Source of the DNA: Limnanthes douglasii subsp. nivea
Lineage: Eukaryota; Streptophyta; Magnoliopsida; Brassicales; Limnanthaceae
Direction: 5' to 3'
Assembly: GCA_036936605.1 (NCBI GenBank)
Contig: JAUPFV010000001.1
Location: forward strand, 114,026,771 to 114,090,770
DNA length: 64,000 nucleotides
Part shown: positions 1 to 64,000 of the stretch, piece after piece
How positions within the stretch are numbered: the stretch's first letter is position 1
Layout: each line of letters begins with the position of its first letter
Program-made: the position numbers and the translations under genes
The notes under the pieces: model-generated
The model's input: the letters and a program-made list of their open reading frames with translations, nothing else
The model's database searches: none
What the model was told of the DNA's origin: nothing

Positions 1-329
1 ACCATCATCATGCTTCACCACTAAAAGGAGGAGTCATGGGCTCAATATATTAATGACACGTGTCTAAACGTATTACAAGAATAACCCCGAAGGCCTCATA
101 CAAAAATATCCAAGAACATTTGCAAATCATTTCAAAATCTCCAATGAATACGTTCGGTCAAAATACAACTCATATAAAGTACTAAGTGATAAAAAAAACT
201 GAATCTGAATAAAGTGATTTATAATGGAATTTATACATTAGTCCTCCCGGAAGTATTTCACGATGACTATTGGACTAATGGAGCTATCTAATGAGGACAA
301 AATTATCTGAAGGCCAAATCGGACAAATA

Positions 330-690
330 GATGATTAAGTTAACATTTACTATATATATATATATATAAAGTTGTAACAATTTAGAAATATTTAAGTAAT
401 TGGGCTTATTTTATTATGCTTATTTTATAATTGGGCTAGATAATTAGCCCATAAATTTGTTTGGCCCATTAGGCCCAACAAGATTAAGTTGCTTATAAAT
501 AAGTTTTTAGATTATCTAAATAAAGGTGGTTGAAAAAGTCATTTTCTCTAAACATAATCTTTTAGTGTCTCTCTAAATTAAATTCTAACAGCTCAATTTT
601 CTCTTTACCTTCCATCCAAAAATCAATTATTTCTTATATTATTACCCAAAAATCCATCCAAAAATCATTGACCTGGTCACAGGTATCTTA
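330..690 (+). repeat. Possible decayed solo LTR
   Basis: The stretch has a (TA)n run near 353-369, several copies of GGCCCA/GGGCC-type words near 420-480, a TATA-like CTTATAAATAAG near 490 and a CT-rich leader after it. This is the usual composition of a plant LTR promoter. Near 682 there is a GGTATC word that could be the remains of a copia-type primer site. No partner LTR or target duplication was found, so the call is tentative. Confidence 0.3.
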
Positions 691-1532
691 TCACATCTTT
701 AAGCTTAGATTGAGTCATTATGTTGTGGATCACTATTTAGTTTCCCTTACTATTCATTTAGGTTTTGTCTAATTTACATATTCAACCCTTATCAATAACA
801 CACATAGTCATTGCAAATGAAATATGTAAGAAACATAATTTTCTATGTTGATAAAATTTGTATATCAGAATTTTTTTTATTTGTGAATTGAGTTTTAAAT
901 TTTAGGTTGCTTAATCTACAATGTCGAACATCTAAGATTTTGAATTAACGGGGTCGTCCAACCCATAGTATTTTAGTTGAGGTTGAACAGTTAAAGTGTG
1001 GTTTTGGTTGGACCATCGAGTTTTTGGATCTTTCATTGATTACTGTAAGGAGTCGGGATCTTGAAATTTGATATTGTTGAATTTTGGATCCTCTAAATAT
1101 TGAAATTTTTGACATAGGTAATCAAACTCCTAAGGTTCGTTTAAGTAGATTGTAAGCCTTACATTTTATTTTGTTTTTAAATTTTATATATTTTCAGACC
1201 TAATTATTTTTAGCCGAACCGACACGACTCTGATGTGCTTGGTTCGATATTATCCATATTTATACTTCATTACAATCACATCCGGCTAAAACTTCTATTG
1301 ATTTTTTATTCCAAATAATAATAATAATAATACTAATATAATCGATATATCTTTTGCCAAAATCAAAAGATATTCGATATTTGTACTGAAGTTGGATATC
1401 TACCATAATATTTTGAATAATAATAATAATAAATATTATTGACGATCTATTTTTTAAATGACAAAAAACCGTACCACAAAATTAATTTTATTTATTTTTG
1501 TATGAGAACTTATTTGTAAATTTATAAAACAG

Positions 1533-1690
1533 CATTCCTTCCATTCTAAAATGTAGGTCATTTTAAAAAATAATTTTTATCTTATACTCGCATCTCTCTA
1601 TAAATTTTAATATTATTTATTATACACTATCAATTAATTTTTTTAATAATTATCCTTAATATTTGTGCGTATTTTGGGATGGAAGGAGTA
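1533..1690. mobile_element. Stowaway-like MITE
   Basis: A short AT-rich segment of about 158 bp is bounded by imperfect inverted repeats. The left end reads CATTCCTTCCATTCTAAAAT and the right end, reverse-complemented, TACTCCTTCCATCCCAAAAT, about 16 of 20 matching. The CTCCxTCC/GGGA.GGAG signature is typical of mariner-type plant MITEs. It has no coding capacity and lies about 2.7 kb upstream of the MED10 start codon. The target duplication (expected TA) is clear only on the right. Confidence 0.6.
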
Positions 1691-4380
1691 ATTTTTAGAA
1701 ATTTGGTCTCAACCTAACCCAACGAAAATCGGCGTGCATAAAGTAAAATATAAACCGGCTCAAATTTGTGAGCATCAACATACCACCACCCTGGGACGAT
1801 CGGCCGCAGATTCCGGGCAGCTTTCTAAAGGTCCCATTCTCTCATTTTTTCCCGTTTTACTTAGTTAACCCTAATTTACTCCATCTATTGCTATTTTCTT
1901 CTCCGATTTGTTTGTTTCTTTGTGTTATTGTTCTTATATATTCTATTATGCTGCTTGATTTGAGGGATGGACGAACTGGCAGTCGTATGGATATACTCTG
2001 TTCCATATAGTTCGAAGTCTATGATGAGAATGAAACTGAATCCCAACTGATGCCACAATTGTTTCATTGATTTTGCCTTTGATATTCTCGAAATTCATAT
2101 TTTGTGAGATTTAATTGAGTTGAATTGAAGCAAGTGAAGGGATATAAAATCAATCTACTCAAAAGGTGAATTTTCGTTAGGATTGTGTTATTGAGATACT
2201 ATGTTCCTAGGCAGAGAGATGATAGCGTATTGTCATCATAGAAATTTCTTAATTATTTATGATACTTTGGTTATTAGCAATACCTACCCAAAATATGATT
2301 CACAAGTTCATGAAATGTAAACAGTCTAGAGTTATTGTTGTTTGGAGTGGATTGCTGGTGGCTATTACTATGGTAGAGCTATGGAAGGCGCGCCCGATCT
2401 GTTATATGCTAAAGCTCCTCATATTCGATCATCTGAATATAGAATTTAAGTTTGAGCTTTATGTGTCTGATTACTGAATATTTCTCCATTTTCTTTCCTT
2501 TTATATGAATGGTGATTTAATTAGAAAATAGAGAAAGAAGATGGTCTTTTATTACAACTTTTGGCTCTCTGGGTCCGTTTGTAATTTGGTTTCTGTAAAT
2601 TCCTGGGACATGACTTGATTAAGAACTTCATCGTGAGTTCTGTAATAATTCAAATCTCTCATCTCTTCAATTATGCTGTGTTATGAACGTGTCTTTTGCT
2701 TTGCCCTAACGATTGTGTTTTCTTTTCGTAAACCTGACTTGACTAGTCCATGTATGGCTTTGGTATGGGAAATCTTAAAATTGTTAAGTTATATCTAATC
2801 TTGTAATAATAGTATGAGATTTTTGTTCTAGATAGTTCAAACCAGGTATTTTGATTGATATAGTTTGGTAAATTGTGCAGAAAGGTAAAGCTTGGAATTC
2901 ATTTCTGGATCTTTACATCTTAATAGCTTCTCAACTGCTCGGTTTATCAGTAAGTTTTTGTTTTTCATTAGAGTATCAATGGAATTGTTCTTGAATCGAC
3001 CGGATTCATTTTCAGTGGATGTGTTTTATATCTTTTCAACTGTTATTTGATTAGATCTATCTTGTTTCTGACGAATGGGTTTGTTTAGCTTCTCTAGGTG
3101 GTAACTTTATGTAACTTAATCTGTTCAAGTTTGATGCTTCTTAGCTTTTTGTTAAACTATTTATTTGAATCCCATCATTTTTAATTGAGTAGTAGTTGTC
3201 GCTGTTTAGTTACCTTCTCAAGTTTAGTTATCTGTTTCTACATGGTTATTGAAGGTATATTAATCATATCCTGTCTGTTTGATTTAATTTGCATAGTTGT
3301 CGAAATCGTTCACGATTTTAATCCTCAGCTATACATATATTAGTATGTATTTCAGACCAAGCAATACGTCTCCTAGTCCGTATCGGGCACCTGTATCGTA
3401 CAATATACCCATTTCGTTATCCAAGATACTCCCATAATGGCGATACATGCTGTATCCTAAAAGAGGCTTTCTCTTTCTTCTTTTGAAATTAGAAGTTCAA
3501 TTCCATTTTTAGGGTTATTAAAAAATAAAGATAGTTTTTTATTTTTTATTTTTTATTTCTTCAATTTCGAAAGAATCAAAACAGCCTATATTTCTCTCCC
3601 TCCTCATGTTTTAGTTTTGACTGTGAGTACATTGGTAAAGCTTTCCTACTAACGCTCTACGAATTGAGCAAAATGTCCAAATTCTTCATCCTAAGGGTAT
3701 AACAAATATAACATTATTGCACTAAATAGGAACATACTGATATAGCTGCCCAACCATTTGATTGGTAATTGAGCTTAAATACATGCTTTGAGGGAACATG
3801 ATGTACGAAGTCAATAATACATATAACAATAAACGCACCAACCCTGTCACCTATATTAGCCAAAGGATTACGAGAAGGAAGAACATGTTCATCAATGTGG
3901 CGCTGCAAATCTGCCATATTGTGTTCTCGTAATTGAACATAACCAAAGGTCGCTTATTCTCAGCACTGGAAACCCGATTATCCTTCCTAACTCAAATAGC
4001 ATTCATCCTTGTGATGACTGCTAATGCTCATCACATAGGTAAGACTTTCAAACTTGTAAATCTCATCCGAAGAAAGATCCATGTCTCCTCTTTAACACTT
4101 CCCTGGCTGCACATATTGCACAGTGGCATCTCAAATTCATGATGGGAACTCATTATTTTTGCTGAGTTGCATTCCATCATGTTATTTAATATGAGATATT
4201 TGTACTAATAATTTGCTTACTCTTAGTGTAAAAAAGCAAAACTTTGTTAAGCATAAAAAGAGGGTTAACTCCATTGTTTATGTATTGATTGTTACTTGTT
4301 TGTCTTTCGTTGTTAAAAAATGTTACTCTTTTAAGGTATTATATATTGAGTTTTAGTCTGTTTGGATTTTGTTAGTCTGT
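1691..4380 (+). promoter_or_regulatory. Upstream/leader region of MED10, no other gene seen
   Basis: No convincing coding region was found here. A pyrimidine-rich stretch near 1,840-1,930 resembles a plant 5' leader, and the rest could be promoter or a 5' UTR intron, but no transcription start can be fixed from sequence alone. Short open stretches on both strands around 3,650-4,150 do not resemble any family I can name and are interrupted by stops. Confidence 0.35.
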
Positions 4381-5240
4381 ATGGATTCAACACAAAACGC
4401 ATCTGTTGGCATTGATGACAATGGGAGAGTGAATAATGGAACCAACGATATGTCGTCGATGGCTACTACCGATGATCCAAAGAAGAACCTGAACCAAGTC
4501 ATAAACTCCATTCAGAAGACTCTAGGTCTTCTCCACCAACTACACCTCACTGTCTCATCTTTCAATGCCGCTGCTCAGCTGCCTCTCCTTCAACGCCTGT
4601 AAAGTTTAAAAAGACTGAAAACAAATCCGTCTTGTTTTTTTTGTTTATCTCGTGTACTTTCTTTATGAATGCGTCTTTAATTGTTGGGGTTGTGGTACTT
4701 TGCAGCAATTCTCTTGTTATGGAGCTTGATAACATGGTTAAAATGTCAGACAAGTGTAACATTCAAGTTCCGGTAGAGGTTCTGAAGTGAGTTGCTTATC
4801 TCTTTCTTTATTTAATGCCTTTGCTAGGCTGCGGATTTAGGTTTTTACTAATATTGTCTGCAAGTTTGGTTTATTTCTGTACTTTTTTTTCCTGGTCGTA
4901 GTTTGATTGATGATGGGAAAAATCCAGATGAGTTCACAAAGGATGTATTAAATAGTTGTATTGTGAAGAACCAAGTCACCAAGGGTAAAACAGATGCGTT
5001 CAAGGTAGTAATTAGTTTCACATTTACCCTCTTAAGTTGTTATTTAGGTGGTAATTAATTTTACATGTACCCTCTTAAATTGGGTTTTATAGTATTCAAC
5101 TGATACCATCTTACTTGAATTTGTAGAGTTTACGGAAGCATCTTCTGGAGGAACTTGATGAGGCATTTCCTGATGAAGTTGAAGTATATAGGGATATGCG
5201 TGCTGCTAGTTCAGCTGCTGTAAATAACATAGCTTCTTAA
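4381..5240 (+). CDS. MED10: Mediator complex subunit 10 (MED10), four exons
   Basis: MED10 is part of the middle module of nuclear Mediator, which links transcription factors to RNA polymerase II. I place exons at 4381-4598, 4706-4786, 4902-5004 and 5127-5240. All introns are GT-AG and phases fit throughout, giving 516 nt or 171 residues. The start is the ATG at 4381; the open frame upstream has no earlier ATG. Family-typical segments are NLNQVINSIQKTLGLLHQL and AAQLPLLQR in exon 1, CNIQVPVEVLNLIDDGKNPD across exons 2-3, and LRKHLLEELDEAFPDE in exon 4. The C-terminus is short: after the last helix it ends in AAVNNIAS, where I recall plant homologues having roughly 10-15 more, basic, residues. 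That could be a real variant, a missed last exon, or early decay. The core is intact. Confidence 0.9.
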
Positions 5241-6639
5241 CAACCATTTTAGTTGCTGCATCTGCCACCGAGAGACTTTATTATCTTTCCGACTGTATTA
5301 AGGCTGTGTTTGGTCTCATAAATGACTGGGTAAGTACTATTATAGAGCATTCCAATAACTTCTCTGATACTACATAGTATAACCTACTATCTTCTAAAAA
5401 TGTATTCTAGTGTAAAAGACTCTTTATATTTATCATAGATTTTTAATTTTAATAGGTAAAATTTATCTAGGTAGTTATATTAGTTATAAAAAAATTGTTT
5501 TTTAGGTTTGAAAAATATAGGGTTTTGAAGTTAAAAAATATTTACTTGATGAAGTTATAGATATTTTGTGTTTTCAAAATGTTATTGGAAACATTTATGA
5601 TAAACTTTGAAATCTGAGTGAGTATCGGTAATTTTATTTTTCTCACGTCATACCCGATTCTTTTAAAAGCTATACTTTATTTCTAAAGATTCAGATTTAT
5701 TTGTCTATTTTAAGTTAGTGGGTAATCATGAAATCGGACTATTATAGGATCACAAAAACTATTAGAGAAGATTTAAACTTGTAAACACCGTAAGACTTCA
5801 GACTTTATTAAACAGCCTGACATATAAACCATAAGAGTGGACAATCACACGTTGTTTCTACCAAAAAAAATGCTAGGATGTGAACCTTACCAATTCGTTT
5901 AATAAGCACAAATATTCTCAGAAAATATACTGAGATCTAATATGCAGAATAAGAACTATCTTATAAGTTATAATCATCCAATTCCAACATATGCGGATGT
6001 CAAATTTATTTTATTTTGTGGTGTTCATTTACCTATGCTTTCCTGTTAAGTTATTCACATTTCAACTTTAGTTTTCTCTTATCCTCCTTAAATAATGAAA
6101 TGAGACTAACATTATCAATGATATTTATCTTTTTGGAAATAAAGAATTAATAAAATATATATGATTGAAAACTAAATTAAAATAAATAAATTAAACGGTA
6201 TAAATTATCAGTTTTACAATAATATTAGAGTTTTAGTTATACAAATAATCCTTTTTTAAAAATGATACAAAACTTTTTTTAAGGTTAAACAAACTTTTAT
6301 GAGAATCGATCCAATCTGTAATGGCCCTTTAAGGTTTAGATAAACCAAGTCCTCTAATCTTACACATTTGGATAAAAATGCCAGAGTAACAAAATTTGCG
6401 CAATTTGTTTTTTAGTTTTCATTTCCTTCTTTTGAAACTTCAGAAGCAGAGAAAACACGACAAAGCTTCACATTTTGAGAACATTTATTGTGGAGAGTGA
6501 TTAGGTTTTAGGATTCATGAGCTAGTCTATTCCAATTCTTCTAATCTCCACTAGCTAGAAAACGTTTAAGACAACATATAACAGAGATGAGCTTTAGAAC
6601 AGAGAACACTATCAGGTACAAGATCTTTAAAGACTTGAA
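5241..6639. other. Intergenic AT-rich DNA, nothing recognised
   Basis: This stretch holds the expected 3' UTR of MED10 and then AT-rich sequence with stops in all frames. I see no repeat family, RNA gene or coding relic that I can name. Confidence 0.5.
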
Positions 6640-6744
6640 TTTGCGTCAATAATCCCTGTATTTCCTTAAAAGAACAGAGAAACGTAAAAGTCACTCAACT
6701 CTAATATACCATATTTAGTAATAGCTTCTAGTTGGGAAGGAGCT

Positions 6745-8326
6745 TTGAAGGTTTTGAAATCGATTTTCATCTTACATCTCAGAGTCCATCGAGCAAGCCA
6801 ATCCGATGCTCAATTTCTCTCTCTGAAAATATGATGAAGAATCATGTTAGGTGTTATTAGATTTATTATGCTTTTCAAAAATAGATTATAAATGATAAGG
6901 TTATTGGCCATAAGAAATAAGAGACACTAAGATTTTAGAATCTATTTCAATGTCAACTTCCCTTAATTCTTTAATTTTGCAGATTTGCAGTCCATCGTGG
7001 AGAGCTCAAACTTCAGCTTTAATAGGGGAAAGCTTTCCATAATTGTTACCGTACCCATGAATGATTGTACCCTGGCTATCTAGAATTATAACTGCCCCAC
7101 TTGAATCACCAGAATCAATGCAACATGCATCAGAATTAAGCTTGTATCCACCAGGGAGAGGAAGAATCCAGGAGAGATAAGAAAGTTTATTCTTTAACTT
7201 AAGATGATCAATGCATCCTAAAGTAATTGCAACTTCTTCATTATATTTCGAGTGCTTGTGCTTGAGGAGATTAGATTGATCTAGTCTGTTGATAATGTTA
7301 GTGTTGTATTTGATTGTTGAAGCTGATGAGAAGGAGTCTCCCTTCATCTTTACTTTGTTCTTTTGTTGCCAAATTTTCCAACTAATAATAATTAACAGAA
7401 TAGTCTTGATATGGGTCTTGTTAGGAGAAGACAAAATCCAACTTCTTATCATATCCTTAGTTGTCATGAAATTGCTAATGTTTACCCTAAGAATACTTGC
7501 AAAATGTGACCATATACTCTATGCAAAAAAACAAGAAACAAAGAGGTGATCTTTAGATTCTAAATTTCGACAAAACTGACAATTAGATACTAGAGTTAAG
7601 TGTTTATTCTGCATAATAGAATCACTATGTAAGTTGTATTGAATAAGTCTCCAAGCAAGGCAATATCATTTTCTCGGTTGATCTGATTCCAAAGCTTTTC
7701 GTAAAGAGAAGTTTTTTTATGATTATTTTTAATTAACTTCAGCGTGCCATTGATATTGAGTTTTCCATCTATCGTTGGGATCCAATATATGTCATCCTCC
7801 ATCTGCTCATTAATACTAAGTATTGAAATAAGGTTAGTGTTAGAGTTAGTTAATAAAGGTCTGAGTTTAATCACATTCCAGGAATTATTTTCCTAATAAG
7901 ATTTAATCATTGAGCCTTTAAACCAATTATTGTTAGAATCAAAATTAAGATTGATAAAAGGAGGTTTGTCAAACCAGTTGTCTAGCCAAAGATATACGTT
8001 TCCTTTACCCAAGATCCATTTGATATTGTCTTCAGCAAATTCCTTAATGTTTGACAGCTCTTCCAAGTTTGAGAATATTTTTTAGAGTAATTAAACTGGA
8101 GAGGATGACCCTTCTTACAGTAGATGTTGTGAAGTAGGTTAGCCCATAGAGAGTTGTTCTCTTTGAATATTATCCACATCTTATAAGAATATGATTTTTT
8201 AATATCATGTAGACTTTTCCTTTTTAAGTCGCCTTCGCCAAATGGTTTGCAGATAACTGACCAAGAAGACCAACGCAACTTATTTGATTCACTATTAGAA
8301 CCCAAACGAATCTGTTGAAGAGTCAA
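6745..8326 (-). pseudogene. LINE ORF2 relic, zinc-finger and RNase H C-terminus
   Basis: After the RT the minus strand continues with KLRWSSWSVICKPFGEGDLK and LWANLLHNIYCKKGHP, segments common just downstream of plant LINE RTs. A zf-RVT-like stretch follows at 7,600-7,870 (IYWIPTIDGKLNI). The RNase H domain begins near 7,160 with GGYKLNSDA, continues through SPIKAEV at 7,006 and, past a stop, with REVDIEIDSKILVSLI near 6,950. It ends with the IFRERN.ASDWLAR block near 6,770. It is a pseudogene in the same orientation as the rest of the element. Confidence 0.8.
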
Positions 8327-8449
8327 TCTATCTTAGAAGTGATAGACTTAGGCAGCCAACAACTCTGTAGCCAATACATTGGGATAGACATTAGTACAGA
8401 GTTGATTAAATTTAGTCTGCCACCATACGATAACTTTTTGCCTTCCGAA

Positions 8450-10640
8450 TCAGAGATTTTTTCTCTGATTTTTTTCCAAGAGAGGAGAATAGTTAACATA
8501 TTTATTTTGAGGGATTAAAGTAATTCCCATAAAAGTTGTAGGTAGATAACTAGTTTTGAAACTAGTTTGAATAACAAGGGATCTAATTATGTCCCGAGGT
8601 AGGTTAACTGATGTGATGATCTCTGTTTTATCCTTGTTTAGGGTTTGACTAAAGATTTCTTGGTAGACCTGCAAGAATTTACCAATTGTCTCCATATGAG
8701 AAGCTAAGCCATTAGTAAATATTAATAGATCATCTGCGAAAGATAAACATTGGATAATAATTTTGCTTCTACTGGAGAATTTTAGAGATTTATCAGATTC
8801 AAACAAAGTGCTTAGGCCCCTAAGAAGTATTTTTTCAGCTAAGATAAAGATACTTGGGGACAAATGGTCCCATTATCTAACTCTTTTTTTAGATTTAAAG
8901 AAGCCAATAACTTTTCATTTATGATAATTGAAACAAAAACAGATTGGATAAGATTACTAACTAAGTTGATAACCTTATGATTGAAACCATAAGCCTATAG
9001 AACTTTAAGAATGAAGCTGTGTGAAAGGTTATCAAACGCCTTAAACATATCAACTTTAATGAAAATATTGCATGCCTTTGTTTTCCTTCCAAGATCATAA
9101 ATAATTTCTTTTGCAATAAGTATGTTGTCATGGATTAATCTATCATTGACATAAGATCCATGCACCTCATATATCATTTTAGGTACGAGTATAGACAACT
9201 TGCTATTCGGTAACTTAAACATGATTCCATTCATCATAGTATAAAGACTAATAAGCATATACTGATTCCCATAAGTAGGGTTGTCAACCTTCAGAATTAA
9301 ATAAATTCCAGTAGCCATAATAACCTTTGGAACATCATCATTTTGGATGAAAGATAATAATTCTATGTATAAATAATTTTTGATGATTTTCCGATAAGTT
9401 ATAAAAAAACACCTGTTAAAACCATCCATTCCAGTTGTGTTTGTTGGTTTTAGATTTTGAGTGATACTTCATACTTCATGTTCAGTAGGGTTAGCTAGTA
9501 AAATATTATTATATGCATCAATAATAACGTTAGGAATGACTCTAAATAAGTAGTGATTCATATAATTAAGTTTTTGAACGAAATTAGAATAAGATGGAGA
9601 AGAAATGTTATCTTTAAAATAGGATTATACTAAAGAATTAATAGTTTCTTCATGTGTAATCCACTTGTTGCTGAGCTTTATACTAGATATCTTCCATATT
9701 ATTCTTTTTTTCTTAATATAGTTGTGATAAACTCTAGTATTCCTATCTCAATCTTGAATCCAGTTTGCATAACACTTATGTTTCCAGTATTATTCTCCAT
9801 TGTAAGAGCTAAAAGAGGTTGATCAATAGCTTTAAAAAGAATGTTTTTTTTTATCTTCAATACTGTTAGTAAGAAGGTATTTAGCTTCACAAGTATTATA
9901 TTTTCTTCAATTTGTAAAAATTTATCAAAAATGTTTCCAAAGTAACTATTGTTCCACTCTTTAAAGCTGATTTCAATCTTTTAGTTTTGTTCCAAAAGAC
10001 AAACAGAGGATGACCATCCATTACTTCATTCCAGTTAGCTTCCATAAAGTTTAAAAAATCCTTGTCCGTAGTCCATATAGTAAGATATTTGAAGCTTTTG
10101 TTTTGCTTAACTTTGTCTTTAATAATTGAGATGCATAATGGAGTGTGGTCAGAGCAAGTACGTGCCATATGGATAAATTTAGTATTAGCAAAATAATCAG
10201 ACCAGTCTTGATTGAATAAGTCACGATCAAGGCGCTTCCACTTGGTTTTATTAGTCCATGTATATTTTGTATCTGCAAAACATGCATCTTAAAAAAATAA
10301 TCTTTAATCATATAATTAAAATCATTAGAACTTTGATTACCGTATGTTACGCATCCAGTCTGCTCAGTATGAGAGCTTATAATGTTGAAGTCACCCAAAA
10401 ACAACCATTCTTTTGTTGATGCATCAATATTGCGAAGAGTATTCCATAGTTCAGTTCTGTTTCTCCTCTGACATGTTACATACACACAGGTAATATAGAA
10501 AACTTTATATTGGTTAGAATGCTTGATGTCAACGTGAATACATTGAATATTATAAATTAGAACATTAATCATTAAGTCATCATTCCATAACATTACTATC
10601 TTCCATTCACTCTCTTTGCCCCATCACCTGGGAAACCCAC
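8450..10640 (-). pseudogene. LINE ORF2 relic, endonuclease and reverse transcriptase part
   Basis: The endonuclease part shows WLFLGDFNII near 10,400 and CSDHTPLCISI near 10,150, the GDFN and SDH motifs of the exonuclease-endonuclease-phosphatase fold that nicks target DNA. The RT part shows ISLYTMMNGIMFKLPN, then NDRLIHDNILIAKEII and IKVDMFKAFDNLS, which holds the first catalytic aspartate region, then DHLSPSIFILAEK and LSFADDLLIF with the catalytic FADD pair near 8,740. These blocks are in the order and spacing of plant LINE RTs, but stops at about 8,870-8,990 and 9,430-9,700 break the frame. Confidence 0.85.
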
Positions 10641-11439
10641 TGCTAGCGGTGATGGCTGCTGTAATTGCTAATTGTACGCGGGAGACTCTATTAGCAAAAT
10701 GACTAGAAAATCTGAGGCAAAAAAATAATCTCCAACTAATTACTATTTACCACAGGCTCCTAGATAAATAATAACTTTATACATTTTTTTTTTCTGATTA
10801 TAGATTGTAGTCTTCTCAAAGAAGATTTATTACCAGCACACAGATATTATAAATAAGAGATTTTTATCATAAATGACTCTTAAAGGATGATCTTTTGGTC
10901 TCTGAAAGTTGCAGAGACTTAATGACTAATGGTTTCAATATCTTGTTGATTCTAGCTTGTTTCAGCTTTTAATCTAGGATTTTTTGAAAATTTGTATCAA
11001 CTTATTTTCTTCTAAATATGGTGGTGGACGATAGACTTCCCATATTGGCTTTGTTGGAGTTTGATAACTGGATGATGGAAAATCATAATTGACAGTGGGG
11101 GAAAGATTATAGTCAAAGTCCAGATATTTTATTGCCTCAATGACTTCATCTTCACTTGTAGCTTCTCTTTCATCTTTATTGTTACTTGGGTGTGAGTATC
11201 TTTACCAACTATGTAGCAATATTTATCCTTATGTAGTCTTTCCCATCATCTTTGTTTTCAGGTAATCTTTTTCCAGCATCTTCATTTCAGGTAAGCTTTT
11301 GCCAATATCTTCACATGTAGCTTCTCTTTTATCTTTACATTCAACATTGTTGGCAACAGATCTCTCGTTATCACGAGGTTAATTATGATAGATTTTAGCT
11401 TGTTTGGCTGATCTTACATTTCTTTCTTTTGAACTGGTG

Positions 11440-12240
11440 GGTTGTTCTCTTGTATTGAGCTGATATCATTCAGTGGTTTCTAATAGTTGATGTTGTTTTT
11501 TCCATCTGTTTTATGACTGATTTTCTTGCAGGATTTCTTATCATGTTCAACATGAAAGTAGTGACTACAATATTTGGGAAGATCTTTGTAGCTGATGTGT
11601 ATCCAGGCTCATTTATTGCTTCCAAATTCTGTCTAGACATGGTGGTGAAAATTCTTGGAGATGTCAATCTCTATCCAAGTGTAATATGCGTTGTATAATG
11701 CTCAGTTCTTGGATGAAATCGAGATTTTGATTGAAGAACCAACAAAAGAGGCTATTGAATGTATGAAATTTTCATTATATAGGTGCTATGGTAAGTTCTC
11801 CATCCTTATCCAGATTGGAACAATGAGACAATCATATTCCGGGTTAAAGGTTGGAAACCATTTCAAAATTCTTATTAAACTGTCTCCCACAGTTCAAACT
11901 TCTCTTGATCAATTTTGATAAGGTCAGATTTTAGCGAGAATTCAAGAAAGAGATGCCTTGAACCCCAGTTAGTGTATGAGAAATCACCATCAAATTTTCC
12001 TGCCTCAAAGGATTAATTTAAGACTTGTTTCTTTGGAAGGTCTTTCGAGAAATTTCCTATTAACGCGTGTGTAGATGATGATTGAAGTTTTTTTTACATT
12101 TTCATCAAACTGTAACGATATATAGTCTTTCTTCTGTTGAATTCAGATTGGCTTGGTGGTTGGGACCAACTTAGGATGAATGACGGTGTCTGCATAAGAT
12201 CTTAGTTGCTGCGTGCTGGTTTTTTGAGGAATGTTTCCTT
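11440..12240 (-). pseudogene. LINE ORF1 relic (DUF4283/zinc-knuckle gag-like protein)
   Basis: In frames broken by several shifts the minus strand reads WGSRHLFLEFSLKSDLIKI, then KWFPTFNPEYDCLIVPIWIR, and finally LPKYCSHYFHVEHDKKSCKK. The first two match the pattern of the plant DUF4283 domain. The last is a CCHC-type knuckle, LPKYC..(C/Y)...(G/E)H....C, in which the second cysteine has become tyrosine and the usual glycine before histidine is glutamate. ORF1 proteins of plant LINEs bind the element RNA. No frame is open throughout, so the product is lost. Confidence 0.75.
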
Positions 12241-12260
12241 TGGATCTGTCATGAATGTTT

Positions 12261-12954
12261 TGGTTAAAAGATGATTGGAAAGAAGGGAACTCTTCATTGA
12301 CTTGATTTTCTTAAAAAATATTTGTTGAATTCTTCATTTAATTGACAAGAGAGTTGACAAGCAGCCAATACTACTCAAATGTAATATGAAGATGATAGAA
12401 TTGAGGTTGCTTGAAGATCAAGAATCATTTTTTTTGGGAGAGAAAGCCTCTCGTATCCTCCAAGTTTTGATTCATCAAAGTGATAAAAAACTTTAATGCA
12501 AAGTAAAACATAAATTTAACAAAATAAAAAACAAGTTTTTTTTTAAATTTTGATATTTGGTTAATTCTTAGATAACAGTTTGGTGTATTTTATTTCGGGT
12601 CTTAATATTTAAAATGTTTAATAATAGTTTATTTTTATATAGTTAATTTTTAATAGTTTTTGGGAAATAGTTTATTTTTTGAAATAACTTTTATTAATTC
12701 TTTGTTAATGATAAAATACTGTTTATAAATTTAAAATAATTAAGTAGTAGATGGACATGGACCAAAAATTTACTTACATCAAAAAATTTTAAACTTACAA
12801 ATTATAAGTAGGAGAACCCCAAAACAACAAAATTTAAAATATATGGTGCAACTAATTGGTAAATTTTGTTTGAGTAGAATTAGATAAAGAAATCTGAATT
12901 CTTTAAAAATAAACACAGAATAAAAGTAATATTTAAAAAATATTAAAAATAATG
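12261..12954. other. LINE 5' flank and AT-rich DNA
   Basis: The first 200 bases may still hold the 5' leader of the LINE. The rest is AT-rich with homopolymer runs and no coding or structural feature I can support. Confidence 0.4.
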
Positions 12955-13125
12955 TGCGCGGATCGGGCCGGGTTGACCGGTGGACATTAGCGGACGGGCT
13001 CGGGTTTAAAAATATGAGCCCGGGAGCGGGTCGGGCCGGGTTCGGACTCAAATATTAAAAAGCGGGTTCAAACGGACCGGCCCGAATTCCGCTCGCGGAC
13101 GGCCCATTGCCATCCCTAAACGAGA
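12955..13125. mobile_element. GC-rich hAT-like terminal region
   Basis: An island of repeated CGGGCCGG, GGACGG and GAGCCCGGG words interrupts very AT-rich DNA. On the reverse strand its end reads TTTAGGGATGGCAATGGGCC, a start shared by many plant hAT-type elements. Only this one end was found, with no matching terminus or 8-bp duplication, so it may be a fragment or an end adjoining lost sequence. Confidence 0.4.
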
Positions 13126-14370
13126 CTATGTTATTTTAATATTATTGGCGGTTCATATATTTTGAATAAAATTGGTCATACAAATCTATATTAAAGTTTC
13201 TGAGTTAATATCAAATGTTGAGAAATTGGAAGGTCATAGACTCATATGCAATAAGCTTTGAAGTGTTTCGTAAGGTAGATTTAAATGTGACACTTGGGCG
13301 TAAGGGGTGTATGTCCGCTTAATTCCACCCGTGCAATTGTTACCGATCCTTGCATCTTAATATTCCAACTTTGATTAATATGAACCACTGATCTATAAAA
13401 CAATCTAAACCGCTAATTGAAAAAACTGACAAACTTATATTTTCGTATATTTTAATATAAATACGCCTCTTATAACTTCTTAACAATTTTTTTCCAAGAT
13501 TTTGTAGTGTTCGTCCATTAAAATGTTTCTAAGCTTCTATTAATTTTTGCATCTTTTCACTCTAAACTATCCACTTTTACTTATATTTTTTGTTTGACCC
13601 TACAAGTTTTAAGTATTTTATCTTGCTTTAGTATGTTTTTATTTAAATTGGTGAAATAAAAAATTCTAACCGCTGACATTCATCATATGGGTGGTGATAT
13701 ATATAAAAAATCAGAGCACCAGTTCTCTCCATGGACCATGGTACATTTTTCCAATTGTATTTGAGGAGGTCATATCGTCCCTTGTTCGCCGCCGGAAGCA
13801 TCACTTGGGTAAATCCCTAGAAGTAGACCTTATTTTTTTATATTGTTCTATTTATTGATTATTCTTCTAAGATTGCTAGTGTGTCCCTTAAGTAATTCTT
13901 ATGTATCATTACTTTTTGTCAAATGTACTAAAATATCATAAATAGAACATGCTTAGTAGTAAAAATGATAATATCTATATTGATATCAAAGATATCCTAT
14001 TAGTATTTAGGTAATTATTTTAGAAATAGAAACTTAAGTATTTAATGCGTAGAGGGAGAGGTTAACACAGAAAAGATGGTTAGATAGTACGTCTACATTA
14101 ACTCATTTTTAACCTTGAAAGGTTTTATATAAACTTACATTGTTAATGGTCCAATTGAGATAATCCATAACATGATATTCTATCCTATCAACTTACCAAC
14201 ATTTAAATATATTTATTTCTTATTGCATTGGTAATACAAAGTAAAATATGGTCTAATAGATTATTGGTCCGTCCGACTTACGGGTTAGACAATTCAATCC
14301 TTATCGGTTGCGTCATAGTCTTTGCAAAGATCATTCGGGAGGATAAACTCTAGTACTACAAGAAAAAACC
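13126..14370. other. Non-coding, nothing assigned
   Basis: The DNA is AT-rich. A short exon-like stretch near 13,740-13,815 with a GGTAAAT donor-like end reads in one frame, but no partner exon or family could be recognised. No repeat boundaries were seen. Confidence 0.35.
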
Positions 14371-15110
14371 ATGACCGAGAAAAGAAAGAAAAAATCACAT
14401 GATCCAAGTGATAGCAATGGGAAAGAAAAGAGTAGTGAGAAGAAGAAAAAAAAATTGAAGACCGACGAGGAAATTGTTCTCGCTGCGGATCAAATAACCA
14501 TTCCTCTCATGCTTGAGCGTTACCAATGCCAAGAACAAAAAATAATTCCTCACCTATTTCAAAGAAGGATCAACGGATTGTTGAAGTTCAAACCCTAAAT
14601 GGTGGTATGGAGTAGCTCGATATTCAAACCAAACACAGAATTTCTCTAGTTTGAGGGAAATCAACAAGTACTAATGCTTCTTGCTAAAAAATTCGGACAT
14701 CTACTCCCTTGTTCTTCAATATTTGGTGAGGCCAATTGTTGAATTGGAACGAGAAGCAGTAGAGAAAAAAGAAACCATATCATTGCTTTGAGAAGAATAT
14801 GAAGGACATTGAAAAATTACCACAGAGCAAAAAAACTGTGTTGATAACGAAGAACACCGGGTCACATTGATAAAAAAATAGCTAGCGGAATAAAAAATCG
14901 TTTTGAAGCTAAGATTGCAACACTATAGTCCTATTTGGCAGAGAAAATTCAGAAATATCAGGAGGCGGAAATAAATTGATGCTCAAACAGATGTGTGTCA
15001 CAAGTTGTTAGATGAGCAGAATGCGTCTACTAAGAAATCTAATGACGATTCGACTGCAAGCAAGAAACATGCTTTATATGAATGCACCAACCTTAGCTTG
15101 TTAACAACAT
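14371..15110 (+). pseudogene. Unassigned charged, coiled-coil-like coding relic
   Basis: An ATG at 14,371 opens 75 codons beginning MTEKRKKKSHDPSDSNG, very rich in lysine and glutamate, then VLAADQITIPLMLERYQCQ. After the stop at 14,596, frames on the same strand continue with a heptad-like stretch (IVELEREAVEKKETISLL) and further charged segments to about 15,110, all broken. The composition recalls coiled-coil tails of transposon-borne or nuclear proteins, but I do not recognise the family. It may equally be a degraded host gene. Confidence 0.25.
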
Positions 15111-16281
15111 AAATGGGTCAATTCATAACATATAAATTTCAAATGTATTATTACCTCCAAGTAAATAACTAGATGAAATTCATCCCTCAAATATGAATCC
15201 CTATTGAAGTCCATTCCAAGATTAGTTTTACTTAGAAGTAAAATAAATGTTTACAATGCATAATGTATTCAATACATATTATAAAAAGCAAATTGTATTT
15301 TGCTTCAGTTGCAGATATATCTTTTTGTTAGCTTTTATATTCACTCATCGAGAAGAAACTAAGTGGGCTATGTACACAAAACATATGATTAACATTCTTT
15401 GAATTTCGTATCCCTTCCCTCATCCTTTATTAAACACTTAAATGTTAGAATTAAATTAAAAATTAATTAAATAAATAAATCCGAAGCAAAAAAAAAACCA
15501 AAGCAAAATGAATAAATTCAAAGCAAAAACAAAATCTCCATAAGAAAAAATAAATAAAATCAAAGAAAAACATGAAGAAATGTTAATCAAAATTAAAGTA
15601 GTTAGAACAATAAAATAAATAAAGTCAAAGCAAGAATAAGCATCTCCCAAAACAACAAGACTCCAAAGTGTCATTAGCGATAAATCGAAGCCTCTAAAAG
15701 CAATAATAAAAATTGAAAAACTATTAATCAGAGAAATCAGAAGACAGAGAATGCTTGGATAAGAATAAAAGAACAATAAATAATAAATAGGTAGCATAAG
15801 CTTTGGAAAAGAACAAAGAAGATTTTAACAAAAAATAGCATTAGGTAACACTAGGTTAGTCTTCTCTCGTTTCTCTCAATAAAACAAAGAGGACTACTAA
15901 TAAACATGCAATTAGTCCAACCCAAATAAGTGGATTTTATAATCTTATCCAATCTTTTTAATATTTATATAGCTAAGTCAAATATACATTTAATGATATA
16001 TCTTAGTAGTTAGAATAATGTCCTTTGTGATCTCCACATATCAAGGATATACTTATTCTAACATGATCTATATATAAATGTCTAACTTCAATGAATAATA
16101 CATGCTTTTTCTTTATTCACCTATTTGTTTTTTAACTCTTTTTTTTCTTCAGAAAAAGAGTATTTTCCCCTCTTCAATTGAGCCTTTTTATTATAATTTT
16201 CAAGATATGATTTATAATATCCCATAGGATCTTACATAAGACCAAGGCTTACTTGAGAGAGATTTAAAATTAAAAATTTAG
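15111..16281. other. Non-coding, purine-rich low complexity
   Basis: The plus strand at about 15,470-15,650 is a run of AAAGCAAA/AAATAAAT words. The hydrophobic frame it gives on the other strand is a composition artefact. No gene or repeat boundary was identified. Confidence 0.45.
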
Positions 16282-16557
16282 AGGGAAAACCAAATTATAC
16301 CCCAAAAGGCGGCAAACACAATCCCTCAACCACATAAACCATTTCTTCAACGAGATTTCCAGCTTTTAGGAGTTCCAAATTTCATCGATTCTCAGAAAAC
16401 AAAAAATTTCTTCAGATTCATTTTTACAGAACATGAAGAGCTTGAAGATCTTGAAGATGAAATCTCCGAACCAATAATTGATGATGATCTCCAGCTTAAA
16501 GAGCTTCTGACTTCAATAGACAGAAACACGAGCTTGATTTCCATCCAACGTTCTTGA
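16282..16557 (+). other. Open frame of 91 codons without ATG, unassigned
   Basis: One plus-strand frame stays open between a TAG at 16,279 and a TGA at 16,555, in AT-rich DNA where this is unusual. It reads as protein-like, for example QPHKPFLQRDFQLLGVPNF and an acidic EHEELEDLEDEISEP segment. It has no in-frame ATG, so it would be an internal exon or a fragment of a longer ORF. It lies just left of the second LINE. I do not recognise the family. Confidence 0.3.
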
Positions 16558-16699
16558 GGTTATCCAGGTTTGAAACAAGTGAAATCAATGAGCTCCAGTT
16601 TCCAGTTAGCTTTCAGTTCTTATGTATCATGTTTCTTGACTTTCTAACAACACTATAACTTTAAGATCTTTAGGAATGTTCCCAAGATTTATAGTTGCT

Positions 16700-17880
16700 T
16701 ATTTTCATTCCTTAAGAGTGTTTTTAGATATCCAATCCGCCGCGTAGTTTTGTTCACGGAAAATGTGTCTTAATTCCATTGTTGATTTGATATGTCCTCT
16801 GTCGCAAATCATTAATTGCTCCAAATACCGTGTCGATTTTCCCCTTAAAATCATTGCACCAAAACATACCATGAGATCTCCATTTCCATTTTCGATAATC
16901 CCACATCCACTAGTTTCACCCCTAGAGTTACAGGTACAGTCTGTGTTTAGCTTGAACCTTCTAGTTTTAGGCATATTCCACTTTAACGAGATAGCTTTTC
17001 TGAGGTTTTCCAAGTGATTAATACAACCCAATTAAATTTTCGTATGAATGTCTTTTCCCCAACACTTTCTTTTAAGATTTTTTCCTCTATCCAAACTTGA
17101 TAGCATCCGGATTACAAAATCTATTAAGGCTTTAGGACTGATGGAAATATTTTCATGTTTCTTCTTGTTCCTCGCATGCCAAATCACCAAAGTTATTATC
17201 ACATAAATAATAGTTCTTAAATGAATATATTTCTTTATTGACCACAACCAAGATCTTAGTAAGTGAGTGTATGTCATGGTGCTGTGGATATATATTCTGA
17301 AAGTTTCCGAGAAATAAGACCAGATAGTCCTAGCTTTAGGACATTTAACAAACGTATCGACAGGAGTTTCACAGCTCTCACAATGCTAACATCTTGATGC
17401 TAGATAGAAACCTTTCCTTTGTATAGTGAAATCAATTGGCAAGTAGTTATGAATGACCCTCCAAACTAGAAAGGAACATTTCTCTACAGATATAGTTCCA
17501 TATATTCTTAAAGATATCAGACACATTGTGCTTGGTTCTTATGTAATTCCAAGTATCATTTGTAGTATAATCCCCAGACTTAGACGGGACCCACATCATC
17601 TTATCTTTATTGTTGTTTAGAAAAATTTTCTGGATTCTTTCAATAGTAGCAATAGAGAAGAAAGATTTTATGTTATCAACATCCCAACCTTCATTACTTT
17701 AGTAGGCTCTAAATTGTTTAGATCGAAACCAAGTTCTATCTGTTTTAGATTCCAAAATCACAAATGGTCTAGGTGAGCACCATCTTTAAAGCCAAAGATC
17801 CATTTTCCCTCACCCACTTTTTTATAAATCAGTCTTTGAGCTTCATCTTTGATGTTGTGCGGAACAAATTGATTTTTAAC
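16700..17880 (-). mobile_element. 5'-truncated LINE, zf-RVT and RNase H end only
   Basis: The minus strand carries a zf-RVT-like stretch (MMWVPSKSGDYT near 17,590), an IIYVIITLVIWHARNKKKHE stretch near 17,200, and an RNase H domain at 16,705-17,031. The RNase H starts RRFKLNTDCTCNSRGETSGC and closes with HIFREQNYAADWISK, but part of its middle is missing. It matches the C-terminal half of the LINE at 6,640-12,260 in order and motifs. 5' truncation is usual for LINEs. Confidence 0.75.
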
Positions 17881-20800
17881 TTATTTACTCATTGACCACA
17901 CTTATTTGTACAATTAGTTTATACACCGATCAGTAACCACCCAATTTATCAACATCAATATTATCAGAACGGATTCATAATTATAATATATAAAATTTAT
18001 TTTTAAATTATTAACTAGTCCACCCTTTTTATTTCCATTGTATATTTGACGAGTCTAAACAAACTCAAACAAAAATAATAATTATAACATTAAATAAATA
18101 TTATATAAAAATTTCAAAAAAGTGATCTTTTTATAATACTATATTTTCATGTGGTATTTTAAAATTAATTTACTTTCAACGTGGCATTTTATATTTATTT
18201 CAAATTCTAGATCTTTATTTCTTTTGTTTTTTCATATTTTGTTTCATTTTTGGTTTCTTTGCTCTCCAAATAGGAATTTTATTATTTTTTACTCTTACAT
18301 GATAATTCATCCAATTTATGATATTGAACTATTTTTATTTCACTAATTATACATTGAATTTGTTTTGTTTAATCTATTCCATTTGAAAGGATGATTTCAT
18401 AGTCAACCAGATATGGTCAAGTTGGGTTGTTTCGACTTTCGCGTCAGACACCATTCAGATCTCATTATCAGAGCTAATAATTTAAAAAACATTAAATTTT
18501 GATAAGGTGTCGGCTCAATTTTGTTTTTCAAATTGGGTTCTAATGAGTGAAACTGTTAAATTTGTGTTAGACATATTTTTTTGCTTGTACTGAATAAACT
18601 ACTATTAGTTACTTAATCATTTAATGAGTTTATTTTTTGAGAAATCTTATTATTCTAATACATATTAAAATACAAGTATAATTCTATATGGTTCATCCTC
18701 GGGTGGGATGGAGAAATCATTTTCCATTCTCGAGTGAAAACGGTTAGTTTTTGTTCTTTGAATCCATCTTAATTAAGGGTTAAAGTTTTTCTTGCTTTCA
18801 TTCTGTGGTTAAATTTTTTGTTTGTTATGTATCTATATTTAATTTTTAATTGATATCAAGTATTTGTGACGTGTCTATTGTTCTACTTTCACCGATCTTA
18901 TTTTCATCCTTTTTTATGACATATGATTGTCATTTAATTTCTCTGGCTTTTCTTTCACCAAATTAAAAAAATTCAAATACTTTCATATTTTGTGTATTCT
19001 CTTTCACCAATATTAAAAAGTATTTAAATATAAGGATATAGTTTACATTCTTATTTTCAGTGTTTTGATTTTTTTATTTTTGTCTTAACTAAAATTTTGT
19101 TTTCTGGATTTTGAGTTCCCCCCTTCAAATTCATCTGGATTTAGGTTTTATTTCTTTCACTTTTGCTTAAGATTTTTCTTTCTTTTTCTTTAAAATTATT
19201 ATTCGTGTTTTATGAGGATCTATCTAAATGTGTTCTTGATTTCAATTTGCTAATTCATGTCTAGATCTAGACTTTATGCTTATTTAGAATTAATTAGAAA
19301 AAATTATATATTGCATATCTTAATGTTATTCTCCATTACCATTTAAGGAAAAATCAAATAAAGTAAAATCTCTTAAAGAATAATAAAATATCACACACGA
19401 TTAATATGAAACTGATAATATCAATAAACCTCTTCTAAGTTTTTAACAATGCTTTATATTTTAGGAAAATAGGTTATTACTATTTGATTCATATGAAAGC
19501 ACGTTACGTCAACCGTCGAGTATGTTTATTTATTGTGGTTTTCCTATACTTTTATTATTAAAGAAAAATCTTATACTTTAGAGTATGCTTCATTTTGTAG
19601 ACGTTAGTTTTATTATCATGACACATGAGGATGTTGTTGGGCTTATGGTTCCTTCGAAACTTGTACATATAAATGTAATTTTGTAAATCCTTTAATGATT
19701 AATAATATACTACAAAGTTACAGTCATATCGATGAATGACTTTTTGTGCATCTATTTAAATTTATCTTTTAGTTTAGAAAGGTATTTGAGTATCTTTCAA
19801 AATTTATTATCTATTATTCTTTATCTGAATGTCTATCACTTATGTGTTTATATGAAAATTATATTGTTCATAAAATATAAATATGTACAACGATATTGTC
19901 TAAAATTGATATTTGATGCTTACGTTACTTGAGGCTAGTGATAGTAAATTGATGTATATTACATGTGGCAAAATGATACCTATTTGTATATTGTATGTGT
20001 ATATAAAAACTTAGACTATCATTTCTCACATGAAGGTTTTTATTCTTTTTAATTCTATCTTTGGTATTTTGTAGCTGATGTTTTTGTTCATGTTTGTCTC
20101 GATGAAAAATTGTTTCTTTCAATTTTAATTCTCACTTGATTTTTCTTTTGTAGGTTATCTTATTGGAGACATAATTCCATTTTTTTTGATACGATAAATG
20201 GAGAAATTAAGGAATTTTATTGATTTCCGCATCTCCAACGGGTTATTATTTAGTACTAAGCTTTGTTTTTGGTGTTTGTTGTTTGAGGTATTGATTTGAA
20301 TAGTTTTTTTATAAGTTATTTTTTGAAATGTTTGTATACATGACATGTAGACTATGGACATAAATTAAATAGAGATCCAACTTCAATGGTTTATGAGTAT
20401 TATGCCTAAATGATTAAGAAGATAAAGTTAGAATTGATCTTAAATCAAATCATTATAGACCATTCATATAAATTATTTGAATTTTGTAAAAAAATTCACT
20501 ATGAATTAGATCAGAATGTACCAAACAAGCCCTTGATTTGTTCATCTTAAGTCAAAATAGTAACTTTGTATCCTTCAATGTGTCACTATATAATATTTGA
20601 TTTTCACCATCTATTTATGGATGTTACCATGTATTCTTACTATTTTTTTTGTAGAATAATGTTTTTTGAAATCTAGGATATCTGATCTCCCTAGATACGA
20701 TATATGTAATTATATGTAGCTTTCTTTTATCTCTAATTAGAAACTTAGAAGCTTTCTTGCGATTTTCTAGAGATTTTTGCTTGGATAAAATGGAATGGTT

Positions 20801-21147
20801 CATATTTTATGTCTTTATTTTATAGGTTGATCAATTAAAATTTGAAAAGAAAACCACTAACGGATTGGTTGATGCGCTATAAAAAATGTTATATGGTCGA
20901 GGATGATACATTCACTGTATCGAATGCAACGTCACTGATCAACCCCGATAACAATAAAAGATAACTAGAAACATCTACAGAAAATGAATATAATAAAAAT
21001 TGTTAGTTTAGACATGTTCTTTTACGTGAATATTTAAAATGTTGTATTATATTTTTTTATAGGTTGTATGTTTGTAGATTTTTTTTGTTTACATATGTTT
21101 TATATTTTATAAAATAAATATTTTTAATTTTTTATGTTTACCTATTG
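17881..21147. other. Long AT-rich stretch, no gene recognised
   Basis: Over 3 kb of very AT-rich sequence has stops in all frames and many T-runs. Short open frames here are hydrophobic or lysine/asparagine-rich composition artefacts. No terminal repeats, RNA genes or known motifs could be supported. Confidence 0.45.
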
Positions 21148-21312
21148 TTAAATATTAAATATTTCGGTATGAATAATTGATTCGGTTAAAAGTTTTAACT
21201 AATTGCATGGTTAGTCCTTGATATTCACACTTTAAATTTAATATATCATATAACTATAAAATATTCAAATAAAAGCCTTTTTTAAATTTATTTTATTCTT
21301 TGATTAATTACA
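21148..21312 (-). repeat. Candidate 3' LTR of F2c with adjacent purine tract
   Basis: On the minus strand the sequence GGGGGCTAAAGAGGAGGA (21,313-21,330) is a good polypurine tract, followed at once by TGTAATTAATC, a possible LTR start. A plausible other edge is at 21,148, where the plus strand reads TGTTAAATATTAAAT, much like TGTTAAGTATTAAAT at the 5' LTR edge at 60,955. That makes a short LTR of about 165 bp. The match is in AT-rich sequence and the rest of the two LTRs aligns poorly, so the edges are uncertain. Confidence 0.35.
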
Positions 21313-21861
21313 TCCTCCTCTTTAGCCCCCATAGTCTTTGTGAATATTTTTGAAGAAGAACTAGCTTTGATTATATGTTAATTCATTGCTCTATAAATTC
21401 CCCATGGTCTTAGTTATGCTAACTGTTCGGATAACTTCGAACGTAATCTTTATCCTTCCTCAAATATATGTTTTCCATTTCCACAATCACCTAAAAACGT
21501 TTCCACGAACGCCTCAAAAATTTATGTGTGATCTTCCTACAATCATCTTAGAATTTGTGTGACCTTTTTACAATCGCCTCAGAATTTGTGTGACCTTTCT
21601 ATAATCACCTCAAAAACTTAACTTTATTAATAATTCACCTAGAATAGGATAGAATAGAATCTTACAAAAGCTTCATAGTATGCGTGTTATCCAATCCTGA
21701 TACTCTACACGTGTCAACCTACTTTAGACTAGGTAACCATTGTATGTTGACCTTGCATAAGATATTTTACTCCACCGTCATCATCACTGTGTTCAGCATT
21801 TCTCAATTTCTCTGATTCCCATTTACTCTGTTTATGCCAAATTTAAAGAATTGCCATCACA

Positions 21862-24630
21862 TTGGTTTATGAAAAAACCAGATCCCATTACTTTAGCATT
21901 TCTGAGAGGGCTACCGAATACCAAGCAACAAGTGTGATGGACAACTCTCCAAATCTATCCACCCGTACCACTATATATAGGCCCTTCAAACCCGATAAAA
22001 GTTCTCTTGGAAACCAAAGTCTTTATGATCTAGCCCGTAAAGCCTGCTCACAACAATCTACTCAAATTACAAAAAAAAACTCCTCGAAACCCAACATAAG
22101 CGTCTTCTCACGACACTCACACTCCTTCTCGAATCAACCGAAAAAATAGAATAAATCCGGGATAATCTTCTCAAAAAATTCAACCTCCTTGAAAGAGTGC
22201 ATTTGTAGCAATGGAATATTATGAAGATATCAACACTTCACAAAATCTTATATCATCTTCTCTCTTGATGGAAATGACTATGACAAAAAAAAAGTCACAA
22301 ACAATTATTTCGGAAACCAACCAACATACAAACATAAACGAGCTTGATATCTCTCAAACTACTGCTACCAATACTACCCCTTACAACTTCGAGATAAAGT
22401 CTCCGAGGAGATTGCTGAGTCCGAATCTAGGACAGAAAGTAACTCCAATATTCAAGATGTAGAAAGTACTCCTCTATCGGACTCTAATGGTAATAATCCA
22501 AAGAAAAAGAATAAAAATATCAAAGAAAAAATCACTCTCCCGAGGACATTGCTGCACACCTGCGTGTGGATCTCAAAGACTTCCTCCGTGAGTACCTCAT
22601 TAGACTAAAAAAATATAAAACCTGAGTATTTCAACTAATCCAAGGCTGAAACTTTCAAGAAACAATGGGGTATCGCTGATAATATCACTCTCCGTTTACC
22701 CGTGGTGGGAGAAACTCCGCTCTCTTGTGGAGAAAAAAAGATTGTTGTCTACCCTAAAATTATAAACTGGGCCTTCAGTTTCCCTTGGACCCGGTCATAG
22801 TAGACTACTTTGAGATAATCGACTTGTATCCAAAGCAAGCCAGTCCAAATTTTTGATTTACATTCTTATCAAGTATAATGGCATAAAAACTTGCTCAAAG
22901 ACATCTTCTAATAGAGCAGTTCATTGCACAAACTGGTCTCTCAAAGAATCTTGTTATGCTCTTCTACTACCTTACACTCGGAAACTCCTCGAAACTTATT
23001 GATGGTCTTCTTAAAGATGACAAGCTATGGAAACAGATATTTTTCTTTATCTTTGGCGGTTAGGATAATGAAAAAGAGATTTCCACCGATAATCCTTCGA
23101 GCCTAAATATCAAATGGAAGAGTACCAGTAAGTAACATAACTTATTTCTAGTGCAAATATAATTATGTTTCAAATCTTTTGTCTCTTATAGTTTGTCGTA
23201 GAAATTCTGAGGCATTACAAAATCCATCAAGCTGCTGCCAATGACACATTCACCAAACTAACTGAATGGGCGGAAAATGAATGGTATAAAAAATTTCACA
23301 AGGAATTCGTGTCTCCGGACTTTGTCTTGAGCCATTTATGGAAGATCTTCCAAGATATTGTCATCCTAAATAACAAACTAAGGGACCCCCCCCCCCCCCA
23401 AGTGTAGGAGGTTTCATAAAAAGAGTAGCTGCTCTTGACGCACACGTCATTGTACCTGTTCGTAATAGGTCACAGACCTTCCATGAAGAAGAAAAAAAAA
23501 ATCTCAAACTAGCTCCTCAAAAGAACCAAAAAATAAAAGCCCTCAACGAAAACTGAAGAGAAAAACCTAATCCAACCAATACCGAAGAAGAAACAACTGA
23601 ATCTTCGAAAAAAAAAGAAAATAGGTCACTGCTTCTAAAAAAAGAGCTCTTTGAAAACTCCTCCAATATTTGTGACCTAAGATATGGTTGATGCGTCCTC
23701 TCCTATTCCAACCCCCAATGTTGACGCCAACCCACTGTTGAAAAAACATAAAAAAATAACGAAGACCAATACCTCTACATAGACCCTAATGTCCAAGAAA
23801 TTCACAATTACATTGTTGAATTTAGTGATCAACTTGCTAGATCAGGACTATCTGGACCATGATTTGATATAAAATTAACAATGTTCGACAATCAACCTAG
23901 CCTTCTTTAAAATCAAAGTTTATCCCATTATCGGGCCACGTCCTCGGAGATCCCTAATTTGTATAATTCGTTTCTTCTACCGCCTCTAAGTGAACCATCC
24001 GAAGAGGTTTTAAATATACTAACTCCTTTCTCACACCTATCAGATTCTCTCAACGGTGCTCAAAACCAACTCAAAAATCTTGCAAAATATTTTATTTGGT
24101 GGATAAACAAATTGACTCATGATAAAAACTGGCTAAGCTTTGCAGCAGGCTAGTTCTCGAGAAATTCGAAGGCTTTACAAAATACAGATCATAATTTCTC
24201 AGCAGGGCAATTAAGATGAAGCGTCACCTAAATTTGAACCATAAAAAAGAGTTGGAAGAGCTCAAGCTAAACCATCAAGCTGAAATGGACTAAGAGCTTT
24301 CGAAGCAAACTTTACTAAAGCAACTTTATGAAGAAAGCAAAATAGGGAGAAAAAGCCCTTGAAGACTTGAAATCGTTCAAAATTGAATTGGGGGAGGAAA
24401 AATGTGATGCCATCAAAGCCTTGCTGCTACAAAAATATTCGTAGAACAAACAAGAATCTATTCGATTCACGAATTCCATCAGGATTTTCCGAGGGAAAAT
24501 TTAACAGAATTATGGAATTTGATCCCAGTTGATTGACGCCCTAAAGAAGACTTTGTCACTATCCCAAGGAAGTCAGAAGAATCCAAATATGAGGATAATG
24601 AAGATAGCTCATCAGACGCTTCGTGGTGTC
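21862..24630 (+). pseudogene. F2c antisense ORF (putative gypsy-type transposon domain), broken
   Basis: The coding strand is opposite to the element's integrase. In broken frames it carries ISERATEYQA near the N-terminus, a middle region with FPLDPVIVDYFEIIDLYPKQ-like residues near 22,780, FYYLTLGNSS then LIDGLLKDDKLWKQ near 22,960-23,040, and after an intron at 23,128-23,191 LTEWAENEWYKKFHKEF and LSHLW. A charged, coiled-coil-rich tail follows. This order matches the E3 copy, whose middle fits what is catalogued as the putative gypsy-type transposon domain. The role of the protein is unknown. Many stops and a run of 14 C at about 23,386-23,399 disrupt it. No in-frame ATG with family similarity was found, so the start is approximate. 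Confidence 0.7.
23128..23191 (+). other. Conserved intron in F2c antisense ORF
   Basis: The donor is GTAAGTAAC right after AAATGGAAGAGTACCA and the acceptor is CTCTTATAG, giving a 64-nt T-rich intron. The position, one base into the codon after W-K-S-T, is the same in the other three antisense ORFs that reach this point. Confidence 0.7.
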
Positions 24631-24797
24631 TATGTTTATTTTGTTGGGTAGGTGTTTATGTCTGTAAGTGCTAAATATGTAGCACATTTTTTAATTTTTT
24701 GTTTGGTTAGAAGATGTTAAGTATCACTACCGTTTTTCGAAACCTCATATAATCAAACCATGCTTCAACAAACATTTATCACCTCGAATTATATTAC

Positions 24798-25160
24798 CAT
24801 TTGAATTGATACTTCGAACAATACTTTAAATAAATATTAGCACTTAGAATTATATCGCCACTCAAATTGGCACTTCGAAAAATTATTTTGAATGAACGTT
24901 AACATTTAGAATTACAACGTCACTCAAATTGGCACTTTAAATAATATCACCACTCAAATTGGAACTTTGAACAATACTATAAATGAACGTTAACATATCG
25001 AGTTATATTTTCACTCAAATTGGCACTTCGAGCAATGCTTTAAATGAACGTTAGCACTTCAAATTATATCACGACTCAAATTGGCACTTCGAAAAATGAT
25101 TTAAATGGACGTTAGCACTTCAAATTATATTACAACTCAAATTGGCACTTCATTTATAAC
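24798..25160. repeat. 61-bp tandem repeat in F2c
   Basis: Six units and partials follow each other, with starts near 24,798, 24,859, 24,921, 24,951, 25,012, 25,073 and 25,134. The period is 61 bp except for one 30-bp short unit. The most constant core is ACTCAAATTGGCACTTCGA, followed by an AATGAACGTTAGCACTT block. The array lies between the antisense ORF and the integrase end. Tandem arrays in the 3' non-coding part are known from Tat-type elements and can seed satellites. Confidence 0.85.
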
Positions 25161-25174
25161 TGAAAATATATATG

Positions 25175-25226
25175 TGGCACCTCAATAAAACCTTCTCAAG
25201 CCACCAGGAGATGAAAAAGTATGCCA
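25175..25226. other. Conserved non-coding block, F2c copy
   Basis: The plus strand reads GGCACCTCAATAAAACC, then CCACCAGGAGATG and AAAAAGTATGCC. The same block occurs in E1 at 33,974-34,028 and in E3 at 49,033-49,086, always between the converging ends of pol and the antisense ORF, although flanking bases have diverged. Confidence 0.65.
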
Positions 25227-25261
25227 CTGTACCAACAATACAAACATAAAAACTACATTAT

Positions 25262-26361
25262 CATAAAATTATTAAAAATCACCCCCAATACAATTTTAAA
25301 TGCTTAATGTTCCAAGGATATTGTAAAAGTCTCCCCTCTTTATCTTGGAGGCGATATGTACCTGGTTTAATTCTCTCTACCACTGAATAAGGTCCTTCCC
25401 AATTTGGAGCCATTTTCCCCAGTCTTCTATCCTTCGTATGCAAGAATACTTTCCTCAACATTTTGTACCCCACTTTGAAATACCTTCGCTTCACCTTCGA
25501 ATTATAGCGACTCCTCAACAAAGTTTAGTAATGCATCAAGTTTAAATGTTCCCTAATCCTCTTTTCTTCGATTAAATCAAGCTATGTTATTTTATTTTCT
25601 TGATATATTTGAAATTCTTTAGTACTCTATAAGATGGTAAAGTTTACTCTGAAGGACTTACAACATCCATTCCATATAAAAAATAAAAACGAGTCTCATG
25701 AGTTGCTTCTCTAGGTGCCGTTCTATAATCCCATAAGACCTCTTGAAGATAGTTAGGCCATATCCCAGCAACACGCGTCAAATTTTTCTTTAATCCTTCT
25801 AAAATAAACCTGTTAGTAACTTCCACCTAGCCATTTGCTTGATGACGAAACGGTTGTGAAAAACAACGTATAATTCCTCTAGAATTAAAGAAGAAACTCA
25901 TTTCTCTGTTATTAAACTGATGTCCGTTGTCTATATTGATTTTTCGAGGAACCCCAAATAAACAAAAAATATTAGACATATTAAATTTGATTACTTATTT
26001 AGCTCTCGTGCCAGACAATGGTTCAACTTTGGCCCACTTTGAAAAATAGTCCACTGCCACTATAATCGTTTGTCGTCCTCCCGAAGCTGTGGGCAATGGT
26101 CATACCAAATCTAATCCTCATCTATTAAATGGAACCGCTTCGGAAATCGAGATTAGTGGGTCTGTCAGTTTATGAATAGAACTTTCAAATCTTTGGCAAG
26201 TGTCGTAGATTCGTACTATACTTTTAGCATAATTCATTATTGATGGCCAATGGTACCATACCAATAAAACTCTTTTTGTCAAAGCCTTGAACCCATAATG
26301 AGCAGATCCCTCCCTATCACGTAGGTCAGATAAAACTTCATGGGACTTGTTCAACCTTGGC
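25262..26361 (-). pseudogene. F2c integrase relic
   Basis: Minus-strand frames give the zinc-finger end at 26,118-26,363 (SHEVLSDLRDREGSAHYGFK, then CQRF), and the post-catalytic part at 25,644-25,826 (LEGLKKNLTRVAGIWPNYLQ, VLWDYRTAPREATHETRF). The C-terminal GPY-like module is at 25,279-25,521 (LGKMAPNWEGPYSVVERIKP and TYRLQDKEG). Stops separate these pieces and the catalytic stretch between 25,830 and 26,110 is badly decayed. The frame stops at the F2b junction immediately upstream of the zinc finger. Confidence 0.8.
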
Positions 26362-26537
26362 ATTTATATAGAGGCGCAAAGACTTAAGCTTTAACTAAAG
26401 TAGTTACAAAAATGGGTCTAATTGCATTAGTCCATCATTAAAATGTAAAGCTTAGAATCACTCATATGATTATAAAATCTGTCATAAAAGGTTTTATTCC
26501 TTTATGTTTTTGTCCTTAAAGTTCTATTACCTTATCA
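26362..26537 (-). repeat. Truncated 3' LTR of F2b
   Basis: About 175 bp match the right half of the LTR at 56,682-57,067, sharing GCGCAAA..CTTAAGCTTTAACT and AAAGGTTTTATT blocks and the TTATCA edge. Next to the edge the minus strand reads AAGAGGGCTAC, a purine tract like that of the E elements. The outer part of the LTR is missing: at about 26,361 it joins integrase sequence of F2c at a CCTTGG word found in both partners. Confidence 0.7.
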
Positions 26538-26802
26538 GTAGCCCTCTTAGTTCTTATGAAAGTAAATGAATGAGAACTAAATAGCTTCATAAATATTCGG
26601 AGGTGAAAAAAATCTTGTTTATCCATAATCCATACTGCTTCAAACTTGTTGTCTCCATATTTTTTGTAAACTCTTATCTATGTTTTCTCAACGCTTCGAA
26701 TATTTTCATACGAAGTCATTTCCCTCCAACGGGCATGATTATTCGAAGCACAAAACGGATAGGTAATAATATCCTATGCACTAGGTCTGCCAATAGGCCT
26801 AT

Positions 26803-26891
26803 CACATGGCAGGTCTCAAATTTTCAATACACAACCGTTTGGAATTCTACCAAATTATCGCCTCCACCTCTTCCAACTTTCCCTATAAATA
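26803..26891 (+). promoter_or_regulatory. Promoter of F2b antisense ORF
   Basis: A CACATG E-box (26,803-26,808) is followed by CCCTATAAATACG, a textbook plant TATA box (26,884-26,891), then a CT- and GA-rich leader to the ATG at 27,107. It reads in the direction of the antisense ORF, away from the LTR, and is distinct from the LTR's own promoter. Confidence 0.6.
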
Positions 26892-27106
26892 CGTCTCTAT
26901 GTATTATTTTGTTTCACATCCTACTTTTTAGAGAGAGAAAGAGAGATCTCACTGGCTACTTTCATCTGAATCTTTATCTTTTTGCTAATTCTGCCAGAAA
27001 AAACATAAATCCACCACCTAATCCTTAAATCTGTTTATGAGAAATTATCCAAGAATAAAAAAGTTAAGAGCAAAAAAACCCAGAAATTCATCCTTCCCAA
27101 AGAAAC

Positions 27107-30003
27107 ATGTCTTCGGAGCACATAATTAATTTATGCATAAGTGAAAGGGCAAATGAATATAGAGCACCTGGATTGATAAGAAACACTCCTCGATTTTCCA
27201 CAGAGACAATACACTACGATAACTTTCATCCTAACAAAACTCATGTCTTCTCACCTTCTTCTCTTCTAGAAGAAAATCAATCATCTAAAACTGAGACGCC
27301 AAACACACCTGGAATTTCACCTTCTCTGACTAAATCATCACCTCGAATCAATCGCAAAGTAACCAAATATTATTCAGAGAAATCATAAGAGACTCCTTCT
27401 CTGGTCAATCATAATCCCCCTTGTCCATTGTGCAAGGATACAAAAACTCAGCCTCATCGAGCCCGAAAAAGAAAAACTTTCTTAGCCATGGGTGACGATG
27501 CTGATGTCACTTAGAAATCATCAACCTCTTCTCCTACCCTGAGGAAGATTGTTGAGATAACAACAACGTCTCAACAGAATCCCTCAAGTAGCACACCTCA
27601 ACTCGTGGATGAGGTATCCGATGAGGAAATAGATTATGAAGCCACACATTCAAATAACGAGGCTGACACAGAAGAGAAGAAGCTTCGAAAGAATCATAGA
27701 GTGAAATAGTGAAGATTTTTTCAAAAGTAAAAGCTCATTGGATAAGGAGAAATAAATCGCATGTGACAATTTCTGAAGAGCTAGCTGTATCAGTCAGTGA
27801 AAATTTGAAGTCTCTCGTTGCGCAATATATTTTTGGCTTTAAAAAAATGTTTCTTATACATATTACAAAGAGAGCCAAGTAGATGAGCTCAAAAAACAAT
27901 AGGGTATGGTGGACAACATTATACTTCGTCTACCCAAAGAGGGGGAAACCCCTTTGGACTGCAAAAAATGATGAACTGGTGGTCTACCCAGAGATCATCA
28001 ATTAGGGTCTTCGATTTCCACTGGACCCCATGATATTTGAATACATCGAGATTTTAGATCTGTTCCCAACTCAAGTGACACCAAAATCAGCGGTTCATTT
28101 TGCTTCTGTAATCATGACTTCTTGATTGGCCCAAATTCCCCTCTGCATTCAGGATTTCATCTCCTTGACCAAATTGTCGAAGAGACTAGTACTTTCATAT
28201 TATTATCTAACGTTAGATGGTGATTTGAAGATTATTGATGAATCGTTGGAGGAATAAAATTTTTGGAAACAAAAATTTGTCTTCGTCTAAGAAGCTTGAG
28301 AAAATGGTAAATAAATTTCTGAAGCCAACCCATCAAAGTTGAACCTCGTCTGGAGGAGTATCCGTAAGTCTTTTTATTCTATTACCTGGAATTGTACCTC
28401 CAACTGATTTTCTTTCAATCTCTTATCAAATTTTGTGTTTTGTTCAGAAATTTCAAGGCGTTACAAGCTTCATCGAAAATATGCCAAATAGATTTTTGCC
28501 AAGCTTGCAGCTTGGGCTGAAAAAATGGGGCAATGCATTTCACACAACCTTCCAACCTATCAAATTTCTCAACAACCATCTGTGGAGAATCAACTTGGAA
28601 GCTCCTCTTCCTGAAAATCTAATGGAGCCACATTGTATGATGTCAAAAGATTAGTAACACCTGAATGCAAAGTATTTATGCCTGTTCGAAACATATCAGA
28701 TGACCACCTTCCCCAGAAGAAGAAAGCAAAAAAGAATAAAAAGGAAGCTAGCACATCTGGTGCTAGCCTTTCAGAAGATCCGATTCCTAAAACTTAGAAG
28801 AGAAATACAATAGAAAAGAACCACCCCACTATCGAAGCTGGAGTATATGACGGGCCTTCTCGGAAAATGAAGAAAACAACCGCCCCGACGAAAAAAAAGA
28901 GCACAACTAAAACGACTCTTCAAAAGAGAGCAAAAACAAAGTTGTGCAAACCATTGAAGATGTATCTTCCGATGCTGACAAAATTGTGGTTGTGGAAGAT
29001 AAAAAATAAAGGATACAAGTGTCGAAGAGGGAGGCACTCAACAAGAAGAAACTTCTACATGAAATGATTAAGGTAATGATAACTTTGATCCTGATAGCTT
29101 CATCAACTTCGATCAATCTCAAGAGCTCGTTAGAGATGAAGATCCTGTCTTTCAAGAACTTGAAGACCAACTGCAAAGTATTGGTAAAAGGTCTGTTCCA
29201 TTCCCTCCTGAAGCAAATTCACCAGAGGTATTTTTGCCTCCATCCTCTAGTGCTCTTATACATGTTCCCAGTCCAATGGTCTTTCATGCCGGAGAGCCAT
29301 CCGAAGAAGTTGTGTTTGCTCTTCAACCCTTTTTCGATCTTGGTGCTGCAGCACAAAAATTAACTCAAGAAATCGAATCTGCTTGCAGTCAATTAGAACA
29401 TATGGCAAAGGATATTGTTCGGTACAAGAAACTTGTTGTTGCTGAAAAAAGTATGAGAAACATCCACGGTGGCCTTGTGGAAATACAGTTCCATGGATTT
29501 CAACTGGCCAGATCGGAATTCATCAAAGGGCTCATCTATCTCAAGAATCACCTCAGATATGTGCACCGAAAATAAAATCAAGAGCTCAACACTTCTCATC
29601 AGAATGAATTAGCTACAGAGAAGCAAAAATCCGATGGTCTTCAAGTTCACTTAACAAAAGTCAGGCAGAGAAGAAAAAATTGGCGGATGATATGAATGCT
29701 CTCAAAGCTCAATTTAATGAAGAGAAGAAGTTTGATGTTACCACTGCTAAGAATGAATGTGAAAAATATATGCTAGCAACTATCAAAAATTTCGAAGAAC
29801 AAAGATCTGTTAATTTTCTTCGTGAAATTCATGCTACATTTCCTAAAGCTAACCTATCCATCTTTTGGGAGAAAATTCCCATCAAAAGTCTCATTAGCGA
29901 AGCTTTTGATCGTGTTCCTAACTCTTTATCTGAAGAATCAGAATCAGAGGACAAAACTTCTGGCCAAGGGGAAACTTCTGAAGAAAGCTCTGAAGACGAG
30001 TAA
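27107..30003 (+). pseudogene. F2b antisense ORF (putative gypsy-type transposon domain), broken
   Basis: The ATG at 27,107 begins MSSEHIINLCISERANEYRA. Broken frames continue with a DEVSDEEIDYEATHSNNEAD acidic segment, a middle domain (FPLDPMIFEYIEILDLFPTQ near 28,020; YYYLTLDGDLKIIDESLEE near 28,200), an intron at 28,364-28,447, then LAAWAEKWGNAFH-like residues. Near 29,240-29,560 a long coiled-coil stretch follows and it ends with an acidic tail (SESEDKTSGQGETSEESSED) and TAA at 30,001. It is opposite in strand to F2b gag-pol. Several nonsense codons (for example near 27,390, 27,510 and 27,700) show that it is dead. The C-terminal third is the best preserved. Confidence 0.75.
28364..28447 (+). 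other. Conserved intron in F2b antisense ORF
   Basis: Donor GTAAGTCTT follows TGGAGGAGTATCC and acceptor TTTTGTTCAG ends an 84-nt T-rich intron. It is at the same codon position as in F2c, E1 and E3. Confidence 0.7.
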
Positions 30004-30045
30004 CTTTGCTATCTCCTTTTTTTGTGCATGTCATTCAATTATTGT

Positions 30046-30410
30046 TGGTTTGATTTATTTTGGACTGAGGGTAGTTTTGTAAAGTGTTTTGGTAAATTTT
30101 AGGTGTTTTGTGTTTAGTGTGGGGAGTAGTGAGATAATTAAGCAGCCTGCTAGTATTAAATTATGATCACCCTCGTTAATGAGAGTGGTTGAGGTATTTA
30201 TACCTTAATTATGGACCCATGGGTTTAACGGGTCGGGTTGTGAAACCGAGTCGAATTTAAAGACCCATTAGTGTTTAAGTATATTAGCAAATAGCTTAGT
30301 CAAAAGTTCTATACATTTGTCCTGTTCGGATTTATAGTGGTGTGATATGGTCCGAATTACCTCTGTCCGGATTAATGGGTAGGCTGTGACTGTAATATCC
30401 GAACTCCTCA
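30046..30410 (-). repeat. E1 3' LTR
   Basis: The plus strand starts TGGTTTGATTTATTTTGG and ends GAACTCCTCA, so the LTR is TG...CA on the minus strand. The flanking minus-strand sequence AAAAAAGGGGTTAG (30,411-30,424) is the polypurine tract. Confidence 0.9.
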
Positions 30411-30603
30411 CTAACCCCTTTTTTAGGCCTTGCAAAGTGTATTTGGAAAGGTTAAAAAATTTACCAAGTTAACATCAATTTCATCCGATCTGCTTGCGTC
30501 GTCCGAACTGAAAAGCTTTTTTCTCACAAAGAATCCAGTTCAAATTTTATCAGGACTGATTTTTCTTTTCAGAATTCTAAGGGTTTTTTCATGAATCATG
30601 GGA

Positions 30604-30796
30604 CATGTGTCAACATCTGGTTTGACCTCCCAGCCGTTATTTTTTCTAGATTGTCGCACCCACTAGGTCTAGAAAGTTACTTATGTTTTGATTTTTCACA
30701 CATTGCACAGCCCTTAATCATTGCAAAAAACCCTGTTCAACTTCTCCTTGGTAATTGTTGTTTTTTACAGTTACATATATATATATATATATATAT
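30604..30796 (+). promoter_or_regulatory. Degenerate promoter of E1 antisense ORF
   Basis: GACATGTGTC at 30,603-30,612 corresponds to the G-box position of E4 and F2c. Where E3 has its TATA box, E1 has a pure (AT)n run at 30,775-30,796. Spacing from the box to the ATG at 30,877 is 273 bp, nearly the same as E3's 275 bp. Confidence 0.45.
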
Positions 30797-30876
30797 TACT
30801 ATTCTATTGTCTTCCACACTCAACACTTTCCTAAAGAGAAAATCATATTCATCTTCAAACTGTTCTTGAGAAATAT

Positions 30877-33611
30877 ATGTTCACAACCAAAAACACCTTA
30901 GTTAAAGGAGGTTGGTTGAAATTATATTAGTTGAAAAGAGCAAGGAAAGTAGAAAGAGAAAACTGTATCATCGTCGGTCTCCCCGTTTCTCTAGGCGAGA
31001 AAAACAGTCAGCCAAGCTAGGACGCCGATCAGGGGTCATCTTCCTCAAGAAACCCTAGACCTAGAAAACTTGCATTCAGATCAAACCTCTCATCCCTCCC
31101 TTCTGGTTCTTCCATTCAAGAATCTCAACACCCTATTTTCATGGAAAAAGTTGTTTTAAGCATCAGAAAACCCTCTCCGTTTATAGCAAAATTCAGTCCA
31201 CACCACCATCTTCAAAACCCTCAGGATCGGAGGTGGCTAAAGCTGCTCCACAGGCCAAGCCCTACGGATCGCAACCTCTACCAGATATTAGGCCCTCAGA
31301 GGCAACAAGTGCACAACCACCTGAACAACTTCCGATGAAGGAACCGAAGCAACCTTCTTCAAAAACAACTGAAAAACCTTCCACAATGATGAAAGAGAAT
31401 ATGAAAGGACATCATCGAAGAGGCCTCTTTTGAGACCGAGACGTCTGGTCAGACAGGGGATGTTGCCTCAAAAAGAAAAGGTAAAAGTAAAGTTAAAGTT
31501 TTCATGACCCATCCGGACTCTCTTCCGGAGTGTATAAAGGGAAAAGTTGTCCCTTGTTTTAAACAGGTCAACGTCAAGTATTTGTTGGCTTTGCAAAATA
31601 TCAATTATGTCTACACCCACACCGCCGAGTTAGGTCAAATCCGGACCAAATGGGGGATTCCAGAGTCTGTAAAAGTGAGGATACCAATCACTCCGGAAAC
31701 CCCATTGGACTGCAAATTGAATAAGGTGGTAGTATACACCGAAGTGCTGAACTGGGAACTCCGGTTTCCTTTAGCCCCATAGATCGTCAAGTACTTCCAT
31801 TTGGTCAAACTTTATCCCAGTAAATTAAGCCCCAATGCCTGGTACACACTCCTTGCTTGTATCAAGGTATCTAGATTGTCAAAGATCCCTCTCCCCATGG
31901 AGCAGTTTGCTGTTGTAGCAAGTTTGTGCAAGAACCATCAAATTACCTTTTACCACTACAACATGGGGAATGATTTTAAAGTTGTGGGCGACTTGTTAGA
32001 GTCCGTAAAACCTTGAAGGACACAGTTCCTTTTTGTTAGTGGAACATGGGAAAATGGCAAGAAGATAAAGGCCAACACAAACCCTAGCTTGCTGACGAGC
32101 AGGTGGAAAAGCACTGGTAAGTTTATCCCTTTTTTCTTTTTTACTTCTTAAACGACAAATTCTCTTGTTCTGACTAATTTGTTATGTCTCTTCAGTTCTG
32201 CCGAAGGAGTTCACCAGCCACTTGGAAGAAGGGCAAAAGACTTGTGCAAAACTCAATGCACGGGCTTTAGAAAACTAGGGGAATGCCTTCCACAATTGCT
32301 TCAAGTCGAAGAATTTTGTGAGGTCTCACCTATGGAACACCACAGGCCGGAGAGACCTTTCATAGGAAGAGTTAACCACCCCTCCTCTTGCTAACGTGAT
32401 TTTGAAAAGGAAAGAGGCCAAAGACGCCAAGTTGTACCTGCCTTCGAGGGCTAAGGGTCCCAGCAAAATGAAGAACAAGAAGAGGAAGACTCCAACAGAC
32501 CTGGCTCAAACAGCTACGGAGGGGACCGATTCGGGGAACCAGGGTGGTATTGATGTGGCCTTGCTTAAGGCGGTAGACGTCAAGACTGTGAGGGAATCTG
32601 GAGGGTCAAAGCTACCAAGAAGAAGAAGGTTACTCTGGGGGGAAGAGATAATCTTTCGCTCCCCGGAAGACCCACTACTAGCCCCTGTTGACCCTACTCT
32701 GCAAGAGGAAATCCCAAGAGACCTCCAATCCGAACAGATTGCTGGTGGAGGAAATGATGAAGTGGACCTTTCTGCCCTTCAAGACATTGGTCTGTACTTT
32801 AATAATTTGGACAAAGGTGATTTTCAGGCCCTTATCGTCCCTCAAGTTCCTCCAACATGGTGACTTACAATGGGAAATCTTTTTCCATATCCGGAGAACA
32901 GGATACCTTAAGTCATGCTCTCCTTTGTTACATCCGGCCAGTACTCGATCTGGAGAGGCAGGTAAAGAATCAGGCCAACATTATCAACTCTCTCACTTCT
33001 GACAACTAATCTCTGTCAGGCAGTCTTCTAAATGCTCAGCAAAGCATAGAGGTGCTGAAGAAGGAAAATGAGGATTTGGAAACCAAGATAACCGCATCGG
33101 AAGCAGCCAAAACGGAGCTCCAAACCAAGTACTCCGACCTGGAGATTCTTCCTCACAAAGCCTCACAGCTTTGAAGGAGATTGAAGACTAAAGATGGTGC
33201 TATCCAAACCCTAACAAACGAGAAGACTAAGTTGGAAGGTACTGTTTCAGAGATGGCCAAGGAAAAAGAGGCTCTGGAGCATCAACAAGAGCAAGCTATC
33301 GAAGCAGGTATTGAGGAATATGCCAATGGAGTAGTAGACTCTTTTGTGAAAAAAGAGATGATGGGATCAAATCTGACATGGTGTTGCTATTCCATGAGAC
33401 CTTCCCTAAGAGAACCCTTGGTCCCTGTTAGAAGTATGTGGAATACGAGGACACCCCATTTCATACCTTGGTTGATGGTGATAAGCACAACTACTCTAGT
33501 GGTTTTGACTCCACTGATGGCGAAGAAGGTACGAGTGAGAGTTCAAGTGCTGAACTCAAAAGTCCCAAAAAATATGGTGGTGAAGGAATATCTGAAGGGA
33601 ACAAGCCCTAA
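30877..33611 (+). pseudogene. E1 antisense ORF (putative gypsy-type transposon domain), broken
   Basis: The ATG at 30,877 begins MFTTKNTLVKGGWLK, like E3. After early stops, frames resume with VKYLLALQNINYVYTHTAEL and WGIPESVKVRIPITPETPLD (31,580-31,700), FHLVKLYPSKLSPNAWYTLL and IPLPMEQFAVVASLCKNHQI (31,800-31,950), and FYHYNMGNDFKVVGDLLE. An intron at 32,117-32,195 joins to VLPKEFTSHLEEGQKTCAKL. A TAG at 32,363 lies at exactly the same distance from the splice site as a TAG in E3. A lysine-rich region, coiled coil and acidic tail follow, ending at 33,611. The protein has no known biochemical role. Confidence 0.8.
32117..32195 (+). other. Conserved intron in E1 antisense ORF
   Basis: Donor GTAAGTTTA after AAAAGCACTG, acceptor TCTCTTCAG, 79 nt. 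Splicing joins the frame ACT G|TT CTG, giving T-V-L as in E3 (T-I-L). Confidence 0.75.
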
Positions 33612-33973
33612 GGTTTTATCATGTATTTTTCATTTTTTTGAACAATCAAAGTCCTTGGATGGAGAAGGCATGTTTTGTACTACTGTTCGGTTTAAGTCCA
33701 AACAGGTTTAATTTATCCAATTTCCTTTTTGTTTAATACTTTACCTTATATCTTTCATGGCTAATGTTTAATTAGCCCCTAGAATTTTAGAAGTATTGAA
33801 TTGAGAGTGCTTAATATCCCAATGACATGTATTTAATAGTCATAACCAACCACCAAGCTTATCTGATCTACTAAAGATCCGGGGTATTGAATAAGTGATT
33901 TATACTTGAATTAAATTGTAGTAAAATCACTCCAAATTTTTGAAGAATGCATTATGTATTATTGAAAAAAAAA

Positions 33974-34028
33974 CCGGACACTTCATTAAAACCTCCCCGC
34001 ACCACCAGGGTAGGAAAGAGTATGCCCC
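33974..34028. other. Conserved non-coding block, E1 copy
   Basis: This block reads CCGGACACTTCATTAAAACC, then CACCACCAGGGTAGGAAAGA and GTATGCC. It matches E3 at 49,033-49,086 and F2c at 25,175-25,226. The rest of 33,612-34,118 holds no coding feature. Confidence 0.65.
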
Positions 34029-34118
34029 TTAATATTTACATTGGTATTTAACAAGTAACTATTTACACAAAACATTATTCTAAATATAACCTGAGATGCT
34101 CAACATTCCATGAGTGCT

Positions 34119-37100
34119 TCAATGCTCTTCCTTCTTTATCTTGAAGCCTATATGTCCCAAGTTTGATTTTGTCGCAGACCTCATAAGGGCCTTCCTAGTT
34201 TGAAACCAATTTCCCGAACTGTTGTCCTTGGTATGTAAGAAGACTTTTCTCAACACCTTATCTCCTGGTTGAAAATCTCTTCTTTTAACCTTGGAGGAAA
34301 ATCTGCTCCTCATCAAACCTTGGTAGTATGTTGTTCTTAAGTGTGCTTTAACCCTTCTTTCTTCTACTAAGTCCAGCTGATTCCTGATTGCTATCTCACT
34401 ACCTTGTTCGGAATAGTTATGGACTCTGTATGGTGGTAAGGTAGCTTCTATGGGGGTAACTGCATTCATCCCATACACCAAGGAAAAAGCAGACTCTTGT
34501 GTAGCAGCTCGAGGAGTAGTTCGGTAGGCCCACAACACGTTTTGCAAATAGCTTGGCCATTTCCTCGCAACGCCATCTAAATTCTTTTTTAATCCGGACA
34601 AAATAGTCCTGTTTGCAACTTCAACTTGGCCGTTCGCTTGTGGATGGAAAGAAGAAGAAAAACAATGCTGAATACCTCTAGAGACACAAAAGTCCTCCAT
34701 ATCTTTGTTATCAAACTGTGGCCCATTGTCTGTAGTAATCTTTTGGGGGACTCCAAATCTGCAAAATATATTGGATAAGATAAATTTAATAATAGCCTTT
34801 GATGTGGTCCCTGCCAATGGAGCTGCTTCTATCCAATTTTAAAAATAGTCAATAGCGACTATAATAGTTCTGTATCCCCCGGATGCCATTGGTAGAGGTT
34901 CAACTAAATCCATCCCCCATTTAGTAAAAGGTATTGGCTCAGAAATAGACTCCATAGGTACTGCTGGCACATGAATTTTATTCCATACCTTTGACATGGA
35001 TCACATTTCTTCACCATTTCTTTAGCATCTGCCATTATGGATGGCCAATAATATCTAGCTAATAAGACTCTCCGGGTTAGTGCCCTGTACCCACAATGTG
35101 CTGAGCCCTCTCCATCATGTAGTTCAGATAAAACAACTTGGGATTCTTCAAACCTCAAACAACGTAGGAGAGGTCTACTGAAAGATTTTTGTAGAGAATT
35201 CCCCTTATCATCAGATACCACGTGCCTTGTATTTAATCTTTTTTTCTACAACTTTGTCCGAAGGTAAAGCCCCATCAGAACTATATTGAAAGAGGGTATA
35301 TCTCCAATCTTTAGGTTGAATCACCTGTATTCTCATGTTTTCCCCATCTTCTTTGTATGTGAATCCAAGGATAGGACTCAGAATATGCTATAGTTGCTAG
35401 AGTGTCTGCGAGTGTATTCTCCGATCTGGGAATATGTTCATAGAAAACACTTTTGAAGTCTGCTGCTACTTCTTTTAAAACGAGTAAGTACTTGACCAGT
35501 TGTTCCTTCTTGGCCTCAGACTAACCTTGAGCATGGTGGATGAGAAATTGAGAGTCACTCATTAACCGAACCATCTTAGCTCCACACATGAGGGCCAATT
35601 TAAGACCAGCTATAGCCACTTCATATTCAGACTCATTGTTAGAGGCCCTAAACTGAAAGCATATAGCCTGATACATTTTATCATCATACAGAGAGGTTAA
35701 GTAAATTCCAGCTCCACAAGCCATAGTGCTTGATCCACCATCAGTTCAGACCACCCACTCTTTCTTGGATTTATCATCTGAAGTTTGTTTAGAGCTCATT
35801 TCCGCATAAAATTCCACCAATAAATCAGCCATTGATTGAGCTTTAATAGCTGTTCGGGGGGCAAAATCGATATCGTAATTGCCCAATTCTACTGACCACT
35901 TGGTTATCTTGCTTGATATATCTGCTTTTTGAAGAACATTTTTTAGTGGGAAATATGTCCGGACAATGATAAAATAAGATTGAAAATACGGCCTCATCTT
36001 TCTTGCTGCAATGACTAAGGCTTGTGCAAACTTTTCCAACTTTAAATACATCTTTTTAACATCTAATAAACTTTTACTGATATAGTACACTGGACGAGGA
36101 TAATTTTCCACTTCTCTTACGAGGACAACACTTATAGCACATTCCCATACAACCATGTATACATAAATCTTTTGTCTTTGAATGGGCTTGAAAAGAGTCT
36201 TTGGTGAGGATAAGTGTTTCTCTATCTCAACGAAGGCCTGGTTGCACTGTGGGGACCAATTGAAGTCTTTAGCGTTTTTCAAGGTTTGAAAAAATGGAGC
36301 ACACTTGTCCGATGACCTTGAAATAAAACTGTTTAAGGCAACCAACCTTCCAGTGAGCCTTTGAACTTCTTTAATATTTCGAAGAGGATCCATTTCTAAT
36401 AGTGCATTAAGCTGATCCGGATCGGGCTGGATACCTTTCTCACTTATTACATAACCAAGAAACTTTCCAGATCGGTCCCCAAACACACATTTCTCTGGAT
36501 TTAATTTAAAGTTCAAAGCGGCTAAATTAGCAAATGTTTCTTGAAGATCAATTATGTGCAAATCCTCCTCCAGGCTTTTAACCATCATGTCATCTATGTA
36601 TACTTCTATATTTCTGCAGATCTGATTAGCAAAGTTTTGTTCACCAACCTCTGATAAGTAGCCCCATCATTCTTTAATCCGAAGGGCATTACTTTGTAGC
36701 AATGAAGACCTCTATCTGTAACAAAAGTAGTGTGATCTTGATCCTTCAGATCCACTTGTATCTGATTATACCCTAAGAAGGCATCCATGATGGACAACAA
36801 CTTATTTCCAGATGTAGATTCTACCAGCTGATCTATCTGAGGGACATGATAAAGATCCTTTGGGCAAGCTCTATTAAGGTCAGTGAAATCAATACACATA
36901 TGCCATTTTCCATTATTTTTCTTGACTAACACCGGATTAGCAGTCCATACATGATATTGGGAGTCTTTAATGTGTCCTATTTTGGTCAGCCGATCAACCT
37001 CTTGAACTTTCACATCTGCTTTTTCCTTAGAAAAAGCTTTTCTTTTCTGTACAAGAGGTGCAACATCACTCCGGATGGATAACTTGTGTGAAATAACGCT

Positions 37101-37142
37101 TGCTGGTACTCTGGTTACATCACTATTGCACCAAGCAAACAC
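34119..37142 (-). pseudogene. E1 pol relic: RT, two RNase H domains, integrase
   Basis: RT (37,142-36,585) shows WHMCIDFTDLNRACPKD, MDAFLGYNQI, DRGLHCYKVMPFGLKN and, after a frameshift near 36,590, the VYIDDM catalytic box. RNase H follows (YPRPVYYISKSLLDVKKMYL near 36,080), then a second, archaeal-like RNase H (35,724-35,521: MACGAGIYLTS and SNNESEYEVAIAGLKLAL), a Tat-lineage hallmark. Integrase (35,221-34,119) has the CDPCQRY end of its zinc finger and TTDNGPQFDNKDMEDF with GQVEVANR downstream, the second D and the E of the DDE set. Compared with E3 the start of RT and all of protease are missing. Stops and shifts separate the pieces. Confidence 0.85.
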
Positions 37143-37178
37143 ATGCTAATTGAGTCTTTTTTAAACTGAGGTTAATCT

Positions 37179-37385
37179 TTAGTGATTGCTCATTCTCCCC
37201 ATGATTGTCAGTATGATGGAGTACTGATGCTTCAGATTTCTCCTTGATACTTTTGTTTGCTTTTTTATGACCCTTAGCGCCTCTATCTCTGCCCTCATCT
37301 GATCTCGCTCCTCAATAGTGTATTCCTTAGTTTCCTTCACTGTTTCCACCTCAGGAGGTGGAGTACTTTGCTCATTTGGATTCAT
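37179..37385 (-). pseudogene. E1 gag, first codons only
   Basis: The ATG (37,385) starts MNPNEQSTPPPEVETVKETK, matching MNPDEQAVPPPL of E3 and MDANDQGTPPSVVETVREKK of E2, followed by the charged EERDQMRAEIEALR helix. Shortly after, at about 37,147, the sequence jumps to RT. The capsid and zinc-knuckle parts are deleted. Confidence 0.8.
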
Positions 37386-37457
37386 CCGAAATGTTTTTCT
37401 CACTGGTTTTAAATATAAAATTCAGGCATCATCGTGCTCCCACTGTGGTCACTAATT

Positions 37458-37822
37458 TGGTTTGGTTTATTTTGGACTGAGGGTAGTTTTGTAAAGTGTT
37501 TTTGTAAATTTTGGGTTTTTTGTGTTAAGTGTGGGGAGTAGTGAGATAATTAAGCAGCCTGCTAGTATTAAATTCTGATCACCCTCGTTAATGAGAGTGC
37601 TTGGGGTATTTATACCTTAATTATGGACCCATGGGCTTATCGGGTCGGGTTGTGAAACAGACTCGAATTTAAAGACCCATTAGTGTTTAAGTTGATTAGG
37701 AAATAGCTTAGTCAAAAGTTACATACATTTGTCTTGTTCGGATTTATAGTGGTGTGATATGGTCCGAATTACCCCTGTCCGGATTAATGGATAGGCTGTG
37801 ATTGTAATATCTGAACTCATAA
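37458..37822 (-). repeat. E1 5' LTR, with primer site at 37,437-37,454
   Basis: This 365-bp LTR corresponds to 30,046-30,410. Three bases to its left the minus strand reads TAGTGACCACAGTGGGAG, the E-family primer site with the first bases changed (TGGCG to TAGTG, two C/G-to-T/A changes). The minus strand has a TATAAATA box as in E3. The outer edge reads CTCATAA on the plus strand, one base off the expected CTCATCA. Confidence 0.85.
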
Positions 37823-38094
37823 ATTGTAATATCTTTTTTCTATAGATGCCTTTTTACTTAGCATTTAAGAAATCATTTTTTTATCATCAAATTGAATTGA
37901 ATGTAGAAAGGTTTTATTTCTCCTGTGTTCTTATAAGTCATATTTGACTTGAAATATTACTTATATAAGAACTAAACAAAACAAATTCGAAGTGGAACTA
38001 CTTTAACTTCATTGGTGTGTTTAAAGAATACTAACACCTTAAATATAAACAAGGTACTTATATAATGTGACACTTGGAATAATGTTGTGCATAG
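37823..38094 (-). other. Short F2b interval between E1 and E2
   Basis: These 272 bp carry TTCGAAGTGGAA, TAACACC and GACACTTGGAATAATG words like the interval between antisense ORF and integrase in F2c. They are what remains of F2b's own non-coding interval. No coding potential. Confidence 0.5.
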
Positions 38095-38461
38095 TGATGA
38101 GTTCGGATATTACATACACAACCCACCAACTAATCCGGACAAGGGTAATTTGGACAATATCACACCACTATAAAATCTGAACAAGACAAATGTGAACACC
38201 TTTTGACTAAGTTATTTGCTAATCTACTTAAAAACTAATGGGTCCTTAAACTCGATCCGGTTTCTCATCTTGACCCGGTAAGCCCATGGGTTGTTAATTA
38301 CAAGTATAAATATCCCAACCACTCTCATTAATGAGGGTGATCAACATTTAATACAAGTAGGGTTCTTAATGATCTCACTACTCCTCACACTAAACACAAA
38401 ATATCTCAAACTTACCAAAACACTTTACCAAACTACCTCCAGCCCAAAAGAAACCAAACCA
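38095..38461 (+). repeat. E2 5' LTR with TATA box
   Basis: The 367-bp LTR begins TGATGAGTTCGGATATTAC and ends CCAAACCA. TATAAATA lies at 38,305-38,312, about 210 bp from the start, separating U3 from R/U5. It is an inverted copy of the E1 LTR 272 bp away. Confidence 0.9.
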
Positions 38462-38464
38462 AAT

Positions 38465-38482
38465 TGGCGACCACAATGGGAG
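38465..38482 (+). promoter_or_regulatory. E2 primer-binding site, tRNA-Arg type
   Basis: TGGCGACCACAATGGGAG follows the LTR after the spacer AAT. It differs by one base from the E3 site, which fits the 3' end of a plant arginine tRNA as I recall it. A tRNA-Arg primer is typical of the Tat/Ogre group. Confidence 0.7.
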
Positions 38483-38534
38483 CACGAAGGTGCCTGAATT
38501 TTACATTAAATACCAGTAAAAATAACCAGTTCAG

Positions 38535-40200
38535 ATGGATGCAAACGACCAAGGTACTCCTCCCTCTGTGGTGGAAACGGTCAGGGAAAAAAAGGAATAC
38601 ACCTTTTGAGGAGCGAGATAAGTTGAGAGCAGAGATAGAAGCACCAAAGGCCATAAAACAAGCAGAAAAGAGGATCAGGGAGAAATCAGGGGTGTCAGCT
38701 ATTCATCCTACTGACAATCCTGGGGAGAATGATCTATCAATAAAGACTTATCTTAGTTAAAAAAAAAACTCATCTCAGCTTTAAGAAGACACATCGATCT
38801 AGGCCCATTGAAAGTTCAGATTCAGAGTCCTCCAGTAGCTCTTCGAATGAGGCTGAGATTTAAGAATATTTAATATCAAGAAGTGATGAAAGGAGATCTA
38901 TAAAAAATATGAAGTTAATAAAAAATTATTCAAGAAAGAGGGATAGACATGGTAGGCTTAAAAGGCATATGGGCAGAGAGTCATCCCACAGGCATGTTGA
39001 TCAGTTGCTGATAGATCCATTTGCTTTTCAGACCAAACCAGGTAATTTTGTAACGCCTAATGAAGATACAGTCTTTAGTCGTAGTAAGAAATGGAGGCAG
39101 TCACCTTTGTCTGCCAAAATACTGTCCGAAAACCTACCTAAAAGGTTTGACAGCTCTAAAATGGAAATATATGATGGAAGTCGAGATCCGGACAACCATT
39201 TGGAGCTATTCAAGAACTTCATGATGAATTTCGATGATGATGACAAACTCTTGTGCAGAGCCTTCTCCCAAAATTTCATAGGAAGTGCTCTTAAGTGGTA
39301 TAACAGCTTACCTCAAATGTGTATTAGAAACTTTGATACTTTCTGGGTTGCCTTCCGAAGGAAATATGTTGGAAGTAAATAAGTGAAGGGAAATGGAGAT
39401 ACCATTATCCGTTGTGCCCAAGAACCAAATAAGTCTTTAAAGGACTACATAAGTGGATTTGTGAATACAAATAACGGATTAGCAGATTGCTTCGAACAGG
39501 TGGTAATTGGTTCTCTGAGACAGGGGTTGAATCCTGGAAACCTGGCTGATTCTGTAACCAGGAAAAAACTATGATGTGGGGTGGCCTATTGAATCAAGTA
39601 GGAAAAAAGATTAATGTAGAAGAAACAAAGAAGACGAGGGTACGCCATCAAGTAAGGTCCACTATAACAGCTCCTCCGGCCGCTAACCAGTCTGGATACA
39701 AGGCTAAGGAGATCGCACAAGGATCCTACCGGACTAAACAAACTCAGTCCAACCATAATCAGGCTCAGAGCCAACAGTCAAGAGGTAAAAGAGGTCATTG
39801 GGTTCAACCGGAGTGGTTTGCAGAGTTAAGGGAGAATGTGGCCACAATCTATGATAAGGCTAAGGAAGAAGTTCATTTTCGAAAACCGGTAGCCTTGTAG
39901 TCTTGCAGAGAAAGCTGAAATAATTATTTCTACCAATATCACAATGATATAGGCCATAACACTCAAGACTGCATAGCATTGAAACAGGAAGTCCAGAACC
40001 TTATTGAAAGAGGCAAATTGGGAGCTTTTGTCAAAAAAAGAAGTGGAAACAGGCTTGACAATGCCCCTCGGACGGGCCCTACAAACAATGATGGAACATC
40101 TGCTCAAGAAGGGACAATGGTGATTCTTGAAAGATTCGATATTGATACTGAGTACCTGGATCCTGATCCAACTTGGAATAAGGTGGGGGTCATAATAGAA
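38535..40200 (+). pseudogene. E2 gag relic
   Basis: The ATG at 38,535 begins MDANDQGTPPSVVETVREKK. The capsid-like core at 38,909-39,382 reads SENLPKRFDSSKMEIYDGSR and SALKWYNSLPQ, the retrotransposon gag pattern (W..LP). Later NGLADCFEQ and LRQGLNPGNLADSVTRKK follow, and a zinc-knuckle region near 39,920-40,000 whose first cysteines are altered (NNYFYQYHNDIGHNTQDC). Nonsense codons at about 38,603, 38,758, 39,380 and 39,898 break the frame. Confidence 0.8.
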
Positions 40201-40224
40201 AAAACTAGGACGGTGTCCTGACTG

Positions 40225-41808
40225 ATGAGTTTCTTTGAATCACTAACCATCTTTGGAGGAGATATTGTGACAACACCCACCCCTTCATCAAGAAAAAGGC
40301 ATGTACACAGTTTGGCCACTCAATTGGAGGGGGAGTGCCAAACTCCTTTTCCATTTATAGTTTCTGATGAGGATGACTTGAGGAATATTGCTGGGCCCCA
40401 TGAGGATGCAGTGGTTATAGGAGCATCTATTGGGGGCAATGATATACGCCAAATTTTGATAGATACGGGCACTTCGGCGAACATCCTCTTCTTAAGATCC
40501 TATAAACAAATGAGGAATCCGGCTGTTATTCAACACTCAAACAGAACTATTGTAGGCTTCACATGTAGCTCTGCGGATGTAATTGGGGAGTTTGAATAAG
40601 AGGTGTTGTTAGGGAAGGGGCCTTTTAAAAAGATGGTGAGAGTACTATTCGTTGTGGTAGACTTCCCCACATCATACAATGCAAATTTTGGGAGGTCTTG
40701 GCTTTCCAAAATGCATGTTGTGGCCTCAAAAGTTCATCAATGTTTAAAATATGCAATTCAAGAACAAGTATGTGTTGTCTGAAGTAGTCAGAAGATAGTC
40801 AGGGAGTGATATGCAACTACTTTTGCTCCTAAGACTTTAGGGGAAGTTCGGATTAATGAAGATTAGAAGTTAGTGGAGCCTTCTGAGGTGGAGAATAAGA
40901 TTGATGACCCCAGATAGGCTCCTAGTGTTATAATACAAGTTGAAGAAATTGAAACCCACTCCCTTGCAAAGGGTAGAAATATCAAGATTAATTCCAAGTT
41001 GGCACCAGAGTTGAAAAAGAAATTGTTGTTCTTTTTACTAAACAATCAGCATGTCTTCGCTTGGTGCAATAGTGATGTAACCGGAGTACCCGTAATTATT
41101 ATCTCATACAAGTTATCCATCCAGAGTGATGTTGCACCTGCTGTATAGAAAAGAAGAGCTTTTTCTAAGGAAAAAGAAGATGTGATAATCTAATAGGTTG
41201 ATCGGCTTACCAAGATGGGACATATAAAGGAATCCCAGTATCTTTTATGGACCGCCAATCCGTTGTTAGTCAAGAAAAAGAACGGGAAATGGCATATGTG
41301 CATTGATTTCACTGAACTTAGCAGAGCTTTCCTAAAATATCTCTATCCAGTCCCCCGGATAGATCAGTTGGTGGACTCTATGTCTGGAAACTAGTTGTTG
41401 TCCATCATGGATGCTTTCTCTGGGTACAACCAGATACATGTGGATCTGAAAGATCAAGATCACACTACCTTTATAACAGATAGAGGTCTCCATTGCTACA
41501 AGGTGATGCCCTTTGGGTTAAAGAATATTGGGGCTACTTATCAGAGGTTGGTGTACAAATCATTCATTGATCAGATTTGGCAGGAATATGAAAGTATACA
41601 TAGATGACACGATGGTTAAAAGCTTGGATGAGGATTTGCACATAATTGATCTTCAATAAACATTTACTAATTTAGCAGATGTGAATTTGAAATTAAACCC
41701 AGAAAAATATGTGTTTCTGGTCCAATCTGGAAAGTTTCTGGGTCATGTGATAAGTGAGAAAGCCCGATCCGGATCAGCTTAATGCCCTATTGGAAATGGA
41801 TCCTACTC
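40225..41808 (+). pseudogene. E2 protease and truncated RT
   Basis: The protease shows ILIDTGTSANILFLRS with the catalytic DTG near 40,455. RT starts near 41,050 (QHVFAWCNSD) and continues through KWHMCIDFTELSRAF, IMDAFSGYNQIHVDLKDQDH and YKVMPFGLKNIGATYQRLV. A frameshift follows next to the VYIDD box near 41,600. Translation ends at the deletion junction at about 41,808. Stops at 40,600, 40,783 and elsewhere show it is dead. Confidence 0.8.
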
Positions 41809-41810
41809 AA

Positions 41811-44150
41811 TGTTTTTTGGTACAAAATTCCATCTAACACCATATAGCCAAATACTTTGCCTATAAGCTTCTTAACTAATTTTATATCTTCATGCAGCGT
41901 TCCTCTTAACAAGAAATTCAGAATGTCAGTTTTCCAATCACCTCGGATTGTATCTGGAGTGACGAATACCTCCTCAATGCGCTCACATTGATCTGAATGG
42001 GTTTAAAAATCAAAGGACTCTACTGTAATAAAATCCAATGGTATTCATCTGTGTAATCCACTGTTGCCAAAGAATCAACATCTGTATTATTTCATCGGCT
42101 AATATGTTCTATAGTAACATGATCAAACACGAGAGTCAAAGTCTGAAGCTCTCGAAGATACAAAATTAATTTGTCATTTTTAGCTTCGGAATTTCCAGCC
42201 ACTTGATTTGCTACTAACTGGGAATCTGTTTCCAAACGAACTGAAGTTGGCCCACAAATATTTGCCAGTTGTAAACCAGTTAATCAACCTTCATACTCAG
42301 CTTCATTATTCGAAGCATGAAACCCGAAGTTAATGGCTTGAAACATTGCTTCCCCAGATAGAGAAATCTGTTGAACGTTGGATCCTAAAATGTTGGAACC
42401 CTCATAAGTTTGAACTAACCACGTCGAACTACTTGGCAAAACGTCATTGTTAATCTCTTCATCTGATCTGCTTGAATGGAATTCAACAAGAAAATCAGCT
42501 AAGGCTTGGTGTTTGAGGTGAAAATATGATGTTAAAATATCCCAACTCAACTGACCACTTAGTCATCCTCCTAGAAATATCTGGACGGTGTATAACATTT
42601 TTCAGTGGGAGTAAAGTTCGAACCTCAAAAGTGTGAGCTTGAAAATAAGGGTGAATTTTTCTAGGCAGCCACTACTAAAGCGAGAGCCATTTTTTTGAGC
42701 TTCAAGTATCTTTTTTCTGCTGCAACCAGACTCTTGTTGATATAATACACCGACTTTGAAATTCCCGAATCTTCACTTATCAACACTGCATTTATCGTAA
42801 AATCTGATACTGCAATATACAAAGAGAGTTGTTCTCCACTTGGAGGCTTGGATAGTATTTATGGGGATAACAATAAATCTTTGATGATTGAAAATGCTGC
42901 TTCACATTCTGAAGTCCATTTAAACTCTTTTGGCTTGCGTAACACTTGAAAGAAAGGAAAACATTTGTCTGAAAATCTAGAAATGAATATGTTAAGAGCA
43001 GCTAAACTCCCTGTTAAAATTTGCACTTCTTTGATAGTTCGAGGAGATTTCATTGATACCACAACTTTTAGTTGTTCAAGGTCAACTTTTATTCTCTTTT
43101 CACTAATAAATTAACCCAAAAACGTTCCTGATTGAACTCCAAAGGTACACTTTTCTGGATTCAAATTTAGCTTTATTGCTCTTACATTAAAAAAAGTCTC
43201 CTCTAAATTTTCCAAGTGTGCATCCTCTGTTAAGATTTTAAATGTTTCTTCCAATATGAGAAGTGAAGGATTTATTCATTAGTCTATGATATGTGGTGCC
43301 AACATTTTTTACCCAAGGGGCTAACCCTATAACAATGCAAGCCTCGATCCGTGATGAAGGTAGTACTCTCTTGATCCTTCAGATCCATATGAATTTGATT
43401 ATACCCTGCAAAAGCATCCATAACAGTCAATATTTTATTTCCCAAAGTGGAATCAATCAGTTTGTCTATTAGAGGAACGGGGAACGAGTCTTTAGGACAA
43501 GCTCAATTCAGATCTGTGAAAACGATGCACATTCTCTATTTCTCATTCTTTTTTCTTAAGAACCAATGGGTTTTCTATCTATAAGGGATATTGCGAGTCC
43601 CTTATATATCCGAACTTTGATAAGCAATCCACCTGGGAAACAATTGCTTCTACATCTTTTATTTTCCAAGAAAAACATCAAAATTGTGAGGCAAGAACTG
43701 CAAAAACTGTTGACGTAAAATTAGGGTTAGTAAAGTTTATATTTGAAGTACTTTTCCATCAGGAAGAGCATATTCCTCTATATTTTCACTTATTGGCTAA
43801 AAACCCAGGGTTTCCTTCGGATCGTGAACCCCCTCTTCGAGGTCCGAGGTCAACCCCCTTAGTTGCTATTCATTCATTTTATCACCACTGCCCGACCCTC
43901 GAATTCGAAGAGTTGTGGTATAAGATTATCTAGCAACCTTTTAATCACTTTAGACGATCCCCACTCGATATCTGATGACATATTTAAAGCTGGTATGTTG
44001 ACACAACTTCATACATCCTCGATAGACAAGATCTTCCAAAAATAACATTGCAGCTTGTTGGACAATCTACCACCATAAAAAGTACATAAAGCTTCTTTCT
44101 GAAAGACCCATTTCCCAAAATTACCTCTCACTCGAAGTCCCCAATTACTT
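41811..44150 (-). pseudogene. F2b pol relic: RT and two RNase H domains
   Basis: RT is heavily decayed around 43,750-43,200 but keeps MDAFAGYNQIHMDLKDQ and LIDSTLGNKI-like segments. The thumb at 43,062-42,859 reads SPRTIKEVQILTGSLAALNI and ISRFSDKCFPFFQVL. RNase H follows (42,830-42,580), then the archaeal-like RNase H (42,440-42,080: STWLVQTYEGSN and GFHASNNEAEYEG, LRLETDSQLVANQVAG-like). It ends in the pre-integrase linker DGILYQKT at 41,811, exactly where E2 begins. Integrase is missing from this element. Confidence 0.8.
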
Positions 44151-44823
44151 GTGTTGTTACTCCAGTAAAACCAATGATATTACACTCTGATTGGGAAATC
44201 TGATGAGGGTTGAGCATAGCTCCCTGTGTCTATCAGCACGCGTCAGATTTCGACTCAAACTATCTCTACTCCAATAACCACTGCATCTTCACGTGGTCCT
44301 CCAGTTCCTCTTTAATCATCTTCATCGAAAAGAATAAAGGGAATGTCTCTCTTTTCATATAGATGAGTAGATATATTTCCCTTCATATGAGTAGTTAAGC
44401 TCATTATATGTCTATTTCGAGAGCTGTTAGTGTTGCCAGCCATAATATCGCCTTTGAAAATTTCCAAAGACTCAAAATACTCACACAAACTTCGAACATG
44501 GCCTTGCTTCACTGCCTCCTAAACTGCCATTAAAATAAAACTTTGTATCCATAATCATTAAGTTTTCTGCCGGTGTATTAGGATTTGTTGCCTGTGAAGT
44601 CGATGCAACATGAGCCTTTGTCGCGTTGCTTTGTCCTTTTATATAGGCCAACAACTTTTCATTCTCAGTTGATGTTTGTACCTCTTTTTTTAACGCAATA
44701 CAGTCCGCGGTATCATGTCCGATGTCATTATACTTACAAAACCTGTTATTTCGTTCATCTATTCGCCTATTTATCAGGTCAGACTTCTTGAAATTTACAT
44801 AACTCTTGGTTCTTTCAAAGATT
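44150..44823 (-). pseudogene. F2b gag C-terminus and protease
   Basis: Directly left of the E3 insertion the frame continues TIFERTKS.VNFKKS and then the zinc knuckle FCKYNDIGHDTADC (near 44,720). After a stop come SLCEYFESLEIFKGDIMAGN and, near 44,215-44,240, VLIDTGSYA with the protease DTG. The knuckle and protease sequences are closest to those of F2c. Stops and shifts break the reading frame. Confidence 0.8.
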
Positions 44824-44828
44824 GTAGC

Positions 44829-45204
44829 TGGTGAGGTTTATTTTAAACTGAGGGTAATTTTGTCAAGTGTGTTGGAGAGTTTTAAGGGTATTAAATGTTT
44901 GGGTGTTTTGTAGTGAGAGATTTCAGCTACCTGGTTATATTAAATGTTCATTACCCTCATTAATGAAAGTAGTTGAGTATTTATACCCTTAATTATGGAC
45001 CCATGGGCTTTCGGTAAAGTTGTGAAACCGGGTCGAGTTTAAAGACTCATTAATTTTCAAGTAGATTAGCACCTAGCTTAGTCAAAAGGTATTTAGTGTT
45101 TTAATACTTTTGTCCTATCCGGATAGTTCAGTGGGCACTTATTGTCCGAATCACCTCTGTCCGGATTTCTCAGATTGTAGTGGTGGATATATCAGCACTC
45201 ATCA
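44829..45204 (-). repeat. E3 3' LTR
   Basis: The plus strand begins TGGTGAGGTTTATTTT and ends GCACTCATCA. By eye it differs from its partner at 54,805-55,181 at about 30 positions, more than that partner differs from the E4 LTR. Confidence 0.95.
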
Positions 45205-45341
45205 GTAGCCCTTTTTTTAGGCTTTATCAAAGGTCTTTGGCAGGGCTAAAAAACTCATTTAGTTAGTAACAACATTTTCCAGCCCGTTTATGTGTTTGGT
45301 TCAAGGTTTATCCGGATTGATTTCTTCTTTGGATCGTGGGA

Positions 45342-45522
45342 CACATGTCACATTTTTATTTGTCCTACCAGCCGTTTTCTCCCTAGAACACCGCTCCCAC
45401 TAAGCTTGAAAAGTAACTTCTGCATTTAATGTTTCTTACGTCAGTGCGGTTTTCAATCATTACCTAAATCTTTTCGGCTTCTCCTATGTATCAGTAGCTT
45501 TTTCCCTTACTAATATATAAAT
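45342..45522 (+). promoter_or_regulatory. Promoter of E3 antisense ORF
   Basis: GACACATGTCAC at 45,340-45,351 holds a CACATG E-box, ACGTCA lies near 45,437 and TATATAAAT at 45,514-45,522. The TATA box is 95 bp before the ATG at 45,617 and a CT-rich leader lies between. The arrangement is a complete plant core promoter inside the element, facing away from the 3' LTR and antisense to pol. Confidence 0.6.
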
Positions 45523-45616
45523 TTCTTTCTTTTACTGTTTACCATCTTCACCACTCTACAATTTCTTCTCTCAGAGCTTTTTACCTTTTCTTTCAAAACC
45601 TCTCTTGGATAGTTTT

Positions 45617-48590
45617 ATGTTCACAACGAGAAATGATCTTGTAAAAGGCGGTTGGTTGAATTTTTCTGAACTAGAGAAAGCAAAAAAAGTCGAACGAGAG
45701 AGACGCATTGCTGTTGGTCTTCCAGTCTCTCTCAGAGATAAGTCTGATAAACCATCCTTAGAAGCTGAACAAGGATTGTCTTCTACCAAAAGCGCAAAAC
45801 CGAAACATTTATTCAAGCCAAACCTCTCGCCAATCCCATCAGGCTCCTCTGTTCAGGAGTCTCAACCTTTTAATGCTCAAGAGAAAGGGGTATCAAGTGT
45901 TAGGAAACCTTCTCCGTTCATTGCCATGTGATCTGACATCGAAAATCCCCAGAGAAAACCAACCCTCGCCGGACAACACGCTTTGTAAAAGGCCAAGCAA
46001 CTGGCTCACAACCAAAGTCCTCCAAACCGGGGGCCTCTAAGTCAGCTTTCAAAGATAAAGCCTCTGTATCAGAGATATCTATAAGAGCCTCAAGAGACAA
46101 ACCCTCCGTATCGGAGGCAACTAAAATAACTTCTCAAACAAAGTCCTCTGCAGCTGAACCCCAACCGGACACCAGACCTGTAGAAGAAACTGGTGCTCAG
46201 CCATCCGGACAGAGCATTGAGCCACAAGCTGACACTCTTCCATCCTCAACAACAATCAAACCTTCCATAATGATGGAAGAAGTAATGGAAGATAATATCA
46301 AAGAGGCCCCATTCGAGACTGAAACCTCTGGACAAACTGAGGACGCTACCTCTGACAAAAAAGGAAAGGGAAAAGTGAAGGTGGGATTGGCTCATCCGGA
46401 GCTACCAGAGTGCTTGGAGGGAAAGGTGGGACCTTGATTTTAGAAGGTCAATGTGCAGTATCTGCTGGCCATGCAGAACATCAACTATGTTTATACTCAT
46501 ACCGCTGAGCTAGGCCGGATCCGAACTAAGTGGGGGATCCCCAAATCAGTGAAGGTGAGAATACCAGTCACACCGGAAACTCCGATGGACTACAAGCTCA
46601 ATGAGATTTTCATTTACACTGAGCTATTTAACTGGGGGCTCAGATTCCCCTTGGACCCAGAAATCGTCAGGTATTTTCACCTGATCAAGCTTTGTCCAAG
46701 CCAGCTAAGTCCAAATGCTTGGTATACTCTCCTTACCTGCATAATGGCATCGAGGCATTCCGGCATTCCTCTCCCCATGGAGCAATTCGCCGCAGTAGCT
46801 AGCGTGTGCAAAAACCATCACATCCCATTCTACCACTACAACATGGATGACAACTTCAAAGTGGTGGATGACTTGTTAGAGTCAGATAAAAACTGGAAGA
46901 CTCAGTTCCTATTCATTAGTGGGACATCGGAGAATGGGAGAAACATCAAGGCTAATGTTAACCCTAGCATGCTCACGAGTAGGTGGAAGAGCACAAGTAA
47001 GTATTCGGTTTTTTTTGCATTTTTCTCATTCTTATTTTCACAAAATTTCCACTCAAGAATCACCCATTTTCTCATGTCAGTATTGCCGAAGGAGTTCACC
47101 GGCTACTTGGAAGAGGGGCGGACTACATGTGCCAAGCTAAATGCCTGGGCTGCTGAACGTTGGGGGAACGCCTTCCACAACTGTTTTACTTCTGGCAACT
47201 TGGTGAGATCTCACTTATGGAATACCACGAGCCGGATAGATCTCACCTAGGAGGAATTGACTGCACCACATCCCTCAGCTGTCACACTTAAGAAAACAAA
47301 GGAAAACAATGGAAAATGGCCTTGCCCTCAAGAGCCAAAGGCCCTAGTAAAATGAAAGGGAAGGGCAAGAAAAAGAATGCTGCAGCAGAGGCAGTTCGGG
47401 GTGCTGCAGAAGAGACTTGTCCGGTCAATCAAAGAGGGCGGAATCAAGGAGGGATTGATGCTACTTTGCTCGAAGTAGTTAAGGATGAGACTATTAAGGA
47501 GGCAGGTGAATCTCAAAATCCACCAAGACCTCCTAAAAAGGACCGCAAGAGGGGAGCAAACAACGATGAGAGGACTATTAAGAAGAAAAAGGTCACCTCG
47601 GGGGAAGAAGTAATCATTCGCCCTTCGGAGCCTCTACCTCCGGCAGACCCAACTGATCCCACCTTAGCAGAGCAGATTCCCACTGATCTATAATCCAGGG
47701 AAGGTACCAGAGGGGATATTGACGGAGTAGACATCAGTGGCCTCTAAAACATTGGTCTCTATTTCATTGATTTTTAGAAAGATGACTTTGATGGCCCTTA
47801 CCTTCCTCCAAGATCCTCCAATATGGTGACTTACAATGAAAAGTCCTTTACTGTCTCTGGGGAACACGATGTGGTGACCCACTCTCTCCTGGGCCATATT
47901 CAGCCGGTACTCAACTTGGAAAGGCAAGTAAAAAATTAGTATACCCTCATCAATAGCCTCAACACAGACAAAGAGACTTTGTCAACAGACCTCCTTAATG
48001 CCAACCAGAGTATTGTGGCACTGAATAAGGAGCTTGAGGAGTTGAAGAACGAGAAGGAAGATCTGTCAACCAAGATGGTCACTTCGGAGAAGGCTAACAC
48101 AGAGCTCCAAACTAAGTGCTCCGCTTTGGAAAAAGATCTCTCCACCTTGCAGGGAGATTTGAAGACTAAAGACGATGTCATCCAAACCCTTTCGGATGAC
48201 AAGATTTCCCTTGAAGAGGTTGTGTCCAAGGAAACCAAGGAGAAGGAAGACTTGGTGAAGGAGCAGTAAAATAGGATTTATACCAGCATAGATAAGTACA
48301 CCAACGAGGTGATTAATTCGTTGGAGAAAATGTATGCTAAAGTAAAATCTGATATGGTGCTACTCTTTCACGAGAAGTTTCTGAGGAGGACTCTTGGTCC
48401 CTTTTGGGAATACGTGGAGTACAAGGACATCCCGTTCCATACACTGGCAGATGGTGATAAAAAGAATTACACTACTGGGATCGACTCTACCAGTGATGAG
48501 GAAGAAGGAATCGGAGAGAGTTCAAGTGCTGAACTCAAAGGTCCTAAGAAAAAAGATGATGCAGGAACATCCGAAGGGAATAAGCCCTGA
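45617..48590 (+). pseudogene. E3 antisense ORF (putative gypsy-type transposon domain), best copy
   Basis: The ATG begins MFTTRNDLVKGGWLNFSELE, followed by a Ser/Pro/Lys-rich linker with stops near 45,930. The conserved domain (46,450-46,996) reads MQYLLAMQNINYVYTHTAEL, WGIPKSVKVRIPVTPETPMD, GLRFPLDPEIVRYFHLIKL, SQLSPNAWYTLLTC and IPLPMEQFAAVASVCKNHHI. This fits my recollection of the putative gypsy-type transposon domain. An intron (46,997-47,080) joins it to ILPKEFTGYLEEGRTTCAKL. A TAG at 47,248 ends the frame. Beyond it lie a basic region, a long coiled coil (about 47,980-48,270) and an acidic tail (EEEGIGESSSAEL) to TGA at 48,588. Many later stops stand where E1 has Gln codons. The function is unknown; strand and splicing imply its own transcript. 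Confidence 0.85.
46997..47080 (+). other. Conserved intron in E3 antisense ORF
   Basis: Donor GTAAGTATT after AAGAGCACAA, acceptor CTCATGTCAG, 84 nt and T-rich. Splicing restores the frame ACA A|TA TTG. It is functional only in the plus-strand direction, because the minus strand has no matching splice signals. Confidence 0.8.
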
Positions 48591-49175
48591 GGTTTTAACT
48601 ATATTTTCTTACTTGTTTTTCTTAATCTTGTGATATACTAAATTCCTTGGATGGCCAAGGCATTTTTGTAACCATGTCCGGTTTGAGTCTGGTTAAGCCT
48701 TTCTTTAAACTTAAACTCCTTGGATGACCAAGGAAAATTTTATGTTCTAGTATTATCATCCGGATTTTAGCCGGATTGGCTTACCTTGCTCAATTTTTGC
48801 TCTGTTTCATACTTGCTTAAATTTAATGGCTAATGTTTAAAGAGCCCTTATTTATTTTACAAGTATTTAAGATGAGAGTGTTTAAAATCTCCGATGACAT
48901 GTATTTAATGGTCATTATTCAACCAAATTAATCCGATCTGCCAAAGATTCTTAGAAATTTGAAAACTTTAAAGAAATTGTAATCAAACCACTCCGAACAT
49001 TTTTAAAAATGTATCAAATTTTATTAAAAAAACCAGACACCTCATTAAAACCTCTCCGCGCCACCAAGGTAGGAAAGAGTATGCCCATAATATTTACATG
49101 GACTTTAAACAAGTAAATATTTACACAAATTGCATTCCAGATATAACCGGAGGTGTTCAATATTCCAAGGGTGTT
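48591..49175. other. E3 interval between converging ORFs
   Basis: It contains two imperfect copies of an ACTCCTTGGATG.CCAAGG unit (near 48,640 and 48,715) and the conserved block at 49,033-49,086 (GACACCTCATTAAAACCTCT then CCACCAAGGTAGGAAAGAGT). No ORF. Confidence 0.6.
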
Positions 49176-52100
49176 TTAAGATTCTTCCATCTTTGTCTTG
49201 AAGCGTGTATGTCCCAGGCTTGAGTTTTTTTTGGAGACCTCATAAGGCCTTTCCCAGTTTGGAGCTAGCTTGCCGAACTGCTTCTCCTTAGTATACAAGA
49301 AAATCTTTCTCAATACTTTATCCCCTGACCAAAAATCCCTTCTTTTGATTTTGGAAGCAAATCTTCTCCTCATCAAGCCTTGGTAATGGGTGGTTCTAAG
49401 ATGAGCCTTAACTATCTTTTCTTCTATCAAGTCTAACTGACTTCTGATTGCCACTTCATTAGCATGTTCAGAATAATTATGGACTTTGTATGATGGAAGA
49501 GTTGTCTCTATAGGAGCAATTGCATCCATCCCATATACTAAGGCAAAAGGAGATTCTTAAGTAGCAGCTCCAGGAGTAGTCTGGTATGACCATAACACTT
49601 CTTGTAAATAGTTTGGCCACTTTCCTGCAGCCCCTTCTACTCGACCATTTTCTTGTGGGTGGAAATGAGAAGAAAAACAATGTTGAATGCCCCAAGAGGC
49701 ACATAAATTCTCCATATCCTTGTTATCGAATTGTGGCCCATTATCTGTGGACAAATGTTAGATAGGATAAATTTTATAACAGCTTTCAAAGTAGTTCCTG
49801 CCAGTGGGGCCGCTTCTATCCATTTTGAGAAATAATCAATGGCTACAATAATAGTCATGCACCGTCCGGATGCCATTGATAGAGGCCCTACTAAATCCAG
49901 TCCCCAAAGAGCAAAAGGAACCGGTTCACAAATCAATTCCAAAGGAACAACTGGGATATGAATTTCATTACCATATCCTTGGCATCTGTCATTATGGATG
50001 GCCAATAGTATCCGGCCAAAAAAACTCTCCTGGTTAAAGCTTTATAACCACATTGTGCTAATCCTTTTCCATCACGTAGTTCGGATAGCACAATTTGAGA
50101 CTCTTCAACCCCCAAACAACGCAAAAGAGGTCTAATAAACGACTTCTTATAAAGGACATCTCTTATGATTAAGAAACCACGAGCCCTATGCTTCACTTTC
50201 CTTACTACAACTTTCTCCGGAGGCAAAATGCCATCAGAGATGTATTGAAGAAAGGGATATCTCCAGTCTTTGGGTTGAACTACTTGTATACTTAAACTTC
50301 CTCCTCTTCCTTTCTCTAATCGGGTTGTGTGGATGGACATTCTTGCACGTGAATCCATGGGTAGGACTCAGAGTATGCTACGGTTTCCAAAGAGTCTGCT
50401 AGTGTGTTCTCTGATCTAGGTATATGCTCATAGCTAATATGTTTGAAGTTAGCTGCCACTTCTTTAAGGATAAACAAGTATTTGGTCAACTGCTCTTTTT
50501 TTGCCTCAGATTGACCTTAGGCATGATGGATAAGAAGCTGAGAATATCTCATCAACCTGACTCTTTTAGCCCCACACAGAAAATCTAGCTTCAGACCAGC
50601 TATAGCAGCCTCATACTCGAACTCATTGTTAGAAGCCCTAAAAGCAAAACATATAGCATGGTATAACTTATCGCCATACGGAGAGGTTAAACATATCCCA
50701 ACACCACAAACCATGGTACTTGATCTACCATCTGTTCGGACAACCAATACCTTCTTAGTTTTCTCATCTGTAGCTTGCTTAGTACTTCTACCCTAATGGA
50801 ACTCAACCAGGAAATCAACAACAAATTGAGCTTTGATTGCAGTCCGGGGGGCGAAATCAATATCATAATCACCCAATTATACTGACCACTTGGTCATCTT
50901 TCTTAATATGTCTTCCTTCTGAAGAACATTTTTCAAAGGAAAAGACGTCCGGACGATAATATAATGAGACTGGAAATACGGCCTCATTTTTCTGGCAGCA
51001 ATCACCAAGGCTAGTGCCAATTTTTCAAGCTTTAAGTACCTTTTTTCAGCCTCCATCAGACTCTTGCTGATATAGTACACCGGACGAGGATAATTGTCCA
51101 CCTCTCTTACCAGCACCGCACTTATAGCACATTCAGACACAGCTAAGTATATGTACAAGTATTTCTCTGTCAACAGGTTTGGAAATGGTTTTGGGGGAAG
51201 ATAAATGCTTTTTTATTTCATTAAACGCCTGGTCGCACTGTGGAGACCAGTTAAAGTATTTAGCACATTTTAAAGTCTGAAAAAACAGGGCTCACATGTC
51301 CGAAGACCTTGAAATAAAACGATTTAATGCAGCCAACCTTCCTGTCAACCTTTGTACTTCTTTAACATTCCGAGGAGGATCCATTTTTAACAAGGCATCA
51401 AATTGGTCCGGATCAGGCTGTATCCCTTTCTCACTTATCACATACCCCTAAAAATTTCCGGATTGCACCCCAAACACACATTTTTCTGGATTAAATTTTA
51501 AATTAACCTTTGCAAGTTGGCAAAAATTTCTTGAAGATCAGCTAGGTGCAACTCTTCTTCCACTATTTTTACCATAATGTCATCAATACATACTTCCATA
51601 TGCATCCTAATCTGATCAGCAAATGCTTTGCTTACCAACCTCTGATAGGTAGCCCCAACATTTTTCAACCCAAAAGGCATCACCTTGTAAGAATGGAGGC
51701 CCCTATCTGTAACAAAAGTAGTGTGTTCCTGGCCCTTCGAATACACCTGTATCTGGTTATAACCGGAGAAGGCATCCATGAAGGACAATAACTTGTTCCC
51801 CGATGTGGAGTCTACCAACTGATCTATTTAGGGACTGGATAGAGATCTTTTGGGCAAGCTTTGTTGAGGTCAGTAAAGTCGATACACATACACCATTTTC
51901 CATTCTTTTTCTTTACTAACACTGGGTTGGCTGTCCATAAAAGATATTGAGACTCCTTTATGTGTCCCATCTTGGTAAGTCGGTCAACCTCTTGAACTAT
52001 GACATCGACTTTTTCCTTAGAAAAATCTCTCCTTCTTTACACAACAGGCACAACATCTCTTCGGATACATAACTGGTGTGATATAACATTCGCAGGTACT

Positions 52101-53040
52101 ACGGTCACATCAACATTGCACCAAGCAAAAACATGTTGGTGGTTTGCCAAAAAGAACAACTTTTTCTTCGATTCTGGTGCCATCTTGGAGCCGATTTTAA
52201 CACTCATTCCTTCAGCCAGAGAGTGGGTTTCAACTTTTTCAATTGGTATCAAAACACCAGGGGTCTCTCTGAGGTCATCAATTTCACCCTCACCCTCAAA
52301 GGGCCCCAACAACTGCTAATCTTCATTTATCCGGACTGCCCCCAGAGGTTTAGGGGCAAGTGCAGTTGCATAACATTCTCTTGCTATTTTTTGGCTCCTC
52401 CGGACAACTCCCACTTGTCATTGAACTGCATACTTTGAACATTGGTGAACTGTTGAAACCACAACACGCATCCTAGAGAGCCAAGACCTCCTAAAGATCG
52501 CATTATAACATATGGGGAAATCTACCACAACGAAAAGTACCCTGACCATCTTCTTAAAGGCCATTTTCCCAACAATACCTCCTCCTCACATTCTCCGATA
52601 ACATCTGCAGAGCTCCCTGTGAAGACCATAATGGATCTGTTCGAACGCTGAATCACTGCTGGATTTTGCATCTATTTATAGGAACTTAAAAAGAGAATAT
52701 TGGCTGAGCTGCCAGTGTCAATCAAAATTCGCATGATGTCGTTGCGCCCAATCGATGCTCCTATCACCACAACATCCTCATGAGGACCAACTATGTCCCT
52801 TAGATCATCTTCATCAAAAACAATTAAGGGAAAAGGAATTTGGGACTGATAGGAAGACATGCCTCCCTTCAACTGAGTAGCTCGAGTGTGAACATGCCTC
52901 TTTCTTGAAGAAGAATTTGGCATTGTCATAGTGTCTCCTCCGAATATAGTAAGTGACTCAAAAAGGCTTATGAGTTCAGACACTGTCTTGGTATGTTCTG
53001 TTATAACCCTTACTTTATTCCGGGTTGGAACAGGATCCAA
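49176..53040 (-). pseudogene. E3 pol relic: protease, RT, two RNase H domains, integrase
   Basis: Protease: ILIDTGSSANILFLSSYK near 52,700 with catalytic DTG. RT: NHQHVFAWCNVDVT (52,150), FMDAFSGYNQI, DRGLHSYKVMPFGLKN, VCIDDIMVK near 51,590, where the usual YIDD is CIDD. RNase H: 51,173-50,877 (YPRPVYYISKSLMEAEKRYL). Archaeal-like RNase H: 50,747-50,517 (VVRTDGRSSTMVCGVGICLT, SNNEFEYEAAIAGLKL). Integrase: 50,260-49,176, with WGLDLVGPLSMASGRCM and AIDYFSKWIEAAP, STDNGPQFDNKDMENLC and GRVEGA, and a C-terminal LAPNWERPYEVSK. The order RT-RNH-aRNH-INT is the Tat type. Stops in the RT region (about 51,800-52,040) and elsewhere inactivate it. Confidence 0.9.
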
Positions 53041-54733
53041 ATATTCTGATCGACATCAAATCTTTCAATGATTACCATGGTCCCGTCCGGAGCAGATGTC
53101 CCTACATTGTTCGTTAGGCCAGTCTGGTGAGAATTGTCAGGCCTATTTCTACTTCTTCTCTTGACATAAGCTCCCAACTTTCCCATTTCAATCAGATTTT
53201 GCACCTCTTGCTTCAAAGCGATGCAATCTTCGGTGTTATGGCCAATATCATGATGATATTGGCAAAAACAAGTATTACGACTTTCCCTAGGAGATTGAAG
53301 TGTTGTCGGCTTCTTGAAATGTACCTCATCTTTTGTTTTGTCATAGATGGTTGCCATATTTTCTTTCAATTCAGCAAACCACTCTGGTTGTATCCAAGGT
53401 CCTCGTTTATTTCTGGACTGCTGGCTCTGAGCTGGAGCTGGGTGAGATTGAGTCTGTTTGGCCTTGTTGGGCCCTTGTCCAGATTTTTTGGCCTTATATC
53501 CGGACTGGTTCTGGTTTGGTGCAGCTCGGGCAGATCTCACTTGCCTCTGTACCCTAGTATTTTTTATTTCATCTACATTTATTTGCTTTCCCACCTGGTT
53601 TAGCAAACCACCCCAAGTCATAGTCTTCTTCCTGGTTACTGAATCGGCCAGATTTCCAAGGTTTAATCCTTGTCTCAAAGAAGCTATTGCTACCTACCAA
53701 ATCAATCAGCTAACCCATTCTTTGTGTTCACGAACCGTCTTATATAGTCTTTCAAAGATTCGTTTGGTTCTTGGGAACAATGGATGATAGTATCTTCATT
53801 TTCCTTCACCTCCTTACTCCCTACAAACTGCCTTCGGAAGGCCACCCAAAACGTGTCAAAGTTTCTGATACAACCCTGTGGTAAGCTGTTGTACCATTTC
53901 AAAGCACTTCCTGTAAAAGATTGAGAGAAGGCTCTACAAAGCAGTTTGTCATCATCATCAAAATTCATCATAACTTTTTTAAACTGTTCCAGATGGTTGT
54001 CCGGATCTTTGCTCCCATCATACTTATCCATTTTAGTACTGTCAAACCTCTTAGGAAGGTTTCCGGACAGTATCTTGGATGACAATGGGGATTGCCTCCA
54101 ATTCCGTCCATAACTAAAAACAGTTTCTTCATTAGGTGTTGCAAAAATACCTGGCTCATCATGGAAAGCAAAGGGATCCATCTGCAGCTGATCAACATGC
54201 GTACGACTATGACTGTGGCTGTGAGACGACCCTTTTCCCAGATGTCTCTTTAATCTCCCATGTCTATTCCTCTTTCTTGAGTAATTTTTAACCAACTTTT
54301 GTTTCTTCTTGGATCTCCCCTCATCGTTGTTGGATGACAAGGATTCCTCAAGCCCATCCTCATTCGATGAGCTACTAGAGGACTCAAACTCTGAGCTCTC
54401 CACCGGTTTGGACCGGTGAGATTTCTTGAAACTCACATGGGTCTTTATTGTACTCAAGTGAGTCTTTGCTGATGGGTCATTCTCCCTTGGGTTGTCAGTA
54501 TGGTGAATGGCTGACACTTTCGAATTTTCCTTTAAACCCAACTCTACTTTTGACTTTTTCTTTAAACCCAACTCTACTTTCGACTTTTCCTTTAAACCCA
54601 ACTATGCCTTTTTAGTGGCCCTCAAAGCTTTTATTTCAGCTTTCAGCCTGTCTCGTTCTTCGACCGTGTACTCATCGTTCTCTCCCACCACTTCTATCAA
54701 AGGTGGTGGGACTGCTTGCTCGTCCGGATTCAT
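53010..54733 (-). pseudogene. E3 gag, nearly complete but with stops
   Basis: The ATG at 54,733 begins MNPDEQAVPPPLIEVVGEND, then a charged helix and a TAG at about 54,605. From there a 299-codon frame is open: three copies of GLKEKSKVEL-like repeats, a Ser/Asp-rich stretch, a HSHSHSRTHVDQ histidine-rich patch, and the gag core LPKRFDSTKMDKYDGSKDPD with SALKWYNSLPQGCIRNFDTF. A second frame (53,678-53,010) has LRQGLNLGNLADSVTRKK and the zinc knuckle CQYHHDIGHNTEDC. Gag packages the element RNA in cytoplasmic particles. Only a few lesions separate it from an open frame. Confidence 0.88.
54519..54608 (-). repeat. In-frame 30-bp triplication in E3 gag
   Basis: Three successive 30-bp units start at 54,519, 54,549 and 54,579 and share TTTAAACCCAACTCTACTT. 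They encode the ten-residue motif GLKEKSKVEL three times. E1 and E2 have no such triplication at this place. Confidence 0.85.
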
Positions 54734-54783
54734 CTGAACTGGTTTTTCTTGCTGGTTTGAATGTTAGATTCAGGAACCTTCTC

Positions 54784-54801
54784 CTCCCACTGTGGTCGCC
54801 A
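54784..54801 (-). promoter_or_regulatory. E3 primer-binding site, tRNA-Arg type
   Basis: The minus strand reads TGGCGACCACAGTGGGAG three bases after the 5' LTR. From memory this is complementary to the 3' end of a plant arginine tRNA including CCA. It is the unmutated form of the sites in E1 and E2. Confidence 0.75.
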
Positions 54802-54804
54802 ATT

Positions 54805-55181
54805 TGGTGAGGTTTATTTTAACCTGAGGGTAATTTTGTCAAGTGTTCTAGAGAGTTTTAAGGGTATTAAATGTTTGGGTGTTTTGTAGTGAGATATTTA
54901 AGCTTCCTGGTTGTATTGAATGTTCATTACCCTCATTAATGAAAGTAGTTGGGTATTTATACCCTTAATTATAGACCCATGGGCTTTCGGGCTGAGTTGT
55001 GAAACCGGGTCGAGTTTAAAGACACATTAGTTTTCAAGTAGATTAGCACCTAGCTTAGTCAAAAGGTGTTTAGTGTTTTAATACTTTTGTCCTGTCCGGA
55101 TAGTTCAGTGGGCACTTATTGTCCGAATTACCCCTGTCCGGTTTTCTTAGAGAGTAATGGTGGATAAATTCGGACTCATCA
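54805..55181 (-). repeat. E3 5' LTR with TATA box
   Basis: The minus strand runs TGATGAGTCC to CCTCACCA. A TATAAATA box (54,954-54,961) lies in the palindrome GGGTATTTATACCC, about 220 bp from the LTR start. U3 carries three CGGACA words (CCGGACAGG, TTCGGACAA, TCCGGACAGG), also seen in the sister LTRs. Confidence 0.95.
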
Positions 55182-55186
55182 GTAGC

Positions 55187-56573
55187 AACACTCTCAGTTA
55201 GATTAACATGATACTCTGGCCTTATCCACTGATTGGGCCTCGACCTATGAAACTGGTACCCTGATGCTTGATTTGAATATCCTCCAATTCAAGTAGATAA
55301 ATAGTTGTTGTTCCTCGGACGTGCTGGTTGAGCTGAATTCAGAGATTTCCCTTGATTGTTTCGCACATGTCCTGAATTATTCTGAATAGTTCCAACTACT
55401 CCTCGAACTCTGGTCGACTCTTCAACCTTGATTTGGTCCTCTACCTGAGCCATCACTGCTCCAAAAGTCAAATCTCTTCGCTTTTTTGTTTCATTTGTTA
55501 TATCTCCTGCTAACAATCCTTGTCAAAAGGCTGCCATTGCTACAAGTTCCTCACAATTACCTAAATAAGCCTTGGTTAAGACAAACCTCTTAGTGTAATC
55601 CTTAATTTTTCTTTCACTGCTTGCTTGCCTTGAATTATCGTATTTCCATTCGCTCGCATTTCTTTGCTCCCCGCAAATTGTCTTTGGAAAAGCAGTATAA
55701 AATATCTAAAATTTGAAATTGAACCCCTCAGAATTTTGTTGTACCACTTTAATGATGTTCATATACACGTTCGAGAGAAATCTCATCAGACCAACCTGTC
55801 ATCGTCCTTAAAATTTAACATGCAATTTTATAACTGTTCGATGTGATCGTCAAGATCTTGCATCCCATCGAATTTTTCAACCTTTTAAATGCCAAACCGC
55901 TTCGGAAGGGTGATAGATCTAATCTCAGTTGTTAGAGGAGAATTTCTCCAGGAAACACTTTGGACATATGGAGTGCCATTCCCAGCTCCCATCATAGCGT
56001 ATAAATTCCGATCATCCACCACGTTGTATTGGTTTGATGTATTTCCTTCACACCAATAAGCCTCCCTCAAGCATCATGGTTTATTTTCTTTCATAGCTTT
56101 GTACTCCTTTTCAATTTTTAGGTCGATTATTTTCTTCTTTTGAAGATCCTCGATACCTCTTAAAATCATATCCTAAACATTCCATTTCTTCGTCACTGGA
56201 CGTGATACCTTTGTTTATCCTTTTTATCTTTTCATGAAGTGTAACGCTCCTTAGAAGATCCAAAACGCGTTTTTCCTGTTCACTTTTAATCTGCCGAGTT
56301 GTACAATATTGATCATACTGATCACCAACGTCATTTTTGTCTTCCATTTGTCTTACTTCTGAATTCAGCATAGCTGACTGAATTTCTTGTTCTCCACGTC
56401 TCATTTAGAGCTGTAATTTTATCCAGCAAATGGATTCATTCGCATTTCAATATCCGATTGAGTTTGTCGAACCAGAAAATATTCATCCGGCCTATCATCA
56501 ACTCCTTAAAAATTCTTTTTAACGTTTCGACAGCTGCTCGAACTAGTGGATCATTCTCTTTTCTTGGATTCAT
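55187..56573 (-). pseudogene. F2b gag, N-terminal and central part
   Basis: The ATG at 56,573 begins MNPRKENDPLVRAAVETLKR. A charged coiled-coil stretch (KSEQEKRVLDLLRSVTLHEK) follows, then decayed capsid sequence (EAVWHLKG, SERKIKDYTKRFVLTKAYL) and LAGDITNETKKRRDLTFGAV with EDQIKVEESTRVRG. The frame runs to LTES at 55,187 and continues at 44,823 on the other side of E3. Multiple stops are present. It is closest to the F2c gag. Confidence 0.8.
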
Positions 56574-56681
56574 CCTCAATTGAAGTAGTTTTCAAGGACT
56601 CGAACGGGAACAAAAGAGAAAAATCGAAAAGAAACAATTGAGGCACCAATCAGAGATCAGTCCCTAATGAAGTCACCAATT

Positions 56682-57067
56682 TGATAAGCCTTTATTTGGT
56701 TTCACAAAATACAATTGGGGAGAAGTAAAAGATGTAGATAGAAGTAGATTCTATAGAGAGAAAGTCAAGAGATAAAAGTAGTTAATCTGAAAAGTCATAG
56801 AGATATCTTAGTTCAGCTGTGGCCTTTATATAGAGGCGCAAATACTTAAGCTTTAACTAGTCAGAGAGCTATCTTAGTTCAGCCTTGGCTATTATATATA
56901 TGCGCAAATAATTAAGCTTTAACTGAAACGGTTACAAAAAATGGTCTAATTGCATATTAGTTTCCAATTAAAACGTAAAGCTCAGAATTGTTCCTATGAT
57001 TATACAATCTGTTATAAAAGGTTTTATTTCTTTATATTTTAGTCCTCTAAGTTATACTTGTTTATCA
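56682..57067 (-). repeat. F2b 5' LTR with duplicated core promoter and primer site at 56,661-56,678
   Basis: The LTR (386 bp) is TGATAA...TTATCA. Its inner part has a 66-bp tandem duplication (56,799-56,864 and 56,865-56,931) sharing ATCTTAGTTCAGC, GCGCAAATA and TTAAGCTTTAACT. On the minus strand the first unit carries TATATAAAG, the second a TATATATAA. Three bases left of the LTR the minus strand reads TGGTGACTTCATTAGGGA, a decayed primer site that fits a different arginine tRNA than in the E elements. ACTGT (57,068-57,072) is the presumed target duplication; its left partner is lost. Confidence 0.8.
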
Positions 57068-58260
57068 ACTGTAACATATTTTTTAATAGATAGAAGTTTG
57101 GAAAACTATTGTATGAGCCTGAAAATAGGGACGTATTTTCCTAGCAGGTACCACCAAGACCAAAGCCAACTTCTCAAGTCTTAAGTATCTTTTTTCCAAA
57201 CAAAATAAGTTTTTTCTCACATGATAAACTGCTCAAGAAGACCCACCTTCTTCCCTTATCAACACAACACTGATGGCATAATCCGACACAACAACATACA
57301 AAAACAATTGTTCACTTATTCAAGGCTTAGATAGAATTTCTGGTAATGGTAAATGTTCTTTAAGCCTTGAAAATTCCACCTCGCATTTTGGTGTCTAAAT
57401 GAATTGCTTTGGTCGCCGCAACACTTGAGAAAAAGGGAGCACATTTACCAAAAAACCGAGAAATAAATCTATTTAAAGCAACCAACCTTCCTGTCAAAAT
57501 ATGAAACTCTTTAATTGTCTGAGGTGATGTCATCACTATTAAAGCCTTACTTGGTTAGGATCGTCTTCTATTTCATTTTCACTTATAGTGTATCCCAAGA
57601 ATTTTCGTGACCTAGCACCGAAAAGGCACTTTTAATGGATTTAAATTTAATTGAATAATCTCAGAGTAAAAAACAATTCCTCCAAATCTCGTAAGTGTTC
57701 GTCATCTGATTGGTTTTTGACCCACATATCATCGATATAAACTTCCATATTTCTTCCAATTTGAGAAGTAATCTTCTTGTTTACTAATCTTTGATACGTT
57801 GCCCCAACGTTCTTAAAACCAAAAGCCATGACCCAGTAACAATGCAATCCTTAGTCAGTTATGAACATAGTACTTTCTTGATCTTTCAGATTCATCAGGA
57901 TTTGATTGTAACCTACGAACGCATCCATGAAATAAAGCATTTTATTCCCCGATACTAGATCAACAAGTTAATTTATTCTTGGCACATGAAATGGATCTTT
58001 CGGAGACGCCTTATTCAAATCAGTTAAGTCAACACATATTCTCAATTTTCCGTTCTTCTTTTTTACAAGCATCGGATTTGCAGTCAATAATGGTTATTGT
58101 ACCTCCCGTATATGTTTGACCTTGGATAAACGATCCATTTCAGCCACAATTTCTTCAGATTATTCTATAGAGAAAGCTCTCCTATTTTGAATATGGGCCA
58201 TATTTTCGGATTTAAAGCCAAGCTATGACATATTACCTTAGATGAGACCCCTACCACATC
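57068..58260 (-). pseudogene. F2c RT and first half of RNase H
   Basis: RT shows NGKLRICVDLTDLNKAS-like residues near 58,040, MDAFVGYNQI near 57,920, CYWVMAFGFKNVGATYQRLV near 57,820 and VYIDDM near 57,740, all in broken frames. RNase H follows (HTKMRGGIFKA-like, then NKLVLALVVPARKIRPYFQA-like near 57,130). The domain is cut at 57,068 by the F2b LTR. The remainder of pol is not here and is presumed lost or, for integrase, at 25,262-26,361. Confidence 0.75.
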
Positions 58261-58649
58261 CTCGGTTTTTCAGGAAAACACATCTAAACTTTCAAACAAA
58301 TGCTTAAGAAATTGGTAACGTAAAGTAGGTGACAATAATGTCCCTATTTGCAAATTTTCTCGTTAAAGAACATATACTCCTCCACATTTTCTCCTAAGAC
58401 TATAGAACTTGGGGTTTCCCTTGGATAATTTACTCATTCATTATCTGAAGTCAATCCCATTGATTGATATTCAGTCATTTGATCACCAGAAGTGATATTT
58501 TAGAAAATGCAAATTTGTTGCATAACATTCTCTCACCACTTGTTGGTCACTTCGAACTACTCTGAAACGATCACCAATTATATATTTCAAGAAATGATGA
58601 GCAATTGAAACAACAGCATACATCCTAGAAAACCATGACCATCCCGAAA

Positions 58650-59120
58650 TTCCATTATAGATGGTCGGACAATCCACCACCATAAACAAAAATTGATTTT
58701 TTTTTTCCTAAAAGGACCTCTCCCAATAAAACATATCCCTCAAACTCCCTGATAACTTGCATCGTTACCCCTGTAAACCCAATTATAATGTTCTCAAATC
58801 GGAGAATTACAGGTGGATTATGCATCTTATCATACATTGATTTTAATAACACATTCGCTGAGTTCCCTATATCAATTAATATTCGCCGGATCTTTGTTCT
58901 CGATATTCCTGTGCTGATCACCACAACATCCTCATGGGGTCCAGCTATGCCTTTAGTATCGTTCTCGACAAACAAAATAAAAGGTGTAACATTCATTCCA
59001 TAAAGATAGGTAGACATGTTACCTCCTATTTGAGTTTCCAAACTTACTACATGTCTTTTTGTTGAACTATTTGTATTTCCAACCATAGTATATCCTCCAA
59101 AATGGCCATATTCTCAAAAT
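58650..59120 (-). pseudogene. F2c protease relic
   Basis: A 143-codon frame (59,086-58,655) starts MVGNTNSSTKRHVVSLETQI and contains NDTKGIAGPHEDVVVISTGI then RRILIDIGNSANVLLKSMYD. The catalytic triplet is DIG instead of DTG, a C-to-T change that would inactivate the enzyme. The segment matches the protease of F2b, E2 and E3. Confidence 0.8.
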
Positions 59121-59159
59121 ACTCTAAAACTATGAACCCTTCCTCGGTATATCCGATAT

Positions 59160-60873
59160 GGGTCTGGATCTAGATATTCTGAACTCGCATCGAAGCTTTC
59201 CTATATTTGTAAATTCGAATCCACAATCATTAATGTGTTTTATTTCTTTGACGATGTGTTCATATTGTGTTGCGCAGACGTACTCGAATTATTCCGACCA
59301 TTATTCTGTCTTTTGACAAAAGTAGTCAACTTTTCGTTTTCTATCAAAATCTGAATTTCTTTGTTTAAAGCTGTATATTCCACAATATCATGCTCGATGT
59401 CATTATGGTATTTGTAAAACTTTTTGTTTCGCTCCTCCATTGGCCTATTTATTAGGGATGGTTTTATAAAGTTAACTTGTTTCTTGGCTCTCTCAAAGAT
59501 TTTTGTCACGTTCTCTGTTAACTCCGGAAAATATTCTGGCCTTATCCACTAGTTAGACCTCACCTGAGAAGGTTGATAACTAGAAGGTTGAGGTGCTACT
59601 CTGGTTCGAGGAGGTAGATTAATATTCACCCTAGGACAAGATGGTACCTGAGAATTTGAGGAGCATCCTTGATACCATTGGCCGGTAGGTGCATGCCCCA
59701 AATTTATTTGAGTGAAATTAGACCCACTTCGAACTCTTGTCGACTCTTCTACCTTAATTTGTTCCTCAACTTGAGCCATCAAAGCCCCAAATGTCAATTT
59801 CGTTCTCCTCGTAGTCTCCTTTGCTAAATCACTTGGAAACAATCCTTGTCTAGAAGATGTCATTGCAACAAGCTCTTTACAATCTTCCAATTCTATTTTT
59901 GTTAGCATAAAGCATCTTATATACTCTTTTAATTTCTCTCCATAACTTGTTTAAATTGTATTATAGTATCACCATTAGCTCACATATTTTTTCTTCCCAC
60001 GAATTGTCTTCATAATACAGTGTAAAAGATCCCAAAACTGGTTATATATCCCTGGGAATTCTATTATACCACTTCAAAGCGGCACCTTTAAAAGTTTTTG
60101 AAAATGCTCTATATACCAACATGTCACCATCCTCTAAATTTATCATATAATTTTTAAACTGTTCAATATGATCATCGGGATCATGTTTCTCATTACAATT
60201 TTCAACCTTCGAAATATCAAAGCGCATATGAAGAGTTATCAACCTAATTTCATATTGGCTCCAATTGTTCTCATAACTGCATATAGATTCTGGTCTGCGG
60301 AATTAACATATTGGTTACATGTCGTACCGTCGAACAAAGGGTTTTTCCTCATACTCCAAGACTTATCCTTCTTGGATTTATTCTCTTTATGATATTTCCA
60401 ATGTCTACTTCCCTCTCCCTTTTAGGAACGCCAATATCTTCCTTGCTTAAATGAATCATTTTCAGAATCCGAACTAGAACTATCACTAGTCGAAATATAC
60501 CGATGTTTATCCTTTTTTTCCTTTTCTCTAGAATGTTGTTACCTGTCGATTGGAAATGTGATTTTCTATGATCACTTCGAACTTGGTCAACAATATAAGA
60601 CTCACTAGAGAAATTCTCCAACTTATTTTTCTCATCACCTCATTGCAACTCAGATCTCAACCTACCAGATTGAAGTTGATGCTCCCTTTGATCAAGCTGA
60701 TCTTTCAGAAAAGTTATCCTTTCTAATAATTGATTCCTTCGATCCTCCACATTAGATTACTCACGTTGTTCATTTTCTTGAATTTCATCCCTATTTTCTT
60801 CTCTAAACACACCTGATTCAAGCACTTTGTTTTCAATCAAAACTACAAAATCAGTTCTAATTTAGGGTTCCAT
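59160..60873 (-). pseudogene. F2c gag relic
   Basis: The presumed ATG (60,873) is followed by a stop after three codons. Further on are a coiled-coil stretch, then LHMRFDISKVENCNEKHDPD and ALKWYNRIPRD (60,242-60,042), the capsid core. LTKIELEDCKELVAMTSSRQ, LPPRTRVAPQPSSYQPSQ, KIFERAKKQVNF and the knuckle CNDIEHD-type FYKYHNDIEHDIVEY (59,430) follow. Two knuckle residues are altered (C to Y and G to E). No frame is intact. Confidence 0.78.
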
Positions 60874-60954
60874 CGTAACTTCAATCATAAATTTAACGGT
60901 TTTAATTAATTTATTTATTTAGGTACCTCACTTTTCTCCCACTGTTGTGGCCAA

Positions 60955-61280
60955 TGTTAAGTATTAAATTTTTTCATGAAGAGAGAAAATGTATAGAGTA
61001 TTTTTAAATAGAGAAAGAGATTAAAAGATACTATAGTTTTTCGACTATCGCGTTTTCTTTCATTTAATCCTCTGTGAGGGTCCCTTGACTATTCAAAATC
61101 TATAAATTTAGTCCTAACACTTGGTATCTTCTCCGGTTCAGCCACGTGTCCCCATAGTTAAATGGTACGAGTCTCACAAATAGTCCATCAAATTTTAATT
61201 CCATTTTTATCATTTAAATTTAATATGTTTTTTATTTTTTATTTAATTTTTTATTCTTATAAAAGCAGAGTGTCACATAC
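60955..61280 (-). repeat. F2c 5' LTR candidate with primer site at 60,936-60,953
   Basis: Just right of the gag leader the minus strand reads TGGCCACAACAGTGGGAG, an E-like tRNA-Arg primer site with a few changes. The LTR edge is then TGTTAAGTATTAAATTTTTTC on the plus strand. The right limit could not be fixed; 61,280 is a guess. Confidence 0.45.
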
Positions 61281-61689
61281 TCTGTTTTTTTTAAAAAACA
61301 GTGTTAATATTTCCTCGCACCTAGTTAATTCGCAAACTAAACTCAATCAATCTATAATAAATTTCAAAACAAATTAAGTTTACATTAATAATAAATTAAA
61401 TTGTTTCCCTAATCGTAAGCATTTGTTTTTATATTATGATTTTTTTTGGTGTTTTTAAATTTTTTTATAAATTAATATAATTTGAAAAAAGTATATAAAG
61501 ATATCGATGTCTTTTAACACAAAAACAAAACATAAAAATCTGATTTTTTAAAGATTTCTTTCTCAAACGAAATTATAAATTACGGTTCGTCCATTACGAA
61601 TAACAAAATATAATTAATAATGGACGAATAAAATGTAAATTAAATTTAATTATAAAATGTTACGAAATACAAAATTGTTATTAAATTAC
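61281..61689. other. AT-rich DNA without recognised features
   Basis: Runs of A and T, stops in all frames. It may include the outer part of the F2c LTR or the original flank. Confidence 0.4.
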
Positions 61690-61956
61690 TATACAATTAT
61701 CAGAAAATGGCTCAAGCACATAACATATGTGAAGGAAAGATTTAAATGAACACAGGATTTAACGTGGTTTGACAATTGTCTGCGTCCACGGGCGCCGCTA
61801 AAGAAAAGAGTTTCATTATGGTTGAAAATGTACAGATTTCAGATTGTCTTTTTGTATAGCCCTAGTAATCTATTTATATAGAATAAATAGACTTACTAGA
61901 TAATAGTCCTAATGGGCTCGTATACATGAGATCTTTGACAGTACCCATTTTAGCTT
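61690..61956. repeat. Old LTR fragment (copia-like/TRIM-like)
   Basis: GGATTTAACGTGGTTTGACA followed by GTCTGCGTCCACGGGC is a signature found in LTRs of several plant copia-type and TRIM elements. The fragment also has CTATTTATATAG further right. It is interrupted at 61,956 by E4. Confidence 0.5.
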
Positions 61957-62333
61957 TGGTGTGGATTATTTTAACCTGAGGGTAATTTTGTCAAGTGTTC
62001 TAGAGAGTTTTAAGGGTATTAAATGTTTGGGTGTTTTGTAGTGAGATATTTAAGCTTCCTGGTTGTATTGAATGTTCATTACCCTCATTAATGAAAGTAG
62101 TTGGGTATTTATACCCTTAATTATAGACCCATGGGCTTTCGGGCTGAGTTGTGAAACCGGGTCGAGTTTAAAGACACATTAGTTTTCAAGTAGATTAGCA
62201 CCTAGCTTAGTCAAAAGGTGTTTAGTGTTTTAATACTTTTGTCCTGTCCGGATAGTTCAGTGGGCACTTATTGTCCGAATTACCCCTGTCCGGTTTTCTT
62301 AGTGAGCAGTGGTGAATAATTCCGGACTCACCA
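61957..62333 (-). repeat. E4 3' LTR
   Basis: The 377-bp LTR begins TGGTGTGGATTATTTTAACC on the plus strand and ends GGACTCACCA. Its central 337 bp are identical by eye to the E3 5' LTR; differences occur only near both ends. Confidence 0.92.
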
Positions 62334-62491
62334 GTAGCCATTTTTTTAGGTTTTGTCAAAGATCTTTGGCAGCACTAAAAAACTCACTTAGCCAACAACA
62401 ACATTTTCCTGATCGCTCATGTATTCAGTTCAAGGTTTATCAGGACTGATTCCTTTTCAGATTTCCAAGAGTTTTTCTTTGGATCGTGGGA

Positions 62492-62497
62492 CACGTG
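62492..62497 (+). promoter_or_regulatory. G-box in E4 antisense-ORF leader
   Basis: GGGACACGTGTCGC contains a perfect CACGTG. ACGTCA follows near 62,590. The TATA box of the E3 copy is absent here because of a 79-bp deletion. Confidence 0.5.
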
Positions 62498-62687
62498 TCG
62501 CACTTTGATTCGTTCTACCAGCCGTTTTCTTCCTAGAACGACGCTCCCACTAAGCCCAAAAAGAAACTCCTGCATTTAATGTTTCTTACGTCAGCGCCGC
62601 CTTCAATCATTACCTAAGTCTTTTCATTTCCTCCTAGGTATCAGTAACTTTTTACCTTTCCTTTCAAAATTTCTCTTGGGTAGTTTC

Positions 62688-64000
62688 ATGTTCAGAGCGA
62701 GAAACACTCTCGTGAAAGGTGCTTGGCTAAATCTTTCTGAACTAGAGAAAGCGTAAAAACATTGAGCGTGAGAGACGTATCGTTGATGGCCTTCCATTCT
62801 CTCCAAGCAGTAAACCTGATTCACCATCCTTATAAGATGATCAAGGATCGTCCTCTGCCAAAAACACAAAACCTAGACGTTTATTCCAACCAAACCTCTC
62901 GCCAATCCCGTCAGGCTCCTCGGTTCAGGAGTCTCAGCCTTCTATCGTGCAAGAGAAAGCAGTATCGAGTGTTAGGAAGCCTTCTTCATTTATCGCTATA
63001 GGATCTGACATTGAGCAATCCCCAGAGAAAATTAACCCTCACCGGACAACGCGCCTGGTAAAAGGCCAAGCAACAGGCTCACAACCCAAATCCTCTAAAA
63101 TGGGGGCCTCTAAGTCTACAGCCAAAGATAAAGCCTCCAGATCGGAGGCATCTATTAGAGCCCCAAGAGACAAAACCTCTGGATCTGAGGCAACCAGAAT
63201 CACTTCTCATACCAAGTCCTCCGGAGCCGAGCCCCAACCGGACAACAGACCTTTAAGAGAGCTTGACGCTCAACCGTCCGGACAAACTGCTGAGTCGTAA
63301 ACTAGCACTCTTCCATCCACAACTACTGATAAAACTTCCACAGTGATGGAAGAAGTGATGAAGGATAGTGTTGAAGAGGCCCCATTTGAAACTGAATCCT
63401 CCGGGAAAACTGGAGATGCTGTATTTGACAAAAAGGGGAAAGGCAAGGAGAAAGTCTGCATGGCCCATCTGGATCTGCCGAAGAGCTTGGAAGGCTAAGT
63501 AGGACCTTGTTTTCACAAGGTCAATGTGAAGTATCTACTGGCCATGCTAACATTAATTATGTATATACTTACACCGCTGAGCTGGGCCGGATCCGAACTA
63601 AGTGGGGGATCCCTGAATCAGTTAAGGTGAGAATATCATTCACACAGGAGACTCCGATGGACTGCAAGCTCAACGAGATCGTCATCTATACTGAGTCATT
63701 GGATCCAAAAATCGTCAGGTATTTCCACCTAATTAAACTTTATCCAAGCCAGCTGAGTCCAAATTCTTGGTATACTCTCTTCGCCTGCATTATGGTGTCA
63801 AGGCTGTCCGGTATTCGTCTCCCAATGGAGCAGTTCGCTGCAGTGGCCAGCCTTTGTAAAAACCATCATATCCCATTCTACCACTACAATATGGGAGACA
63901 ATTTTAAAGTGGTGGAAGACCTGCTAGAGTCAGAGAAAAACTGGAAGACCCAGTTCCTATTTATCAGCGAGACGTGGAGAATGAGAGAAAAATCAAGGCC
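62688..64000 (+). pseudogene. E4 antisense ORF, N-terminal part
   Basis: The ATG begins MFRARNTLVKGAWLNLSELE, then a TAA and frame change near 62,755. From 62,947 a frame reads VSSVRKPSSFIAIGSDIEQS and a Ser/Lys-rich repeat-like linker (ASKSTAKDKASRSEASIRAP, RDKTSGSEATRITSHTKSSG) to a TAA at 63,300. The conserved domain starts near 63,525 (HKVNVKYLLAM, THTAELGRIRTKWGIPESV) and continues to the window end with QLSPNSWYTLFACIMVSRL and MEQFAAVASLCKNHHIPFYH. The window stops before the conserved intron. Confidence 0.8.

Follow-up and report, generated by a model that had tools for sequence, protein, structure and literature searches.

The window analyzed here, a 64,000-nucleotide stretch of the Limnanthes douglasii subsp. 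nivea genome, holds nested Ty3/gypsy elements whose pol lies mainly on the minus strand, as judged by tblastn. Two elements within it, E1 and E3, are bounded by LTR pairs and comprise the following features:

30046–37822, minus strand: E1, second LTR element, LTRs 93.9% identical
34122–34838, minus strand, opposite the antisense gene: E1 integrase core (PF00665)
34907–35245: E1 integrase zinc domain (Pfam)
35314–35745, minus strand: E1 additional RNase H (aRH), between RNase H (RH) and integrase (INT) (PF00075 and PF13456 stretches)
35746–36666, minus strand: E1 reverse transcriptase (RT)/RH (Pfam)
44829–55181, minus strand (pol sense): E3, Retand-like LTR element (LTR pair, TG..CA ends, domains)
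44829–45209 and 54805–55181: E3 LTRs, 92.1% identical
49182–49822, minus strand: E3 integrase (tblastn)

E3 ends in TG..CA and is adjoined on each flank by the 5-bp repeat GTAGC. Both E1 flanks read ATTGT, a likely target-site duplication, and the outer LTR end of E1 is decayed and is not CA. The E3 repeat abuts the TG..CA ends and the E1 repeat abuts on one side only; because the target-site scan tried many offsets, a 5-bp flank match is weak taken alone. Gag, RT, and INT were recognized in E3 (Pfam/tblastn), with an RVT_3 stretch (50319–50516) scoring under the cut-off, while gag of E1 gave a short match only (37144–37281). The domains of E1 run RT, RH, second RNase H, integrase, and the RT-RH-aRH-INT order is common to Ogre and Retand (PMC6317226). 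An aRH between RH and INT, as in Retand, is thus present in E1, with matches slightly under the curated cut-offs (PF00075, 23.9 bits against 25.8; PF13456, 21.0 bits against 21.6; E values of 5e-5 and 3.3e-4) and in an order that Ogre shares. The antisense ORF between pol and the 3′ LTR that characterizes Retand is found in both E1 and E3. The E3 LTR (381 bp) and the distance from its integrase match to the LTR (about 3,970 bp) fall within the ranges given for Retand, 315–1,194 bp for the LTR and 2,933–6,566 bp for the pol–3′ LTR region (PMC11963269). We regard the two LTR-bounded elements as Retand-like members of Ty3/gypsy (Tat).

On the plus strand, tblastn located five copies of the antisense ORF: F2c (22609–23359), F2b (27843–28585), E1, E3, and E4. 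The gene consists of an N-terminal part, a TRP28-related domain, and a basic and coiled C-terminal part, and in the window all five copies are disrupted:

22609–23127, plus strand: F2c antisense exon 1, broken (tblastn)
23128–23201, plus strand: F2c intron, 74 nt, GTAAGT donor, acceptor corrected, phase 1
23202–23359, plus strand: F2c exon 2 start
25335–26036, minus (opposite) strand: integrase adjoining F2c (tblastn)
27843–28363, plus strand: F2b antisense exon 1, broken (tblastn)
28364–28447, plus strand: F2b intron, 84 nt, GTAAGT donor, phase 1
28448–28585, plus strand: F2b exon 2 start, broken
30877–32116, plus strand: E1 antisense exon 1, broken
32117–32195, plus strand: E1 intron, 79 nt, GTAAGT..CAG, phase 1
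32196–33611, plus strand: E1 exon 2 with the C-terminal part, disrupted
45513–45521, plus strand: TATA box, presumed antisense promoter of E3, aligning with the E1 TATA run at 30776
45617–46996, plus strand: E3 antisense exon 1, disrupted by stops and a frameshift; 46444–46996 is TRP28-related
46997–47080, plus strand: E3 intron, 84 nt, GTAAGT..CAG, phase 1
47081–48590, plus strand: E3 exon 2 (disrupted; TAG in frame at 47248–47250), with the basic and coiled C-terminal part
62688–63998, plus strand: E4 antisense exon 1, disrupted, which meets the end of the window before reaching the intron site

A preliminary description of this DNA had placed all five copies opposite their own pol. That arrangement holds for E1 and E3, which have LTR pairs and INT and RT on the minus strand, and is supported for F2c; the pol of E4 lies beyond the window. 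Exon 1 of E3 scored 19.5 bits against PF04195, under the curated cut-off of 26.2, and we therefore call it TRP28-related; its database relatives P0001, P0013, and P0053 pass the model at 35.4–39.7 bits. A search with the PF04195 model returned 27 places in the same genome (150 of 20,529 candidates scored) and none in 14 control genomes. The E1/E3 antisense gene corresponds to the antisense TRP28 ORF of Retand elements (PMC11963269). An in-frame TAG common to E1 and E3 sits in constrained coding sequence; it was seen in 0 of 29 and 2 of 29 other own-genome copies in two fetched sets, and, being rare in relatives, is not a fixed feature.

As the preliminary description had stated, all four copies that reach the site share an intron at the same codon, with a GTAAGT donor after WKST or WRSI; one further base separates this motif from the donor, and the intron is in phase 1. 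Of the lengths it gave (64, 84, 79, and 84 nt), the last three stand, and that of F2c is corrected to 74 nt (acceptor 23201), because only then do 18 residues, junction codon included, precede the conserved [KR]L in all four copies; a length of 64 nt throws the frame. The ends are GT..AG, the phase is kept, and the exons are in frame in 4/4 window copies, as for U2-type introns. GTAAGT occurs 14 times on the plus strand of the window, and each of the four informative copies has one at the same codon and phase; with E1/E3 synonymous sites near saturation (pS 0.85), the shared position is more than chance. The earlier reading that the splice signals work in the antisense direction only was borne out: the pol-sense strand reads CT..AC at the intron ends, so the sense genomic RNA cannot undergo ordinary splicing there. 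Branch-point-like motifs (CTGAC/CTAAT) lie at −26/−22 in the E1 intron, and a simple branch-point match was not found in the E3 and F2c introns, two of the four in the window. A second intron considered at the end of exon 2 (GTGAG..TAG, 48 nt) was rejected, as it is too short, 48 nt being below the usual plant intron size, and codes for a conserved block.

The interior of the intron behaves differently from its surroundings. After alignment, the E1 and E3 interiors are 57% identical, a score equaled in 143 of 500 shuffles, against 78% identity in the 120 nt that close exon 1 and 72% in the 120 nt that open exon 2. Identity in the other five intron pairs is 0.62–0.71 against shuffled means of 0.60–0.61, and none exceeds the shuffled maximum. 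The four introns contain 45–51% T, and the E1/E3 exons 21–26%. Thus, with silent sites near saturation, the protein, donor, and acceptor have persisted, and the intron interior has not.

Further copies were sought across the 1.78-Gb assembly. With the E3 ORF as query (143 of 100,747 candidates scored), 29 other copies were fetched, and the intron was kept in every one, at 84 nt in 28 and 75 nt in one, with GT..AG ends in 27; this set is biased toward 84 nt because the query spanned the intron. A query restricted to exon 1 (150 of 77,985 candidates scored) yielded 29 copies, 6 of them repeats of the first set. Here the stretch was again kept in 29/29, at lengths of 72–86 nt, with GT..AG in 27 and GTAAGT (18) or GTAAAT (8) as the commonest donors. 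Pooling both sets, 48 of the 52 distinct further copies have GT..AG at the intron site. The fetched copies are the best-scoring ones and not a random sample; the 6 repeated loci were left out of the distinct count and the tree, and L040, L042, and L053 were counted as three although they probably stem from a single segmental duplication.

We then looked for copies without the intron, using the two exon ends joined, with up to 2 mismatches, as the pattern. It matched 13 places in the same genome, against none for a reversed control, and the claim that the intron is fixed fails on these. As judged from the copies' sequences, the intron is old and widespread, though not fixed. In the ten intron-less copies that were fetched, the frame is continuous across the junction, reading W-K-S-T-(Q in nine, H in one)-L-P-K-E, and most run into stops or frameshifts within 60–75 residues, as expected of old copies. 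The distance from GGTGGAA to TGCCGAAGGAG is 11 nt in 10/10, which is what E1 and E3 have after removal of the intron (90 and 95 nt with it). A tree on exon letters (64 copies, E-type only, rooted on E1) places the ten in a single clade with support of 0.97, branching early beside intron-bearing copies. The C-terminal region is at least partly present in all ten, and integrase lies on the opposite strand in 3/3 copies checked. In one of the three, L072, the integrase is truncated close to an LTR-like stretch; a second, L073, has an extra, weaker integrase match further away on the same strand as the gene. Within exon 1, pN/pS is 0.24 inside the intron-less clade and 0.14 within intron-bearing copies. 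The simplest history would be one loss, with the gene still under selection afterwards. The junction reads TACTCAGT in 8 of the ten copies; since these letters also parse as the last four intron bases (TCAG) kept plus a 2-nt loss, the loss is exact in length and is not established as exact in letters.

Codon constraint on the antisense protein is comparable with that on the polymerase. When E1 is compared with E3, pN in the TRP28 part is 0.12 against a pS of 0.85, giving pN/pS 0.14 (bootstrap 0.10–0.19), and the comparison genes of the same elements give 0.20 for RT (0.12–0.33), 0.28 for INT, and 0.42 for RT-RH. The start of exon 2 gives 0.21, and the parts past the TAG give 0.39, 0.23, 0.29, and 0.24. 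Read in the other two forward frames, exon 1 has pN/pS 1.36, and in the reverse frames 1.97, 1.19, and 0.29, the last of which we take as a shadow of codon-position matching. These ratios point to strong purifying selection on the TRP28 part, at least as strong as on RT.

More distant relatives may carry the intron as well. Protein searches reached 3,204 relatives among 7,999 candidates scored, with the best 120 listed, at about 30% identity to E3; they sit on chromosome-sized contigs and, given the family, presumably come from plants. None was found in viral contigs or in prokaryote contigs, and a third protein search, limited to the rows of the window, added nothing new, its 4 matches all being among those of the first. 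The junction motif was located in 100 of 122 database proteins, the 22 without it being dropped. The junction residue in these 100 is R (77), H (11), C (9), P (2), or L (1), followed by E in 99; as one-step neighbors of a CGY codon followed by E, these residues fit a phase-1 donor C|GTGAG. Conservation falls at the junction, and 58/100 ORFs stop 22 residues further on (W counted). In four read-through ORFs of this family (P), 28 codons, or 84 nt counted on the protein letters, lead to the next conserved block. Residues with T as second codon base make up 0.49 of the stretch, compared with 0.27 before it and 0.22–0.28 after it. As read from protein letters only, the distant family would thus carry an 84-nt phase-1 intron at the matching codon. 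The occurrence of the antisense, intron-bearing gene in two retrotransposon families, as first described, is supported within the window, and the gene may extend to this distant family. Predicted structures were of low confidence (mean pLDDT 50.8 and 48.5), the best match of a PDB sequence search, to a designed protein, was unconvincing (E 0.019), and Rfam at gathering scores returned 0 matches.

A candidate promoter lies upstream of the gene. By sequence position, the TATA box at 45513 is just outside the 3′ LTR (end about 45209), between LTR and ORF. The ATG that starts MFTT(K/R)N.LVKGGWL is aligned in E1 (30877) and E3 (45617); the E4 ATG is at 62688, and the TATA region upstream of that copy is deleted. 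An aligned TATA or TATA-like run is present in 21/29 and 24/29 other own-genome copies and an aligned ATG in 26/29 and 22/29, the second 29 in each case including the 6 repeats. Among recent copies, conservation of the 170 nt ahead of the gene does not clearly surpass that of the intron (0.852 vs 0.848 in the E3-ORF set and 0.829 vs 0.797 in the exon-1 set), and this speaks against a promoter under strong constraint. The aligned TATA and ATG fit an antisense gene with its own promoter; the independent transcription unit of the preliminary description is a proposal here, not an observation.

Several readings of the stretch compete. It is extremely unlikely that we are dealing with a fast-evolving protein linker and no intron, the 84 nt of E3 having no stop and simply being read through. 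The E3 frame is open through the stretch, 84 nt is divisible by three and common to 28/29 close copies, and four P proteins read through as well; but lengths of 74 and 79 nt in the window and of 76, 77, 79, 83, 85, and 86 nt elsewhere in the genome break the frame where the surrounding exon is constrained, GT and AG are kept between E1 and E3 with interior identity at the shuffled level, and the frame of the intron-less subfamily runs straight across. Regulation by dsRNA has been raised as a possibility (PMC7264820), and under such a reading the intron is real, the antisense RNA acts as RNA in dsRNA formation or silencing, and the protein is irrelevant. We hold this to be very unlikely: constraint on codons of the antisense frame is similar to that on RT (pN/pS 0.14 vs 0.20) and persists in the intron-less subfamily (0.24).

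The intron-less clade can likewise be read in more than one way. An ancestral absence, with the intron gained within these elements, seems very unlikely: E1 (the root), F2b, and F2c have it at the same codon and phase, as presumably does the distant P family, and we found no supporting evidence for a gain, the early position of the clade in the tree, which covers E-type copies only, being beside intron-bearing ones. Ordinary DNA deletion without spliced RNA, which is compatible with a spliced gene, is a serious candidate, though less likely than not. A single event would suffice, and the junction letters fit TCAG left behind plus a 2-nt loss; that parse, however, requires two steps that jointly restore the frame, and in 10/10 copies the length agrees to the nucleotide with that expected after splicing, and the frame is kept. 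Reverse transcription of a spliced antisense mRNA has, in our estimate, about an even chance of being the route of loss. We give similarly balanced weight to the broader idea that such mRNA is occasionally reverse-transcribed by the element machinery and recombined into replicating copies.

Our preferred reading, which we consider highly probable, is that Retand-like elements carry a spliced antisense gene opposite gag-pol, between pol and the 3′ LTR. Sequence evidence indicates a real, selected, intron-bearing antisense gene whose transcript is very likely spliced, and the clean absence of the intron in one subfamily suggests that the backward message was made and spliced. Most likely, a TATA promoter of the gene's own, next to the 3′ LTR, would drive its transcription, and the transcript would be spliced once, at a U2-type, phase-1 intron of 72–86 nt; the mRNA would be translated into a protein with a TRP28 part that may, by analogy, act as a nuclear regulator. 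The sense genomic RNA would carry the intron backwards and unspliced, so that the intron would ride through retrotransposition and survive it. One subfamily would have lost the intron a single time, in its ancestor, with spacing exact to the nucleotide, and would then have spread; the simplest route for the loss would be that a spliced antisense mRNA was reverse-transcribed and recombined into a replicating copy.

Parts of this picture are already in print, namely antisense TRP28 ORFs, their distribution in Retand, and an own promoter in Grande (PMC11963269, PMC7264820). For 97% of recent Retand clusters, Vicient (2025) reports an antisense ORF that encodes a TRP28 domain, located as here between pol and the 3′ LTR in a long pol–3′ LTR region, which in Retand elements also contains tandem repeats (PMC11963269). 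That study counts ORFs; unlike the present analysis, its main text does not use the word "intron", and its passages on element structure and its discussion do not take up splicing of the antisense gene. In Grande, gene23 shares the antisense placement and has its own upstream promoter and a nuclear protein (Gomez-Orte et al. 2013, via PMC7264820), and the citing paper urges authors to search for antisense as well as spliced transcripts (PMC7264820). HBZ of HTLV-1 and APH-2 of HTLV-2 are antisense genes at the 3′ end of a retroelement with a spliced antisense mRNA (PMC3185765, PMC10186651). Their transcripts start inside the 3′ LTR, whereas the presumed TATA box described here lies between 3′ LTR and ORF, and the likeness is one of arrangement. 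An antisense homing endonuclease gene within a mobile group I intron also has a short spliceosomal intron (PMC9548176), although element, host, and protein are all unrelated to the Retand-like case. A 2025 review describes plant LTR retrotransposons as generally without introns, Ogre and EVADE excepted (PMC12786077; Ogre also PMC6317226); the introns of these two serve their own polyprotein or subgenomic RNAs, whereas the Retand-like intron would be spliceable from antisense RNA only. We found no report of an intron in a Retand antisense gene among literature titles and abstract openings; an earlier mention in the original Grande and extra-ORF papers is possible.

Antisense ORFs are a published hallmark of Retand, with function given there as unknown. 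The conserved, antisense-only intron provides an exact strand-specific marker, and a junction-spanning read would prove expression of the antisense gene. Surveys based on ORF length can under-count and truncate Retand antisense proteins. Whether on entering the element or while residing in it, the gene would have had an orientation that shields its intron, and copies without the intron may be traces of earlier reverse transcription of the antisense mRNA. If so, the intron-less subfamily would document antisense splicing in nature, and the antisense strand would serve the retrotransposon life cycle as a second, minor template.

The intron of the antisense gene carries the donor GTAAAT, in place of GTAAGT, in eight of the copies fetched from the same genome (L036, L038, L047, L051 and L057-L060). 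Seven of these, L051 being the exception, cluster together in the exon-letter tree; the donor has therefore been altered within a lineage of copies.

A different change is shared by the Retand-like elements E1 and E3, whose antisense genes both carry an in-frame TAG past the VRSHLWN block, within constrained coding sequence:

32363-32365, in-frame TAG of E1
47248-47250, in-frame TAG of E3

Because this TAG is rare among relatives, occurring in 0/29 copies of one own-genome set and 2/29 of the other, the site was probably struck more than once.

Elsewhere in the genome, copies L040, L042 and L053 form a near-identical trio lying inside about 130 kb of a single contig (C223), and probably represent a segmental duplication rather than independent insertions. 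Just past the integrase remnant of the intron-less copy L072, an LTR-like stretch (L072:597-974) with 84% identity to the E3 3'LTR is probably a separate insertion.

When E1, E3 and E4, the copy cut by the window end, were aligned, the position of the antisense TATA box of E1 and E3 fell in a deletion in E4 (62330-62760 region). The same E4 region contains a G-box-like stretch, ACACGTGT, with variants at the aligned place in E1 and E3. The related element E2 (38092-41814) has gag and RT on the + strand, an orientation opposite to that of its neighbours.

The antisense gene and integrase of the further copy F2c are separated by a repeat array:

24756-25163, tandem repeats with a unit of about 61-62 nt

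Tandem repeats of this kind are common in the pol-3'LTR region of the Retand lineage (PMC11963269).
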